Shown here: one piece after another, positions 1-64,000 of the stretch
Layout of the letters: every line of letters starts with the position of its first letter
How positions within the stretch are numbered: the first letter of the stretch is position 1
Assembly (NCBI GenBank): GCA_007674295.1
Contig: CM017460.1
Span: 1-64,000, forward strand
Origin: Antonospora locustae
Lineage: Eukaryota; Microsporidia
Reading direction: 5' to 3'
Length of the DNA stretch: 64,000 nt
Program-made: the position numbers and the translations under genes
The notes under the pieces: model-generated
Told to the model about the DNA's origin: nothing
Seen by the model: the letters and a program-made list of their open reading frames with translations, nothing else
Databases searched by the model: none

Positions 1-930
1 AATTTCTGACTCTCCATGTGCTCTGCGATCTTTCCTGCTTGTATCTTACAACAACTCATGTCCACCTTCTCAACCCTGTTATCTCTCTCCCTCTTCCAGT
101 CCTCGTCTCTTTGATTCTTCCACCGACACATCCTGCTCCTCATAATTCAGACTCCCCATGTGCTCTGTATTTGCTCCTGACTTTACTCCCCTCTTCATTC
201 TCTGCTCCGTCTTCTGGCTTCCTCTCCTCTATGTCCACCCCCACCGCCATGTCCTTCACCTCCTTCTCCACCTCGCCTCTTCCCTGCCTCTCTCTTCTTT
301 CTTGGCTATGACTCCACCGATCATCGTGTGTCTTTCTCTTCTCGTCCACCGTCAATCCATTCCGTGCTCCTCTGCTTACAGTCTCAGTTGTTGCTCGTCT
401 TTTTGTAATCCTCCGCCAGCTCTTTTCTGATCTTCTCAATGTCTCCTATTCCTGTCTTTTGGTCTTCCATTCTCTTTCTTTTCTCAGACACTTCTTCATG
501 TTCCACAAAAAGTTCTCCCATGGCCTTCTTTCTTTCTGCTCCGTCTCTTTTCCAGACATCTCGACGTCCCCTATTGCCGATCTCTCCCTTCCTCTCTCGT
601 CGTCCTCCTTTGTCTTTCTTCCCAGCTTGCCATAGCACGCCTCTTTCCACTTCTTTTCTATCTTCAGTTGCTCCATCAGATGCAGAATTTCTCCGTGTCG
701 TCGCATCCTCTTTCTCCTGCTTCTTTTCTATCATTATGTTGTATATCTTCTCTTTGATCTCTCTATTCCATTTGATCTTCTTACTCTTCCCATCGTGATT
801 TGCAATTTTCTTCTTGTTCTCAGACACATGCAGCATGTCAACTTTCCCTGTGCTCTGCTATGCCATTGCATGCAGATTCGCCTCCATCTCCCTCCATGCA
901 TTTGGACCACCCTGCCAAGCGTGTCTCCTG
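1..930 (-). pseudogene. Decayed relic of a secreted module-LRR gene
   Basis: The minus strand carries pieces in several frames that match the intact paralogues at 3860-5473 and 7938-10952. One piece reads MLHVSENKKKIANHD and continues to YNIMIEKKQEK, matching the third helical module of the family. A further piece matches the linker ('LTVDEKRKT', 'RRSHS', then 'KDMAVGVDIEE'). Frame changes separate the pieces and no reading frame spans the gene, so it is not functional as it stands. The left end runs off the window, so the LRR part may lie outside. It is followed at about 925 by a decayed LRR-only gene, the same order as the intact pair at 3860-6872, so it is best read as the third and oldest copy of that two-gene unit. 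Confidence 0.7.
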
Positions 931-1357
931 CAGTACCGACAAGTTGCAAATGCCCTCTGGATGCATCGTATGTTTGTTAGCACTAGGACATTGCATTTCC
1001 TGCATCAACTGATCTCCTATGCTGTCAGAGAGTGCTGTCAGTTTTTGCAGCTATGATAAAGCTCCTGCAGTACCGACAAGTTGCAAATGCCTTCTGGATG
1101 CATCGTATGTTTGTTAGCACTAGGTCTCTGCATTTCCTGCATCAACTGTCCCTCCTTCCCAATGCGCCGACTGCTCGTTTCCACTAGGTCTCTGCATTTC
1201 CTGCATCAACTGTCCCTCCTTCCCAATGCGCCGACTGCTCGTTTCCACTAGGTCTCTGCATTTCCTGCATCAACTGTCCCTCCTTCCCAATGCGCCGACT
1301 GCTCGTTTCCACTAGGTCTCTGCATTTCCTGCATCAACTGTCCCTCCTTCCCAATGG
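925..1357 (-). pseudogene. Decayed LRR-only gene relic
   Basis: Read on the minus strand, this stretch resembles the 69-bp LRR units of the gene at 5604-6872: blocks such as 'gatctcctatgctgtcagagagtgctgtcag' on the plus strand are recognisable LRR sequence. Insertions and deletions destroy the frame. A segment of about 65 bp containing 'gcagtaccgacaagttgc' occurs twice (from about 925 and from about 1062). The right half has been re-amplified as a 64-bp tandem repeat (listed separately). It lies directly after the module-LRR relic, repeating the gene order seen at 3860-6872. Confidence 0.55.
1118..1357. repeat. 64-bp tandem repeat, about 3.7 copies
   Basis: The block beginning 'cactaggtctctgcatttcc' starts at 1118, 1182, 1246 and 1310, an exact 64-bp period, and the last copy is cut off near 1355. 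The copies are nearly identical. Each unit aligns loosely with the 69-bp LRR coding unit used by the nearby LRR genes (read on the minus strand) but is 5 bp shorter, so successive units change frame. It looks like LRR coding DNA that lost its frame and was then amplified as plain satellite-like DNA. Confidence 0.85.
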
Positions 1358-3380
1358 TTCCCCTTTGCCCTCTTTTCTTCCCCTTTTTTGTCCTCATCCA
1401 TGCTGCGCTCGATTTTATACTGCTTGAAAAACACATATCAAAACATCCTTATCGTGCTCTATCTCTACCACTTTCCATCTTCCTTGTCTTCTCCTCTCCT
1501 CTCGGTCTCCGCTTTCCAGTCTTGTGGATTGCTTGTCCAACCCTTTTCCTCTCTCCACCCTTCTCGCAAAATCGTTTCTTTTCCATACTCCGCTCCCCTC
1601 GTCCTCTTCCTCCCTTGTCTGACCCTGCTCTGACTGCTTGTCTCCTTGTTACTCTTGAATTCTTTGATCTCACACCGGACTGGTCTGGCCTTCTCTATGC
1701 TTTTGCTGTGCATCTGTCTACTGGTCCAATGTGCTGGGTATCATGTCGCCTGGCTTGCTGTGGTTGGCCGTCTCCTTCCCGACCCTACTCTTGTCAAAGA
1801 CTCTCTTTCTGTCCATAAGCCCCGTTTTCATCTCCACCGGCAGTGATGATACGGTGCTCATCGACTGCTTCTAATCAACTCCATTTGCTATCATCTGTTC
1901 CCTGCACTCGGTCTCTCTGTGGATGCAGCACCTCGTGAAATGATCTACAGCACGTGCCAGTGGTGACTGGGTGGCAGTTGGATGTGCTTTATTTGATTTC
2001 GTTGGTGCGCCGCTTCTCACGAACGTGTGTCTGTGCACTGTGTCTTGGTGCTGTCTCTCGGGTTGGTTGATTGCTTTGGTGGATCTGGCTCTGTGGTTAT
2101 CTGGTGGTGATGTATGCTGGGTGCCAACAATCTGATGGGTTGGCTGTGGATTGCTGGTGTTGTAGGTGGTGAATGTCTGTAATCATGTGCTGGGGTTTAG
2201 TGAGGTTTCGGTGCTTTCGCTTCTGTGGTGCGGGTTATCACATGCTTCACTTGGTAATGCAGCAATTTGTCTCTTCTTGCTAATGCAGCAATTTGTCTCT
2301 TGCACTGTCTGGCTACATGTGTCTCAGGCCACCGCCACAGATGCAGACATGCAGCGAACGTAGCTCGTCGACTATCTGCATCCGCCACACCATGATGGAA
2401 TGTCTTTGCAGCTGGATTGTGATGAACATCGTGTGTTGCTCACATGTGTATCTGGTGGTCAAGAGATGTGTGCCGATGCACCGAATGATTTGCCATTGAA
2501 TACAGGTGGTTTTCTGGATGTGTACAACGCTCCCCTCGCCACACAGTGGTTTCTGGCACTTGTTGAAGCGTACTCTGCTAGTGCACCTCGGCGTCAATCT
2601 TGTGTGGAATGCGGTATACAGCTGATGGCAGTTGTATGTGAGTAATCATAGGTCCAGAATGGCTGGTTTTATTCCTGCTCTCACCCACTCCACTGGGTGG
2701 TATGCCTGAAGAGACGGCACTGCTTGTGTTGGCCGAGGTCTGTGCTGCCCATGTTTTCGTCATGAATCATATCAAACCCCTTCGTTAATGAATATCCACT
2801 TGACTTTTGGTTCTACGTCCTCTTTCAGACTCAATCTCCTGTGCTGATGTCATGAAACAGTAAATGGCTCTGTTTGGTTTTTGTTGTGAACATTTCGCCA
2901 TGCAATGCACTTCGTCTCTCATGTTCTTTGTCACATGCAGTGCCAAGACACTTCCATTGCTATGGCCTCCATCATTTGATGGTCGTACTCAAGAGTCGAT
3001 AACAGCTTCACGAAAGATGTAGCTGCTGCTTTCCACGTCATCATGATGAAAACCTTAGCACCCTTTTCTCTCTTTCCGAGACTCCTCGTCATAGCCGGCG
3101 TTGTAGCTGTTTTCTTGGAGTAGCCTGCTCCCGTGGTACGCCTGTATACACTCTTCACCATGAAGTACAGAGGCCGCTCATGTCTGCGCGAGGTGGTCTT
3201 TCGCCTGCTCAAAAAGCCCTCTCTCGCAACTGGTCCTGATCTCACATATGCTTCCATCTCGTGCCGAAAAACAGCCGCCTTGCCACGCTGTCTTCCTTTC
3301 ATTGCTCTCCGATGTGTGCAGACACTGCCTCGCCCTGCTTCCATCTGTCTTCCTGCTCCTCTGTCCTCGCAACACGAGTG
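1358..3380. other. Intergenic, no supported gene
   Basis: Several short open frames exist on both strands, but none has a recognisable domain, a signal peptide or the family-type start context. 1850-2900 is rich in G and T on the plus strand. No RNA gene was recognised. Confidence 0.5.
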
Positions 3381-3652
3381 GCTTCTGTGCCTTGCATTGC
3401 ATCTCAGACTCCCGGTCAATTGTCTGGATGACAAACACCAACAGTGCTCCGCTTCTTGCATTGCTGCCTTCTGTGCCTTGCATTGCATCTCAGACTCCCA
3501 GACAATTGTCTGGATGACAAACACCAACAGTGCTCCGCTTCTTGCATTGCTGCCTTCTGTGCCTTGCATTGCATCTCAGACTCCCAGACAATTGTCTGGA
3601 TGACAAACACCAACAGTGCTCCGCTTCTTGCATTGCTGCCTTCTGTCCCAAC
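3381..3652. repeat. 86-bp tandem repeat, about 3 copies
   Basis: The block 'cttgcattgcatctcagact' starts at 3391, 3477 and 3563, an 86-bp period. Each copy also contains 'ctggatgacaaacaccaaca'. The copies are almost identical. The period is not a multiple of three, so the open frames crossing it on both strands are by-products of the repeat, not evidence of a protein. It lies just beyond the 3' end of the module-LRR gene at 3860-5473. Confidence 0.85.
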
Positions 3653-3859
3653 ACCCCATGACTGTGTGAGAAAGTGTGTGCATCGCTGTATTTATTGTGG
3701 TGCACTGCTCTCGCTGCCACGAGATCCTGCGCATTCATGCTTCTTGCTCCTGTCTCCCGCTACAGACACTGTGCATCATGCAGACACATGTTCGATCCCA
3801 ACACAGTGTCTTCTCGACCTGCCGTTCGGCTCCTCGTGTTGGTTTTCTCTTTCAACATG

Positions 3860-5473
3860 CTACTCCACTATGCAACATCTGAGCCCTCCAAGATATCTCG
3901 AAAACTCCTCTTGCACATCACAGCCTCTTATGTTCAGCCTTTCAAGCCTTGTCATCTCTCCCACTCTCTTCCAGTCCTCGTCGCTTAGGCTTTTGTTCTT
4001 CGAGACATCTAGCTCTACAAGGTTCAGCTTCTTCATGTGCTTTGCAATCGTTCCTGCTTTTACGTTACAACCACTTATGTTCAGCTTCTCAAGCCTTGTC
4101 ATCCTTCCCACAGTCTCCCAGTCTTTGTCACTTAGGTTTTTGTTCCCCGAGACATTCAGCTTCACTAGATTCAGACTCTGCATGCACTCTGCAATCTTTC
4201 CTGCTTGTATGTCACAACTTACTATGTTCAACTTCTCAATACTTGCCATTTCTCCTATGGTCTCCCAGTCTTCTTCCCCTAGTTTGTTCCACGATACATC
4301 CAGCTCGTCAAGATCCAACTTCCGTATGTGCTCTCCAATCGCCCCGGGCTCTACTTTACCGCACTTTATTCTCAACCCCATCGCCTTTGCCTTGCATGCA
4401 ATTCTCTCCAGCATTTCTCTGTCTTCCGGCACCAACTCCTCTATGTCCACCTCAACTCCTATGTCCTTCACCTCCATCAGCACCTCTGCCACTTCCTGCA
4501 CTTCCGTCTCTCTTCTGTACTTCTCGCTCACCTCCACTCTCAGCTCCCAGTCTCCTCTCCTGTTCTTTCTCCTATCTTTCTTGCTATGACTGCTCTGAAG
4601 ATATAGTCTCTTTCTCTCTTCATCCGCTGTCAATCTCATTCCGTGCTCTTCTGCAAGCAGCCTCAGAAGATGCTGCATGTACAACGAGAAGCTCTCTATC
4701 TTTGTGCCCCTTCCTTTCACTTCTTCTACAAAGTTCTTGGCGTATTTTGCTGTTTCTTTGTTGTCTTCCTTTGTCTTTCTTGCCAGCTTGTCATAGCACG
4801 CCCATTTCCACTTCTCTTCTATCTTCAGATGCTCCATCAGATGCAGAATCTTCACCATGTCGTCTGCGTTCACTTTCTCCTGCTTCTTTTCAATCATTAT
4901 GTTGTATGTCTTCTCAAAAATCTCTGCGTCGCATCTGATCTCGTAGCTCTCTCCATCATGCTTTGCGATCTTCTCCATGTACCCAGACACATGCACTATG
5001 TCAACTTTCCCTGTGCTCTGGTACATCATTGCATGCAGAATCGCCTCCACCTCCTCGCCATCGACCTTGCTCTCCAGCCCTCCAAGCTTTTCGATTGCCC
5101 CTGCAAACACCTCTCTGTCCCACTGAACCTCCACTGCACTTCCTGTACTCTCCACGTCTGCTCTCTCTGTGTCTGTGCTCTGACCAGCCATCGCTCTTAG
5201 AATTTTCTCCATCTCTCTGGCATTCACATGGCCCTGCTCTCTTCTAAGCATCTTGACTGCCCTGCCAAACACATTTCTGTCCCACCGAACACACATGTCG
5301 AATCTGCATGCTTTCTCCTCGACCATGTTACCCATTTCGTCCACAGACTTGACTTCATACTCGCTAGAGAGGTGCACGGTGAGTGCATCCTCGTCTGGTG
5401 GCGTGCTGCTACCCTGTGTGCCAAGACAACACAGCACTTGCATTCCTATGCATAACACTCTCTGCAGATGCAT
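3860..5473 (-). CDS. Secreted protein with three helical (BTB/BACK-like?) modules and LRRs, copy A
   Basis: 537 residues. The start chosen is the ATG at 5473: it is immediately preceded by CCC, and the same start is seen in both paralogues. A hydrophobic N-terminus (MHLQRVLCIGMQVLCCLG) suggests a signal peptide. Residues about 55-235 hold three tandem modules of about 50 residues with the pattern W/C-D-x-x-x-F...V-x-x-x-x-x-x-I-L-x-x-M; the third ends in 'WACYDKLARK'. The pattern resembles the C-terminal half of BTB domains, but that assignment is weak. A charged linker follows, then three LRR units of about 49 residues ('LNLVELDVSKN', 'EDWKRVGEMTRLE'). This is the only intact copy in the window paired with an intact LRR-only gene (130 bp upstream). 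Likely exported; function unknown. Confidence 0.8.
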   Translation of the reverse strand: MHLQRVLCIGMQVLCCLGTQGSSTPPDEDALTVHLSSEYEVKSVDEMGNMVEEKACRFDMCVRWDRNVFGRAVKMLRREQGHVNAREMEKILRAMAGQSTDTERADVESTGSAVEVQWDREVFAGAIEKLGGLESKVDGEEVEAILHAMMYQSTGKVDIVHVSGYMEKIAKHDGESYEIRCDAEIFEKTYNIMIEKKQEKVNADDMVKILHLMEHLKIEEKWKWACYDKLARKTKEDNKETAKYAKNFVEEVKGRGTKIESFSLYMQHLLRLLAEEHGMRLTADEERKRLYLQSSHSKKDRRKNRRGDWELRVEVSEKYRRETEVQEVAEVLMEVKDIGVEVDIEELVPEDREMLERIACKAKAMGLRIKCGKVEPGAIGEHIRKLDLDELDVSWNKLGEEDWETIGEMASIEKLNIVSCDIQAGKIAECMQSLNLVKLNVSGNKNLSDKDWETVGRMTRLEKLNISGCNVKAGTIAKHMKKLNLVELDVSKNKSLSDEDWKRVGEMTRLERLNIRGCDVQEEFSRYLGGLRCCIVE

Positions 5474-5603
5474 GGGCTGTTTTTTATCGCCTGTAAGTGC
5501 AGTGAAGGCACTGTCATTGTGTGCTGTCACAAATGCAGGTTGACAGAATGTGCTGATGATTCGCACTCGAACGTGATGGCTGCAGAAATGGTTCTTTATT
5601 TGT

Positions 5604-6872
5604 TCATCTGCTTGATGCTTCAGTGCTCGTGCCCATGCCATTTCGTGTGTCTTCCTTCTCTATCTTGCTCTGCGAGAGAATGACTCTGTCTTCGAGCCGC
5701 TCACAGAGATCTCGCCACCCAAGAGTGTCACCCTCGCCGCGCTCCACAAGGGGATTGTTTCTGAGATTAAGCATCGTGACGTCCTGGAGATCTGCTATTG
5801 TGTGCGGGAGCGAAGTGAGTTGATTGTTTCTAAGGTCAAGCATCTGCAGTTGTGACAGTTCACCTATTCTCATCGAAAGCGTTGCCAGTTCATTACGGCT
5901 AAGACTAAGTACTTGGAGCCGTGACAGGCCTCCTATTCTCTCGGGAAGTGCTGTCAGCTTGTTATCGCTCAGATAAAGCATTTGCAGCATCGAGAGGTCA
6001 CCTGTACTTTCGGGAAGTCTTGTCAGCTGGTTACTACTAAGACGAAGGCCTTTCAGCATCGACAGATCTCCTGTACTTTCGGGAAGTGCTGTCAGCTTGT
6101 TTCCACTAAGATTAAGCACTTGCAGCCTCACCAGACGTCCTATTGTCTCTGGAAGTGCCGATAGCTTGTTGCCACTAAGATAAAGCATTTGCAGCATCGA
6201 CAGATCTCCTATACACTCTGGAAGTGCTGTCAACTGGTTGCCACCAATACAAAGCTCCTGTAGCCTCTCCAGACATCCTATTGTCTCTGGAAGTGCAGAT
6301 AGCTTGTTGCCACTAAGATAAAGCATTTGCAGCATCGACAGATCTCCTATACACTCTGGAAGTGCTGTCAACTGGTTGTTATCAAGATAAAGCTCCTGTA
6401 GCCTCTCCAGACGTCCTATTGCCTCTGGAAATGTTGATAGCTTGTTGCCACTAAGATCAAGCATTTGCAGCATCGACAGATCTCCTATACTCTCTGGAAG
6501 TGCTGTCAACTGGTTGCCACCAATACAAAGCTCCTGTAGCCTCTCCAGACGTCCTATTACCTCTGGAAATGTTGATAGTTTGTTGCCACTAAGATAAAGC
6601 ATTTGCAACATAGACAGATCTCCTATGCTTTCGGGAAGTGCTGTCAGTTCGTTATCACTAATATCAAGCACTTGCAGCATCGACAGATTTCCAATTTCCT
6701 CCGGAAGTTCTGTAAGCCGGTTGCCACTGAGATCAAGCTCCTCCAAGTCCTTGGCTTCAAACACCTCTCTTGGTATCTCTCGAAGCCATCTTCCTCTGTA
6801 GTTAAGACTCGTTCCTGCCACTACAAGTATTTGCACCAGTGCAAGTGCAACATATGCTGCATTTCTGATCAT
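5604..6872 (-). CDS. Secreted leucine-rich repeat protein, copy A
   Basis: 422 residues. The ATG is preceded directly by CCC. The N-terminus MIRNAAYVALALVQILVVAG is a clear signal peptide. Residues about 25-45 form an N-terminal cap ('LNYRGRWLREIPREVFEA'). Fourteen LRRs of exactly 23 residues follow (pattern LxxLxxLxLSxNxLxxLPExIGx), then a capping segment 'LNLRNNPLVERGEG' of the Shoc2/LRR-Ras type, and a short polar tail. Units 2-9 alternate 'LSMLQM' and 'LERLQE' types, so a two-unit (138 bp) block has been duplicated internally. There is no transmembrane segment after the signal peptide. Likely a secreted binding protein; the ligand cannot be read from sequence. The downstream paralogue at 15243-16105 is frameshifted. 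Confidence 0.9.
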   Translation of the reverse strand: MIRNAAYVALALVQILVVAGTSLNYRGRWLREIPREVFEAKDLEELDLSGNRLTELPEEIGNLSMLQVLDISDNELTALPESIGDLSMLQMLYLSGNKLSTFPEVIGRLERLQELCIGGNQLTALPESIGDLSMLQMLDLSGNKLSTFPEAIGRLERLQELYLDNNQLTALPECIGDLSMLQMLYLSGNKLSALPETIGCLERLQELCIGGNQLTALPECIGDLSMLQMLYLSGNKLSALPETIGRLVRLQVLNLSGNKLTALPESTGDLSMLKGLRLSSNQLTRLPESTGDLSMLQMLYLSDNKLTALPERIGGLSRLQVLSLSRNELATLSMRIGELSQLQMLDLRNNQLTSLPHTIADLQDVTMLNLRNNPLVERGEGDTLGWRDLCERLEDRVILSQSKIEKEDTRNGMGTSTEASSR

Positions 6873-7208
6873 GGGTCTGCTTCGTTCTCTTGATTACTTG
6901 TCATGACAGAAACGTATAGAATTGACATCTGATTACAGGTCCGCTGTCTTGTGTCAAGGAAAAGAAAGTCCTCTGGTGTCGAAAAACAAACCACCGCGAA
7001 CTCTAGTGCAACGGCACAGTGTGGGCTGCAATCTTGAGATGCATTGTGAATGATGCATTGTGGATGTTTCCTAATTTGGAAATGTTATGGTGCTGTTGCA
7101 ACGTGTCGCTGCTCGTGTCTCTACTGTGTGCTCTGCATATGCTGCAGTCTAGACCGTGTACAACGTGTGTCTGTCCTCAAAGAGCTGATGTCTTGACCTT
7201 GCCAGCTG
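6873..7208. repeat. Duplicated 5' flank of the LRR gene, copy 1
   Basis: The sequence upstream of the LRR gene here is repeated in direct orientation at 16106-16428, upstream of the frameshifted LRR copy. Shared blocks include 'gtgtcgaaaaacaaaccacc' and 'gcagtctagaccgtgtacaa', with scattered substitutions and a short divergent stretch near 7030-7075. It shows that the duplicated unit included promoter DNA. Confidence 0.85.
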
Positions 7209-7937
7209 AAAACTTCCCGAAAACCCCTCAACTGCACCGGCTCCATCTGGTGGTACGCTGAAAAACTGGTGTGGTGTTCCGAGCTCTTTGGCTGCATGGT
7301 GGAACGTGCAAGGACGCATCCAACGGCTTGAACTGGAATGCTATCATTCCAGGGAAATCAACAGCATACCTCTCTATGTTGTGCTATTCCTGGAATACGT
7401 TTCACTTGTTGCGTGCTATGTGCTCCTTTTTTGACAACTCTCATAAATGCATGTCATTGCATTTCTGTCCACCTCTCGATCTTGTCGTGTTTGCGCGACC
7501 TTCTTTTTGTGCTCTCTCCAGTCATCTCCTGTTCTCGTGACTCCTGCTTTGGTGTGCACGTCTAAACAGGTTTTCTTCTTTTGTGCTGGATCGCGCGACT
7601 TGCTCGTTGTCCAGATCAGTCATCTGACATGGCCTCCATCCTCGCATCTTTGCCAGACTTCCTCCGGACGAGTTGAAGAACACTGACAGTTGACTGGACA
7701 ATGCCTCGCGAAAAGGACTGTGGCCCGTTGTGAAAATTTATTTAGATGTGCTGCTCTTGCTGCCATTTGGTCCAGCGCATCCGTGCTTGCTGCTCTTGGA
7801 CACACCTGTCTTCTCGCTGGCTGCTACCAAAGTGCAGAGACACTGTGTGACTTGCAGGCCTTGGCTGTACATGGCCAACACAGTGTCTTTTCAGTCGGCC
7901 GTTATGGCACCACGTGTTGGTTTTCTCTTTCGAGATG
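7209..7937. other. Intergenic, no supported gene
   Basis: No convincing coding frame. The part from about 7730 to 7937 is the 3' flank of the next minus-strand gene. It resembles the flanks downstream of the other module-LRR genes (near 3690-3860 and 12100), including a 'tttatt' (AATAAA on the minus strand) that could serve as a poly-A signal. Confidence 0.5.
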
Positions 7938-10900
7938 CTATTCTTCTATGTGACATCTGAGTCCTTCAAGATATCTCCAAAACTGCTCCTCTTGCACATC
8001 ACAATAACTTATGTTCAGCCACTCAAGCCTTGTCATCTCTCCCACTGTCTTCCAGTCTTCGTCGCTCAGGTTTCTGTTCGACGAGACATCCAACATCACA
8101 AGATTGCTCTTCAGGCTCTGCATGTGCTTTGTGATCGTTCCACCTTGTATGTCACAATAACTTATGTTCAGCCACTCAAGCTTTGTCATCTCTCCCACTG
8201 TCTTCCAGTCTTCGTCGCTCAGGTCTTTGTTCGACGAGACATCCAGCATCACAAGATTGCTCTTCAGGCTCTGCATGTGCTTTGTGATCGTTCCTGCTTG
8301 TATACCACAAGCCATTATGTCCAGCCACTCAAGCTTTGTCATCTCTCCCACTGTCTTCCAGTCTTCGTCGCTCAGGTCTTTGTTCGACGAGACATCCAGC
8401 ATCACAAGATTGCTCTTCAGACCCTGCATGTGCTTTGTGATCGTTCCACCTTGTATGTCACAAAACTTTGTGTACAGCCACTCAAGCCTTGTCATCTCTC
8501 CCACTGTCTTCCAGTCTTCGTAGTTCAGGTTTCTGTTCGACGAGACATCCAGCATCACAAGATTGCTCTTCAGACTCTGCATGTGCTTTGTGATCGTTCC
8601 ACCTTGTATACCACAAGCCATTATGTCCAGCCTTTCAAGCTTTGTCATCTCTCCCACTGTCTTCCAGTCTTCGTCGCTCAGGTTTCTGTTCGACGAGACA
8701 TCTAGCACCACAAGATTGCTCTTCAGACCCTGCATGTGCTTTGTGATCGTTCCTGCTTGTATGTCACAAAACTTTGTGTACAGTCTTTCAAGCTTTGTCA
8801 TCTCTCCCACTGTCTTCCAGTCTTCGTCGCTCAGGTTTCTGTTCGACGAGACATCCAGCTCTACTACATTGCTCTTCAGACTCTGCATGTGCTTTGTGAT
8901 CGTTCCTGCTTGTATGTCACAATAACTTATGTTCAACCACTCAAGCCTTGTCATCTCTCCCACTGTCTTCCAGTCTTCGTCGCTCAGGTTTCTGTTCGAC
9001 GAGACATCTAGCACCACAAGATTGCTCTTCAGGCTCTGCATGTGCTTTGTGATCGTTCCTGCTTGTATACCACAAGCCATTATGTCCAGCCTTTCAAGCT
9101 TTGTCATCTCTCCCACTGTCTTCCAGTCTTCGTCGCTCAGGTTTCTGTTCGACGAGACATCTAGCATCACAAGATTGCTCTTCAGACTCTGCATGTGCTT
9201 TGTGATCGTTCCACCTTGTATGTAACAAAACATTGTGTACAGCCTTTCAAGCTTTGTCATCTCTCCCACTGTCTTCCAGTCTTCGTCGCTCAGGTTTCTG
9301 TTCTCAGAGACATCCAACACCACAAGATTGCTCTTCAGACTCTGCATGTGCTTTGTGATCGTTCCTGCTTGTATGTCACAATAACTTATGTCCAGCCTTT
9401 CAAGCTTTGTCATCTCTCCCACTGTCTTCCAGTCTTCGTCGCTCAGGTTTCTGTTCGACGAGACATCTAGCACCACAAGATTGCTCTTCAGACCCTGCAT
9501 GTGCTTTGTGATCGTTCCTGCTTGTATGTCACAAAACTTTGTGTACAGTCTTTCAAGCTTTGTCATCTCTCCCACTGTCTTCCAGTCTTCGTCGCTCAGG
9601 TTTCTGTTCTCAGAAACATCCAGCTCTACTATGTTGTTCTTCAGACTCTGCATGTGCTCTGCAATCGCTCTCGGCCTTACTCTCCCGCACTTTATTCTCA
9701 GCTCTGTCTTCTTTGCCCTGAATGCGATTCTCTCCAGCATTCCTCTGTCTTCTGGCTTCCACTCCTCTATATCCATCTCGACTGATATGTCCTTCGTCTC
9801 CATCAGCACCTCCACCAGTTGCTGCACCTCTGTCTGTCTTCTGTACTCCTCGCTCACCTCCACTCTCAGCTCCCAGTCTCCTGTCCTGTTCTCTCTCTGC
9901 TCTTTCTTGCTATGACTGCGCCGAAGATCGAGTGTCTTTCTCTTCTCGTCCACTGTTAAACTCATTCCGTGCTCCTCTGCATACAGTCTCAGAAGGTGTT
10001 GTGTGTACAAAAAGATGTTGTCTGTCTTTTTGGGATCTGCCACAAGCTCTTTTCCGATCTCCTCGATGTCTCCTATTGCTGCATCTTTGTCGTCTTCCTT
10101 TGTCTTTCTTTTCACAGACAGTCGTCGAAGATTCTGCATGCATAACAAGAAGATGTTCAATAGCCTTCTGCCCACTGACTTTTCTTCTTTTCTGGACACC
10201 CTGATCTCTTCTATTGCTGATTTCTGCCTTGCTCTCTTGTGGTCTTCCATTGTCTTTCTTGCCAGCTTGTCATAGCACGCCCATTCCCACTCTTTTCGTA
10301 TGCCCAGGTAATCCATCACATGCAGAATATCCACAATGTCGTCTGCATTCACTTTCTCCTGCTCCTTTCCCATCATTATGTTGCATGTCTTCTCAAAGAT
10401 ATTTCTTTCACACACGATCTCGTAAGTCTTCCTTTCCCACCTTGTTCCTGTATTTTTGTACTCAGACACATGCAGAATGTCGACCTTGCCTGTGCTCTGG
10501 TATGCCATTGCATGCAGAATCGCCTCCACCTCCTCGCCGTCGACCTTGCTCTGCTGTCCTCCAAGCATCTTGACTGCCCCAGCAAACTTGTCTCTGTTCC
10601 ACTGAACCTCCACTGCACTTCCTGAACTCTGCACGTCTGCTCTCTCTGTGTCTGTGCTCAGATCGGCCATTGCTCTCAGAATCGTCTCCACCCTTTCGGC
10701 ACTTACATGGCTCTGCTGTCCTCCAAGCATCTCAACTGCCCTGTCTAACACATCTCTGTCCCACTGAAAACACATGTCGACTCTGTATGTTTTCTGCTCG
10801 ATCATGTTGCCCCTTTCGTCTACAGACTTGACTTCATACTCGTTGGAGAGGTTCACAGTGAGTGCACTCTCATCTGGTTGTGTGCTTCTGCCCTGTGTGC

Positions 10901-10952
10901 CAAGGCAATACAGCACATGCATTCCCATGCACACCATCCTCTGAAGATACAT
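7938..10952 (-). CDS. Secreted module-LRR protein, expanded copy B
   Basis: 1004 residues, the longest member of the family here. The N-terminus MYLQRMVCMGMHVLYCLG looks like a signal peptide. The ATG follows CCT rather than the CCC seen in the paralogues. Three tandem modules occupy residues about 58-235, as in copy A, followed by a charged linker in which a 'LRRL' segment appears twice. The C-terminal half is eleven units of 51 residues (153 bp). Each unit is a pair of LRRs: 'LKSNLVVLDVSSNRN', 'LSDEDWKTVGEMTKLERL', then a variable four-residue slot before 'CDIQAGTITKHMQ'. The slot varies among a small set (DISY, DIMA, YTKF, NISY). The very high DNA similarity between units points to recent expansion or gene conversion. 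Likely exported; partner unknown. Confidence 0.85.
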   Translation of the reverse strand: MYLQRMVCMGMHVLYCLGTQGRSTQPDESALTVNLSNEYEVKSVDERGNMIEQKTYRVDMCFQWDRDVLDRAVEMLGGQQSHVSAERVETILRAMADLSTDTERADVQSSGSAVEVQWNRDKFAGAVKMLGGQQSKVDGEEVEAILHAMAYQSTGKVDILHVSEYKNTGTRWERKTYEIVCERNIFEKTCNIMMGKEQEKVNADDIVDILHVMDYLGIRKEWEWACYDKLARKTMEDHKRARQKSAIEEIRVSRKEEKSVGRRLLNIFLLCMQNLRRLSVKRKTKEDDKDAAIGDIEEIGKELVADPKKTDNIFLYTQHLLRLYAEEHGMSLTVDEKRKTLDLRRSHSKKEQRENRTGDWELRVEVSEEYRRQTEVQQLVEVLMETKDISVEMDIEEWKPEDRGMLERIAFRAKKTELRIKCGRVRPRAIAEHMQSLKNNIVELDVSENRNLSDEDWKTVGEMTKLERLYTKFCDIQAGTITKHMQGLKSNLVVLDVSSNRNLSDEDWKTVGEMTKLERLDISYCDIQAGTITKHMQSLKSNLVVLDVSENRNLSDEDWKTVGEMTKLERLYTMFCYIQGGTITKHMQSLKSNLVMLDVSSNRNLSDEDWKTVGEMTKLERLDIMACGIQAGTITKHMQSLKSNLVVLDVSSNRNLSDEDWKTVGEMTRLEWLNISYCDIQAGTITKHMQSLKSNVVELDVSSNRNLSDEDWKTVGEMTKLERLYTKFCDIQAGTITKHMQGLKSNLVVLDVSSNRNLSDEDWKTVGEMTKLERLDIMACGIQGGTITKHMQSLKSNLVMLDVSSNRNLNYEDWKTVGEMTRLEWLYTKFCDIQGGTITKHMQGLKSNLVMLDVSSNKDLSDEDWKTVGEMTKLEWLDIMACGIQAGTITKHMQSLKSNLVMLDVSSNKDLSDEDWKTVGEMTKLEWLNISYCDIQGGTITKHMQSLKSNLVMLDVSSNRNLSDEDWKTVGEMTRLEWLNISYCDVQEEQFWRYLEGLRCHIEE
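7960..9650. repeat. 153-bp coding tandem repeat, about 11 units
   Basis: The plus-strand block 'catctctcccactgtcttcc' recurs every 153 bp across this interval, inside the gene at 7938-10952. Because 153 is a multiple of three, the gene frame is preserved and unrelated frames on the other strand also stay open. Variation between units is concentrated at one short position per unit. Confidence 0.9.
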
Positions 10953-11468
10953 AGGCTGTTTTTTATTGTCTGTAAATGTGGTGAAAGTGCTGTCATTCTG
11001 TCATTTTGTGCTGTCATCTCATTCTTGCACACACTTCTACAGACTCGATGATGCACCTAGCAGTCTGTCTCTCTTTGAACTGAGGTTGACAGTGCGTGTG
11101 GATACTCGTGCTAGAATGTGACGGATGTAGAAAGATCCTTTATTTGTTCATTCGCCTGGTGCTGCTGTTGCACTGTGTCCACGCCTTTTCGAACGTGCTT
11201 CTTCTCTGCTGTCCGACGCTGCCTGGTTGCATGACCGTTTAGAGTATTGTGGTAACGTTTGTGTTAAATCATCCGTTTTCCTCAGGACTTTCCACAAACT
11301 CTCTTTTAGTTTTTCTGTGCTTTTCTTGGGTTCTCTGTGAGTTCTTGTGCACTGTATCTCTCTTCTGCATACTCCTCTCGCCCAGCCTTCTCGTGTCCTT
11401 GTTGATCTCCTAGGCTGGTTTCCGCATCACGTACAAAGCGTGCACTTTCTGCATAACTCGTCCTGCAC
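10953..11468. repeat. Duplicated 5' flank of the module-LRR gene, copy 1
   Basis: Sequence upstream of copy B is repeated in direct orientation upstream of copy C (14286-14770). Shared blocks include 'agatcctttatttgttcatt', 'ttcctcaggactttccacaa' and 'gctggtttccgcatcacgta'. The match ends abruptly at the 'cgtcctgcacgc' shared near 11468/14770. A shorter related piece is found upstream of copy A (5474-5640). Confidence 0.85.
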
Positions 11469-12384
11469 GCTGTCTCTGCCAGCCCAAATGCACTCTCCAC
11501 ACGCGACGGTGCATGTCGGTGCAAACCGCAATGTCACTGTCAATGTGCACAGGCCACCCACTGCAGCGCTCTGTGCCGCAAAATGAAGATCAGATTAGTG
11601 CTACAGAGACTGTGGCAATGCTATTTATTGATGTCAACTGCCTCATGAAAGTCTGGCCAGCACCACATGTTGGGCCACATGCAGCTCAGGACAGTTCAGG
11701 CCTCGCTGTGTGCAAGGTGCAGTCCAGAATGGCCTCTGAACAGAGCAAGCAAGATTCCGGCATGTTTCTGTACTTGATGCTGGCAGCCATCCACCCATGC
11801 TCGCGTGACCAGCCGATGGACTCTCAAACGGACTCTAGCGTCTCAGAGAATCTTTGAGTGGCCTCTGCACTCGGCCGATCGAGTCTTTGGACAACAGCTG
11901 AACGGACTAAGTCCAAGGGGCCTGCTTTATTCATTGGCAAGTGCAGTCTCGGTTGTCCATGCAGCAATGCTGAACAGCACAGGCACTCCTCAGCTCCACA
12001 CAGTCGTGTCCGTGAGCATTCTGTCCGTTCAGCCTGCTTCTCCAGAACCACTGTACAGTTGACTGGCCAGTGCCTGCAGAATGGACTGTGCACCTGTTGT
12101 GAAATGTGATCTTCGTTTATTCATGCACTGCTCCGACTGCAGGTCCTGCGACCCTTGCTTCTCGTTCCCTCCGTCTCTCTCCTTGCTGGCTGTCGCCCGT
12201 CCTCATCTCTGGTCACTGCCTCGTGACTGTCCATCGCCATCACTCTCTCTTCTCTACCCGCTGTTCCCTTTTTCTTCTCCTCTCCACCTACCTTCTCTGC
12301 GACATCCGCCTTTTCTAATCCACTTCGAAATGTCCTGCCTCTCATGCCCTGTCGCCTCTCTCACTGTCTCTCCGTCTTCGTCGC
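11469..12384. other. Intergenic, no supported gene
   Basis: No domain or signal peptide was recognised in the short open frames. The right end, from about 12350, contains out-of-frame LRR remnants of copy C (for example minus-strand 'cctaagcgacgaagacgga'), so the original gene ran further than its present stop. Confidence 0.5.
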
Positions 12385-14285
12385 TTAGGTCTCTGTTCGA
12401 CGATACACCCATCTTTGGCTACACGTGTCAATACACATCATGTACCGTCTATCAACCCCTGTTATCTCTTCCGCTGTCTTCCAGTCCTCGTTGCTTAGTT
12501 TTTCGTTCCACGAGATATCCAGCTCCACAAGGTTCAGACTCTGCATGTGTTTTGTGATTGTTCCTGGCTTTATATTACAATCACACATCTTCAGCCTCTC
12601 AAGCCTTGTCATCTCTCCCACTGTCTTCCAGTCCTCGTCGCTTAGGTTTCTGTTCCACGAGACATCCAGCTCCACAAGGTTCAGACTCTGCATGTGTTTT
12701 GTGATTGTTCCTGGCTTTATGTTACAATCCCGCATCTTCAGCTTCTCAAGCCTTGCCATCTCTCCCACTGTCTTCCAGTCCTCGTTGCTTAGGTCTGTGT
12801 TATATGAGACATCCAGCTCCACAAGGTTCAGACTCTGCATGTGTTTTGTGATTGCTTCTGGTTTTACGTTACAATCCTGCATCTTGAGCCTCTCAAGCCT
12901 TGTCATCTCTCCCACTGTCTTCCAGTCCTCGTCGCTTAGATTATAGTTATACGATACATCCAGCTCTACAAGGTTCAGACTCTGTATGTACTTTGCGATT
13001 GTTCCTGATTTTACGTCACATGCACTTATGCTCAGCGTCTCAAGACCTATCATCTCGCCCACTGTCTTCCAGTCCTCGTCGCTTAGGTTTCTGCTCGACG
13101 AAACATCCAGCCCTACTATGTTGTTCTTCAGACTCTGCATGTGCTCTGCAATTGCCCCTGACTTTACTCTCTCGCACTTTATTCTCAGCTCTGTCTTCTT
13201 TCCCCTGGAAACAATCCTTTCCACCATTCCTCTGTCTTCTGGCTTCCACTTCTCTATGTCCACCTCCACTGCCATGTCTTTTGTCTCTATCAATACTTCC
13301 ACTAGTCGCTGCACCTCTATCTGTCTTCTGTACTCCTCGCTCATCTCCACTCTCAGTGTCCAGTCTTCTATCCTGTTCTCTCTTCGATCTTTCTTGCTAT
13401 GACTGCACCGAAGATCGAGTGTCTTTCTCTCCTCGTCCACTGTCAATCTCATTCCGTGCTCCTCTGCATACAGTCTCAGAAGATGCTGCATGTACAACGA
13501 GAAGCTCTCTATCTCTTTGCCCCTTTCTTTCACTTCTTCTACGAAGTTCTTGGCGTATTTTGCTGTTTCTTTGTTATCTTCCTTTGTCTTTCTTGCCAGC
13601 TTGTCATAGCACGCCCATTCCCACTCTTTTCGTATGCCCAGGTAATCCATCACATGCAGAATATCCACAATGTCGTCTGCATTCACTTTCTCCTGCTCCT
13701 TTCCCATCATTATGTTGCATGTCTTCTCAAAGATATTTCTTTCACACACGATCTCGTAAGTCTTCCTTTCCCACCTTGTTCCTGTATTTTTGTACTCAGA
13801 CACATGCAGAATGTCGACCTTGCCTGTGCTCTGGTATGCCATTGCATGCAGAATCGCCTCCACCTCCTCGCCGTCGACCTTGCTCTGCTGTCCTCCAAGC
13901 ATCTTGACTGCCCCAGCAAACTTGTCTCTGTCCCACTGAACCTCCACTGCACTTCCTGAACTCTGCACGTCTGCTCTCTCTGTGTCTGTGCTCAGATCGG
14001 CCATTGCTCTCAGAATCGTCTCCACCCTTTCGGCACTTACATGGCTCTGCTGTCCTCCAAGCATCTCAACTGCCCTGTCTAACACATCTCTGTCCCACTG
14101 AAAACACATGTCGATCTGTATGTTTTCTGCTCGATCATGTTGCCCCTTTCGTCTACAGACTTGACTTCATACTCGTTGGAGAGGTTCACAGTGAGTGCAG
14201 TCTCGTCTGGAAGCATGCTGATGTCCTGTGTGCCGAGACAACACAGCACATGCATTCCCAGGCACACCATTCTCTGCAGGTACAT
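12385..14285 (-). pseudogene. Module-LRR gene copy C, frameshifted
   Basis: The start is equivalent to copies A and B: ATG at 14285 preceded by CCC, with signal-like MYLQRMVCLGMHVLCCLG. The frame is lost near 14113. Copy B reads 'tcgactctg' on the plus strand where this copy reads 'tcgatctg', one base fewer, so the N-terminal frame stops after about 68 residues while the remaining 574-codon frame stays open to 12385. The body has three modules and five LRR units of about 49 residues. The last unit degenerates into unrelated residues before the stop, and the usual C-terminal cap is missing. About 650 bp at the 5' end are nearly identical to copy B, so the duplication or conversion is recent. 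A sequencing error at 14113 cannot be excluded, but the degraded 3' end supports a pseudogene. Confidence 0.75.
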
Positions 14286-14770
14286 GGGTTGTTTTTTATC
14301 GTCTGTAAATGTGGTGAAAGTGCTGCCGTTCTGTGTTGTCACTTCCACATACTCGATAGTGTACCTAGCTGTCTCTCTTTGGACGCAGACTGACAGGGCG
14401 TGTGGAGACTTGCGCTCGAATGATGGCTGCAGAAAGATCCTTTATTTGTTCATTTGCCTGGTGCTGCTATTGCACTGTGTCCACGCCTTTTCGAACGTGC
14501 TTCTTCTCTGCTGTCCATACTGTCAGCTTGCATGACAGCCTTGACCGTTGTGGTAACGTTTGTGTCAAATCATCCGTTTTCCTCAGGACTTTCCACAAAC
14601 TCTCTTTTAGTTTTTCTGTGCTTTTCTTGGGTTCTCTGTGGGTTCTTGTGCACTGTATCTCTCTTCTGCATACTCCTCTCGCCCAGCCTTCTCGTGTCCT
14701 TGTTGATCTCCTAGGCTGGTTTCCGCATCACGTACAAAGCGTGCACTTTCTGCATAACTCGTCCTGCACG
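14286..14770. repeat. Duplicated 5' flank of the module-LRR gene, copy 2
   Basis: Direct repeat of 10953-11468 (see that entry). It carries the same blocks in the same order, with small deletions such as the region around 14530-14550. Confidence 0.85.
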
Positions 14771-15242
14771 CACTGCCTTGTGAATGTCCTGATCGTGCGT
14801 GCCCATTTGCGACTTGTGTTCTGTGCGTATGCCCATCCCGTCTTGCAGTCTGTGTCCCCACCTGTTGAGCACGTGCACACTCTGTATCCCATGTCCCGGC
14901 GTCACCATAACGTCCAGATCAATGCTCTTCAGCACTCTCTCTGTGCTCGGTGCACACGGCCAGACACGCCATCTGCCTATCGAGACACCTCTGCTTGCAC
15001 AACTCGGCTCATACGCCTGTGCATCTTCGTCTATGCCGTACACAGTATTGATGTGGCTCGCCATGTCTCTTCTGTCGGTGGTGGGCGGTGCGTGTCTGGC
15101 AAGAAGGTCGTGTGCACTGTGTGAGGGATGAGACGTTGTCAACGACGATGTGCCGGTGTCTCTGTATGTTCCAGTGGTGGGGGGCCTCTCTGAGTCTTCT
15201 GTACACGTCGTCCTCGTCGATCACTGCGACAGGGCATCCTAG
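14771..15242. other. Unassigned segment between copy C and LRR copy B
   Basis: This segment has no counterpart at the equivalent place upstream of the other copies. Two overlapping minus-strand frames are open (143 and 71 codons, covering 14711-15142 and 15009-15224). They contain protein-like stretches ('VMVTPGHGIQSVHVLNRWG', 'RHIVVDNVSSLTQ'), but I recognise no family and neither frame spans the segment. It may be the remnant of an unrelated gene or an inserted element. Confidence 0.35.
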
Positions 15243-16105
15243 TTAGCTCTGCGAGAGAATGACTCTGTCTCCGAGCCGCTCACGGAGATCTCGCCACCCA
15301 AGAGTGTCACCTTCGCCGCGCTCGAGAAGCGGGTTGTTTCTGAGATTAAGCATCATGATTCTTGGCAGATATAGTATTGTGCGTGGAATCGAAGCGAGTT
15401 GATTCATTCTAAGGTCAAGCAATTGCAGCATCGACAGGTTACCTGTACTCTCTGGAAGTTCTGTCAACCTGTTATGATTAAGACTAAGCAATTGTAGCAT
15501 CGATATGCCATATATTCTCTCTGGAATTGATGTCAGTTCGTTATCACTAATATTAAGCACTTTCAGCGTCGATAGGTCACCTATACTCTCTGGAAGTCTT
15601 GTCAGTTTGTTACCACTAAGATAAAGCTTCTTCAGCATCGAAAGGTTACCTATACTTTCTGGAAGTCCTGTTAGTTCATTAAACATAATATGAAGTATTT
15701 TCAGCTCATGCAGATCTCCTATACTCTCTGGAAGTGCTGATAGCTGGTTGCCACTAAGATCAAGCATTTGCAGCATCGACAGATCTCCTATGCTCTCGGG
15801 AAGTGCTGTCAGCTGGTTGCCACTAAGATAAAGCATTTGCAGCATCGACAGATCTCCTATACTCTCTGGAATTGATGTCAGTTCGTTATCACTAATATCA
15901 AGCACTTTCAGTCTCTTCAGACGTCCTATTTCTTCCGGAAGTTCTGTCAGCCGGTTGCCACTGAGATCAAGCTCCTCCAAGTCCTTGGTTCAAACACCTC
16001 TCTTGGTATCTCTCGAAGCCATCTTCCTCTGTAGTTAAGACTCGTTCCTGCCACTTCAAGCATTTGCACCAGTGCAAGTGCAACACATGCTGCATTTCTG
16101 ATCAT
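15243..16105 (-). pseudogene. Secreted LRR protein copy B, frameshifted
   Basis: Paralogue of 5604-6872. The start equivalent to copy A is the ATG at 16105, preceded by CCC. The signal peptide region is conserved but lies in a different frame from the body. Near 15988 this copy reads 'ccttggttcaaac' where copy A reads 'ccttggcttcaaac', a single missing C inside the cap region, which disconnects the signal peptide from the repeats. The remaining open frame (15243-15980) encodes about ten LRRs of 23 residues and the 'NLRNNPLLERGEG' cap, then stops earlier than copy A. The repeat region is otherwise clean, so inactivation (or an assembly error) is recent. Without the upstream part, no exported product would be made. 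Confidence 0.75.
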
Positions 16106-16428
16106 GGGTCTGCTTCGTTCTCTTGATTACTTGTCATGACAGAAGCGTATAGAATTGACATCTGATGACAGGTCCGCTGTCTTGTATCAAGGAAAAGAAA
16201 GTCCTCTGGTGTCGAAAAACAAACCACCGCGAACTCTAGTGCAACGGCACAGTGTGGGCTGTGACCCTGTGATGCCTTGTGATGGTTCTCCAGTTTGGAA
16301 ATGTTATAGTGCTGTTGCAACGTGTCGAGGCTCGTGTCTCTACTGTATGCTCTGCATATGCTGCAGTCTAGACCGTGTACAACGTGTGTATGTCCTCAAA
16401 GATCAGATGTCTTGACCTTGCCAACCTA
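16106..16428. repeat. Duplicated 5' flank of the LRR gene, copy 2
   Basis: Direct repeat of 6873-7208, upstream of the frameshifted LRR copy. Similarity ends near 'cttgaccttgcca', which marks the right-hand edge of the duplicated unit and of the repeat-rich part of the window. Confidence 0.85.
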
Positions 16429-17694
16429 CTACACCTCGCTCTCCGCAACGCTCTGTTCACCGTCTCGGCGTGCCCAAACCGCAACAACTCTGAAGATTCG
16501 CATCTCTGCCCAGACAGCGAATGCTGCATGCAAATGCACCAGATGAATTGTCTATGTCCACAGCATCGTGCTGGACGCAGAGACACAGCACCTGGTTGTG
16601 TCTGATGTGGAATGCTGTCTGGCTGCCACGGAATGCATATGGATGTGCAAAACAGTGCCTTCTAAAAAACATCAAAGCGCTTTTCTCAACTTCAATTTTC
16701 ATCTATTGTCAATCCTCAGCATTAACTCATGTGCACGCCTTTGATGCATCATGAGTGGTCTGGGTTCTGTGTGTGCAGTCTTGAACATGCAGGTCTCTTT
16801 CTGAGATGCAGATATCCTCTGTGAAGACCTAGATACTGTTTTTGATTGTGTGGTGATTCTAGAGAGCCGACTGTTGTAAAAGATAAATGCCACTGTGTCT
16901 CATTATTTCCAGCACACACTTTGTTGTTAGTTGGCCACTTGTCGTGGTTAGAACGAATCATGATTGTGCCTTTTCAAGTCAAAGTGATCGTGAAATAGAG
17001 CCACATGCATTCGCAAGAAATCCAAACATAGACAAATCTGTGTGATGGGCGATCGCAGGCCATGTGTTGCCGATCATGGAGAGTCAGCGTCGGAGTACAC
17101 TTGGATGCACAGCTCGCAAACAACACCCAGTCTTTTTCAGGACACGAATGGAAGACAGAATGCACTCTGCACGGGAATACACACCATTTTTTCAAATCCA
17201 CAGATGTCGACGCTGTTCAAGCAAGGTCTGTGGTCTATGTGCAAGCAACAAGATGCATTCGCGGCGGTGTGCATTGCACGCAGCCCGATGCCAGTGGGGG
17301 TGAGAAGGAAGACAATATGGCGTCTGTGCGGTGCGGGCATTTATGTTTTTGTTTGCAGATGCGTGGAAAGCGAGTACGGGTCCAGAGATGCGATCAAGAC
17401 ATGCACATGACACGTTTGAGAAGGCGCTGCGATAAAACATGATGCAAGAAATCAGGATACAAAATAACAATGATGCGCTAGCACAGGGACGAGTCTCCAG
17501 AAGGGGTGTGCGTGTTTTATAGAATACACGGCAGCTTCACACAGAGACACGCCATGGTTTTGTTGCCTGGTACAGTATACCACATGCAACTGTCTGTAGG
17601 TGTATCTGCACCACGCACGGTATGAATAGAGAAGTGTTGCAGTGGATTTAATTAAAAGACTAGACCTGCACAAATAGCAACAAAATAATGCACC
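16429..17694. other. Intergenic, no supported gene
   Basis: Transition between the repeated LRR array and unique sequence. Several open frames of 60-126 codons overlap one another on both strands, none with a recognisable motif or an ATG in family context. No tRNA-like sequence was seen. Confidence 0.5.
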
Positions 17695-18396
17695 ATGAAT
17701 AGAATGGAGTCTTTGGATGTTGGGAGGCTGATTGTGTTCATCTACGTGACGTATGTCATACGCGTCTGCATAGAAACGGTTATACCATCTGCATTACATA
17801 GATATCGCACTGTGGAACTTGTGCACAAGACAGTAATATACAATCTTGCACTAATGATTCTCATTGCAGATGCCTGCATAACAAAAAATGTTCCACAGAT
17901 GAAGGGATACATGGTTTTCAAGACACTGGACCAGTTTTACTTTCTGATTAGCCTGAGAATATCCAATATCAAGCACATTGCCGTCCTGTTTTCCGCAAGA
18001 CTGGCTGTCCTGCTGGTGGAGCTAATAGTTTTGTATGTGTTTGTGCAGCGGTTCTCCAGATACTACAACTGGTACTCGTTCAAGAGATTGGGCACAGACA
18101 AGGACCTGAAGGACGCACTCAAGACAAGAAAGCAGCTTGTGCTTGTGTACAAGATTATATTGGTATTCAAATTCAGAAACATACTTACAAGACGTATCGT
18201 GCTGACTCACAAGTACATGTTCTACATTGTGAACATCATTGAAATTGCTGTGGCCGCTATCTTCTTTTACTCTCAAAAGTCAGAAAATATGCTAGTTCGC
18301 ATGATTGTGATAGCCTTTTATATCTTTTCCGAGATACTTATTATAACAACGATCTCTATACACGCAAGTAGTTTGTTTTCACATGATCAAATGTAA
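17695..18396 (+). CDS. Polytopic membrane protein, unknown function
   Basis: 233 residues, with an ATG start. I count about six or seven hydrophobic segments, for example 'LIVFIYVTYVIRV', 'LALMILIADA', 'LAVLLVELIVLYVFV', 'YIVNIIEIAVAAIFFY' and 'MIVIAFYIFSEILIITTI', separated by short basic loops ('FSRYYNWYSFKRLG', 'KTRKQ'). No signal peptide distinct from the first segment, and no catalytic motif. I do not recognise the family. A 46-residue frame with one more membrane segment overlaps its last 14 bases (18383-18523) in another frame, so the protein may continue by frameshift or the two may be separate overlapping genes. Confidence 0.75.
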   Translation: MNRMESLDVGRLIVFIYVTYVIRVCIETVIPSALHRYRTVELVHKTVIYNLALMILIADACITKNVPQMKGYMVFKTLDQFYFLISLRISNIKHIAVLFSARLAVLLVELIVLYVFVQRFSRYYNWYSFKRLGTDKDLKDALKTRKQLVLVYKIILVFKFRNILTRRIVLTHKYMFYIVNIIEIAVAAIFFYSQKSENMLVRMIVIAFYIFSEILIITTISIHASSLFSHDQM

Positions 18397-18523
18397 GTGC
18401 AATTTAATTAGTGGCGAAGGCATTGCAGTCGCAATAGTGCTTATACTGCAGCTTATCTTTCTTGTGCTTCTTATCAGGGACAGTCGAAACTTTGGAAGAG
18501 GCCTCAAAAACGTTGAAGCCTAG
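18383..18523 (+). CDS. 46-residue single-span membrane protein (overlapping ORF)
   Basis: Begins with ATG (MIKCKCNLISGEG), has a strong membrane segment ('IAVAIVLILQLIFLVLLI') and a short basic tail ('RDSRNFGRGLKNVEA'). It overlaps the end of the preceding membrane protein by 14 bases in a different frame. The composition is what a real tail or small membrane subunit would show, not random sequence. It could be a separate small protein, or the displaced C-terminus of the upstream protein after a one-base change. Confidence 0.45.
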   Translation: MIKCKCNLISGEGIAVAIVLILQLIFLVLLIRDSRNFGRGLKNVEA

Positions 18524-18873
18524 ACAAACGTGCCAGAAAGGCGTATATGCTTTGTGAGACACATTGCGAGTCTAGGATTAGAAGTATGGTCATTGAGCAC
18601 AGGGCATTGAGTCAAGTGCAATCCACTAATTGCAAGGCAGCAAGAGTGATTCTATGCGCATAGAGAATCCAGGTGTTGCGCGCATTGCACGAGGTCTCAG
18701 TGGTTGTCTGCACTCGCTTTGGAGTATGACTTCTTAGAGAGTGGAGTGTGTACACTTCACAAGCAGACTATGCAAGAGTAGCGATGACAGGACCATGATT
18801 ATGCAGTAGAATTCCAAGATGCTGAGATGCATGTCTCTGATATACATTTCGCATTCATGGATATGTTCTGCAG
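18524..18873. other. Intergenic, nothing recognised
   Basis: No open frame of note and no RNA gene recognised. Confidence 0.5.
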
Positions 18874-20187
18874 CTAGCACACCACATGAACGCTTCTCTT
18901 GCGCAGCTCATGTAAGATGATTCTATCCTCTCTGCGGAGAGGCATGGGTCTAAGTCTAAATACAGAGAATGGTTTTATACGCACAAAGTTCTGCAATATT
19001 CTGTTGAACATTTTTTCTTTTCCACAGCATTCAAGTCCACATATGTTCAGTATTTTTAAGTTGCTCATAGACTTGATGTATTTGAGAAACCCAAGCACTA
19101 CCTTGCAGTTGTGTATGTCCAGTTTTATGAGGCTCTTCATTTTCTCTATTTCTGCGAAGTGGTTCTCGCATAATTCCATCCATGAAAGCTCCAATTCACT
19201 TAGTGCATTTAGCGTTCTGATATTCCTAAGGCCTTCTTGCTCGATTCTGCAGCGATTTAGCTTCAGGATTGTGAGGTTTTGCATCTTTCCAATAGCGGAC
19301 AGCTCATCGCTGCACAATGTATAGTCTGTAACGCACAACTCTCTCAGGTTGTTCAGAGCTTGTATATATTTGATGCCCCCTCCACTGATGTTGCAGCAGT
19401 GCAGATTCAACCCTGTGATACTCTTCATGCTTCCGATACATGCCATTGCATCAAAATTCAGCCTGCACAGAAACATGCACAATCTACGTATGTCCATAGT
19501 CTCTACAAACCATCTGAACATGCACATTGCATTTTGCGACACAATGCTATCCATGGCCGTTCTCAGCACCTTTATGTCGTCAACTTCACAGAGTACATCT
19601 GCAGAGCCGTAGCTACTGTACACTTTTTCGCGCAAATGGTGCAGTGTTGCTCTGTTTTCCCTGACTCTCACTTCTATGCAGAAAAGACACATGTACTCCC
19701 TCAGAAGCTGCAGCATGTACATCTTGATGCCCGGTATATCCTTGTGCTCTCCTATCCTTCTTCTGAAGTTTGCATCGTTCTTGGTCGCCTTAGCAAGATA
19801 CCTGTAGAATGCCTTTTTTTCTCTTCCCTCATCAAGTTTCAAGTGGACCGAAAGATAGAGAGCCTTGATGATGTCTTCAGTGCCAACATCAATATTCAGA
19901 ACAACCTGCTCTAGCAGCCTAGATACTACGTAAAATGTCTTGGGTTCGCACCTCACCTCGACCTGCATGTGTTCTGTTTCTATGTGGTTCTCGTTTTCTC
20001 TGATATGACACTTAATGTCTGTTCTCAGACGCTCAGAGACTCTAAATATCGCACTGTTTATGCGGTAGTCCTCTTTTCCGTAAAAACTGCCGTTCTTGCT
20101 TCTAAACCAGACGCTTACAAGCTCTCCACACGGCACAGCAGAAAGAACAGTGCACAAGAGTGTGACAAGTACATACACCCTCTGCAT
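18874..20187 (-). CDS. Diverged secreted module-LRR protein
   Basis: 437 residues from the ATG at 20187, chosen over an ATG 21 bases upstream because CCC lies 8-10 bases before it (20195-20197) and the signal peptide then begins cleanly (MQRVYVLVTLLCTVLSAVPC). One helical module like those of the array family is seen ('VEVRCEPKTF' to 'FYRYLAKATK'), then a linker with the family feature 'IKMYMLQLLREY', which matches 'FSLYMQHLLRLL' in the paralogues. Five or six LRRs follow ('SITGLNLHCCNISGGG', 'NLTILKLNRCRIEQEG', 'SLIKLDIHNCKVV', 'NLKILNICGLECC'). It has no near-identical repeats and sits outside the duplicated array, so it may represent the older, stable form of the family. Confidence 0.8.
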   Translation of the reverse strand: MQRVYVLVTLLCTVLSAVPCGELVSVWFRSKNGSFYGKEDYRINSAIFRVSERLRTDIKCHIRENENHIETEHMQVEVRCEPKTFYVVSRLLEQVVLNIDVGTEDIIKALYLSVHLKLDEGREKKAFYRYLAKATKNDANFRRRIGEHKDIPGIKMYMLQLLREYMCLFCIEVRVRENRATLHHLREKVYSSYGSADVLCEVDDIKVLRTAMDSIVSQNAMCMFRWFVETMDIRRLCMFLCRLNFDAMACIGSMKSITGLNLHCCNISGGGIKYIQALNNLRELCVTDYTLCSDELSAIGKMQNLTILKLNRCRIEQEGLRNIRTLNALSELELSWMELCENHFAEIEKMKSLIKLDIHNCKVVLGFLKYIKSMSNLKILNICGLECCGKEKMFNRILQNFVRIKPFSVFRLRPMPLRREDRIILHELRKRSVHVVC

Positions 20188-20431
20188 GATGCTTGGGACA
20201 TGTGTCATATTTTATTCTTCAGATGAACAAGTCAACATCAAAATATCGTTTATGTTCTGCATTTACCTTTTTCATAAATTTATGATACTGTTCAGTCATC
20301 GAGTCATTTTCCAAAATGAAAAGCTGACAGGCCAGAAGTTCCGTTAGTGCATTCACCAGTTGTACATGTATTCAAAATTTTTATGAAAAAACATGGCATG
20401 GCCAAATAGCAGCCATGCACAGTGTGTTGTA

Positions 20432-21514
20432 TTACACGCTCTTTGAAATCTGAATGACATCTCCGTCATGCAGCTGATGTGTCTTTCCCACCTTCTGGGG
20501 ATGGTGTTTTACGGAGCTTCCCCAGACCTTTGCATACTTGAACTTCGACAGAATGGACTTGTGTATTGTATTGCAAAAGTCTGCAACAGTGCTTTTGCTT
20601 CCTCGAAGAACAACTGGCTCGTCAGACACCTTCTGCCCTCGAGGCTTTGGATACACACGTATGATGTCCAGCTTTTCCCATGCACTTTCTAGAAACGTGT
20701 CAAAGTTCCACCGGCAGTTGGAGCTGAGTGGCACGCAGTTTGGCAGTTGCGAAAGAATGTCGAGTTCCTCGAGTGTTATCTTGTCTATCTTGTTCAGGAC
20801 CCACAATGCAGGAACATACTTTCTGTTTCCCTCGACTACGTCAATCAGGTCGTCTATGGTAACATCTCCCTTTATTATGACGTCTGCATTGTGTATTCTG
20901 AGCTCGCTTAACACGCTTTGGACCTCTTCAAGCTTCAAACATCCCCCGATGAGATTGATACCGCCCCTGTCTTTCTTCACAACCTTGATGTCGGGCGCCT
21001 GTCTGTTTATTCTGATTCCAACACCTTCGAGCTCTCTTTCGATAATTTTCTTGTGCGTGAGAGGCTTTGTTGCATCCAGCACAATCACGAGCAGCGAGCA
21101 CGTTCTTGCCACTGCGAGCACCTGCCGTCCCCTCCCCTTGTTGTCCTTGGCACCCTCGATAATGCCAGGCAAGTCCAGTATCTGTATCTTTGCGTTATTG
21201 TAGTACAGGATTCCTGGAACAGTTGTCAGCGTGGTAAACTCGTACTCTGCAACCTCGCTGTACGTCCCCGTGAGTGCACTCATCAGTGTAGACTTTCCAA
21301 CCGACGGAAAGCCTATAAAGCCTATTCTTGCAACCCCCGTCTTCGACACGTCAAAGCCCTCTCCAGTTCCGGACTTTGAGGGTGGCTCCATAAACTCTCT
21401 ACGGAGCTTGGCTATTCTTGCTTTCAGGACTCCAATGTGAAAGGACGTTGCTTTGTTCTTCTGCGTTCTTGCCATCTCATTCTCAATTTCTTTTATTTTG
21501 TCGAGTGTATTCAT
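20432..21514 (-). CDS. RBG1: Developmentally regulated GTP-binding protein (Rbg1/DRG1)
   Basis: 360 residues, close to the usual 365-370. The start ATG is preceded directly by CCC. It has an N-terminal helical region ('[17 protein letters not shown]'), then an Obg-type G domain: G1 'GFPSVGKST' near residue 70, 'FTTLTTVPG' (G2), '[16 protein letters not shown]' (G3) and 'NKID' (G4). The C-terminal TGS domain carries '[21 protein letters not shown]'. Members of this family are cytosolic, associate with translating ribosomes and act with a DFRP-type partner (Tma46 in yeast); the partner gene is not in this window. It lies tail-to-head with the zinc-ribbon-like gene at 21525, only 10 bases away. 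Confidence 0.95.
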
Positions 21515-21524
21515 GGGTACCAGT

Positions 21525-22193
21525 CTAGGGCTGTTTTGTATTTGCGATATGCCAGTGTATGTTTTGCAGAACCTCCGCTAACATGCCTTTCAGAGCAAAC
21601 AAGGAGTCCCACTCGGACGAGTGGATCACGCTCATGTACTTGTTTTTCAGTTCCATATAGTGGTACATCAGAAAACTCGCCCGCTTTCTCTGTTCTCTCT
21701 CTCTTATTCGCCTTTTGATGCCTGCCTGCACCAGTCTTGCTATATTCATGCACATATGCAGTGCACACTTGGAGAGGGCCCCATTCATACAGAGAGACTT
21801 GAACTGTGTATCAAATTTCCTGTGTATGTCCTTTGCGCCGGCTCTTGCTTCTTTGATCATGACGCAGAGCTCATATGTCTCCGGAGGGCAAAATCCCTCT
21901 GCTCTCAGAAAGTAGCTGAATACACAGTGTCTGCAGACTGGCGGTGGGTATTGCTGCACTTCCCCGCTACACAGCACACATATCTTCATGTTGGTCCTTC
22001 CAGATTTCATCTCATGCTCTATAAAGTGGTGCACGATTGCGATGTTCTCTGCTGCCATCGCAAACACTGTCCTTCTGTTATCTGCAAAAAGCTGTGTTCT
22101 GTCGATGATCATCGCACTGTTGGTTGTGTGCATTTGTTGTTCCAACAACATGAGACAGTGTGTCATCAGTAAGCATCTCCGGTGCACATGCAT
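21525..22193 (-). CDS. Hypothetical protein with a CxxC...CxxC zinc-binding motif
   Basis: About 222 residues from the ATG at 22193; an in-frame ATG at 22166 is equally possible. One putative zinc site is visible, 'CVLCSGEV' followed by '[10 protein letters not shown]', in the middle of the protein. The rest is helical and basic ('[17 protein letters not shown]'). I do not recognise the family. It is divergently arranged with alanyl-tRNA synthetase, with about 160 bases between the starts, and ends 10 bases before the Rbg1 start. Confidence 0.65.
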
Positions 22194-22355
22194 AGTTGCT
22201 AGAAGCAAAAAAATATGCAAAGACACAGAGATTGCATGTGTAAAACATAAAGTGCGTTAGCACTGCAGAAGAAACCAATATGCATCTATTTCAGCTGTCT
22301 CTAGTCATTGGGATTTTTTGCAAGACAGCTTTGTGAACCAAAAAACCTTACCCAT

Positions 22356-24951
22356 ATGTGGACGTCCAAGCGTCTCAGAGAGACTTTCACTGGATATTTT
22401 CGAGAACATGGACACAGGGTCATCGAGTCATCGTCAGTCGTCCCTCTGAATGACGATTCTCTTCTTTTTACAAATAGCGGAATGGTCCAGTTCAAATCAA
22501 ACATTCTTGGTCTTGAAAACAAGTTTTCTGGAATCAGTCGTGCATGCAGTATACAGCGCTGCATTCGTGCAGGTGGAAAGCACAACGACCTGGACGACGT
22601 AGGAAAGGATACATACCACCACACGTTCTTTGAGATGCTTGGAAACTGGTCCTTTGGAGACTACTTCAAGAAAGAGGCTATTGACTATGCATGGGATTTT
22701 CTTGTAAACGTACTGAAGCTTCCTAGAGATCGTTTATATGCTACATACTTCCACGACGAGGCGTCGAAGGTCGAGCCAGATACAGAGACAAAACATCTCT
22801 GGTCTCGCCATCTCCCCCTCAGCCATATAGTGAAGGGAAGCTTTCGAGACAACTTCTGGGAAATGGGCGACACTGGGCCCTGTGGTCCCAGCAGCGAGAT
22901 TCACTTTGACAGAATTGGCGGGCGAGACGCCTCCAGTTTGGTCAACACAGATGACCCAGATGTCCTTGAAGTCTGGAATCTCGTTTTTATGCAATACAAC
23001 CGCACAGGCGCCGGCATGAACAAGCTGAAGGTCCCCTGCATCGACACAGGAATTGGCTTTGAGAGGCTTCTTAGTATTCTCAACAACATGAGGTCAAATT
23101 ACCTCACAGATCTCTTTGTTCCGCTGTTTGAATGTATAAGAGCTGAGGGCAGCCTTGACGAATATAGAGACTCCGTCACAGGGCCAACAGCAAAAATCGA
23201 TACTGGGTACCGCATACTTGCAGACCATGCGAGAACCATAGCTGTGTGTCTGTACTACGATGTCATGCCCTCGAACGAGGGCAGGGGATATGTCGTGAGA
23301 AGGATATGTCGTAGAGCAATACGCTGTGCTCGTGAGGTTCTAAACTTGAAGGCAGGCTTTCTAGAGAAGCTGGTTGAGAATGCAGCAAAAATTCTAGAGA
23401 TCGATTTGAGGGATGGACATCTTAGAGCAGTGTCAAGGGAAGAATCTCTCTTCAGCAAGACATTGGACAGAGGAATTGTCCTTTTCAAGAAGCTGGTGGC
23501 CAAGGGCCCATTCATAAGTGGCAAGGATGTGTTTACGCTGTATGACACATATGGCTTTCCACTTGACCTAACGAAGATTCTGGCTGAGGAAAACAACGTT
23601 GCGATTGATGAGGAGGGGTTTTACAGGGAAAGAGAAAGACTGCGGACACTTAGCAGAGAAGCACGCAAAACCCCTTTTTTCTTGCCCGAGCGAAGAATTG
23701 TAACGGATGACAGATACAAGTACACTGAAAACAACATCGATGCAGAGCTTCTTTTCAAAAGCGAAAGGGGAGACGTAGTGGGATGTGTGTTTGATAAGAC
23801 ATGCTTTTATTATGAATCAGGGGGGCAGGTTGGCGACACTGGCATAATCACATTTTACGATGGATACACGGTGGTGGGCACACTGGCAGTTGCGGACACA
23901 CAGATGGTTTCGGGTAACATATTCCACATTGGAAAACTTGATGGGAGAACTGCTGCAAAGGCCAACCTGACGTTTGACTCAGAAAGGCGTGATAAAATCA
24001 AAAAAAAACCACACAGGGTCGCATATCCTTTATTACTTTCTGCGAAAAACACTACAGGACGAGTTCGTCGAGCAGAGAGGAAGTTTAGTTGAGGCAGAGA
24101 GACTAAGGTTCGATTTCTCATGCTCAAGGCCACTTAGAATCGAGGAGATTCGCGATTTGGAAACCAAAATGAACTTGCTGGTGGATGAGGATTGCGATGT
24201 TGATGTGAAGATAGTAAGGTTTGACGAGCTTGATTCCTCTGTCACGAAAAATCCAAACGAGGAGTATCCCGAGTACGTAAGAAACGTCAGGGTCCTTGGA
24301 AAGAACGACAAAGTGCAGGATCTCTGCGGGGGTGTCCATGTAAAAAAGACATCCGAAATAATGAGAATCAGGATTATCTCAGAGAATGGAGTGTCTTTAG
24401 GCACAAGGCGAATCGTAGCTCTAACGGGGGAAGCTGCACTAAAGGCCGAGGAAGATGCAAAAAGATTGATTGAATGTGCCACCATGGAGAGTGCCGTTCC
24501 CACAATACCACTGGTTGAAAAACGGCAGATAGAGAGAATTAAAGAGGCCAGGGCAATCGAGCAGGACGCAAGACGCGTAAAGGCCATTGTGGAACAGTTG
24601 AAAAGAGCTAACGAGATAGTTTTGCAAATCAAGACAAAGACACTGATGGCAGACAGCAAGGAAAGAACCTTTGTGAGCTTTGAATGCGACAGCAGCGCCC
24701 TCTCGTCTAAGGATATAAAAAAACAGGTTCGCAAAGTTATGGATATCTTTGAAAAAAACAACATCAACGGCATCGCATATAGTTTTATGAACAGAAATGT
24801 GCATTTCGCTCTCTCCCTGGAATGCAAGGATGTGCTGGAACATATGAAGTGCTGTCTTGACTCTATAAATGTCAGGAACATAGACAAATTTTACATATGC
24901 TATGGTATTGCGAGCTCCAAAGAGGCATTTGTTGGTGCTATCAATAAATAA
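22356..24951 (+). CDS. ALA1: Alanyl-tRNA synthetase, interrupted by a -1 frameshift at a poly-A run
   Basis: The start chosen is the ATG at 22356 (MWTSKRLRETF), which has CCC two bases upstream and fits the family's N-terminus. Class II catalytic domain: 'FTNSGMVQFKSNI', motif 2 region 'CSIQRCIRAGGKHNDLDDVG', motif 3 'GIGFERLLSIL'. The editing domain carries 'HTGSH' (the HxxxH pair) and 'CGGVH' near residue 656, and a C-terminal domain follows to 24951. The frame breaks at a run of nine A (24000-24008): the first frame closes at 24092, while the conserved sequence continues one base back. The joined product would be about 880 residues, normal for the family. Since the enzyme is essential, a homopolymer sequencing error or slippage is more likely than loss. 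Confidence 0.9.
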
Positions 24952-25175
24952 ACCAGCCTGGTTGTTCTGAACTGTGTATGGCCAACCCGACATTCAAAAA
25001 GCTTTCTGCGTTACCTTCTTTATGTGTTCTTCTGCAGCAACATACAGCAAATCCTCGCAGACACATGTCGCAACGAATCGCACATAGCTGCTTTTCCAGA
25101 TGCACAATGCTGAGAGTACAAATACTTGAATATGATTGGCTGTCTTGGTTATTTAAATTGATACCCTAAAAACCC

Positions 25176-27215
25176 ATGCTGTTCTGGTTACTAGCTCTCG
25201 CTTTTTGTTCGGAAAGCAGCGTGGGGAAAAAGAAGCCTAGCATAGCTGTTGGCATTGACCTGGGCACCACGTACACATGTGTATATCTGTACATTCCAGA
25301 CGCCACTCCTAACAGGGACGCAGTTGCACAGGGGTCCCTTGGTGCAGCTACTCTAGAGTCGCTAAAGTTCGGCAGCAGCGATATTGTGCCGTCTGTCGTC
25401 AGATATGAGATGGTTCATAACGATTGGATACTGAATGCAGGAAATGATGCATTTAACGACAACGAGGCCAAACCGGACCCAAACAACTACTTCTATGCAT
25501 TCAAAAGGCTGATGGGGCGCTCCTCTCTTACAGAAGACAAGGACTTGATAGACATCGATAAGAAGATCACATACAAGTTGAAGGAAAAGAGAGTTAACGA
25601 GAAACAGGGTCTGCTAACCATGCTGCATCTTGGCAGCGATGGCAAGATTTTGCATGAGCTGACTGCTGTGCAGGCTAGTGCTGCAATTCTGGAGATGATC
25701 AGGAAGAAGGTAGAGGAGGACTATGTCATCAAGAAGTGTGTCATCACAGTGCCCGCCTATTTTGGAGAGAACCAGAGGGCAGCAACAATGATGGCTGCAA
25801 AGCTGGCAGGATTTAGTGACATCATTTTGCACAAGGAGCCTGTTGCAGCAGCATATGCATACCAGATCAAGAAAGGCCTAGGAAGCGATGGGAGCAAGTT
25901 CATCGTGTTTGATCAGGGTGGCGGAACTCTTGACATCACAGCTCTGGAGTATGCAGACACTGTTCTGGAGGTTGCAGCCACAGTTGGAGACAATTTCCTG
26001 GGTGGAGAAAACATCAATGACCTCCTCTTCAACCACTTTGCAGGAAAGCTGAAGGATGAGCACAACGAGCAAAGCATTGACACCAATTCAAAGGCAAGGT
26101 TGCGGTTGAGAAAGTTTGTTGAAGAATTCAAGATCGAGCTCTGCAACAAGCAAAACCAATCGGTGGACGATGTCTCGCATACACAGGAGTTCTTTTTGCC
26201 TTCTGGAGGCATAGCCCAGTTGTCTCTTGCAACTTCTGAATTCAACAAGATAATCAATCCTGTTCTGGAGAAGATCGACAAGAGGCTTGTGGACGAAGTG
26301 TATGGAATCATCCCCAAGCTGAAGGACTACGGATGGAATCTGAATGAAATTAGCGATGTGCTCTGTGTTGGTGGCACATCCAGAGTCCCAATAATACGTC
26401 AAAAGCTTAGGGATTACTTTCCAAAGGCAAGGCTGAGGTACGATATCGATCCAGACAGAATTGTTGCAGAGGGTGCGGCTTACCAGGCAGCAAGCTCTGC
26501 AAACTTCCTAAAGAAGGGGGAGTCTCTTGTCCAGATGGACACAGTGCCAATACCGATTGGAATATGTGTCAAGGAGGACGAGTTTCACCCGATTCTCAAG
26601 GAGCAGGCAACAATCCCAGCCACTGGCACAGAAGTCTTTACAACCTCCGAGGATAACCAGAAGCTTGTTCTCATTAAGGTTGCACAAGGCCTGAGTCCAA
26701 GCTTCAAGGAAAACGAACCTCTTGGCCAGTTTCACCTAGAAATCGAAAAGCCCGCACCCAGGGGAGTGCCGCAGATTGAGGTTACAATAAACTGGAGCCT
26801 GGAAGGCAATTTGAACGTGAACGCTGTTGATCTGAGCAACAAGCGCGAAGCAAAGATCACATTTGCCAGGTCAGATGCACAGCTAAGTGAGGCAAAGATC
26901 AACGAGCTCAGAAAAAAGGCAAAGGAAGATGAGGCGCGTAACGCAGAGATGCGAGACGCATACAAGGAAAGGAACATCCTTGAGGAATATATTCGTGACG
27001 TACAGTCGAAGATGATGGACCCAAACATCACCAATGAATCCAGAGACGTGATCGAACGGGCTGTGTATGGCGTCAATGCATGGCTCAACAAGGAAAAGGC
27101 TAAGGCAGACAAGTATCAGTTCAGAGAAAAGTACGAAAAGCTCAAAGAGGTTGTCACACCACTTCTTGCAGGAAAGGCTCCTGTATCCGAGGAGAAAATG
27201 AGAGAAGAGCTTTGA
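25176..27215 (+). CDS. KAR2: ER-type Hsp70 chaperone (BiP/Kar2-like)
   Basis: 679 residues. The ATG is directly preceded by CCC. A short hydrophobic signal (MLFWLLALAFCSES) precedes the ATPase domain, whose phosphate-1 loop is 'GIDLGTTYTCVYLY'. Other Hsp70 marks are 'VITVPAYFGENQR', 'DQGGGTLDI' (usual form DLGGGTFD) and 'VGGTSRVPIIR'. The substrate domain and lid follow. The protein ends in REEL, a variant of the KDEL/HDEL ER retrieval signal. It is more diverged than typical BiP: there is an insert after the first strand, and 'HKEPVAAAYAY' stands where NEPTAAA is usual. Role: folding and translocation in the ER, relevant to the many secreted proteins encoded nearby. Lhs1-type identity is less likely given the length. 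Confidence 0.9.
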   Translation: MLFWLLALAFCSESSVGKKKPSIAVGIDLGTTYTCVYLYIPDATPNRDAVAQGSLGAATLESLKFGSSDIVPSVVRYEMVHNDWILNAGNDAFNDNEAKPDPNNYFYAFKRLMGRSSLTEDKDLIDIDKKITYKLKEKRVNEKQGLLTMLHLGSDGKILHELTAVQASAAILEMIRKKVEEDYVIKKCVITVPAYFGENQRAATMMAAKLAGFSDIILHKEPVAAAYAYQIKKGLGSDGSKFIVFDQGGGTLDITALEYADTVLEVAATVGDNFLGGENINDLLFNHFAGKLKDEHNEQSIDTNSKARLRLRKFVEEFKIELCNKQNQSVDDVSHTQEFFLPSGGIAQLSLATSEFNKIINPVLEKIDKRLVDEVYGIIPKLKDYGWNLNEISDVLCVGGTSRVPIIRQKLRDYFPKARLRYDIDPDRIVAEGAAYQAASSANFLKKGESLVQMDTVPIPIGICVKEDEFHPILKEQATIPATGTEVFTTSEDNQKLVLIKVAQGLSPSFKENEPLGQFHLEIEKPAPRGVPQIEVTINWSLEGNLNVNAVDLSNKREAKITFARSDAQLSEAKINELRKKAKEDEARNAEMRDAYKERNILEEYIRDVQSKMMDPNITNESRDVIERAVYGVNAWLNKEKAKADKYQFREKYEKLKEVVTPLLAGKAPVSEEKMREEL

Positions 27216-27435
27216 ATTAAACGTTTTTACTTGCACCAGTGCTTTTGTCTGGTTTTTGCAATGTCTTACACTGTTGTGGCGGGTCAGATAGTACCGTTCC
27301 TCACTCTCAGACTGGGGCGGCAATTGTCATCACTCCCAGGGGTTCTTTCGTGCAGATTTTTTATCTTAGATTCAAAGTGATACTTTTACAAGCTGCAGTC
27401 AAAGCACTGGCAAACCAGAAAAAAAACTGGCGAGG

Positions 27436-27756
27436 CTAGCGCATATCAAGGTCGTACCAGATGTCCTGATATGTACGGTTGATCACAACAGAATCAAAGC
27501 TTGCTGTGACAAACCGCAGTATGTCGTCTTGGTTAAAAACCATAGACACCAGAAGGAGCCTTCCTATATCCACACTGTAGAGAAAATGCGAGATGTGCTT
27601 TACCTCTCTGATTTCGTCCTTGTTGAGCCTGAACGCTGTTGGTTCCTGCCTCTTGAGCCTCTGCATGGCCTTGTTAAGTAAAGACGTTCTTTTAGTGTGC
27701 TTGTGTAGATTACTTGCTAGTTCAAACGCAGATCTCATAGGGGGCATGTTGTGCAT
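27436..27756 (-). CDS. Small hypothetical protein
   Basis: About 106 residues from the first ATG (27756). The same frame stays open upstream through 'RDGEFIVQ' into the end of the next gene, so the true N-terminus is unclear and could involve a non-ATG start or a short intron. It is helical and basic ('LHKHTKRTSLLNKAMQRLKR'), ending 'SVVINRTYQDIWYDLDMR'. No family recognised. It is 31 bases from the gene at 27788-29014 on the same strand. Confidence 0.5.
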   Translation of the reverse strand: MHNMPPMRSAFELASNLHKHTKRTSLLNKAMQRLKRQEPTAFRLNKDEIREVKHISHFLYSVDIGRLLLVSMVFNQDDILRFVTASFDSVVINRTYQDIWYDLDMR

Positions 27757-27787
27757 CTGCACTATGAATTCTCCATCTCGTGCATAG

Positions 27788-29014
27788 CTACGCTTTCTTG
27801 GTGTCTCCCTCCCTCATCCGTCTGTTTTCACTCTCCAGCTGCTCGCAGCGTGCCCTCAGATTCTCTAGTACGCCTTTGAGCTCCACAACATATTTCTCGT
27901 TGAAAATCCTCAGCTCTGCCTCCATGGTTTCAAGGTTGTCTGCCAGGTTCTGGTTCTTTCCTTCCAGTACTCTGTTTGACTCCTCCAGCTGCTTGATCTT
28001 GTCAACCAGCCGTGTCTTCATGTCTTCGTGTGCCTTTATGCTTTCGTTTTGAATAACCAGAAAATCGAAGTAGCTCTCGGACGCGAAGTGGTTGACACAC
28101 TCCTCAATTGGCTTGTACCTTTGCACAGCAAACTGAAGAAGACGCACCATTTTCGCTTTGACATGTAGGTTCAAGTCTTCATGGGCATTTTCCTCAACGT
28201 AAATCTTGAAGTCATTGAAGTAAAGATTAAAGCACACACATATGTCTAGAAGTGCTGGCATGATGTCTTGGACAGTTAGCTTGCACATAATGTCTCTCAT
28301 CGTCTCGTTCCGAAATGCCTGAATGTATCCTAGTGTGTACAGAAAGAAGTAGAGGACACGGAATGTCACAAGCTCGTCGGCATGCGGCAGCCTCAGTATA
28401 TGGAGAATAAGCATCATCACCTGCATGGAAGCCTGCTCCACGTCGCAGAAGCGGAGAATGTTTTTGTATATGCAGAACACTTCGCGCTCTAGGGGGCACT
28501 CACTCTCCATCTTTCTACACATGTCTATGATTCTCTGTACAATCTCCCTGTCTGTGTCTTCGTGCCCAACGTTGTCCTGGTAGGCTGGAGACCTCCTCAG
28601 AATCCTATTCCACACAGATGTGCGGAGGTCGTTGTCCATCTTGCAAATATGCTTGACAAGCTCTCTGCGATCTGTAGATTGAAGTGATAGCAGGTATGCC
28701 CAGAACTTGTAGTCTTCATCAGAGCCCGAAATGCACTGGCTGCTGCAATGCTTTCTCAGACAGAGAGTCTTTCTAAATGTTGTCTGCGGATATATTGCCT
28801 GGTCACTGTACCTGGGCAGGTCTTCTCCAAAGAGCACTTTTTCAACAAACCCCATTCCTGATTCCAGGCCCACCTCTAAATACCGCCGGTCATCTCCTTT
28901 TTGACTGCCCAACAGCGTGAGCTTCTCCGCAACGTCGGTTATTTGTGTACAAGTACACACTGGCTGCTGATATGTGTAAAAAGGCCCTGTACACAAACGT
29001 CTGCATCGCAGCAT
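27788..29014 (-). CDS. Helical protein with C-terminal coiled coil, unknown function
   Basis: 408 residues from the first ATG; an internal ATG at 'MGFVEKVLFGEDLPRYS' may be the real start. The middle is all-helical and could be an armadillo-like repeat fold ('ASMQVMMLILHILRLPHAD', 'MRDIMCKLTVQDIMPALLD'). The last 80 or so residues form a long coiled coil ('KIKQLEESNRVLEGKNQNL', 'LENLRARCEQLESENRRM'). The arrangement recalls tethering or scaffold proteins, but I cannot name a family. Confidence 0.7.
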   Translation of the reverse strand: MLRCRRLCTGPFYTYQQPVCTCTQITDVAEKLTLLGSQKGDDRRYLEVGLESGMGFVEKVLFGEDLPRYSDQAIYPQTTFRKTLCLRKHCSSQCISGSDEDYKFWAYLLSLQSTDRRELVKHICKMDNDLRTSVWNRILRRSPAYQDNVGHEDTDREIVQRIIDMCRKMESECPLEREVFCIYKNILRFCDVEQASMQVMMLILHILRLPHADELVTFRVLYFFLYTLGYIQAFRNETMRDIMCKLTVQDIMPALLDICVCFNLYFNDFKIYVEENAHEDLNLHVKAKMVRLLQFAVQRYKPIEECVNHFASESYFDFLVIQNESIKAHEDMKTRLVDKIKQLEESNRVLEGKNQNLADNLETMEAELRIFNEKYVVELKGVLENLRARCEQLESENRRMREGDTKKA

Positions 29015-29149
29015 GCTGAGTAATCAGGTTTGTGTCCATGTGGACTACAGTGAACGTTTGCCATGGCTGCTGAGTATGCTTTTATTGATACGCTCAAATA
29101 CATGTGCTGAGAACAGACGTGTATGAAAGACATTTATTGGCCACAACTA

Positions 29150-30091
29150 TCAGTAGGGAAGCTCCTTCAGAATGCTCTCCCTCTGGCTGCTTGTCAAGTA
29201 TGGTACTGTCATCATGGACTTCACTCGGAGATTACCCTTTCTGCTTGGATCCTTATGCAGAGGCATTCCCAGAAACGGAATTGTTACGCTGTCTCCGATC
29301 TTTTTGAAGTCGTTGTGTGTAAGTGTGTATGTCCTGTTTCCCGGAAGATTTATAGTCTTCTGGAAACCCTTTATTAAGTCCCTTAGACTGATTTCAATGC
29401 TCATCTCTAGGTCGTCATCTACCCTCTTGAACACAGGATGAGGCTTCTCCTCCAGCACAAGCCGAATGTCTTGAAACGTCCCGTCCGGAAGTTGATCTCC
29501 GTATCCGTGAAACGTGAACTTTGTGCCAGACTTGTATCCAGGCTTTATGTAAACTTTCATAATTTTGTCCTCTGTAGTGCCAAATGCCTTTCGCTTTGAC
29601 TTGAGAGTCTTGGATACTCCTGTGAAAAGCTCGTCCAAGGTTGCAGACACCTTGAACTCCACGGTGTTGTTTTCCTTTTTCTTTTGAAACGGGTCGCTAA
29701 AGTCACGTCCAAACCCCATGAAGTCTCCTGTGTCAAATCCTGAAAACACAAAGTCCTTGGTATTGAATTTAGACGAACCGAACCCGAAGTTACCTGTACA
29801 AAACTTTGAAAACCCCCCTTTGAAAAAGTCGTCGACATTGACTCCAGCAGCAGCTCCTGGATCTGTAGTACCGTATGTGTCGTACATCTTGCGCTTTTCT
29901 GGATCGCTAAGTATGTCGTACGCCTCCTTCACTTCTCGAAACTTATTGCTCATCTCCTCCTTTTCTTCCTTTGACTTGGATGAGTGCCTGTCTGGATGGT
30001 ACTTCAATGCCAGTGTCCTAAATGCCTTTCGTATGTCATCTTCCGTTGCTGACTTAGGGACCCCAAGAATAGAATAAAGGTCTTTTTTCAT
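29150..30091 (-). CDS. SIS1: Type II DnaJ/Hsp40 co-chaperone (Sis1-like)
   Basis: 313 residues. J domain at residues 1-70 with the HPD motif ('LALKYHPDRHSS'). A region rich in Gly and Phe follows (about 75-130, e.g. 'FGFGSSKFN', 'GDFMGFGRDF'). No cysteine-rich zinc domain, hence type II. The C-terminal beta domains cover residues 140-310 ('VEFKVSATLDELFTGVSKTL', 'DLIKGFQKTINLPG'). It lacks a signal peptide, so it should act with cytosolic Hsp70. Unlike most housekeeping genes here, no CCC is seen close to the ATG. Confidence 0.93.
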   Translation of the reverse strand: MKKDLYSILGVPKSATEDDIRKAFRTLALKYHPDRHSSKSKEEKEEMSNKFREVKEAYDILSDPEKRKMYDTYGTTDPGAAAGVNVDDFFKGGFSKFCTGNFGFGSSKFNTKDFVFSGFDTGDFMGFGRDFSDPFQKKKENNTVEFKVSATLDELFTGVSKTLKSKRKAFGTTEDKIMKVYIKPGYKSGTKFTFHGYGDQLPDGTFQDIRLVLEEKPHPVFKRVDDDLEMSIEISLRDLIKGFQKTINLPGNRTYTLTHNDFKKIGDSVTIPFLGMPLHKDPSRKGNLRVKSMMTVPYLTSSQRESILKELPY

Positions 30092-30529
30092 AAAGAGAAA
30101 GGCCTAATAATTTTAAATTTGTTTTTTCTAGAAAAATCCCGTAACGCCTCACTTGTAAGTCAGATGTGCGTTACAAACAATCCTTTCCAAGTCACTCTTT
30201 TCTAATGTATAAAGATACTACTCTCATGCAAAACGTTTGAAAAGACATTACTAGAACTGCTGTGCTGTTATTCATCTTTCATGCCAATGTCTTTTCAAAA
30301 TGTCTCAAAAAGATTTATATTGCTATTGTGATTAAGGTATCATGCAACATTGAGAGTATACACTGTACTTGCATTAGTCTTGAGAACATTGCTCTGCTAC
30401 TACATGCACTATTCAGCACAGACAGCCAAAGACGGATACTATCATGACTCTCTGCTTGTACTTTCGTCTTTATTACGGCTTCATTCTTCTTGAGCCAACC
30501 CTATGTACCAGAAAAGCTTTCAGAATCGT
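30092..30529. other. Intergenic, no supported gene
   Basis: AT-richer spacer between DnaJ and the prolyl isomerase. One 61-codon frame (30262-30447) has no family features. Confidence 0.5.
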
Positions 30530-30940
30530 TTATTTTCTGTATATTATGTGAAACCCACTATTTGTTTCCACCGGCTCAGTCATCTGCCCCTTTTCCAGTT
30601 TGAATGCTTCCTTTTCAAAGTCGCTTATCATTTCGTTTCTAAAAACAAAGCCTAGATATCCGCCTTTTTTTGCAGAAGAGCACTTGCTGTGACGTCTTGC
30701 CTTTTCCATGAAGAGCTCGTCGCTAAAGTTCTTGCGCAGATCGTTGTAAATATCTCTGCACATGCAAAGAGCTTCATGTCTTGATAAAGACATGTCTGGG
30801 TTTCTGGAATCGGCATGCTTTATGAGTATATGAAACAGCTCAAATTCTCCTTCTTTTGGCCTTTCCCACGTGCTTTCGTGTGTCTTTGTGTTAAAAAAGT
30901 AGTACCTGCCGTGTGTTCTCGACTTCTTTCTTATCCACAT
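30530..30940 (-). CDS. ESS1: Peptidyl-prolyl cis-trans isomerase, Ess1/Pin1 type
   Basis: 136 residues, shorter than the usual 160-170. An N-terminal WW domain ('WIRKKSRTHGRYYFFN', then 'HESTWERP') is followed almost directly by a parvulin domain: 'FHILIKHADSRNPDMS', 'LRKNFSDELFMEKARRHS', 'GGYLGFVFRNEMISDFEKEA' and the end 'VETNSGFHIIYRK'. The linker between WW and catalytic domain is nearly absent. Family members isomerise phospho-Ser/Thr-Pro bonds, notably in the RNA polymerase II C-terminal repeat. CCC lies 6-8 bases upstream of the ATG (30946-30948). Confidence 0.93.
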   Translation of the reverse strand: MWIRKKSRTHGRYYFFNTKTHESTWERPKEGEFELFHILIKHADSRNPDMSLSRHEALCMCRDIYNDLRKNFSDELFMEKARRHSKCSSAKKGGYLGFVFRNEMISDFEKEAFKLEKGQMTEPVETNSGFHIIYRK

Positions 30941-31629
30941 GGCGAGGGCTGCAGCTTACTTTGAAACAGTGCGCGGTTACAAATGGTTCCTGCTTCTGCT
31001 CTTCAGAAATATCGCCGAATTCAAAATGCCTAGCCAAGGTTTTGTGCGCTCTACAAATAGCAGTTGGCTATTCGGTTCTTACGAATATCCTTGCATGCTT
31101 CTTGTACATGTATGCAGCATGCATGTAAGCCCAAGTGCATGTGTTTTCCTACTTGTTAATACCAATTCAAGCCTCCTTTATACCCGTAATCTCGGCTTAT
31201 CAACAATTACTTCATGCCCCCATGGAGAAGGAAGAAAGAAAGGTTGTGTGGAAAATCGACATGTTTAAAATAGTGAAGCTGCTTCTTTCAACATTCGACG
31301 CAGATGCAATGCTGGAGAAGGAAAACATTGTTGCAGATGAACGGGCATTGTAAATACCAAGACATTTTCCATTACATATAATTAAAGCCAGTGCGTGACA
31401 TAAGTAATAGTTTCTCTATGTGCAAGCATTTTTGCAAGTTACATACTCCGCTTGCATATTATGAATCCACAAGTAGCCTGCGTGCTGTATCTTATTCGAC
31501 AGACACAAGAAGCACGGCTTCGCTGCGCCATTCAAGTGCAAAGAACTACTAATGCCTTTAACGGAGTCTTTTTCTGATCGTAAAGATGACAGAAAAAGTC
31601 TCAGGCAAAATGGCATACTGGGAGAGCAT
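30941..31629. other. Intergenic; possible small spliced or broken gene
   Basis: Three overlapping plus-strand frames (30939-31268, 30913-31128, 31135-31353) each look partly protein-like. The middle one ends in a hydrophobic stretch ('TNILACFLYMYAACM'). The last gives 'VVWKIDMFKIVKLLLSTFD' before a stop at 31351-31353. A 'GTAAGC' at about 31119 and a 'TTAATACCAATTCAAG' about 40 bases later could be intron borders joining the second frame to the third, but this is speculation. Nothing is seen after 31360. Confidence 0.3.
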
Positions 31630-32850
31630 TTATTCACTTTTCTTCATTTCATGCTCAATGTACACGAGTCTTTCCTCCAGCGTGGGGTGGGAGTAGTTAA
31701 TCATTGAGTAAAGGGCATCTGGACATATTATCTCCTTGTTGTCTTTGTGAAGCTTGACTAGCGCAGACCCTAAGTCCTTTCCATACCCCATCTGCACTGC
31801 AAAGCCGTCGGCTTGTCTTTCCCACTTTCGGCGCATTGTGTTTGCCACAAGCTTCATGGGAATATCGATGGCCGTCGACATGAACATGAAGTACATGATT
31901 TTGATTATGTCTTCCTCCTTTATCAGGTTTGTCACTAGGTTAAATATGTAGAGATACACAAACTCAGCAACTATGATCATTCCAAGCTGCTTCGGAAGGT
32001 GAAGAAGTTTGGCATGCCCAAACTCGTGACACAGGACAGCTAGAATCTGCCGATCTTCGGCCTTACTCAGCAGCGTATCAAATATCACTATTCTCTTCTC
32101 TTTGAAAAGCCCAGTGAAGTAGGCATTGGAGTGATGGCTTCTGGTTGATCCGTCCATTTTGAGTATCTTCTTGACTTTGAACTTCAGCCTGTCTGCTAGC
32201 TTTTTGATCTCCTCCTTCAGAGGGCCTTCATCCAGCTCCTCGAACCTGTTGAAGAGCGGCTGTACATAGTCTGGATATATAAGCATCATAAATATCTGAA
32301 AGACCACAATAAAGAAGAATACATAGAAGTAAAACGAAACGAACCTGGACATAATCCACAGCACAACGGAAAATGAGGCCATGTTAATCGCTGACGATAT
32401 CATGATGTTCTTTAAAAAGTCTGTAGCAAATATTCTCAGTGTCATTGTGTTGAATCCATGCTTTGCCTCAATGTAGAAGCAGAAGAACAGGCTAAATGGA
32501 ACGTCGATCACATCTAGCACAAGTGAGTACATTGCATAAAAAAGAGCCTGGTTGAGTACCGAGTATGGAAAGCAGAGCATGGAAAGCCCACTAGGAAGCA
32601 ATTTGTAAGCAATCATTCCGCAGTCCACCACAAGCTTAACAAGGTCGTTTACTATTGTAAAATAAAGCTTTTCTAGGTTGTACGACTTGATTTTTTCAAG
32701 TTCTTCTGGGGAAAGGTACTTGGACTCCTTATCTATGTAAATCTTTCTGATCTGTCTTATCTTTAGATACAATGTAAACAGATAGTTCATGATAAATGTT
32801 GTTATGATAAATAGGCTGATCAAATCTAGTGACTCTAATGTTTTCCTCAT
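31630..32850 (-). CDS. STE24: CAAX prenyl protease 1 (Ste24, zinc metalloprotease)
   Basis: 406 residues, with several membrane segments in the N-terminal half ('LISLFIITTFIMNYLFTLYL', 'FYVFFFIVVFQIFMMLI'). The zinc site is 'HEFGHAKLLH' near residue 270, and the third ligand lies in 'ERQADGFAVQMGYG' near residue 345. Family members remove the C-terminal tripeptide of farnesylated CAAX proteins in the ER membrane and also help clear blocked translocons. Slightly shorter than the yeast enzyme (about 450). CCCC lies four bases upstream of the ATG. Confidence 0.95.
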   Translation of the reverse strand: MRKTLESLDLISLFIITTFIMNYLFTLYLKIRQIRKIYIDKESKYLSPEELEKIKSYNLEKLYFTIVNDLVKLVVDCGMIAYKLLPSGLSMLCFPYSVLNQALFYAMYSLVLDVIDVPFSLFFCFYIEAKHGFNTMTLRIFATDFLKNIMISSAINMASFSVVLWIMSRFVSFYFYVFFFIVVFQIFMMLIYPDYVQPLFNRFEELDEGPLKEEIKKLADRLKFKVKKILKMDGSTRSHHSNAYFTGLFKEKRIVIFDTLLSKAEDRQILAVLCHEFGHAKLLHLPKQLGMIIVAEFVYLYIFNLVTNLIKEEDIIKIMYFMFMSTAIDIPMKLVANTMRRKWERQADGFAVQMGYGKDLGSALVKLHKDNKEIICPDALYSMINYSHPTLEERLVYIEHEMKKSE

Positions 32851-32997
32851 TTTAGGGGCGCCGAAAAATATTTTGATATCAAAGTCATTGTGCAGTGATC
32901 TCAGAACGTAACATGCAGCAGGATATTGTTTCTAAATGGCTTGCAGCCTGTTTACAGTAGAAGCTTGTTAATAACAGTGTTATTCACCCATCAATAA

Positions 32998-33456
32998 ATG
33001 AAAGAGACAATAGACCCTCACCAGCTTGAGAAGGATCTGGAGAGCGTTTGTCATCTTCCCAACCTCGAGAGCATTCATGGTTTTATCGGTTCACTGCCGT
33101 ACCAGGACAAGTATGTTTTCATACTCAAGTTGAACCAGGCTCTTATATCCCTCATACTGCTTCAGAAGCACACCAGGAAATGTATGTGGATGCTTATGGA
33201 TGTGCATTCGCATCATGGGTTTCCAATTGAAATCGGGTGGAGCCAGGTTGCCCAACTAGATGATTATCTGAAAGATGAGTGGATGTGGAACGAAATGAAG
33301 CGAAAATGTGCATTTATTCTTGTGGACGACGAGTTCAAGGAGACTCTGAGAAAGATCAAAGAGGAAGTTCAGAACATAAGCATTCAGCTTCAAACACAGG
33401 TAGAAATCAAGCCTTACGATAGGCTCATAGAAAAGATCAAAAGGCAAATGCTTTAG
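32998..33456 (+). CDS. Hypothetical helical protein
   Basis: 152 residues starting at an ATG with CCC 8-10 bases upstream, the housekeeping-type context. Acidic-basic helical sequence ('QLEKDLESVCHLPNLES', 'FKETLRKIKEEVQNISIQLQ') with a possible short coiled coil at the C-terminus. No signal peptide. I do not recognise the family. Confidence 0.65.
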   Translation: MKETIDPHQLEKDLESVCHLPNLESIHGFIGSLPYQDKYVFILKLNQALISLILLQKHTRKCMWMLMDVHSHHGFPIEIGWSQVAQLDDYLKDEWMWNEMKRKCAFILVDDEFKETLRKIKEEVQNISIQLQTQVEIKPYDRLIEKIKRQML

Positions 33457-33848
33457 AAACGTGTATGTTTGTACAAATTCCACAAACATCGATTTAGTCA
33501 TTAGTCTCTCTCAATCTTCTTGAAGGATACAACGCTGCAAGATGCTAGTACACATGTAACTGAATCAAGTGCTACCACTGGAATATGACTACTTTTAGGC
33601 CTAAGCTCCAGTGTAACAAGCGGTACACATAATTCTCAAGAATAAATGACTGTGCAATAGTGGTGGGCAAGTGTATACAGATATCTCGGCAAAATCTTTA
33701 CAAACTCCATGTGGTACATGTCATTTTCAGCTTAGCTACTGGCACTGAATACACTTTGTTATTTCAGGATATATTTCTAACTAAAGTGTGCATTTTCCAA
33801 AAAATGAGAGATAGACCAGAAACAAACAAAGAAGCATCCCTTCTAAGC

Positions 33849-35714
33849 ATGGGGTTGTTACGTTCTGTGAAAACCACAGACTGGGAAATGTTGTTGAAAG
33901 AAAAGGAGAAAATAAAGCTGAACGGTATTTCTCAGTTTGCACGTATGTACAGAAAATACAGGCACACAACTACAGGTAGTTATTGGGGCGACGAAATGGA
34001 GTTTATGATATGCACCAAAAGAGACAGGTACTATCTGGTTTTGTGCAACGAGTATCTTTTCACACAGAACATCTTTTCGAATCAGGCTCTCTCTATCGAG
34101 TACGCCAGATATATGCTGGAGATAATGCCTGAGGCACCATTTGAGATGACTTTAGAAAGTCTTCTGAACTTTGAGAGAAGCCTTGAGAACAGAAGAACAC
34201 AGCTCTGGACTCAACTCGATCAAGCTGTTTTCGGCAGTTTTCCTCTCTTTATGAGCAGCTTTCCCAATCTGAAAGATTGCTACCTATCTGTGAATGCCAC
34301 TGATGGAGATTACGGTGTAGACGATGCAGCAGGAAAACGATTGCAGGATGATGCCACGATGTCTCTTACATACAACATAACGCAGTCAACTGTTTTTCCC
34401 GACAATGCCATTTCCAGACACTGTAGATTTATCTCATTTACGAAAAATGTCATAAAGAGGAGAGGAAAGCCAGTGGAGGGGTATGTAAGAATAATGAAGG
34501 ATATCAACACACAAGATACTGGCAACAAAGAGAAAGACGCTATACTCATAGACTCTATGGGTCAAGGAATGGGATGCTGCAGCCTGCAGGTGACAATACA
34601 GTACCAAGACCTAGATCAGGCACGGCTTCAGTACGATACGCTAGGTGTTCTTGCGCCCCTAATGCTTCGAATGAGCAGATCAACAGCTGTGGCAAACGGG
34701 TATCTTCTTAACACAGAGACAAGGTGGAACATCGTTGGATTTTCAGTGGATTGCAGAACAAGCTCAGAGAGAATGTGTGAGTATGAAAAGTCAGGCTATG
34801 AGATGGATTGTAAAGAGGAATGCAGCAGACATATCAGAAAAAGCAGGTTTTCGTCTATAGACATGTTTATAGCGCAAAATAAGATGAATAGAAGCGAATA
34901 CAACGATGTTTACGTTCCAAACATCGCGAACTTCGTAGAAACACTTGTTTCGCATGGCGTAGACTTTCTCATGTCAAAGCACATAGGCTCTATGTTTGTG
35001 CGAGATCCTCTTCTCACATACGAACCGCCCGCCCAAAATTCAGACCGCCAGACGCATGACTACACAGACGATTTTGAGAACATACAAACCACTAACTGGA
35101 GATCTGTGCGTTTAAAAGTTCCATCTGGTTCAGAAAATCGCTACAATGGGTGGAAGGTTGAGTTCAGAACAATGGAGATTCAGCCAACGTCCTTTGAAAA
35201 CGCTGCATTTGTGATTTTTGTTATTTTGCTAAGCAGAGCATCCATACATTATGGGTTCAATCTGTACATCCCCATGTCTCTAGTTGAGCACAACTTCGTC
35301 CAAGCAAGTAGGCTAAACAGAACTCCAGATGATTTCCATTCAGACCTGCAGCCCGACTCTGTTTTATTTTACTACCGGACAAACATATATGACAGTGGTC
35401 CCCCCCAAATCAGCAAAGGAACACTGAATGATATATTCAACGGCAATGAAAGCTATGAGGGACTCCTGAGTGTTGTATGGCGGTATGTCGACGAGGTTTT
35501 CATGACAAAAGGGCTAGACAGATACCTTGACTTTATTGCCCAAAAATGCAGTGGAAAGTATATTGCGGTGAGTGAGTATGTAAGGAAGTTCATTATGAAT
35601 CACAGCATGTACAAAAGGGACTCGGTTGTGCATAGAGAAATAATAGACGACCTAATTTCACACATAAAGGATATCGAAGAGAAAAACGATCCTTCGTACC
35701 TAGCAGCTAGCTGA
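33849..35714 (+). CDS. GSH1: Glutamate-cysteine ligase catalytic subunit (gamma-glutamylcysteine synthetase)
   Basis: 621 residues from the ATG at 33849 (MGLLRSVKTTDWE), which matches the MGLL start of the animal/fungal family; the frame is open upstream but without an ATG in good context. Marks of the eukaryotic family: 'YWGDEMEFMI' near residue 43, 'MGQGMGCCSLQVTIQYQD', 'LGVLAPLMLRMSRSTAV', 'TRWNIVGFSVDCR' and 'HIGSMFVRDPL'. Length is close to human GCLC (637). It makes gamma-glutamylcysteine, the first step of glutathione synthesis, in the cytosol. No glutathione synthetase is in this window. Retention of this step is notable in a reduced parasite genome. Confidence 0.93.
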   Translation: MGLLRSVKTTDWEMLLKEKEKIKLNGISQFARMYRKYRHTTTGSYWGDEMEFMICTKRDRYYLVLCNEYLFTQNIFSNQALSIEYARYMLEIMPEAPFEMTLESLLNFERSLENRRTQLWTQLDQAVFGSFPLFMSSFPNLKDCYLSVNATDGDYGVDDAAGKRLQDDATMSLTYNITQSTVFPDNAISRHCRFISFTKNVIKRRGKPVEGYVRIMKDINTQDTGNKEKDAILIDSMGQGMGCCSLQVTIQYQDLDQARLQYDTLGVLAPLMLRMSRSTAVANGYLLNTETRWNIVGFSVDCRTSSERMCEYEKSGYEMDCKEECSRHIRKSRFSSIDMFIAQNKMNRSEYNDVYVPNIANFVETLVSHGVDFLMSKHIGSMFVRDPLLTYEPPAQNSDRQTHDYTDDFENIQTTNWRSVRLKVPSGSENRYNGWKVEFRTMEIQPTSFENAAFVIFVILLSRASIHYGFNLYIPMSLVEHNFVQASRLNRTPDDFHSDLQPDSVLFYYRTNIYDSGPPQISKGTLNDIFNGNESYEGLLSVVWRYVDEVFMTKGLDRYLDFIAQKCSGKYIAVSEYVRKFIMNHSMYKRDSVVHREIIDDLISHIKDIEEKNDPSYLAAS

Positions 35715-35837
35715 ATGCTCATCTAAAATCCTTGTATTATACGGCAAACTGGTGGTCGATAGCAACGTGACTGTCGTTGAGCTTTTTCTTCATTTCTGAT
35801 CGTTCTTCTATATACAAACCAATTTCCAACCCATAAA

Positions 35838-36121
35838 ATGGTAAGTGAAAACAGCTAATTGCAAAGTCCAGGGGAACAAAGAAAGTAGGAATAGTTGGAA
35901 AGTACGGTGTCAGATATGGCTCTTCGCTTCGCAAGAGAATTAAGGCAATCGAGATATCGCAGCACGCAAAGTACGAATGCAAGGCCTGCGGTAAAACTAG
36001 TGTGAAGCGGGAGGTTGTCGGTATTTGGAAATGTAAGGCCTGTGCATTTACTTTTGCAGGTGGCGCATTTGCGCCAACAACATCTGCAGGAGCTCATTCA
36101 AACAGCATAACAAGGCAATAA
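35838..36121 (+). CDS. RPL43: 60S ribosomal protein eL43 (L37a), with one intron
   Basis: Exon 1 is only the ATG (35838-35840). Exon 2 runs 35867-36121. The 85-residue product begins [15 protein letters not shown], matching the family start, and contains the zinc ribbon 'CKACGK' and 'CKACAF' and the segment '[10 protein letters not shown]'. The frame is closed unless the 26 bases after the ATG are removed, which is why the gene is easily missed. CCC is found six to eight bases before the ATG. Structural component of the large ribosomal subunit. Confidence 0.93.
35841..35866 (+). other. 26-nt spliceosomal intron in eL43
   Basis: Begins GTAAGT immediately after the start codon and ends AAAG. 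A candidate branch site, GCTAAT, lies close to the acceptor. Removing exactly these bases joins ATG to TCC and yields the family N-terminus; the intron length is not a multiple of three, so its removal is required. Confidence 0.85.
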
Positions 36122-36243
36122 TAAATGCTCTTGCGCCAGTGATTGTGCTGTTCAATAGTTCTGTATTCTAGGAAATCTAAAACACATCTGATACATATGA
36201 AACCTGTAATGACAAAGCTTATAAGGACCAGCATTGAAATTTC

Positions 36244-36882
36244 ATGCTTGTTTACTTACTGCTAGCCTCGTCCAAAGTTCTGTTTCCGCACCTTGAAGGA
36301 AACACAAGTCTCTACTCTACAGGAGACCCTGGTCTTCTTCTTGTCAACGTCAAATATCCAGACAAACCGCTGACGCTCTTTGACTACGTGAGAAAGAAAC
36401 AGAACGTGTTACCTGTGGGTCTTCACGCAGTTGACGATGATGTGCTCAGATTTCAAGTATGGCACACGTATTATGAAGACAGAGGAAAGAAGTTTTGGCT
36501 TGAGCTTGAGTATGACCAGAGCATAAAAGTAAACCCAGGAGGCAACATGCTCCAGGGATATCGTGGAAGAACCGACTCTCCTTCAATGAATGCTGTTATG
36601 ATAAACGACAGATACTTCAAGATTGTATCCGGGGGGCTATGTTTGGAGGTTGAAACTACAAAGAGTGTGTACAGAGACGCGTATCCTCTCAAGTTCAGGC
36701 GCTGTGCAGATGTCGATCTACAAGCCTTCACGTTCGTGAGCAAGATGAAAGCTCTGTGCGTCTTGCAGAATGAGTTGTGTCCAAACGACAAGGACGACGT
36801 GTATGCAGCAGAGGCGATAGCATTGAACAGGCTGTTGCATTTTGCAGCACTTGCACCTGTCGATAGATCCGATACGCACTAG
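36244..36882 (+). CDS. Secreted beta-trefoil (ricin-B-like) protein 1
   Basis: 212 residues. Short hydrophobic signal (MLVYLLLASSKVLF). The array block is visible as 'YFKIVSGGLCLEVE', then 'LKFRRCADVD' and 'AFTFV', preceded by 'FWLELEYD'. It has a short tail without low complexity ('CPNDKDDVYAAEAIALNR'). This is the first of ten co-oriented secreted genes. A 'TTATAAGG' lies about 20 bases upstream of the ATG; no CCC is seen near the ATG. Sugar binding cannot be assumed, since the repeats are strongly diverged. Confidence 0.75.
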   Translation: MLVYLLLASSKVLFPHLEGNTSLYSTGDPGLLLVNVKYPDKPLTLFDYVRKKQNVLPVGLHAVDDDVLRFQVWHTYYEDRGKKFWLELEYDQSIKVNPGGNMLQGYRGRTDSPSMNAVMINDRYFKIVSGGLCLEVETTKSVYRDAYPLKFRRCADVDLQAFTFVSKMKALCVLQNELCPNDKDDVYAAEAIALNRLLHFAALAPVDRSDTH

Positions 36883-37423
36883 GGCCAAAATAAACGACTG
36901 TTGCTCTTATCTGCTTGAATGCACATGTAGTAGTCTTCACTTTGCCAATGGTGTGCTCACATTCATGCCACTAGCGAATAACCACAAGAACGGCTTTTGC
37001 GTGCGTTTACACACATGCACAAAAAGTTTTGCTGGACCAGATAGAATGAATTTTATGAATATACCAACCTAAAACTAGAAAACAGATACGCATCTCTTTC
37101 AATAGAAACTGACACTAAAAAGCTAAGCGTTGTGCTACAATGCAGGACAGATGAATTGCTAGATTGCAAAATGCTATGCTTCCTGTATGAGAAGCAGTGT
37201 GGTTTATTCTGCACAGAGGACCAACATATAGGTCGCTTTGGAATTAAAACTCAAACACCTGAAACATATTCTCCACAACACCTATAGACTGACAACTGCT
37301 ATTTGTATTTGCACTGATGAAATACAAAACAGGTTCTATTTCTCACTGAGTGCAGACGAACCAATCTTATCTTCTGAATGCTGAAACAACCATTCTGTAT
37401 GTAGAATATAAGGTAAACTTTCT
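36883..37423. other. Intergenic, nothing recognised
   Basis: AT-richer spacer. A short frame at 36842-37072 has no features. 'ATATAAGG' near 37407 may be the TATA-like element of the next gene. Confidence 0.5.
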
Positions 37424-38578
37424 ATGTTAAGAATGCTCTTGTTTGTGTTTATATGCACGCTGTATTCAGAAAATACTAACGGAAAGATTAACGAGATCTC
37501 ATATTTCTTAGATAAAGACCTCCACATTCTTTTCTCCGCATACATGCACATGGAGCTTGCGGAAAAGACAGTGACAGGCGAGATTAGTGGTGTAAACCGG
37601 CTTGTGGATGCCCGAGAATTCAAATACGATGATAGAGTCACCATAACAAAGAATGGTCCCGGGTATGAAATCAAAATAGGAAAGTCTAAGATTTGCAGAA
37701 ACAAGACGGATGTTGTGAAATGCCAAGACGGCAGTAGTGTTTGGAACATAGAGCCAAGAACGTTTGGATTTAACATATCCCAGGACGGACTTTGTATAAC
37801 ACAGATTGATGAGAATCCTCTCAAGCTCAAGCGATGCACTGGTGAGGACGACCAACTTTTTACCTTTAAGGTAGCTGGCGGGCGAGACAGATGCGAAGAA
37901 GCTGCACTTTTTGATGATGAGGGCCGTGTTGAAAAGAAGATGATAATTCCAGACATTCACATTTACCCTGTGTCTGACGTGCACGAAATGGGCCATAGTG
38001 AAAGTATTCGCACCTCTGAATACAGCATTGCGAGTAGTTCAGACGCATTAGACTATGAAACAACTACAGAAAAAGAGACCATTCCTGAAATACGGAGCCG
38101 CCAAAAAACCCCGGTAATAATACACGAACACAGAGATTCTGATTTTGTTCTACCAAGACGCAAGATAAGAATCCTCAGAAATGCTTACATAAATCGTGAG
38201 CATAGCAAAAATCACGATGTACTTCCGAAGCACGCTCTAAAGCGCCACAGAGAAGTACCTGTATTTCACAGGCACATAATACGCAAAGACACATTGCCAA
38301 CACACAGGTACATTAGCCCGTCTTATGGAAACTTCAGTCCTCGAAGACAAAAGAGTAGCGATGACTCTCAAAAGTCAGTTAAAGTGAGTCTAGATTTAGA
38401 AAATAACGATTTGAATCTGCATTTGCATGATGATCCGTCTTTTTCAGATGACTTACATTTACAAAAGGCACCAGGCGTGTTTGTAGAACGGCGCAAGCAC
38501 ACAAAATACAAGCACAGAAAGGAAAACATGTACTTAGAGAGAGGTGTTAGAAACACTGACAAGTTTTTGTTTCAATAA
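37424..38578 (+). CDS. Secreted beta-trefoil-like protein 2 with charged tail
   Basis: 384 residues. Signal peptide MLRMLLFVFICTLYSENTNG. Residues about 25-150 form the globular domain ('SKICRNKTDVVKCQ', 'VWNIEPRTFGFNI', 'GLCITQIDE', 'LKLKRCTGED', 'LFTFKV'). The rest is a low-complexity, Ser/His/Arg-rich tail with repeated basic clusters ('VLPRRKIRILR', 'ERRKHTKYKHRKEN'). The globular part is closest to the next gene (38749), which has the same 'K-x-C-x-R...VKC' spacing. Presumably exported by the parasite; partner unknown. Confidence 0.78.
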   Translation: MLRMLLFVFICTLYSENTNGKINEISYFLDKDLHILFSAYMHMELAEKTVTGEISGVNRLVDAREFKYDDRVTITKNGPGYEIKIGKSKICRNKTDVVKCQDGSSVWNIEPRTFGFNISQDGLCITQIDENPLKLKRCTGEDDQLFTFKVAGGRDRCEEAALFDDEGRVEKKMIIPDIHIYPVSDVHEMGHSESIRTSEYSIASSSDALDYETTTEKETIPEIRSRQKTPVIIHEHRDSDFVLPRRKIRILRNAYINREHSKNHDVLPKHALKRHREVPVFHRHIIRKDTLPTHRYISPSYGNFSPRRQKSSDDSQKSVKVSLDLENNDLNLHLHDDPSFSDDLHLQKAPGVFVERRKHTKYKHRKENMYLERGVRNTDKFLFQ

Positions 38579-38748
38579 AATGTAAAATGAGCACACTTTC
38601 ATACTGGAAAAAAACAGGAGCTTGTCTGCGTGCTTTGGCCAAAAGCCACGCTCTGCAAATATGCGTCACTGTGTGTTGTGTGAAACTGTTTTGTATTTGA
38701 AACTACTGGTTATATATGCACCCCTGAGCAACAACTAGTCATCTTATA

Positions 38749-39477
38749 ATGATAATCATTCTGTATGCTCTCACTGTTTTTTCAGAACACATAGACGATA
38801 TCATAAATAAAGAGTTAAGAATCGTGTTTCCATCATATTTGGAGTACTTTCTAGCAGACAATATGAGAGACCTTGGCGACGAGCCATTTGTTGTTGTAAG
38901 TGAGGATTCATACACAAGTGCCTTAAGCTACGTATCAAAGCTTCAGAGAGACGGCCGAATGTTTGCAATAACTGTTGGTGAGTGGAAGGTGTGCGAGAGA
39001 AGCAAGCGCATAGTCAAATGCGATGCAGAGACTGATCTGTGGGAGGTAAGACCGGTGAAATATGGATTTAACATTGTTAGAAACGAGAACTGCGTGACAT
39101 TTGGCGAAGAGGGCCTCGTGATGATGCCCTGTACGATGTCTAAGAGACAGGTTGTTGATTTTCAAGTTATTCCTGAGATACTTCAATGCTTTGAACGGTC
39201 AGGAAACCTGCTGGAGCCACCAGCTACGAACGAAGAGAGGCGATTGAGAAGGCTTCTAGGCAGAAAAATGAAAAGGCCAAGTCCAGCACTTGTGAATGAG
39301 ATTAATAGGGCAAACATAGCGCCAAAAACATTTGAGGATTTTTTGAAAAAGATGAGATTTGACAGAAAGAAGATGGAAAGGGCACAAGATACACTCAAGA
39401 AGCTCTGGGAAAAAACCTACATGAAAAAGCTACCTGGAATGTGGAAGGGAGGATGGTCCAAGCTATTTTGCACTTAG
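38749..39477 (+). CDS. Secreted beta-trefoil-like protein 3
   Basis: 242 residues. Signal MIIILYALTVFSEH. The domain parallels the preceding gene: 'ELRIVFPSYLEYFLAD' matches 'DLHILFSAYMHMELAE', and 'WKVCERSKRIVKCD' matches 'SKICRNKTDVVKC'. These are followed by 'LWEVRPVKYGFNI', 'NCVTFGEEG', 'LVMMPCTM' and 'VDFQVI'. The C-terminal 70 residues are basic and helical ('FLKKMRFDRKKMERAQDTLK'). It appears to be a tandem duplicate of 37424-38578 whose tail has been replaced. Confidence 0.78.
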   Translation: MIIILYALTVFSEHIDDIINKELRIVFPSYLEYFLADNMRDLGDEPFVVVSEDSYTSALSYVSKLQRDGRMFAITVGEWKVCERSKRIVKCDAETDLWEVRPVKYGFNIVRNENCVTFGEEGLVMMPCTMSKRQVVDFQVIPEILQCFERSGNLLEPPATNEERRLRRLLGRKMKRPSPALVNEINRANIAPKTFEDFLKKMRFDRKKMERAQDTLKKLWEKTYMKKLPGMWKGGWSKLFCT

Positions 39478-39606
39478 CATGTGCTTTGTCTACAAGTGCA
39501 ACGCTTTTTGAAAAACACAAAGTACGACTGGAACACAGAAGTTTTATGTAAGAACATGCAATACTGAAACAAAAATTTGCATTAAAGGCAGAGGTTTTAC
39601 ATTTAA

Positions 39607-40161
39607 ATGCTCTTTATTTTTGCTTTCCTACTATGTCTAGTGCACTCGGACCTTATTCGCCTGAAGTTTGTTGCAAACAACCATCTGTACTTGGCCCTGG
39701 ACAGAACATTCCTTGCTGAACCAAAGTTTGTTCCCGTGAGCAGACACTGGACACAGGTGCTTCCCAACTATTGCGGAGTTGCATCCAGAAGAAACATCGA
39801 CAATAACTTCAACGAGCTTTTCTTCTGTGGCTTCAAAATGTGCTATGACGAAGGCCAAAACACCGTGCGCGGGTGCAAGGGAAACGAACATGACACGATG
39901 TGGGAGCTTGTTCTCGTGGACGATAACACATATGTGATAAAGAACAGTGAAAATTGTATAACGCTCATAGGAGAGTCAAGAGTGGAAATGAAGAGGTGCT
40001 CTACGAAGAATATCGAACAAATGTTTATCGTTGAGCCATACGACAGAAAAAAACCCATACGAGTCGACACAGACGTGCCACTAGCTGTTCGTGAGCTGAA
40101 CATACGCAACCAGATGAGAGCAAACGAAGAGTTCTTCAGAAGAGAGTCGCTTCTTGTATAG
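39607..40161 (+). CDS. Secreted beta-trefoil-like protein 4
   Basis: 184 residues, the smallest member. Signal MLFIFAFLLCLVHS. The array block is 'TMWELVLVDDN', 'YVIKNSENCITLIGE', 'VEMKRCSTKN' and 'QMFIVE'. An upstream pair of cysteines ('FKMCYDEG', 'VRGCKG') matches the 'KxC...C' pair of proteins 2 and 3. There is almost no tail (about 35 residues), so it approximates the bare domain of the family. It converges with Nse4 (40242-41027). Confidence 0.75.
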   Translation: MLFIFAFLLCLVHSDLIRLKFVANNHLYLALDRTFLAEPKFVPVSRHWTQVLPNYCGVASRRNIDNNFNELFFCGFKMCYDEGQNTVRGCKGNEHDTMWELVLVDDNTYVIKNSENCITLIGESRVEMKRCSTKNIEQMFIVEPYDRKKPIRVDTDVPLAVRELNIRNQMRANEEFFRRESLLV

Positions 40162-40241
40162 CCTGTTCTTTCTCCACGTACCGGCCTACAGATAGAATGG
40201 GCTTTCTTTGCTACCATGTATGCTATTCGTACTCAAAAGCC

Positions 40242-41027
40242 CTAAGTAAATAGCGGTTCACTTACCTTAAGCTTCTCAACAAGCATGCAGTATTCACCGT
40301 ACTCCATGGAAACAATGAGGTGGTTGAGACTATCGCACGCAGCCTCCTGCTCAGCACAGACTAAAAAACACCCGTCTCTGCTAGCAAAGTGCACGAGACC
40401 CACCTTAATTGCAAATGCCAGGTAAAAGATATTCTCTACAGTTCTTGAATACGAAGTGGGATCAATGACAAGACGGTAGTAGTCAACCTCGCGCATTTCA
40501 TGTACAGCTTTTTTGATTTTCTTTACAAGAGTCAGCGTTCCGTCGTCGTCCTCTGCTGAAAATATTCTGAGAGGAAAGTCGGCCGAGGTGTCCTCAACCT
40601 TAGCTGTACATCTCTGCTTTTGATGCGTTTCCTTAGCAACAGGCCTCAGGCACAACTGGTGGACAAACTCTACGCCCACAAATCTGCTCTTCGCAAACTG
40701 CAAGTAGTCTTCGATAACGCGAATGCGGGATTGCTTATGCCTGATTACAAGCTCCACAAACTTCTCGGTTGTCATTCTATCGCTCATGCATTGCTTTTCA
40801 AAGGACACAGATGATATTTTTGCAGACTCGTTTGATATTCTTGCATCTAATTTCAGGTCCCACGGCTTTTTTATTTGGAGAAACAAGCTCTCAGTATTTT
40901 TTATCAAATTATCCATTTCTTCGCTGTCTCTTTGTGTCAAGTTCTCCTTGTTTGTGCGCATTTTCTTGAGCAAATCAAGATACTTGATCTTCAAGCTTTG
41001 AGAGCTGCTCTGAGATGCGTTTTCCAT
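40242..41027 (-). CDS. NSE4: Nse4-like subunit of the SMC5/6 complex
   Basis: 261 residues from the ATG at 41027, which is directly preceded by CCC; an ATG 15 bases upstream lacks that context. The C-terminal part is the recognisable Nse4 C-terminal domain: 'DYYRLVIDPTSYSRTVENI' followed by 'FYLAFAIKVGLVHF'. The N-terminal part ('YLDLLKKMRTNKENLTQRDS') fits the region that contacts the SMC neck. Shorter than the yeast protein (about 400). Nuclear; bridges the SMC5/6 heads in DNA repair. It is opposite in strand to the secreted array in which it lies. Confidence 0.85.
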   Translation of the reverse strand: MENASQSSSQSLKIKYLDLLKKMRTNKENLTQRDSEEMDNLIKNTESLFLQIKKPWDLKLDARISNESAKISSVSFEKQCMSDRMTTEKFVELVIRHKQSRIRVIEDYLQFAKSRFVGVEFVHQLCLRPVAKETHQKQRCTAKVEDTSADFPLRIFSAEDDDGTLTLVKKIKKAVHEMREVDYYRLVIDPTSYSRTVENIFYLAFAIKVGLVHFASRDGCFLVCAEQEAACDSLNHLIVSMEYGEYCMLVEKLKVSEPLFT

Positions 41028-41162
41028 GGGAAGCTTTTTCATAAAAGTTTAGCTTATAGAGTATCAAAAGATGTAGACTCATTAACCACAAATCTCAGTT
41101 AGGCGAGTTGTGCACCCCCATAGAGCTTTTACACTATAATGTAGCTAAACCCTGATTTTAAT

Positions 41163-41933
41163 ATGTTTTTTGTGTATTCACATTACAAGAAAAGGCGGGA
41201 TCTGGAGCCACTACTGAGACATGTGAAGGAAGAACTAGAATGCACTGAGAATGCAGAACATTCAGGGCTGCATGGTATTTTCGTTCTAGGAGGAGACGGC
41301 ACGTTGCTTCACATGGTTTCGCAACTTGAAGGTAGACTTCCAATAATATATGCATTTAATTGTGGAAGCTACGGGTTCTTAACACCCTTTCAGTCAGACC
41401 AAGTGGCTGATGTCGTCTCCAAAATCAAAGGTGGCTTTCCATTTGAGGTCATAGAGAGGGCCATGCTGGAAGTAGCAGGACATGGCCGCGCTCTTAACGA
41501 CATTCTTATAACTAGATGCAACCATGGCAAACTGAATAGGTTTGGCATACATATTAATGGATACCTCATAGGGGAGGTTAGATGCGACGGGGTTTTGTTA
41601 TCCACTGTTTCCGGCTCTTCCGCATACAACTACTCCTGCGGTGGACCCATTCTATCCAACTCGTGTGACTCGTTTGTTCTGAACCTCATCAACCCCTGCC
41701 AGCTTCACTGCAGGCCCATCGTTCTTGGAAGACAAGACGATGTTAGGATAGTTGTTTTGGACAATCTGCACGACGACTCAAAGCCGCTCTGTGTTATCGA
41801 CGGCCACAAATACATTTCAAACGTGTGCGAGCTTTCGATAAGAATGTCGTGCGACCCTGCTATGTTTGCTTCATTTGAGCCGCAAGAGAGACGATTTTCG
41901 CAGGACATCAACAGGCTATACCGTTTGGTATAA
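41163..41933 (+). CDS. NAD kinase
   Basis: 256 residues, a short form of the family. 'VLGGDGTLLHMVSQL' is the GGDG nucleotide motif; 'NCGSYGFLTPF' corresponds to the usual N-x-G-x-LGFLT. 'CDGVLLSTVSGSSAYNYSCG' followed by 'GPI' is the second conserved motif (usual form TPTGSTAY). It phosphorylates NAD to NADP, supplying the NADP pool; with glutamate-cysteine ligase nearby it hints at a retained redox defence. CCC lies about 11 bases upstream of the ATG. Confidence 0.92.
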   Translation: MFFVYSHYKKRRDLEPLLRHVKEELECTENAEHSGLHGIFVLGGDGTLLHMVSQLEGRLPIIYAFNCGSYGFLTPFQSDQVADVVSKIKGGFPFEVIERAMLEVAGHGRALNDILITRCNHGKLNRFGIHINGYLIGEVRCDGVLLSTVSGSSAYNYSCGGPILSNSCDSFVLNLINPCQLHCRPIVLGRQDDVRIVVLDNLHDDSKPLCVIDGHKYISNVCELSIRMSCDPAMFASFEPQERRFSQDINRLYRLV

Positions 41934-42062
41934 TGCGTCCGTTTTACAGAAGACTTTGGTGTCTTGTTGTTTCATCTCTTTCTGCTAATACTTGCTGTTT
42001 CAGAGTGAGAAAATCATGAAACACATTGCTCTAAATTTATAAAACACGTGTAAACAAGACAC

Positions 42063-43256
42063 ATGTTTGGCAGACATGCTCTCTGTGTCACAGTGGCTTT
42101 TGCATATGCAGCAGCCTCACGAAAGTCTCTTACAATCGTTAGTCTTATAGACAACGAGCCAATGACAAAGAATGGTAGGTTCGGAAGTGAAGAGAGCGAC
42201 CAGGTTGAGGAATTCAAAGCAGAAATAGTGACTCCAAAAATAAAGATATGGAACAGCGAAGACATGGTACTTCATGTGATAAACAAGGCATTGCGATGGG
42301 AAGCAAATAGCGACCGGGAAAGTGCCTTGTGGACGTATGTGCCGGTAAGCAACGAGGGTGGAATGCTCAGTGGAAAGGGCGGCCTGTGTCTTTTCAGAGA
42401 CGAGGACCTTGTATCACTGAGGGAGTGTCCTGATAATCCTAGTAGCCTAGTAAGCGAGTACATGTTCAAGCTTGATATCGAAACAAACCCAAACGATTTA
42501 AAAAGATGTGAAAGAGTTATCGTTGAAAATCAGGAGGAGAAAGGTAGAAAAAAGGAAACGAGCGATGTAAGAAGCCATGGGAATGGTGGATCAGGAATAA
42601 AGAATAGAAGCTCTACACAACCCATAGAAAAAAACAACCTTGATCCTAAAAGAGGTGCGCGCGAAAATGCTGACCGCGGTAGCACATCTGATGTAGGTGG
42701 TGGAAAGAGAGGGCCTAGGTATCCCAAAGACGACAGCAGGCGAAATTACGATGACAAAGACAGCAGCAACGAATATCCAAGACAAAGAGATAGAGATATG
42801 CAGGACGAGCCACCAAGCACATACAGATACTCAGAACGAGATTCTAGAAACGGCGAGTATGTTGGAAAGCCACGCGTTTCAGAGAGAAGGTTTCCTGAGG
42901 ATATTGGCCGAGGAGACTCTGCTGACCCAGAGAGAGACAGCCGGTACTTTGACAAGGATTTTCAAAGAGAACACAGTAGCCAGGGCAACTTTATGAAAGG
43001 TGGACAAGATGGAGCCTATAGAGGGGACGCAAAAAACAGAATGGTGCCAAAAGAACAGAACAGGGACTATGGCAGACAAGGCACGGGCGTCTCGTGCAGA
43101 GACGATCCTTTTTCCTGTGGCTTGCTCCCTGAAAATGGTAGAAAACCCCCACAGGGAAATACTCTAGACGAGAATGCACTAAGCACACTTATTCAACTTA
43201 TAAAAAAATTTCAGCAGGAAAGGCTAAGCAATGGGTCAAACACACAACATGCCTAG
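42063..43256 (+). CDS. Secreted beta-trefoil-like protein 5 with Arg/Asp/Ser-rich tail
   Basis: 397 residues. Signal MFGRHALCVTVAFAYAAAS. The domain covers residues about 20-150: 'FKAEIVTPKIKIWNSED', 'LRWEANSDRESALWTYV', 'GGLCLFRDED', 'VSLRECPDNP' and 'YMFKLD'. Residues about 165-360 are low complexity, rich in Arg, Asp, Ser, Gly and Tyr ('YPKDDSRRNYDDKDSSNEY'), and should be disordered. A short helix closes the protein ('LSTLIQLIKKFQQERL'). The domain is related to the next two genes. Confidence 0.77.
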   Translation: MFGRHALCVTVAFAYAAASRKSLTIVSLIDNEPMTKNGRFGSEESDQVEEFKAEIVTPKIKIWNSEDMVLHVINKALRWEANSDRESALWTYVPVSNEGGMLSGKGGLCLFRDEDLVSLRECPDNPSSLVSEYMFKLDIETNPNDLKRCERVIVENQEEKGRKKETSDVRSHGNGGSGIKNRSSTQPIEKNNLDPKRGARENADRGSTSDVGGGKRGPRYPKDDSRRNYDDKDSSNEYPRQRDRDMQDEPPSTYRYSERDSRNGEYVGKPRVSERRFPEDIGRGDSADPERDSRYFDKDFQREHSSQGNFMKGGQDGAYRGDAKNRMVPKEQNRDYGRQGTGVSCRDDPFSCGLLPENGRKPPQGNTLDENALSTLIQLIKKFQQERLSNGSNTQHA

Positions 43257-43653
43257 CTAGTTTCTTAAGTATGCTTGAATACAGGGGTTGTTCGGCTACG
43301 GACTCGCTATGAGTTTCAAGTGCAAAGTGCTGTGGCAACACAATACAAACATAACACGCATAGAAGCTAACATTCATGATGTTGTAGCTAACAGGAATAC
43401 AGACTACAGCCTTGGTGCCCTCTGGAGCAAAGATATGACTAAACTCTTATATTTGAAAGATCTGTTCTATTCCTACATGAATAGCATCATCTTTGCTAGT
43501 TTCATTGTACAGATTCAATTATTCTCGTCCGAATGTTGTGGAGTGTGTCTCTTCCACAGTTACGATTGAAACATGTGCTGAAAAGAGTCCTATGGCTTTC
43601 ATCTGTTCTGCATTTATGAAACACACGTTTTCCATAAAAATAAAGATAGGCAC
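43257..43653. other. Intergenic; weak 86-codon frame
   Basis: A plus-strand frame beginning at the ATG near 43309 ('MSFKCKVLWQHNTNITRIE') runs to 43569. It has no signal peptide and no array block, and I regard it as unsupported. Confidence 0.35.
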
Positions 43654-44961
43654 ATGCGCGTGATGTATTTGACTCTTTATTTTCTGGCTGCAGAAGCCCT
43701 AATAGCATCCAGATCCATACTGTACATACAATCAGCAGAGGACGGAAAGTACTTGAATCTAAGTGGGAACTTTGAAGATTTCGAAGAAATAAAACATCAG
43801 TTTCAATCTGAGCTAAAGACAGAAAAGGGAGAGCCTCCGTACATGAAAATTAGAAATGGAGAAAACAGATACCTTTCTGTGAAGGACAACACACTTATTT
43901 GGACAAACGAAGACCTTGGTTTAAAGTGGTACAGCACATTTGTAAAAACAAATGAGGTAATGCTGAGTGAGCAAAATGGAAAGTGTTTTGCAAGAGAAGG
44001 GTCTCAAATTACCTTGAAAAGCTGCGAAGACATTGAAAACGATGATGACGTGTCTCATTTTAAGCTTCTACTTGCTCCGACGCCGCAAGAGATAAAGCAT
44101 GCACGCTCTGTTTTGAAAGAGAACAAGGAGCAAAGTAGAATGCTCTCTCGAGAGAATAACAATGCAAGAAGAGGAGAAGGCAGAAGTATGAGCGGCACTC
44201 GAAGCGGCATCAGTGACTCGCTCACGTGTCCGATGAGGAAATTGCCAGATGGTGGCCTCGACCCAGAAAGTCCAGGAAGATACGGTAAAGACGACAGCAG
44301 TCCAGACAACCTGTTAAGAAATTGGGTAGAAAATGACTACACACCTGAGAGAGATGCAAAAGTGCCGCCAAGGGGCGTAGAGAGTACTCCCCAAGGTCGA
44401 GTTTTATTAGAAGGTCCTGCGAAAGATAGAGATTTGGATAGCACACCTCGAAGCAGCACGTGCAGGGCTCTGGAAAGAGAGCGGGGCAATTCAGGTGACC
44501 CGTATAGCGTTCAGGACTACACCAAGGCACTGAATATTGCGCGAAGGTATGCAGAGGATCAGGCAGGTCAGAACACGATGCCTCTTTCAAAAGCCGATGA
44601 ACACGATGAAATTTCAAGTGATCCAATCAAAGCGTTAAACGATCTCAAGAAAATGCTGGAAAAGAATCAAAGAAAGGTGCTCAGTGAGGCAGTGAAGCAA
44701 AAGGAAAAAGTAAAGAATGATGTTGACAAGAAGAGAGAGGAGGTATTGAAACAGTTGTTGGACGACATCTCAAAGCTGCAAAGAGAAAAAGAGGGACGCA
44801 TGATCAGACATGCAGCAGTAAGTATGGGAGACGGCCGTTTTCCAGTAGAATCGTCGGAAGACAAGCACAATAACGACCAATACAATGATCTTAAGATGAT
44901 AAAAGAAACACTGCAGAAGTTACAGGAGCAGCTTGATCCTCTGTTGAGGAGAGAGAGATGA
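43654..44961 (+). CDS. Secreted beta-trefoil-like protein 6 with coiled-coil tail
   Basis: 435 residues; the start could also be the fourth codon (MYLTLYFLAAEALIAS). Signal peptide present. Domain: 'ILYIQSAEDGKYLNLSGNF', 'YMKIRNGENRYLSVKDN', 'LIWTNEDLGLKWYSTF', 'GKCFAREGS', 'ITLKSCEDIE' and 'HFKLLL'. The first of these is the best beta-trefoil repeat in the array and matches 'IPIKIQSTVDDRYLDLSG' of the next gene. A polar segment follows, then a coiled coil of about 75 residues ('KALNDLKKMLEKNQRK', 'EEVLKQLLDDISKLQREKEG'). Confidence 0.8.
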   Translation: MRVMYLTLYFLAAEALIASRSILYIQSAEDGKYLNLSGNFEDFEEIKHQFQSELKTEKGEPPYMKIRNGENRYLSVKDNTLIWTNEDLGLKWYSTFVKTNEVMLSEQNGKCFAREGSQITLKSCEDIENDDDVSHFKLLLAPTPQEIKHARSVLKENKEQSRMLSRENNNARRGEGRSMSGTRSGISDSLTCPMRKLPDGGLDPESPGRYGKDDSSPDNLLRNWVENDYTPERDAKVPPRGVESTPQGRVLLEGPAKDRDLDSTPRSSTCRALERERGNSGDPYSVQDYTKALNIARRYAEDQAGQNTMPLSKADEHDEISSDPIKALNDLKKMLEKNQRKVLSEAVKQKEKVKNDVDKKREEVLKQLLDDISKLQREKEGRMIRHAAVSMGDGRFPVESSEDKHNNDQYNDLKMIKETLQKLQEQLDPLLRRER

Positions 44962-45475
44962 GTACTTCAAACCTGTCAAATTATGAAAATCGTGCAGGCT
45001 AATTACTCAGCAGACAAGCTCACTTCTGTCTATTTTTATTACTTGCAGCAGCCACTTTAGTACAAATAAAGCATTTTGTGAACGGTTCTTGCAAGAGATG
45101 TGATATCAAGTGCATTTTTAGAAGGAATTATTTCTGTGCATGTTCGTGCACACAACCTCAAACACATTTTGTGACTCGTTACAAAGCTTTCTGCCCGCTA
45201 CATTTGCAGCACAGATGCATGCACTCATTAACACGAGCATTCGTTGACAGGGGATATCTTCTCTATGCATGGCACTTGAGTGCTGGCTGTAATGTCTTAT
45301 ATGACACTAACTTCCTAGGTAGGGCGGCAAGTACATGTAAACAAGGGTATTTGTAGATCTTCCTTATAGAAAGTTGTGCATGGTGTACCAGACGATAAAT
45401 TGAAAAGAGAGTTTGAGACGAAAATGTGAAACACTTTTCAATCTCGCTCTATTTATTTCCATATGCAGCGTTCAC
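44962..45475. other. Intergenic, no supported gene
   Basis: A cysteine-rich frame at 45078-45356 lacks an ATG and a signal peptide. The region just before 45476 is open in the frame of the next gene but has no ATG. Confidence 0.45.
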
Positions 45476-47005
45476 ATGCATACTCACGTTGGGACACTGA
45501 ATGTTTTTTGTTTTGCTCTGGCGTGCCTATGCAAGATTCCCATAAAAATACAATCTACCGTTGATGACCGGTACCTGGATTTATCAGGAGAGTTTGTAAA
45601 GAAAGAAAACCAGAGAACTAGGTTTTATGCAGAGATTGTGAACGAAGACCCAGAAGACTTTAGGTTCAGAATTGTAGATGGGAGGGGAAGAGCACTAAAT
45701 GTCAGGCAGAAGGACCAGCGTCTTGTATGGACAAGGCCCAAGGACGATGGCACAGTGTGGTCTGTGCGCAAACTTCCGGACAGAGAAACGGGGTATGTGA
45801 TGACCGACACCTGTCTCTGTCTAAAGCACTCTCCCGACAAAGTGTATCTGGAGATGTGTCCCAAGTCAAAAAGTACAGCAGCCTGCCCTGACTACATCTT
45901 CAAGGTGTCTTTCAAGTTCAATAAGAGGAAGCTTGGCGAGTGCCGCATGGTTCTGGCGGCTGAAAGGAATTGCAAAGCTGCGGAAAATGCAAAGGCAATT
46001 GCTGATTGCGCAAGGACATTCTGCAGTGGTAGAAGATCGTCAGTACGAGCTGAATGCAGCACTTGCAAAAAGATTGGATGCTGCAAGCCAGGGCCAGACG
46101 CTGTTCGCGTGATTGACGCAAGAAAAGCACTAAGCAATAGTCCATGTGAGTGCAACGACAGCTCAAACAGACACACAAATCCATTGGCGATATCAAATGT
46201 TCCAACAAGTGCCAGAAGTCCAAGAGGAATGTGCAGCAAAAGCGGGGCATCTACAAACCCTAAGTTGAACATGGTTCTGCAGGAATATGGCGATGCGTAT
46301 GAACTTTCAGAACTTGGCGGCGATAGTAAAGTAGAAGAAAGTAAGAGAAAGAATGACATATTAAGCAGTATCGCAGGTGGTCAAAAGCAGAGAGAAAATA
46401 TCGTTCATAGTGATGAAGAGATTCCAAGCAGAAGACAGTATCTCGTATTGAATTCACAGGAGAACAGCAATGTATCTGGAAACAGTCTGGATAGTGCTGC
46501 TGTTAAGGAGATCATCAACGCAATTACAGTTCTCAATGGCGACGGAGAAAAGAATGCTCAGAACAGTCTGGAAAGTGTGAAAAATGCCCTGATAAAGAAT
46601 CTTTCTAGCGAGACTCTTGAAGCTATGGCAAAGGAAAAGAGAAAGCTCGAGGATGACGCGGCACTGAAGATTGGAATACTAAGTAAGCAACTTGCAGAGT
46701 CAAAGGACAGAGATGGTCTCTCGAGGACGTCTTCACAGAATAAAAGAAGCTCTGCAGAAAACATGCTGGAAAGAATAACAATGGCAGCAGCAGACACAAG
46801 ATATTCGAGTGATAAAACGACAAGAAGAATAAACAACGTGGCTGGCGAGCCTGACAACATATCGAAGGTGTTTGGCGACCGCGAAACTAAGAAAAAGGAA
46901 GAGTCTGTCACGAACAGCATGGGAGAGATTGCAAGTCTTGCGAAGAGTCTTGCGCCGCCACAGGTCTCACTTGCCACAAGCATTCTGTCAAAGCTTGGAA
47001 TATGA
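45476..47005 (+). CDS. Secreted beta-trefoil-like protein 7 with Cys-rich segment
   Basis: 509 residues from the first ATG (45476). Signal MHTHVGTLNVFCFALACLC. Domain: 'IPIKIQSTVDDRYLDLSGEF', 'FRFRIVDGRGRALNVRQKD', 'RLVWTRPKDDGTVWSVR', 'CLCLKHSPD', 'VYLEMCPKSK' and 'YIFKVSF'. It is unique in having a cysteine-rich stretch after the domain ('CARTFCSGRRSS', 'CSTCKKIGCCKPG'), then a Ser/Asn-rich and helical tail ('ETLEAMAKEKRKLEDDA'). The longest array member. Confidence 0.8.
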   Translation: MHTHVGTLNVFCFALACLCKIPIKIQSTVDDRYLDLSGEFVKKENQRTRFYAEIVNEDPEDFRFRIVDGRGRALNVRQKDQRLVWTRPKDDGTVWSVRKLPDRETGYVMTDTCLCLKHSPDKVYLEMCPKSKSTAACPDYIFKVSFKFNKRKLGECRMVLAAERNCKAAENAKAIADCARTFCSGRRSSVRAECSTCKKIGCCKPGPDAVRVIDARKALSNSPCECNDSSNRHTNPLAISNVPTSARSPRGMCSKSGASTNPKLNMVLQEYGDAYELSELGGDSKVEESKRKNDILSSIAGGQKQRENIVHSDEEIPSRRQYLVLNSQENSNVSGNSLDSAAVKEIINAITVLNGDGEKNAQNSLESVKNALIKNLSSETLEAMAKEKRKLEDDAALKIGILSKQLAESKDRDGLSRTSSQNKRSSAENMLERITMAAADTRYSSDKTTRRINNVAGEPDNISKVFGDRETKKKEESVTNSMGEIASLAKSLAPPQVSLATSILSKLGI

Positions 47006-47325
47006 TCGTTTGCTGCAATATAGGACAATTCTCAGGAGCTCGCAACGTTGCAAAAAGCTTTCCAGCCTAGTGAACCAATAGGATACTAACTTACAAACAT
47101 ACATTGCAAGACAACACAACGATAAAGTTGATGTAACAAAAGGTATGCCCAAAGATTGTGATTGTGTTCGTGCAGCCCTAATCAACCAACAAATTATTCC
47201 TAAAGAGTGCATCATGCCTTTAAAAAACACTTTGCCTATTTGTACAGCATTAGCTTGTACACGAGACAAAATTTTCTGAAACGATGTTTTAAACTTTGCA
47301 CAAAAACTTGTATGAGACTATTTAC
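47006..47325. other. Intergenic, nothing recognised
   Basis: No open frame with support and no RNA gene recognised. Confidence 0.5.
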
Positions 47326-48369
47326 ATGATTCTTGCCATTCTCCCTCTTGTCTGTTGTAGTGCATCAGTTGTGAAGATTTTGCAAGGTGAAGGTGGTGAA
47401 AACGCAGTAGCACTGGCTGCAGACGGAAACAAGCTTGTGGCCACGCGAAACCTCGGCGATGAGAGATCAGAATTCATCATTAGCAAGATCAGTGAAGCTG
47501 CAGAGCCTGCCATTGAGATAAGCCCGATCGCAGCGCCAAAGAAGAAGCTGGTGGTGGGGCCTGACAATGCAATACGAATATCCTCTGGAGACGAAAGACA
47601 GAGGCCATGGTCTGTTAAGAAGGAAGGTGAAATGCACAAACTTGTTGTTGGCAACATGTGCATGAGCCTCCGTGGCCGAACGGCAATAATGGAGATCTGC
47701 CAGCGAAACAAACCGTCCCAGGCATTCATGATAACTTCAGGCGACGAGGACTCAAAAGAATGCTCTAACAGCAGCGACTGCGAGCAGGACTACCATGATC
47801 ACAAGCACATTGTGCATCATCATGTCGGTGACGGCAGCGATGGGGCACACCACAGGCCAAGTGCTGCAAAACGCCGCCACTACGGACTGGCGTCGAGTGA
47901 TGAAGCAGAATATGTGCATATTGTGGACAATAAACCTGAGACTGTCACAGATGTGGTTGTTAAGACAAGCTACAAGACGATTACTCTCCACACGACATCG
48001 ACTGTGACTAGCACAGTAAGCTCTTTTGAGGTAGACACCTGTACTCCTCGCACGGGATGGCGAAGCCTGAGCAGAAACAAGAATTTGAAGTTTCCAAAGA
48101 GTGTGATCGTGCATGTACACGAGGAAGCGAACGATGAAGTATCTCTCGAGGCAGAGCCGGAAAAGACACTCAGTAAAGGTACAAACTTTGTGCAGAATGT
48201 TGTCTGTGCGAAGAAAGATCATGATATAGTGTCCGAAAGTTCTTCAGAAAACGGGCTCGAAGACCTCATAAAGGTGTTTAACGAAAATGACAGGCATTCG
48301 GGGTTCATTGACATAAGAGCGCCGAGAATTTTCACCGCTAAGTGCGACAAGACGCCCACCAAGAAGTAG
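47326..48369 (+). CDS. Secreted beta-trefoil-like protein 8 with His-rich segment
   Basis: 347 residues from the ATG at 47326 (MILAILPLVCCSASVV), which begins a signal peptide; the frame is open further upstream without ATG. Domain: 'NAIRISSGDERQRPWSVKK', 'LVVGNMCMSLRGRT', 'AIMEICQRNK' and 'AFMITS'. Directly after the domain lies a histidine-rich stretch ('DYHDHKHIVHHHVGDG', 'AHHRPSAAKRRHYG'), then a Thr/Ser-rich part ('TSYKTITLHTTSTVTSTVSS') and an acidic tail. The histidines could bind metal, but this is not shown. Confidence 0.77.
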   Translation: MILAILPLVCCSASVVKILQGEGGENAVALAADGNKLVATRNLGDERSEFIISKISEAAEPAIEISPIAAPKKKLVVGPDNAIRISSGDERQRPWSVKKEGEMHKLVVGNMCMSLRGRTAIMEICQRNKPSQAFMITSGDEDSKECSNSSDCEQDYHDHKHIVHHHVGDGSDGAHHRPSAAKRRHYGLASSDEAEYVHIVDNKPETVTDVVVKTSYKTITLHTTSTVTSTVSSFEVDTCTPRTGWRSLSRNKNLKFPKSVIVHVHEEANDEVSLEAEPEKTLSKGTNFVQNVVCAKKDHDIVSESSSENGLEDLIKVFNENDRHSGFIDIRAPRIFTAKCDKTPTKK

Positions 48370-48840
48370 CAGTGCTCTCTCTTATCCTGGTGATGCCTGC
48401 CAGCTTCTCCGGGGAGTTTTTTCGACACTGGAATGTCTGTGTTTGGACCAGGATATTGAAATGAATAGTACACGGTAGCTCTTTTGATAAGCCTGTTTCT
48501 TTACAGACAAGCATCCGATAATGCTAATACTTAGGGTATTCGTGTGTATTGCGAGTCACTCACTCTGCAGCCTACCATTCAGGCCATAGCAGCTGAACCA
48601 AGTGCAAGGATTCGAAAACATCTGCTCTATGAGCGTACTGTTCTCGATCGGTCTAGGTCCACTCTTCTTCAAAGACAGCACGGAGCATCTACACTCAAGA
48701 AGACACTGCAGCGATAGGTTCTGAGCGGTACTCAACGTTTCAGTGACAGGTAACCCCTAGATTTAGATTTGTGCGAATGCCTCTAACCGTTGTGAAACAG
48801 GGTACCCGATTTTAGCATTCTCCAGGCAGGAAGTACAGGA
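48370..48840. other. Intergenic, nothing recognised
   Basis: No supported coding frame and no tRNA recognised. 'ggattcgaaaa' near 48607 was examined as a T-loop and rejected. Confidence 0.5.
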
Positions 48841-49830
48841 ATGATAAGAATAAGAATGGATGAAGTGTTTCGCACACTTTGTGTGCTACTTGTGTGTATT
48901 TCAGACGCAGCTTGTCTGGAGGAAAGAGGATGTATTCTTTCAGTAGAGGCACAGGAATTTGTATCTTTCGATCCCGAGTCAAAGCACGTATTTCTAGAGC
49001 ACACACACGAACCAAAGCGGTTTGTCGTATCAGAGTACAAGAAAAATGGCACAGTGCAGGAGGTTGTTGGTGTTCCCGAGCTAAACCAGTTTTTTGGTGT
49101 GTCCGGAAATGTACTGTCGCTTGTCAGCGTTGATGATGACTTTCTATACCTACACCGCGTGCCTCAGAACCTTGTGAAGATGCGCACACAAAGAAGATGT
49201 GTCTGCACAAGTTACAGCAAGAGGCATCTCCTGCTTGAGAAGTGCGACTTCTACGAGGACGACATCGGGCAGTACTTTGCGTGGATCGAGACCAGCATCT
49301 GCAACGATGTTAGCGAGGTGCTCATGAGACTGAAGAGTCAGAACCGCCTGATCAAGAAAAGCCTTCTCAGACGGCTTGCTGACGAGATCGCGCACAGGGC
49401 TGACTCTGACGATGAGGGCAAGCACGAGAGGTTGCATAGAAGACACCGGAGCCGCCTTCCTGCAATAGACGAGGAAAAGTCTAGCGAGCAGATGCTGCCA
49501 GCCTTTTTCAGAAAGGGAGCACAGGAAGGTGTGCGCAGGGTGCTTGGCAGCCTTGGTTCTACGAACTCTAAAAAGCACGTGAAAAGAACGCAGATAATGC
49601 ACAGAGACAGAAATAGAAAGAGAAGCGACGAAAAGACAAAAAACTTGCATGTTTCATATATTTACAACGAGCCATTTGATGTTTCCGAAAGCAAAGACAA
49701 CATATCGGATGACTGTATGGACATGATGGAGACTAAAAACGAGCACGAATCAGGCAGCAGGGAGTTTTCTCTGTCAAACATGTCAAATCGCATTTTATCT
49801 GAGGAAGCTTGCAACATGCTGCGCCTTTAG
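48841..49830 (+). CDS. Secreted beta-trefoil-like protein 9 with basic tail
   Basis: 329 residues. The N-terminus MIRIRMDEVFRTLCVLLVCISDAA contains a signal segment; starting at the sixth codon is possible. Domain: 'GCILSVEAQEFVSFDPESK', 'KRFVVSEYKKNG', 'FLYLHRVPQNLVKM', 'RRCVCTSYSKR', 'LLLEKCDFYEDDIGQYFAW'. The last block is shared closely with the next gene ('AVECDNFENAPGQYFRW'). The tail is basic with many dibasic pairs ('HRRHRSRLP', 'RDRNRKRSDEK'). Confidence 0.78.
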   Translation: MIRIRMDEVFRTLCVLLVCISDAACLEERGCILSVEAQEFVSFDPESKHVFLEHTHEPKRFVVSEYKKNGTVQEVVGVPELNQFFGVSGNVLSLVSVDDDFLYLHRVPQNLVKMRTQRRCVCTSYSKRHLLLEKCDFYEDDIGQYFAWIETSICNDVSEVLMRLKSQNRLIKKSLLRRLADEIAHRADSDDEGKHERLHRRHRSRLPAIDEEKSSEQMLPAFFRKGAQEGVRRVLGSLGSTNSKKHVKRTQIMHRDRNRKRSDEKTKNLHVSYIYNEPFDVSESKDNISDDCMDMMETKNEHESGSREFSLSNMSNRILSEEACNMLRL

Positions 49831-50077
49831 GCGAGGCCACAAGCCTCTTTATTTCCAGCAGCCGGTCTTTTCGGAATAAACGTGTATTGATTAAACACAG
49901 GTTACAGACTGTGCACGTTTCAGACGGGAATAAAGCTGCATAGGCCCTTGCAATGTGGAAACCGGAAGCTACGGTGCAGCTGCACCTCAAACCGGTCCAG
50001 TATTTCTTGCTACAAAATTGTCACGGAAACGCGAATGCAGGAGGTAAAAGGAAGCGAGACACACGGCCACTGTTTCT

Positions 50078-50875
50078 ATGATAGCTTTCATCATATTTGT
50101 AGGCCTTGTGCGTCTTCTTGAGGAAGAGGGCTACTTGTACTCGGTGCACACGAGGAAGTTTCTGACGTACAAGCCGGTCTCAAAGGAATCCCGAATATTT
50201 CTGGCACGGAAGGACAAAAGGCCCAAGAAGTTTCAAATAAGCGAGCACTCTGGCAGACACTCGGGCTCTCTGAGAATAACGCCAGCGGAGAGGGACGTGA
50301 ACAGCTTGGTTCTGGACAGAAGCGGGTACAACGCAGACCTGATACAGTACGAAGAAAACGGAGGAGAGAACCAGATATGGTGGCTGGCACTCGTTCCGAG
50401 AGCGATGGTAAAGCTCTGGGTATCTGGAGAGTGCATAGAGGCGCGAAGCGACAGCTACTATCTTAAAGCGGTGGAATGCGATAACTTCGAGAATGCGCCA
50501 GGACAGTATTTCAGATGGGTGCCTGTGCAGCTGGAGAGGTTTCTGAGAAAGGCGGAGCGTGACCGTGAATACGGAAGACGTCCGCGAGAGGCGAAACACC
50601 GTGAGTACCGCCCACAGCGCATGCGCGTCCACGAGGACCCAAACGCAGGCTACGAAGACCTGCCCTTCTCTGATTTCGAGCCTTATGGTGACCGTCCGCA
50701 CCATCATAGCGACTACTTCGAGGAGCGCGGCAGGCCGCGGAGAACGAGTGGCTGCGAAAGCTGCAGAAACACGTGCAGACCCCGTGCAAACAGCTACGAC
50801 ATGGAAGATGACGAGCTACTTGAGCGAATATACGAGTTCGACAAGTTCACTGCGGGAAGCCTTTTTTCGTACTGA
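50078..50875 (+). CDS. Secreted beta-trefoil-like protein 10 with Arg/His-rich tail
   Basis: 265 residues. A short signal-like start (MIAFIIFVGLVRLL). Domain: 'EEGYLYSVHTRKFLTYKPV', 'KKFQISEHSGRH', 'IWWLALVPRAMVKLWVS', 'GECIEARSDS', 'YLKAVECDNFENAPGQYFRW'. It is the close paralogue of the preceding gene, including the spacing of the final C...QYFxW block. The tail is rich in Arg and His and contains 'CESCRNTC', a possible small metal or disulfide knot. The last member of the array. Confidence 0.77.
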   Translation: MIAFIIFVGLVRLLEEEGYLYSVHTRKFLTYKPVSKESRIFLARKDKRPKKFQISEHSGRHSGSLRITPAERDVNSLVLDRSGYNADLIQYEENGGENQIWWLALVPRAMVKLWVSGECIEARSDSYYLKAVECDNFENAPGQYFRWVPVQLERFLRKAERDREYGRRPREAKHREYRPQRMRVHEDPNAGYEDLPFSDFEPYGDRPHHHSDYFEERGRPRRTSGCESCRNTCRPRANSYDMEDDELLERIYEFDKFTAGSLFSY

Positions 50876-51155
50876 GCGACGTTTATTTGCGCGCGGCAAG
50901 CCACGGTGTTCGGCAGCCCCATCACAAGCATCTTCCCGAAATTGAGCAGATGAAAGTACAAATCCAACATAACGAATTAAAATGATTTTTCAGGATGACA
51001 CGGCACATTCCGTGGAATCATTGTTCAAGACTGAGACTCGTTGTATTCCCAGAGACATGGCGCTCTCGCATTTTCAGGCTTCTTCGTTGTATTTGAGGAA
51101 GGTGACGTCATATTTTGCATTTTCGTCTTTATAAACAAAAACAAAAAGATGTTGG

Positions 51156-53495
51156 ATGGAGAGACTGTCCCAAAATGAAATACTTCGAAGCTCTTCTCGC
51201 ACATTCCTGCAGCGCAGCCACGTTCAGCAGCCAAAACGCTCCAAGACCAAGCTGTGGCCTCTTGTATGTGCGTTTTGCACGTGCCTGATACCAAACTGCC
51301 TGCTCAGCCTCTTTGGAATGAAGACGCCCAGTGTCCAGAACGCCTGGAGAGAGAAGTACACGCTCTGTGTGATGATATTTCTTTCGTGCTGCCTGCTTGC
51401 GTTTCTGACATACGGAATGAACCTCATCGTGTGCCGGTCCTCAAACCAGTACGTGTACTCTGCACTGCACAGGGCAAAGCTCAAGAGACAGTTTATCATT
51501 GCAAATGGCCGCATTAGCTACATAAGTCCTGATTGCGACGTGCAAATAAAACGAGAGCTCAAAAACCTTTCACACTGTTTTGACAAAAAAATAAGAAGCT
51601 GCCAGAGGAGGTTCGGAGGAAGCGTGTGTAAGGCGGGTCCCTACGACCTGAGCAAGGAGGACGTGGAGGTGATAGCGCCGATACACTTTACATGGGAAGA
51701 TGTCCAGAATCTCAAGCTGATCGTGATTAACAACAAAGTGTACGACCCGACACACAACATCGAGCCTTACTACGCAAAGTTCATAAGAGAGAGGCAGGGA
51801 AGTGACGGAACAAGCGAATTCAAGAAGATGGGCCGTGATGAGCAGGAATGCTTCACATCGACGTTCTACGCGGGTGAAATTGCAAGCAAAAGTTCGGGAT
51901 GCCTCGTTGCAGACTTTCTTCTGTATCTGAGCACAGTTGCCATCTTTGGGTTGATTATCTCGCGCTTTCTTCTGGCAACTTTCTACTCGACTTACATCAA
52001 GATGCGAATGAAAAGGATGAAAAGCCCGCTGAACACACCCACGCTGTGTCTTGTAACGTGCTACTCCGAAGGAAGGGAAGGTTTGAAGTCTACGCTTGAC
52101 AGCCTCTCTGAGCAGGATTATGAGCACAAGCTGATATTTGTGGTTGCAGATGGGCTGATTAAGGGCAGCGACAACGAGAAGACGACGCCTGAGATATTGA
52201 TGGACCTGATGGAGATCGACAACACGCTTCCGATAACTCCGCAGGACTACATAGCGCTTGCCAAGGGAGCAAACAGACACAACAGGGCGAAGGTGTATCC
52301 GGGCTACTACAACACGCTAAAGTCCCGTACGAGGATGATTCTTGTTGTGAAGTGCGGAAACGATGGGGAGAAGGTGAAACCGGGCAATCGGGGAAAGCGC
52401 GACAGCCAGGTGATTCTAATGTCCTTCTACTCGAAACTCCTTTACGACGACCGGTTCAGCAATCTGGACTACGACATCTACAAGAAGATAAAATACTTGA
52501 CAAAGATCGACCCGGCGAAGTTTGAGCTGGTGCTCATGGTGGATGCAGACACGATTGTCAAGAGCGACGCGCTGACAAAATTCGTCTCTGTTTTCGAGGA
52601 GGATCCAAAAATCATGGGAATGTGCGGAGAGACAAAGATACTCAACAAGTGCGAGAGCTGGGTCACAATGATTCAGGTGTTTGAGTACTACATAAGCCAC
52701 CACCTGACAAAGTCCTTTGAGAGCGTCTTTGGAGGCGTCACCTGCCTGCCGGGCTGCTTCTGCATGTACCGCATGTGCTCGATACAGTTTATCAGCGGAA
52801 AAAGAGTGCTGACGCCGATTCTTGCAAACGCCTTCATTCTCAACGCGTACTCCATCTTCGAGACAAACACGCTTCACCAGAAGAACCTTCTCCTCCTCGG
52901 TGAAGACAGGTACCTGACAACAATTCTTCTCAAGAACTTCTACCGGCGAAAAATCGTATTTATTCCAAGTGCACAGTGCGAGACATTTGTTCCTTCGACA
53001 TTTCGAATTCTTCTGAGCCAGAGGCGGCGATGGATAAACTCGACGATACACAACCTGTTTGAGCTTGTCATAGTCGACCGACTTTGCGGCACGTTCTGCT
53101 GCTCCATGCAGTTTGTCGTACTGATGGAGCTGTTTGGAACGCTTGTGCTTCCCGCCGCGATTATTTTCACAGGAGTCCTTCTCGTATCGTCGATACTTAT
53201 CAAGCCAGAGTGGATTCCTCTTATCATGCTCGTAGGAATTCTCGGGCTTCCTGCCGTCCTAATCTTCCTTACAACGCGCGAGATTAGCTATGTGTTCTGG
53301 CTGATCGTCTACATATTTTCCCTTCCAGTGTGGAACTTCATCCTTCCTGTCTACTCGTTCTGGCACTTTGACGACTTCAGCTGGGGAGAGACGAGAAGAA
53401 TTGAGGGCGAAGACGCGAGCCACGGCGACGACGAGGGGGAGTTTGACGTTTCAAAGGTGTCTCTCAAGCATCTAAGCAAATTCCAGGAAGGCTGA
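51156..53495 (+). CDS. CHS: Chitin synthase
   Basis: 779 residues. N-terminal membrane segments ('LCVMIFLSCCLLAFLTYGM'), a lumenal/extracytoplasmic loop, another span near residue 250, then the GT2 catalytic domain: 'LVTCYSEGREGLKSTLDSL', 'LVMVDADT' near residue 460, 'CLPGCFCMYR', 'GEDRYLT' near 582 and 'QRRRWINSTIHNL' near 621. Five or so membrane spans close the protein. The 'CLPGCF' and 'QRRRWINST' forms resemble the fungal Chs3/class IV type. It makes the chitin of the spore wall. No CCC lies right before this ATG; a CCC-AAA-ATG 18 bases inside the gene is in another frame. Confidence 0.95.
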   Translation: MERLSQNEILRSSSRTFLQRSHVQQPKRSKTKLWPLVCAFCTCLIPNCLLSLFGMKTPSVQNAWREKYTLCVMIFLSCCLLAFLTYGMNLIVCRSSNQYVYSALHRAKLKRQFIIANGRISYISPDCDVQIKRELKNLSHCFDKKIRSCQRRFGGSVCKAGPYDLSKEDVEVIAPIHFTWEDVQNLKLIVINNKVYDPTHNIEPYYAKFIRERQGSDGTSEFKKMGRDEQECFTSTFYAGEIASKSSGCLVADFLLYLSTVAIFGLIISRFLLATFYSTYIKMRMKRMKSPLNTPTLCLVTCYSEGREGLKSTLDSLSEQDYEHKLIFVVADGLIKGSDNEKTTPEILMDLMEIDNTLPITPQDYIALAKGANRHNRAKVYPGYYNTLKSRTRMILVVKCGNDGEKVKPGNRGKRDSQVILMSFYSKLLYDDRFSNLDYDIYKKIKYLTKIDPAKFELVLMVDADTIVKSDALTKFVSVFEEDPKIMGMCGETKILNKCESWVTMIQVFEYYISHHLTKSFESVFGGVTCLPGCFCMYRMCSIQFISGKRVLTPILANAFILNAYSIFETNTLHQKNLLLLGEDRYLTTILLKNFYRRKIVFIPSAQCETFVPSTFRILLSQRRRWINSTIHNLFELVIVDRLCGTFCCSMQFVVLMELFGTLVLPAAIIFTGVLLVSSILIKPEWIPLIMLVGILGLPAVLIFLTTREISYVFWLIVYIFSLPVWNFILPVYSFWHFDDFSWGETRRIEGEDASHGDDEGEFDVSKVSLKHLSKFQEG

Positions 53496-53648
53496 GGACA
53501 AGCTTTGCTATTCAAAGCCTCCTACTGAGATCGAAGTGCAGTGGAATTCGAAAAATGCAGACACTTGCTTTCGCTCTCCAAATGGCCTTTCTTGCCTGTA
53601 AATTCCTCGCATGTTGCAGCGAGACATGCTGTAAAAAATTTAGCCCCA

Positions 53649-54035
53649 ATGATGAACAGGCTGGCAGCCACGTGCAAAGCCATAAATAACGCAAACAGGA
53701 GTGGAAAGCGCCAGGTGTTGATACGGTTCGTGACAAAAACAACAAGAAAGTTTCTTGAGAAGATGCAGGTCTGTGGATACATCTCCACGCTGACATACAT
53801 AGATGACCACCGCCAGGGGAAGGTCATAATTGGTCTGAACGGACGCCTGAACAAATGCGGTGCAATCTGCCCCAACTATTGCTTGACGCTCAAAGACGTG
53901 GAGAAGTTCAAAGACAAGATTCTCCCGGCAAGGCAGTTTGGACATCTCATTTTGAACACTTCAAAGGGCATGATCGACCACAACGAGTGTGTCACAATGA
54001 AGTCCGGCGGTGAAGTTCTCGGATTTTTCTATTAA
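53649..54035 (+). CDS. RPS22: 40S ribosomal protein uS8 (S22/S15a)
   Basis: 128 residues from the ATG at 53649; the next codon is also ATG. CCCC sits two bases upstream, and the family start aligns here ('LAATCKAINNANRSGKRQV'). Other family marks are 'YIDDHRQGKVIIGLNGRLNK', 'LLPARQFG'-type 'ILPARQFGHLIL' and the C-terminus 'GEVLGFFY'. The frame is open upstream but has no ATG. Binds 18S rRNA in the small subunit platform. Confidence 0.95.
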   Translation: MMNRLAATCKAINNANRSGKRQVLIRFVTKTTRKFLEKMQVCGYISTLTYIDDHRQGKVIIGLNGRLNKCGAICPNYCLTLKDVEKFKDKILPARQFGHLILNTSKGMIDHNECVTMKSGGEVLGFFY

Positions 54036-54069
54036 ATTTGGTTATACAGTGCTTCTTCTTATAGCAGCC

Positions 54070-54204
54070 ATGCAGCTTTTTCTGAAATTTGCGTTTTTAG
54101 GCGTTGTCTGGGGTTTTCAGGTAGAAGAGCAGGTTTCGCTACTCAAGGACATCGCACACAGTGAGCAGCAACTGGTAGAACGCTTTAGAAGGACTTTCAC
54201 TTAA
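54070..54204 (+). CDS. Possible 44-residue secreted or membrane peptide
   Basis: ATG start, hydrophobic N-terminus (MQLFLKFAFLGVVWGFQ), then a polar helical tail ('DIAHSEQQLVERFRRTFT'). It begins 34 bases after uS8. The beginning resembles that of the opposite-strand small gene at 54535-54750 (both MQL-x-x-K followed by hydrophobic residues). No family recognised. Confidence 0.35.
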   Translation: MQLFLKFAFLGVVWGFQVEEQVSLLKDIAHSEQQLVERFRRTFT

Positions 54205-54534
54205 GCAGTGTTGGTAAATTGTTACAATAAAAAGGGAGGGAAGTTATCGCTTGAAATAGCAGCTTGAAGATGCTTGTAAGAGCGTGTGAGTGAGTTTTCT
54301 GCGATATCGATCGATCACCATGTGTTTCTAAAGTGCAACTCGGAATAATTTTATTGAAAAGCTGCGCACTGTAAGTGATAACGCAGCTTCTTACGACTGA
54401 AATGTTTAAAACAAAATGTGTGCTTCGATGAGCAGCACTCTTTGTGTGTGCTGAATATTGACTGAAGAAAGAAAACCCGTTCAGCTTCGATACAGCAGGG
54501 GTTTCTCGCGAGGCCTGGTATACTACTCAAGCGC

Positions 54535-54750
54535 TTAAATGGCAAATTCAACTCCCTGGCTTTGTTCTGTGGTCAACTTCATCTCGTTGAACTCGCTAAC
54601 GACGTTCTGTATCTTCTCAAACAGACTTTCCTCCTTGGTTTTAGCAGGGATACCGTTGCTCTTTGGCTGCTTTGCTGTCTGTGCGTACTCGTTCTTTGTG
54701 TCTCCAAGCACGTCAGTAGCGATAATCAACAACTTGAAAAGCAATTGCAT
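54535..54750 (-). CDS. Possible 71-residue secreted protein
   Basis: ATG start, signal-like N-terminus (MQLLFKLLIIATDVLG), then a polar, Lys/Glu-rich body ('NEYAQTAKQPKSNG', 'EKIQNVVSEFNEMKL'). No domain recognised. It is convergent with the peptide gene at 54070-54204. Confidence 0.4.
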   Translation of the reverse strand: MQLLFKLLIIATDVLGDTKNEYAQTAKQPKSNGIPAKTKEESLFEKIQNVVSEFNEMKLTTEQSQGVEFAI

Positions 54751-57700
54751 TCACAAACAAAACAGAAGACCATATATCGTGTTTCATCTGAATTGAAGCC
54801 ACAAACAATGCAAAACGCGTAGTGATTCACAGCTTGAATCCAAAGATGTCGGTGTACTTTGCGCGAGATAAAACATACACAGTTGTTTGTGGCAAAACCC
54901 CGCATTTGTGATAAAGGCGCGGCGAAAATGTTTCATTGCTTGATCTGTCTGGGATTCATGTAACCAACTGGTTGTATTGCGCAGAACCTCCTCTTGAGCC
55001 AGCTACCTGTGAGGCAAAGAGAGAGTATTCTTCATCTGTTCAGGATGTCACCTGTGCGGAGTTTTCGGTGGTTAGGAAGCTCTATGTGCAGAAAGTGACT
55101 GTGTTGAACGTGAATTAGAATAAGCTGGATTTCCAAGATTCTCTCTCGTGAATGAAGTAGGTCGTCTTGTGTGAGACAGAGACTTTGTGGCTATGAGTTG
55201 TATGCGCTTGGATCGGAAAAACGACTGGTATTCCAAATATGTACCGAAAGGATTACTGGGAAATATGCGGGTCATAAAAAGGACTGGTGGCTCTTGGTAC
55301 CTTCATGTGACGTCTGCTGGAAACCGGAGCTCTGTGAAACACATTCAACTGCCTGGTGATCCATTCTCGGCCAAACTGAGTATAACTTGTGTGGAAGTAC
55401 CACTCCATTTACCAAAACCAGTATGAAAAAAGAGACGGATCGGTGATGTGTTTTATGTACACAACGTGCTAAATATTCTCTATGCGCTACAAATGAAGGA
55501 GTCATCCGCGGCTCACGCTTTCGAGATCTCCTGCAGCGCTTCACATTGTCTACTTAGAAAAATAGCGATGTGTATGCAGAGGCAAATAGATGAAGATACG
55601 GAGATGCACTCGTTGTCTCTGAGCTTGCAGTGCGTGGCCATCAGTTATAATGCATCTTTTTCTCTTGCGCCTACTTCTGCAATCTCAATGCAGTAAACGT
55701 GGACCTCAGAGCAAAGGCGTTGTAACATTTCGCTATTAGATTGCAGACTGGTTGTAGAAAAGAGTTGATATAAACAGGAAAAATTATATGAATTCTCAGA
55801 GATAAAACAAAGAAAAAACAAACATGTAGCACAGAGCACTACACCGCAATTAAAGCACAATCATGCATTTTGCACAAGTATCGGCACTGTAAGTAAAAAG
55901 CATCTCTGCATCTACTGGCATCTTCTGCAGCTTGTTATGCGCTTGTTGCGTTTGGTGACCTTCAAGTCTTTAATAACCAGCACTTGAATTGCATCGTCCA
56001 GAACCGTCTTCCCATACGTCTGCGGACCATCGTATGACGGTGAAATCCACTGAACGAGACAGTTTCTTGAACTGTTACCTTAATAGCCTCTATTCTTGTG
56101 GAGATAATCGACATTTCCTTACGCAGTCGCATATTCGTTGAAAACCATCACGTGTATTACCAAAGGCGAGAAGAAGGATCGATTTTAACAAGTGATACAA
56201 CCAATTTAAAGATGATTGTAAGAAGAGAGAAAGAATAAGCAGCATAGAGCTTCTTTACTTACACAAATATTATTTTTAATGAAGAAGCTACAAAAAATAA
56301 AAGAGACAAGACACGAAAGAATTAACAAGTTTTGCCGATGTCGAGTACGATGGTGATACGCAACTGGTATCCTCAGGAATAATAAGAGTTAAGGGGAGTA
56401 CAAGCCAAGCTTTTTATTGCAACAGCTTTACTAACATTACAAGATAGAAACAATCTTCAAAGTCCTGTCCAGTTGCGGCCCACCGTACTCGATGCCTTCC
56501 CTAAATTAATGGTGACTCTGTCAAGGATGATGGATTGTTAACTTTTAGCGGTATCTATCTGAAAAGGGAACTTGAAAAGACAATATGAGCAAAAAATTCC
56601 AGTGAAAACAAGTATTTAAAGCCATTCTGGCGACGAGAATATATGTATTCAATTATTTATGATGTCCGATTGATATACGAAAGGTTTCAGATATGGTTTG
56701 TGCTTCGTGTATGGCCGAAAATATAATTTACCAAGCTTAATGACAAAATGATATTTCCTCACTAATGTAGTTACGCAATTTAAATTTAAAAACATTGATT
56801 ACAACTGGCCATGCACGACTTATAAAAGCGATTACGAAAGATTCTACTCAGCATAATATGAAGATACATTTACGCGCAACGAAAACAGAATGAGATGCTC
56901 AAACGGATCGATAATTGTGGATTTCTTGGTATAAGAAATCAATACACAATTAAAAGCGGTGATGAGAACAAAACGTGCAAGAGTAGATGACATACTAAAA
57001 GTAGTTTTATCTCTTCAAAAAGTGAGAATGGAAAGGATATGAATACATAAAGTAGATTAATAATACCATGTGTAAATGTGTGTTTGATACTGTAATAGAA
57101 TTGAAATCAGAGATGCTCACTTATGTACTCTAAGACGTGCCAAAAAAGAGTAAACGAAGTGTAAGTAATAAATATTCGTTTTATTATCAAACTAACAAAA
57201 AGGGACTTTTGGTTCAAAAGCTATCAATGGCTGCAAATTCCGGGGTCAAGGGCGCGAAAGTCTTGCTTGGAGAAGGCGAAACCCTCCAGTACATTCACAC
57301 CAGATTCCTCAAAAGGATCCTTTCCAGGCTTTTTATCGCCCTACTGCATCCAAATCAATCTCTTTCAAGTTGTGTGCGCTTAATGTGCACCTGAATATAT
57401 TTCTCTCTGTGGAAGCACGGAAGGAAGGAACGATATGCCTTGGTTTTTGCACTGTTAAAACGCGCGGAAGCAATAAAGTAGAAACACACGATTACCGAAT
57501 CATAATTAAAACGTACACCGCGAATTTATTTTCCTGCTTGCTATCAAGTTGCAGACCTCAGTTGCACGAAAGTACCGCCGTTCTCTTCAGAAAAGACTGA
57601 AACGGAATTTCGCAGATGAGAATTGAAAAAGGAGCTTTGGCATTCAATAAAGTTGTCTGCAGCAAAAACACGGCAGTGCTTACGTCCTTTTTGATACTGT

Positions 57701-58100
57701 GAGACTCTTAACCTGCAGATGTAGCCAGTCTTCTTTAAAAAAAGTATAGTTGAGCATTGCTTTTCTGCGAATACCAAAAGAATGCATGTGCATTTCTGCA
57801 CAAAATAAAACTTCTGTCTTAGTTCAATGGAAGGCTGCTACCCATCATCTGAGCACAAAATTCACTGAGGCAGCTCTTTCTAAACACTGTAGTACGAAGA
57901 CTTTCAAACTCTGAGACTAATGAAAAGGGTACGTGCACTGTCTGTTTCGAGATCCACCCACTCAAACACCGTTTAAATATCGCACGCTAAGAAAAATCAC
58001 ATTTCAGGCACTCGTAATTATGTAAAGAAGTAAAGGCGCGAACCTGGCCTTTAGGCTTCTATCTTGTACTAACATTTCTTCTCTATTTTATCTGTTTTAT
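54751..58100. other. Gene-poor region, no confident gene
   Basis: Over 3 kb without a supported gene in an otherwise compact genome, and visibly AT-richer from about 55.7 kb. Two weak protein-like stretches are noted. One is a 77-codon plus-strand frame from the ATG at 55193 ('YVPKGLLGNMRVIKRTGGSW'). The other is minus-strand sequence between about 56110 and 55910, where 'MSIISTRIEAI' in one frame is followed by 'WISPSYDGPQTYGKTVLDD' in another. They may be remains of genes. No rRNA or tRNA was recognised. Confidence 0.45.
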
Positions 58101-60050
58101 TCACGAAAAGTCGCGATTGATGCTTGTGGAAAACTTTCCGATATTTCTATTGCCTACACGCACATAGACCCACGAGTAGGAGCCTTTCTTCACTCTCCTC
58201 TCTTCAAGGGTCCTCTTCAGCACCATTTCTCGAAGGACGGAATCAACGAATTCCTTGCTGTGAGAAGCACCCCGTCCGAAGCTTTTGCATTTTGCGAAGC
58301 GCGCAAGACGCTTTGACCTGCTTCCGCGGTACGTGCCAAGAATGGCGCCCAGTGGCACTCCCGGAAAGTTGTGTGTACACCTGCTTCTGCTATCGCCTTC
58401 GCACTGATCGCAGGAGAGCGTGACAAGCTCGTCAACACACTCGACGAGTTCCTTCGCAACGTCCGTACAGTCCGTCTCCACTCCGCTGCAATTATCGCAC
58501 GTCCCTTTGCACTGTTCCCTCTCAAAGCACTCTCCGAAATGCCTCATCAGAAAAACCCGTCTGCACTCCTTTGAAACGCAGAATTCCACCATTTTTTCAA
58601 GTTCCGTGACGCCTCCTCCTCCGCTTTTCTTGAGCAGCCATTCAATTCTATGTCTATCAACCGGTGCATAATACAAAACGCAGATGCTTTCCAGACCATC
58701 TCTTCCAGCCCTTCCAATCTCCTGATAGTACCCTTCCACTGACTTGGGCATCGAGTAGTGGATGACATATCGCACCTCTTTCTTGTCGATTCCCATTCCA
58801 AATGCTATCGTTGCAACAATTATCAAAACTTCGTTTCTGCTCCACTTTTCCTGAATTGCATTTCTTTCTGCTTTGCTGAGCCCTGCATGATAGAATGCAG
58901 TTCTCAGATTCAGGCTGTTGAGCTTCTCGCTCAGCATCTCGCACTCCCTCTTTGAGAGACAGTAGATTATCCCGCTTGCATTCGGATAGTAACACTCAAT
59001 GAAAGACACGATCTCGTTGTATGTCTTTTCTCCTCGAAGCTTTACTCTCAACTTGAGATTCTCTCTATTGAAGGATGTCTTGAAAACTTTGCACGTCACA
59101 CCAAGTTCCTCCTGAATCGTTGTGATGATCTTTGGAGTGGCAGTTGCGGTTAGCGCCATAATTGGTGTGGAGAAGTTGTTTCTGATCCACTTGAGTTGTA
59201 AGTAGTCTGGACGGAAATCTGTCCACTGTGTCATACAATGGCACTCGTCTATCACAAATCTGCTGAGTCTCCCTTCTCTGTACAACTCGCTTAGTATCTG
59301 CCGAAAATATCCGGATTGTGCGATAAGCTCGGGAGTAATGTAAAAAATTTTAACAACCCCTTTCTTCATACATTGGAAGATGAGCTCTCGCTCACCTTTA
59401 CTGACAGAGGAGTTCAATGCGAGGCTTAGAATTCCCCGGTTCAAGAGAGACCTGACTTGGTCTCGAATTAGGCTGAGAAGAGGAGAGATGACGATCGTAA
59501 CGCCTCTGTCTATCAATGCAGGAAGCTGATAGCAAAGAGACTTCCCTCCCCCTGTTGGCATCAGAACAAAGATGTCTTTTCTTTCCAATGCAGCTTCAAT
59601 CACTCGTCGCTGGTCTCCTCGAAAGCTGTTAAGCCCGAAAACATTTTTGAGGTAGCACTCGAGTATGTCTTCCTCTTGCTGAATCTGGGTGCTCCTGATT
59701 TCCTGAGAGCCTTGTTCCACATCATGATCGGGACTCGCTTTGAACACAAATTCCTCATCAGAAAGCGTGATTGATCTTTCATCAGAAAGCGTGATACTTT
59801 TGTATGGACGCTCCTTGTGTGGAATTCTTTTCCTCACATTGTCTGCAATAGAAGTACTGCTCATACTTTCTGATGAGTCTTGGCTTAGACCGTTGCTCTC
59901 ACTTGCAAAGGTTATCGTCTTGTTGAGCATAATGATATCTAAAGAATCATTTGGTTCCCCCCCATCGCCCTCCCCTATGGCACTACCCACACAGTCAAGA
60001 GCTACGTTTATGAACGTGTCATCCTCGTCAAGCGCGTGATGTGTCGTCAT
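58101..60050 (-). CDS. RecQ-family DNA helicase
   Basis: 649 residues; the ATG at 60050 is directly preceded by CCC. After an acidic N-terminal region of about 130 residues come the SF2 motifs: '[13 protein letters not shown]' (motif 0), '[16 protein letters not shown]' near residue 165 (Walker A), '[18 protein letters not shown]' near 270 (DECH rather than DEAH, with the RecQ aromatic loop altered from the usual SQW), '[10 protein letters not shown]', then '[20 protein letters not shown]' and '[12 protein letters not shown]'. The RecQ zinc-binding region follows ('[16 protein letters not shown]') and a winged-helix part. No HRDC domain. 3'-5' helicase acting in recombination and replication repair. 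Confidence 0.93.
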
Positions 60051-60053
60051 GGG
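60051..60053 (-). promoter_or_regulatory. CCC start-proximal motif (RecQ); representative of about 15 sites
   Basis: CCC touches the start codon. The same motif is found next to or within about 12 bases of the starts of copies A and C and both LRR-only genes (5474, 14286, 6873, 16106), the diverged LRR gene (20195), Rbg1 (21515), alanyl-tRNA synthetase (22351), ER Hsp70 (25173), Pin1 (30946), Ste24 (32855), the 32998 gene (32987), eL43 (35830), Nse4 (41028), NAD kinase (41150) and uS8 (53644). A CCC-like motif upstream of start codons is known from microsporidian genomes. Confidence 0.7.
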
Positions 60054-60726
60054 CTCTTAATTTTTATTTAATGAAGATATCTGTAATAAATTAAGCTTTT
60101 CTCATTTATATATCATCTTGTTTCTCTTCTTTGCATTCAAAACCTTCTCATTGCGTGAATACGGAGTAATTTAATTGTTAACTACAAAACGTAACATATT
60201 TTTTACCTGTGGTACGTTTGTACGTTCTTATGAGCGTGTGTTTGGATAATAGTGTGGGTTAAGTTATTTGAATTAAACAATATGAAAGTGCTCACTCTAA
60301 CATCACAAACAGTGAGTGTTAGCCTCTACACCCTTCACTTTTTTTATATACAATTTCTAAGAAAAAGAATTTAAATAGGTTCGCATTTAAAAAACAAAAA
60401 CAATTTAAGCATGTATTAAATAATACTGAATCAAAAATAAATTGAAGTTTTTTGTAAAACAGTCTCATCAAAATTTTAATTCTATATATAGAGTTTCATT
60501 TTATTCAAAAAAATCATTTGTAGGTATAATTTGTTATAAATAAAACTCTATGTGTTGTATAACATGCCTTTTTTATTATTTATTTATTTTTATAAAAACA
60601 TGAAGCCTGTAGATACGATATATTTTTTCTGAAAATTGAATAGTTGATTTGTTGTAAAATATAGCTTATATTTATTTATACAAAAATTAATCACTGCTGT
60701 ATAAGAATTTGACTTAATTTGTAAGC

Positions 60727-60844
60727 AGCTGCGGTCATATCCACAGTAGAGCACCAGAACCCGTCAGATCTCTGAAGTTAAGCCTGTGAGAGCCTGTGGA
60801 GTACTTGGGTGGGCGACCACCTGGGAAATGCAGGTACTGTAGCT
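60727..60844 (+). rRNA. 5S ribosomal RNA
   Basis: 118 nt. The ends pair as a nine-base helix (AGCUGCGGU with ACUGUAGCU). Conserved eukaryotic blocks are present in order: 'gcggtcatatccac', 'ctgaagttaagc' (internal box A) and 'gtacttgggtgggcgacc' (box C region), then 'cctgggaaatgcaggtactg'. It is a complete gene with a T run directly at its end, transcribed by RNA polymerase III from internal promoter elements. It stands out as GC-rich in the AT-rich island. Confidence 0.95.
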
Positions 60845-60848
60845 TTTT
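60844..60848 (+). terminator. RNA polymerase III terminator of 5S rRNA
   Basis: Run of five T starting at the last base of the 5S rRNA, the usual polymerase III stop. Confidence 0.8.
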
Positions 60849-63800
60849 CCCTCTTCATTATTATATAATTAAAAACAAAATATAGTACAGAATAAAAGGA
60901 ATGATAACATATACAGTTTAGCATTCCTTTTATCGAAAAAGAAAGGTAATTGGGCATTTTTTTACAAAAAAATACTGATTCAAAAAATAAATAAATAAAA
61001 TTAAAATATCTAAAATAAACCCGTTTAGATTGAAATTATTTTTCATAGTAAATTTTTCTAAAAGAGAAGTTAAACAAACTTGTAGTTATTAGTTGAGAAA
61101 AATACTTTAAAATGTGTTATAAAAATAGTGAAATTTATAAAAACTAGGAACATTTAAAATTTTTTATAATAGGGCCGATTCTAATTTTAAATTACATTTT
61201 GTATATTTATTACCATTATTATTAGTAAAAAAATATACTACTTTTATTACCTTAATGTTTTAAATATTCATTTTTTTATAATAAATTGTTAGACTTTAAA
61301 TAGAATTTTGAAATAAATTAAAAGAACTAAAAAGAAAAAAAGTTTAAAAAAAATTGTCACATAAAAAGTAAAAGAATAAAAATGTTATTTCAATGACCTA
61401 AAGTGAAATGGACAGGGATGGCCGAAATATGTAAAGTTTTATCAATGTTAAATTTGAAAATTTTAAGTTGGTTTTTATATTATACTTAACATGATTTGTT
61501 TATAAGAATTATGAACAGAAATTAGTAAATAAAGAAGAAACAGTAAAAGATAACATAAAAGATTTTTAATAAAATACAAACTGTTGATTTCTTTTATTCT
61601 TATATAACTAGTTTCTATTATTTAATTTATCTTGTTAATGAATTGATTTTATTTACGAAGTGTTAATTGTTTCTATAACATATATGCATATTTAATAACT
61701 AATTTGTCATTTATTTTAATTAATTTTATGTTAAAAAATACATATCGTATTTATATATTACTTTTTTGAAACATAATTTAATAAATTTAATTAGATTTGT
61801 TTAAACTTAAGATACGAAGTACATGATATTAAAATAATTTTATTAGTATATTAAGTATATTTTCTTATATTAAACAGCAATAAAAGCTTTATCTTATCCC
61901 TGTTGATATGTTTGAAGTCTTATTCTAGAAATGATGATAGAAACATTCTACAAGAGAACTTTTCGTAATGACTATTTGGATTACGAAAAATGCTCTTTAT
62001 AAATATCTTGTTAATATTGAAATATATAAGTAAAATAAAAATTAAATGTTTATTGACAGAAACACAAGAATAAACTGAATACTTAAAAAATAGCTATCAA
62101 ATAAAATAGTCCTTGAACAAAACTTTGTTGTGTGTTTTTCATAATTATATTTCAAGTGTGTAAAAACTTTTGAGATTATATAACTCATTTGACTTAATCT
62201 GGTAATTTTTCACGATAATATTTCACAAATATAACTGATAAATGTTCTTAATCCTTAATTTCAAAGATTAACTAAAAAATATAAAATCATTTTGCTAAAA
62301 GGTATTCAAGATGTATTACTACTTCTAGTTGTGTAAAATATAAAATTAACCATGTTTTTGTGCTATTTAGCATTGCATTATTCATCTATGGAAATAGAAC
62401 AATCCAAAATACAAACTAAATTTATATATAATGTAAAAATATAATGAAAAATCAACAAATGCCTTTTATTTATAAAACATTAAATTTAAATCAAAATTTA
62501 GTAATTCAAATGTTATTTATTGTGTACATTAAAACTTTTCTATTAGTTTTAACTTAATAATTAGAAATTTTTACAAATAGAGTTTAATTTTCGTAATCCA
62601 TCATTGCATCATATTTTAACTATATTGGATAAAAAGACTTAAATGAAGCACACAATCTAAAAACTTAAAAATAGACAAATCATTTTTATTAATGTGTGAT
62701 AATAATTTGTAAATTATAAAACATAAACATATGAAACTTTTTACTAAGATAAAAAGCTTTAATATGAGTTAATAGGTAATGTGTTTTTACTTCTTTATAT
62801 AAAATTAAATGTATTATCCTATTAAAGTATGTCCTAGCTTTGATATTATAATTGTTATGAAAAAGTTGTTGTTATTTTGATAAATTATTTGATTGAATTT
62901 ATTAATTTGCAACTTTGTGTTTTTATTAAAATTTTTAAGGCAAATTAAGTTATTTTTAATATAATCGTCTTTATTTTTCTACATAACATCTTTTAATAAA
63001 GTTTTTTAACCAGAAAGATTTTCGATAAGATGTTCTAGTCATTTGGCAAACAATGGATTGTGTACTCAAGTTAGAGAAAGTATTTGGTTTATTATTACAC
63101 AAAAATATTACAGATTCAAAACGATTGCATGTATATGTGTGACTATTACTACAATTTTCATTTGTAGCAATATTTGAACTGTGTCCTGCTTCCCTAAGAA
63201 CACATCTTCTTCTTGAGAAAAAAAGTTATAAAAAATAAAGATATAATAGTTTTTTATCTCTAAAATGTTAATTATATTATATTTACTTCATAAATAAATT
63301 AGAAAGTAACATATATATTTACTAATTATATATTGTATTTTTTACAGAAAATATATATTTTTATAGATAACCCAATAAAGAATTCCATTCTAAGAATAAC
63401 TTTATCTTAATGTTTGCACAATTTAACCATTTTATAAAATTTATATATACTTGCAATTTTTATTGTATATTAAAAACAAAATTCTATTAATTATATCAAT
63501 ATGGTACTTATATATTAATTATTAAATAGCCATAAAAAATATAGTTATTTCTGTAAAAGGTTACTTTCATACCTCGTTGGGTCATTTGAAAAATTTGAAA
63601 ATGCAATTATATTATATAAACGTTATTCTAAATAGTTATTATGTTTAATTATTATTTTATAAATAAAATATTAGTTAGGCTTTTGTCTATGTATTTTTTA
63701 CTTAATATATTAAAAACGCTTTATGTTACTAGAATAAATACGATTTAAATACATTTATCTTTTATATAAGATATTTAGGTTAAATTAAGCTTATTCACTT

Positions 63801-64000
63801 TTTTTTATAATTTGATAGCACATGTTTTTAAATTAAGAGTATCACTTTTAGGTTAATATATTCTCCAAAAATTTTTAAAAAATACGACGTAATTAATTTT
63901 AAATATTGCTCATTTATTTTATTAAATATGATATGATTACATATGAATTAAATGGTAAATTTGCAATTTTATATAAAATTTGTATTAATAAGACCTATTA

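Follow-up and report, generated by a model that had tools for sequence, protein, structure and literature searches.

Ten neighbouring plus-strand genes in the genome of Antonospora locustae, a microsporidian used for locust control, raise the question of whether ten strongly diverged proteins can be one family with one fold, and whether such a family would act inside the host cell or on the spore. An initial annotation, made from the letters alone, had read them as a tandem array of secreted proteins sharing one beta-trefoil-like, ricin-B-like domain, marked by a W...C...C...F pattern, and had proposed an undescribed effector or spore-surface system. We re-analyze the locus by comparing the ten proteins with each other, with relatives in other assemblies and with the lectin-fold families described in microsporidia.

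The locus

The window, meaning the whole 64,000-nucleotide stretch analysed here, lies at the start of contig C14 and covers its first 64 kb; the genome, of Antonospora (Paranosema) locustae, has 3.17 Mb in 17 contigs. Its Hsp70 ORF (679 aa, start 25176) matches the published A. locustae forward primer exactly and has the published length, and over 127 residues its S8 ribosomal protein (at 53649) does not differ from chain 6zu5_SW0, of the P. locustae ribosome. The array occupies 36244..50875, with a glutamate-cysteine ligase gene upstream and genes for chitin synthase and S8 downstream. All ten expected start positions correspond to plus-strand ORFs, the last of which ends at 50875:

g1, 36244..36882, plus strand, 212 aa: trefoil-like last repeat, domain at about residues 18-172; linked to g2
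g2, 37424..38578, plus strand, 384 aa (381 aa from the second ATG): best PTP4 candidate; trefoil domain at about residues 21-154, followed by a charged, His-containing tail
g3, 38749..39477, plus strand, 242 aa: best PTP5 candidate; tail clearly basic (K+R 26%, D+E 11%)
g4, 39607..40161, plus strand, 184 aa: nearly all trefoil domain; of the ten, closest to ricin-B models
Unrelated, 40242-41042, minus strand: Nse4-like gene (PF08743, 4.3e-15)
Unrelated, 41163-41933, plus strand: NAD kinase (PF20143 and PF01513)
g5, 42063..43256, plus strand, 397 aa: trefoil domain and long charged tail; clusters with g6 and g7
g6, 43654..44961, plus strand, 435 aa: domain at 43708-44082; long charged tail
g7, 45476..47005, plus strand, 509 aa: trefoil domain, then a Cys-rich part, then a charged tail
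g8, 47326..48369, plus strand, 347 aa: loneliest of the ten; His-containing tail
g9, 48841..49830, plus strand, 329 aa: sister of g10
g10, 50078..50875, plus strand, 265 aa: trefoil; ricin-type site motif (D...NQxW) kept in repeat two

The tandem array is thus ten genes on one strand but not an uninterrupted run, as two unrelated genes separate a block of four (g1-g4) from a block of six (g5-g10).

A signal peptide was expected at the start of each protein. A hydrophobic N-terminal stretch is present in 10 of 10 (best nine-residue Kyte-Doolittle mean 2.07-3.33, weakest in g6 at 2.07 and g1 at 2.33), above all eight non-secreted controls (at most 1.88); an ER-type Hsp70 scored 2.61. These stretches are candidate signal peptides.

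Other features of the window are recorded here for completeness. The tail of g7 has 11 cysteines between residues 137 and 226, ahead of its charged part, and differs in this from its neighbours. Six minus-strand ORFs with LRR hits (3860-5641, 5604-6872, 7938-10952, 12385-14109, 15243-15845 and 18874-20208) form a second clustered family, in keeping with published accounts of multigene LRR families in A. locustae. Positions 60050-64000 have a GC content of 19-24%, versus 38-50% in the rest of the window; no ORF of 80 aa begins with ATG in this part, where a 5S rRNA gene lies at 60727-60845.

Relatedness and conservation

The closest relationships are between neighbours, and the groups 2/3, 5/6/7 and 9/10 first picked out by eye are recovered. 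In a phmmer search among the ten sequences, g2 and g3 match at about 3e-14, g9 and g10 at 4e-13, and g5 and g6 each match g7 at about 2e-10; g4 reaches g3 at 1.1e-4 and g1 reaches g2 at 0.003. Profile comparison with hhalign aligns g7 with g6 (P96, E 6e-9) and, with homologues included, g1 with g2 (P75-81; E 1e-5 over 35 columns at P81), g8 with g10 (P20-33, E 4e-4 to 1e-3, 88 columns) and g2 with g4 (P24 in one direction, P5 in the reverse). Across clusters, 12 of 80 such comparisons reach E 0.01 and the other 68 fall short of it; none of 90 reversed decoys does so, although the top decoy lies just above 0.01. The ten genes are a real, coherent family. Their duplications are old, since no DNA repeat of 25 bases or more was found in the array (12-base seeds); neighbouring proteins are about 25% identical (24% for g9/g10).

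Protein searches with g9+g10, g5-g7 and g2-g4 as queries gave 9, 5 and 14 proteins, respectively, including the window's own; the g5-g7 search scored the 7997 candidates with most shared words. Homologues were found for g1 (only within P0023), g2, g3, g4, g6, g7, g9 and g10; none was found for g5 among those 7997 candidates, and g8 lay outside the queries. Across species the homologues are 56-95% identical in the domain (85-92% for the three of g9), and the g1 counterpart in P0023 is 88% identical to g1. Set against the roughly 25% within the genome, these values indicate that the duplications predate these species. In 17 of 22 comparisons the tail is less conserved than the domain; 3 are ties, and in 2 the tail is the better conserved, both of them concerning g4, for which 34 tail residues were compared.

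Gene order also appears to be kept, as suggested by homologue pairs of g3+g4, g9+g10 and g6+g9 that come with longest contigs of the same size. In the assembly of the louse Menopon gallinae, a microsporidian-like contig carries homologues of g1+g2 and of g3 under consecutive locus tags. This chicken-louse contig (P0022, P0023) is 1.95 Mb long, encodes Antonospora-like proteins and is marked UNVERIFIED_CONTAM; its gene model PYX00_011547 fuses the g1 and g2 homologues, probably through an annotation slip.

The shared domain

Structure models were obtained for 2 of the 10 proteins, g6 and g10, which represent two different clades; each model is a trefoil. The g6 domain (43708-44082) is a confident beta-trefoil (pLDDT 92 with the homologue alignment trimmed to the domain); the g10 model, from an untrimmed alignment, has pLDDT 46. 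The beta-trefoil, ricin-B-like reading is thus right as far as tested, with the common fold seen in the two modelled proteins and profile links for the remaining eight.

None of the ten passes a curated Pfam cut-off, which is why a locus of this kind needs fold-based annotation. The nearest is g4, with CDtoxinA at 1.4e-4 (21.9 versus a cut-off of 22 bits) and Ricin_B_lectin at 0.005 (17.5 versus 29 bits), the best ricin-B score of the ten; g8 reaches Ricin_B_lectin at 0.056, below the cut-off, and the other eight found no ricin model in the scan of 24736 families. Among six homologues scanned singly, ricin-B models were found for P0023 (g2) at 0.0021, P0028 (g4, Ricin_B_lectin) at 2.8e-4 and P0009 (g10) at 0.0033; P0025 (g4) matched CDtoxinA alone, and P0021 (g2) and P0022 (g3) matched no ricin model. 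RicinB_lectin_2 was found by 3 of 9 g9/g10 sequences, and no ricin model by any of 6 g5-g7 sequences. NCBIfam gave nothing related. In profile searches of the PDB, g9/g10 matched ThreeFoil at 5.5e-4, with no single stretch significant alone; g5-g7 gave matches to the tail only; and g2-g4 gave nothing significant, with cytolethal distending toxin C (0.25) as their top-scoring trefoil.

The W...C...C...F pattern proposed for all ten does not survive in its literal form, which matches g3 alone. Two relaxed forms, fitted post hoc after inspection of the sequences, do far better: form A matches 8 of 10 (not g1, g9) and none of the 44 other ORFs in the window, and form B matches 7 of 10 (not g1, g9, g10) and 2 of 44, with 0.08 matches expected for each in ten shuffled mature proteins. 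The loosest form matches 9 of 10 (not g1, in which the W is absent from the expected place) and is uninformative, with 22 of 44 control ORFs matching and 1.9 expected. For a stricter test, each protein was scored against 1000 shuffles with a profile trained without its own cluster. The shuffles scoring at least as high as the real protein numbered 3, 39, 211, 6, 5, 17, 28, 250, 36 and 9 for g1 to g10, which gives no support for g3 (211) and g8 (250) and weak support for g2, g7 and g9. The spacing is therefore better than in shuffled proteins by the relaxed forms and mixed by the stricter test. We reject a chance pattern for the set as a whole, despite the literal failure in 9 of 10 and the post hoc nature of the relaxed forms.

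On our reading, the trefoil gives this pattern a meaning: the W would mark the end of repeat two, the C...C a pair within repeat three, and F-x-V the end of repeat three at the QxW position, often QxF. A QxW or QxF closes the last repeat in 6 of 10 (g1, g2, g4, g8, g9, g10) and is absent from g3, g5, g6 and g7. A second cysteine pair lies in repeat two of g2, g3, g4 and a lectin-fold pair on contig C1 (see below). In g10 and in all four of its homologues, repeat two has the sugar-site motif (D/E, then NQx[WFY]), which also turns up in 21 of 2000 shuffled g10 sequences; none was found in the array's other eight. A regular-expression match in g9, shared by two of the three g9 homologues, was judged to span a repeat boundary and was discounted.

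Known lectin-fold genes in A. locustae and other microsporidia

We searched the genome itself with g1, g2, g4, g6, g8, g10 and two Pfam families, and found at least three lectin-fold genes outside the array:

L004:1385-1969 and L004:2157-2681 (contig C1), minus strand: adjacent pair of lectin-fold proteins (194 and 174 aa), both putatively secreted
L005:1801-2301 (contig C9), minus strand: ricin B-like lectin ORF1551, 166 aa; exact forward-primer match at the ORF start, length as published

The genome total of 13 is a lower bound. The C1 pair match each other at 3e-10 and g4, the closest of the ten, at 2e-6 and 7e-7 (13 sequences). The C9 lectin is the only one of the 13 to pass a Pfam lectin cut-off (RicinB_lectin_2, 31.1 versus 25.6 bits) and the only match to PF14200 in the genome; its sugar-site motif has E replacing D. 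A PF00652 search of the genome gave no match, with its controls also silent, and is uninformative. The C9 lectin shares genome and fold family with the array but differs from it in contig and in passing the Pfam cut-off (0 of 10 in the array). It is reported in spores, and as absent from intracellular stages and host cytosol (PMC3976299).

Secreted ricin-B-like families are indeed known in microsporidia, as the initial annotation stated; the N. bombycis family and PTP4, PTP5 and PTP6 are published examples. N. bombycis is described as having 52 ricin B lectin-like (RBL) genes, up to 19 of them in tandem on one scaffold, encoding proteins of 20-35 kDa, several of which rise during infection (PMC9224602). 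Like the array, this family is mostly secreted, clustered and strongly diverged, with QxW drifting to QxF and a lectin domain often below detection; it differs in belonging to another genus and in size, as g5-g7 carry tails of 244-360 residues, and the array is set apart by its old duplications, which have left no repeats of 25 bases or more. The RBL1-9, PTP6 and RBLL-1 clades resemble the array in being trefoils, secreted and often clustered, and RBL1 and RBL2 are reported as conserved, with one gene per species (PMC10759460). A figure legend of that paper names seven species, A. locustae not among them.

g2 and g3 as probable PTP4 and PTP5

Two of the ten genes very probably have names already. 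For A. locustae, a review table gives a length of 381 aa for PTP4 (ORF969) and of 242 aa for PTP5 (ORF968) (PMC7040029). The database copy P0016 is g2 from its second ATG, at 381 aa, and P0015 is g3, at 242 aa. The two genes are adjacent on the same strand (g2 ends at 38578, g3 starts at 38749), as are g9 and g10, and ptp4 and ptp5 are reported as adjacent in all genomes analysed in PMC10759460, where PTP4, PTP5 and PTP6 are described as lectin-fold proteins whose genes cluster. Because the published lengths and consecutive ORF numbers fit, we regard g2 and g3 as the best candidates for PTP4 and PTP5, whose likeness to them would extend to secretion and a ricin-B-type trefoil. PTP4 homologues are reported to have four cysteines in common and an N-terminal half better conserved than the C-terminal half, a trend that the array resembles. 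Elsewhere PTP4 and PTP5 have been described as a pair; in A. locustae the two lie close to an end of the array and are accompanied by eight other relatives.

The proposal of an undescribed system therefore stands in part. It fails for g2 and g3, which fit published proteins, and clustered lectin-fold genes had been described in other microsporidia; for the array as such and its eight unnamed genes, we found no description in the available portions of the open-licence literature, including PMC10759460, PMC9224602, PMC7040029, PMC3976299, PMC5413088, PMC10229552, PMC7493173, PMC10381864, PMC13174016 and PMC5697631.

Competing explanations

Two alternatives concern identity. Were g9/g10 the PTP5/PTP4 pair, g2/g3 would be other lectin-like proteins; g9 and g10 are likewise adjacent and diverged, and g10 (265 aa) is near the 276-280 aa of Encephalitozoon PTP4. 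We regard this as very improbable, given that the lengths and ORF numbers published for this species point to g2 and g3, and that the four cysteines common to PTP4 homologues find two pairs in the domain of g2 and g3 and one in g10. Descent from something other than ricin-type lectins, with the domain a beta-trefoil of another superfamily, is a little less remote and still improbable: both g4 and g8 found ricin-B models (E 0.056 to 2.8e-4 for all such hits), as did a single homologue of g2, of g4 and of g10, the RicinB_lectin_2 matches of the g9/g10 sequences and the D...NQxW signature of g10 agree with them, and the lectin-fold status of PTP4 and PTP5 is published (PMC10759460).

A more serious contender, which we nonetheless hold to be unlikely, is that the cluster, apart from PTP4 and PTP5, mainly encodes effectors that intracellular stages release into the cytoplasm or nucleus of the host. 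NbRBL28 of N. bombycis is reported in the host nucleus, where it alters cell-cycle genes (PMC9224602), and the infection-time rise of several NbRBLs points the same way; the basic tail of g3 and the charged tails of others could hold nuclear signals, and faster-evolving tails fit host contact. Against this, the one A. locustae ricin-B-like lectin that has been tested is spore-only, two array members fit polar-tube proteins, and we read a domain identity of 56-95% across relatives as slow for arms-race effectors. The choice between effector and spore is thus tilted towards polar tube and spore. NbRBL28 is the main reason for doubt, and some of the ten may be located elsewhere than in the spore.

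Proposed function and significance

We consider it likely, on balance, that the ten genes arose by ancient local duplication within a single family of secreted trefoil proteins, in which g2 and g3 are PTP4 and PTP5 and most of the others belong to the spore wall or polar tube. Each protein would consist of a signal peptide and one ricin-B-type beta-trefoil, with a charged, mostly faster-evolving tail on all except g1 and g4, which are short. By analogy with the tube location of E. hellem and A. algerae PTP4 and the spore-only C9 lectin, most of the eight proteins besides g2 and g3 may be packed into the polar tube or the spore wall. PTP4 of E. hellem is reported to have an epitope at the tube tip and to bind transferrin receptor 1, and interference with it reduces invasion; A. 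algerae PTP4 is also located at the tube end, and PTP4 is described as the first protein of the polar tube for which a host receptor was reported. The trefoil would then be a folded binding head and the tail an anchoring or variable spacer part, and on germination the locust cell would meet a varied collection of adhesive heads, with a possible role in invasion. As the only array member with the canonical sugar-site motif, g10 probably binds a glycan; the other heads would more likely bind proteins, as E. hellem PTP4 does.

A further step, which we offer tentatively and think rather doubtful, is that the locus is a cassette of polar-tube heads: ten trefoil adhesins, PTP4 and PTP5 among them, that stay clustered because they are used jointly. 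Each would have its own ligand, a sugar for g10 and proteins for the rest, which would have been converted to protein binding. If so, one cluster would set tube-tip specificity in Antonospora.

The kind of cluster was known before, and two of its genes very probably have names already; what is new is the set of eight further relatives around PTP4/PTP5. The locus adds a species beyond those surveyed by structure and, if the PTP4 gene does sit among eight uncharacterised relatives, it would raise the number of candidate invasion proteins here from two to ten.
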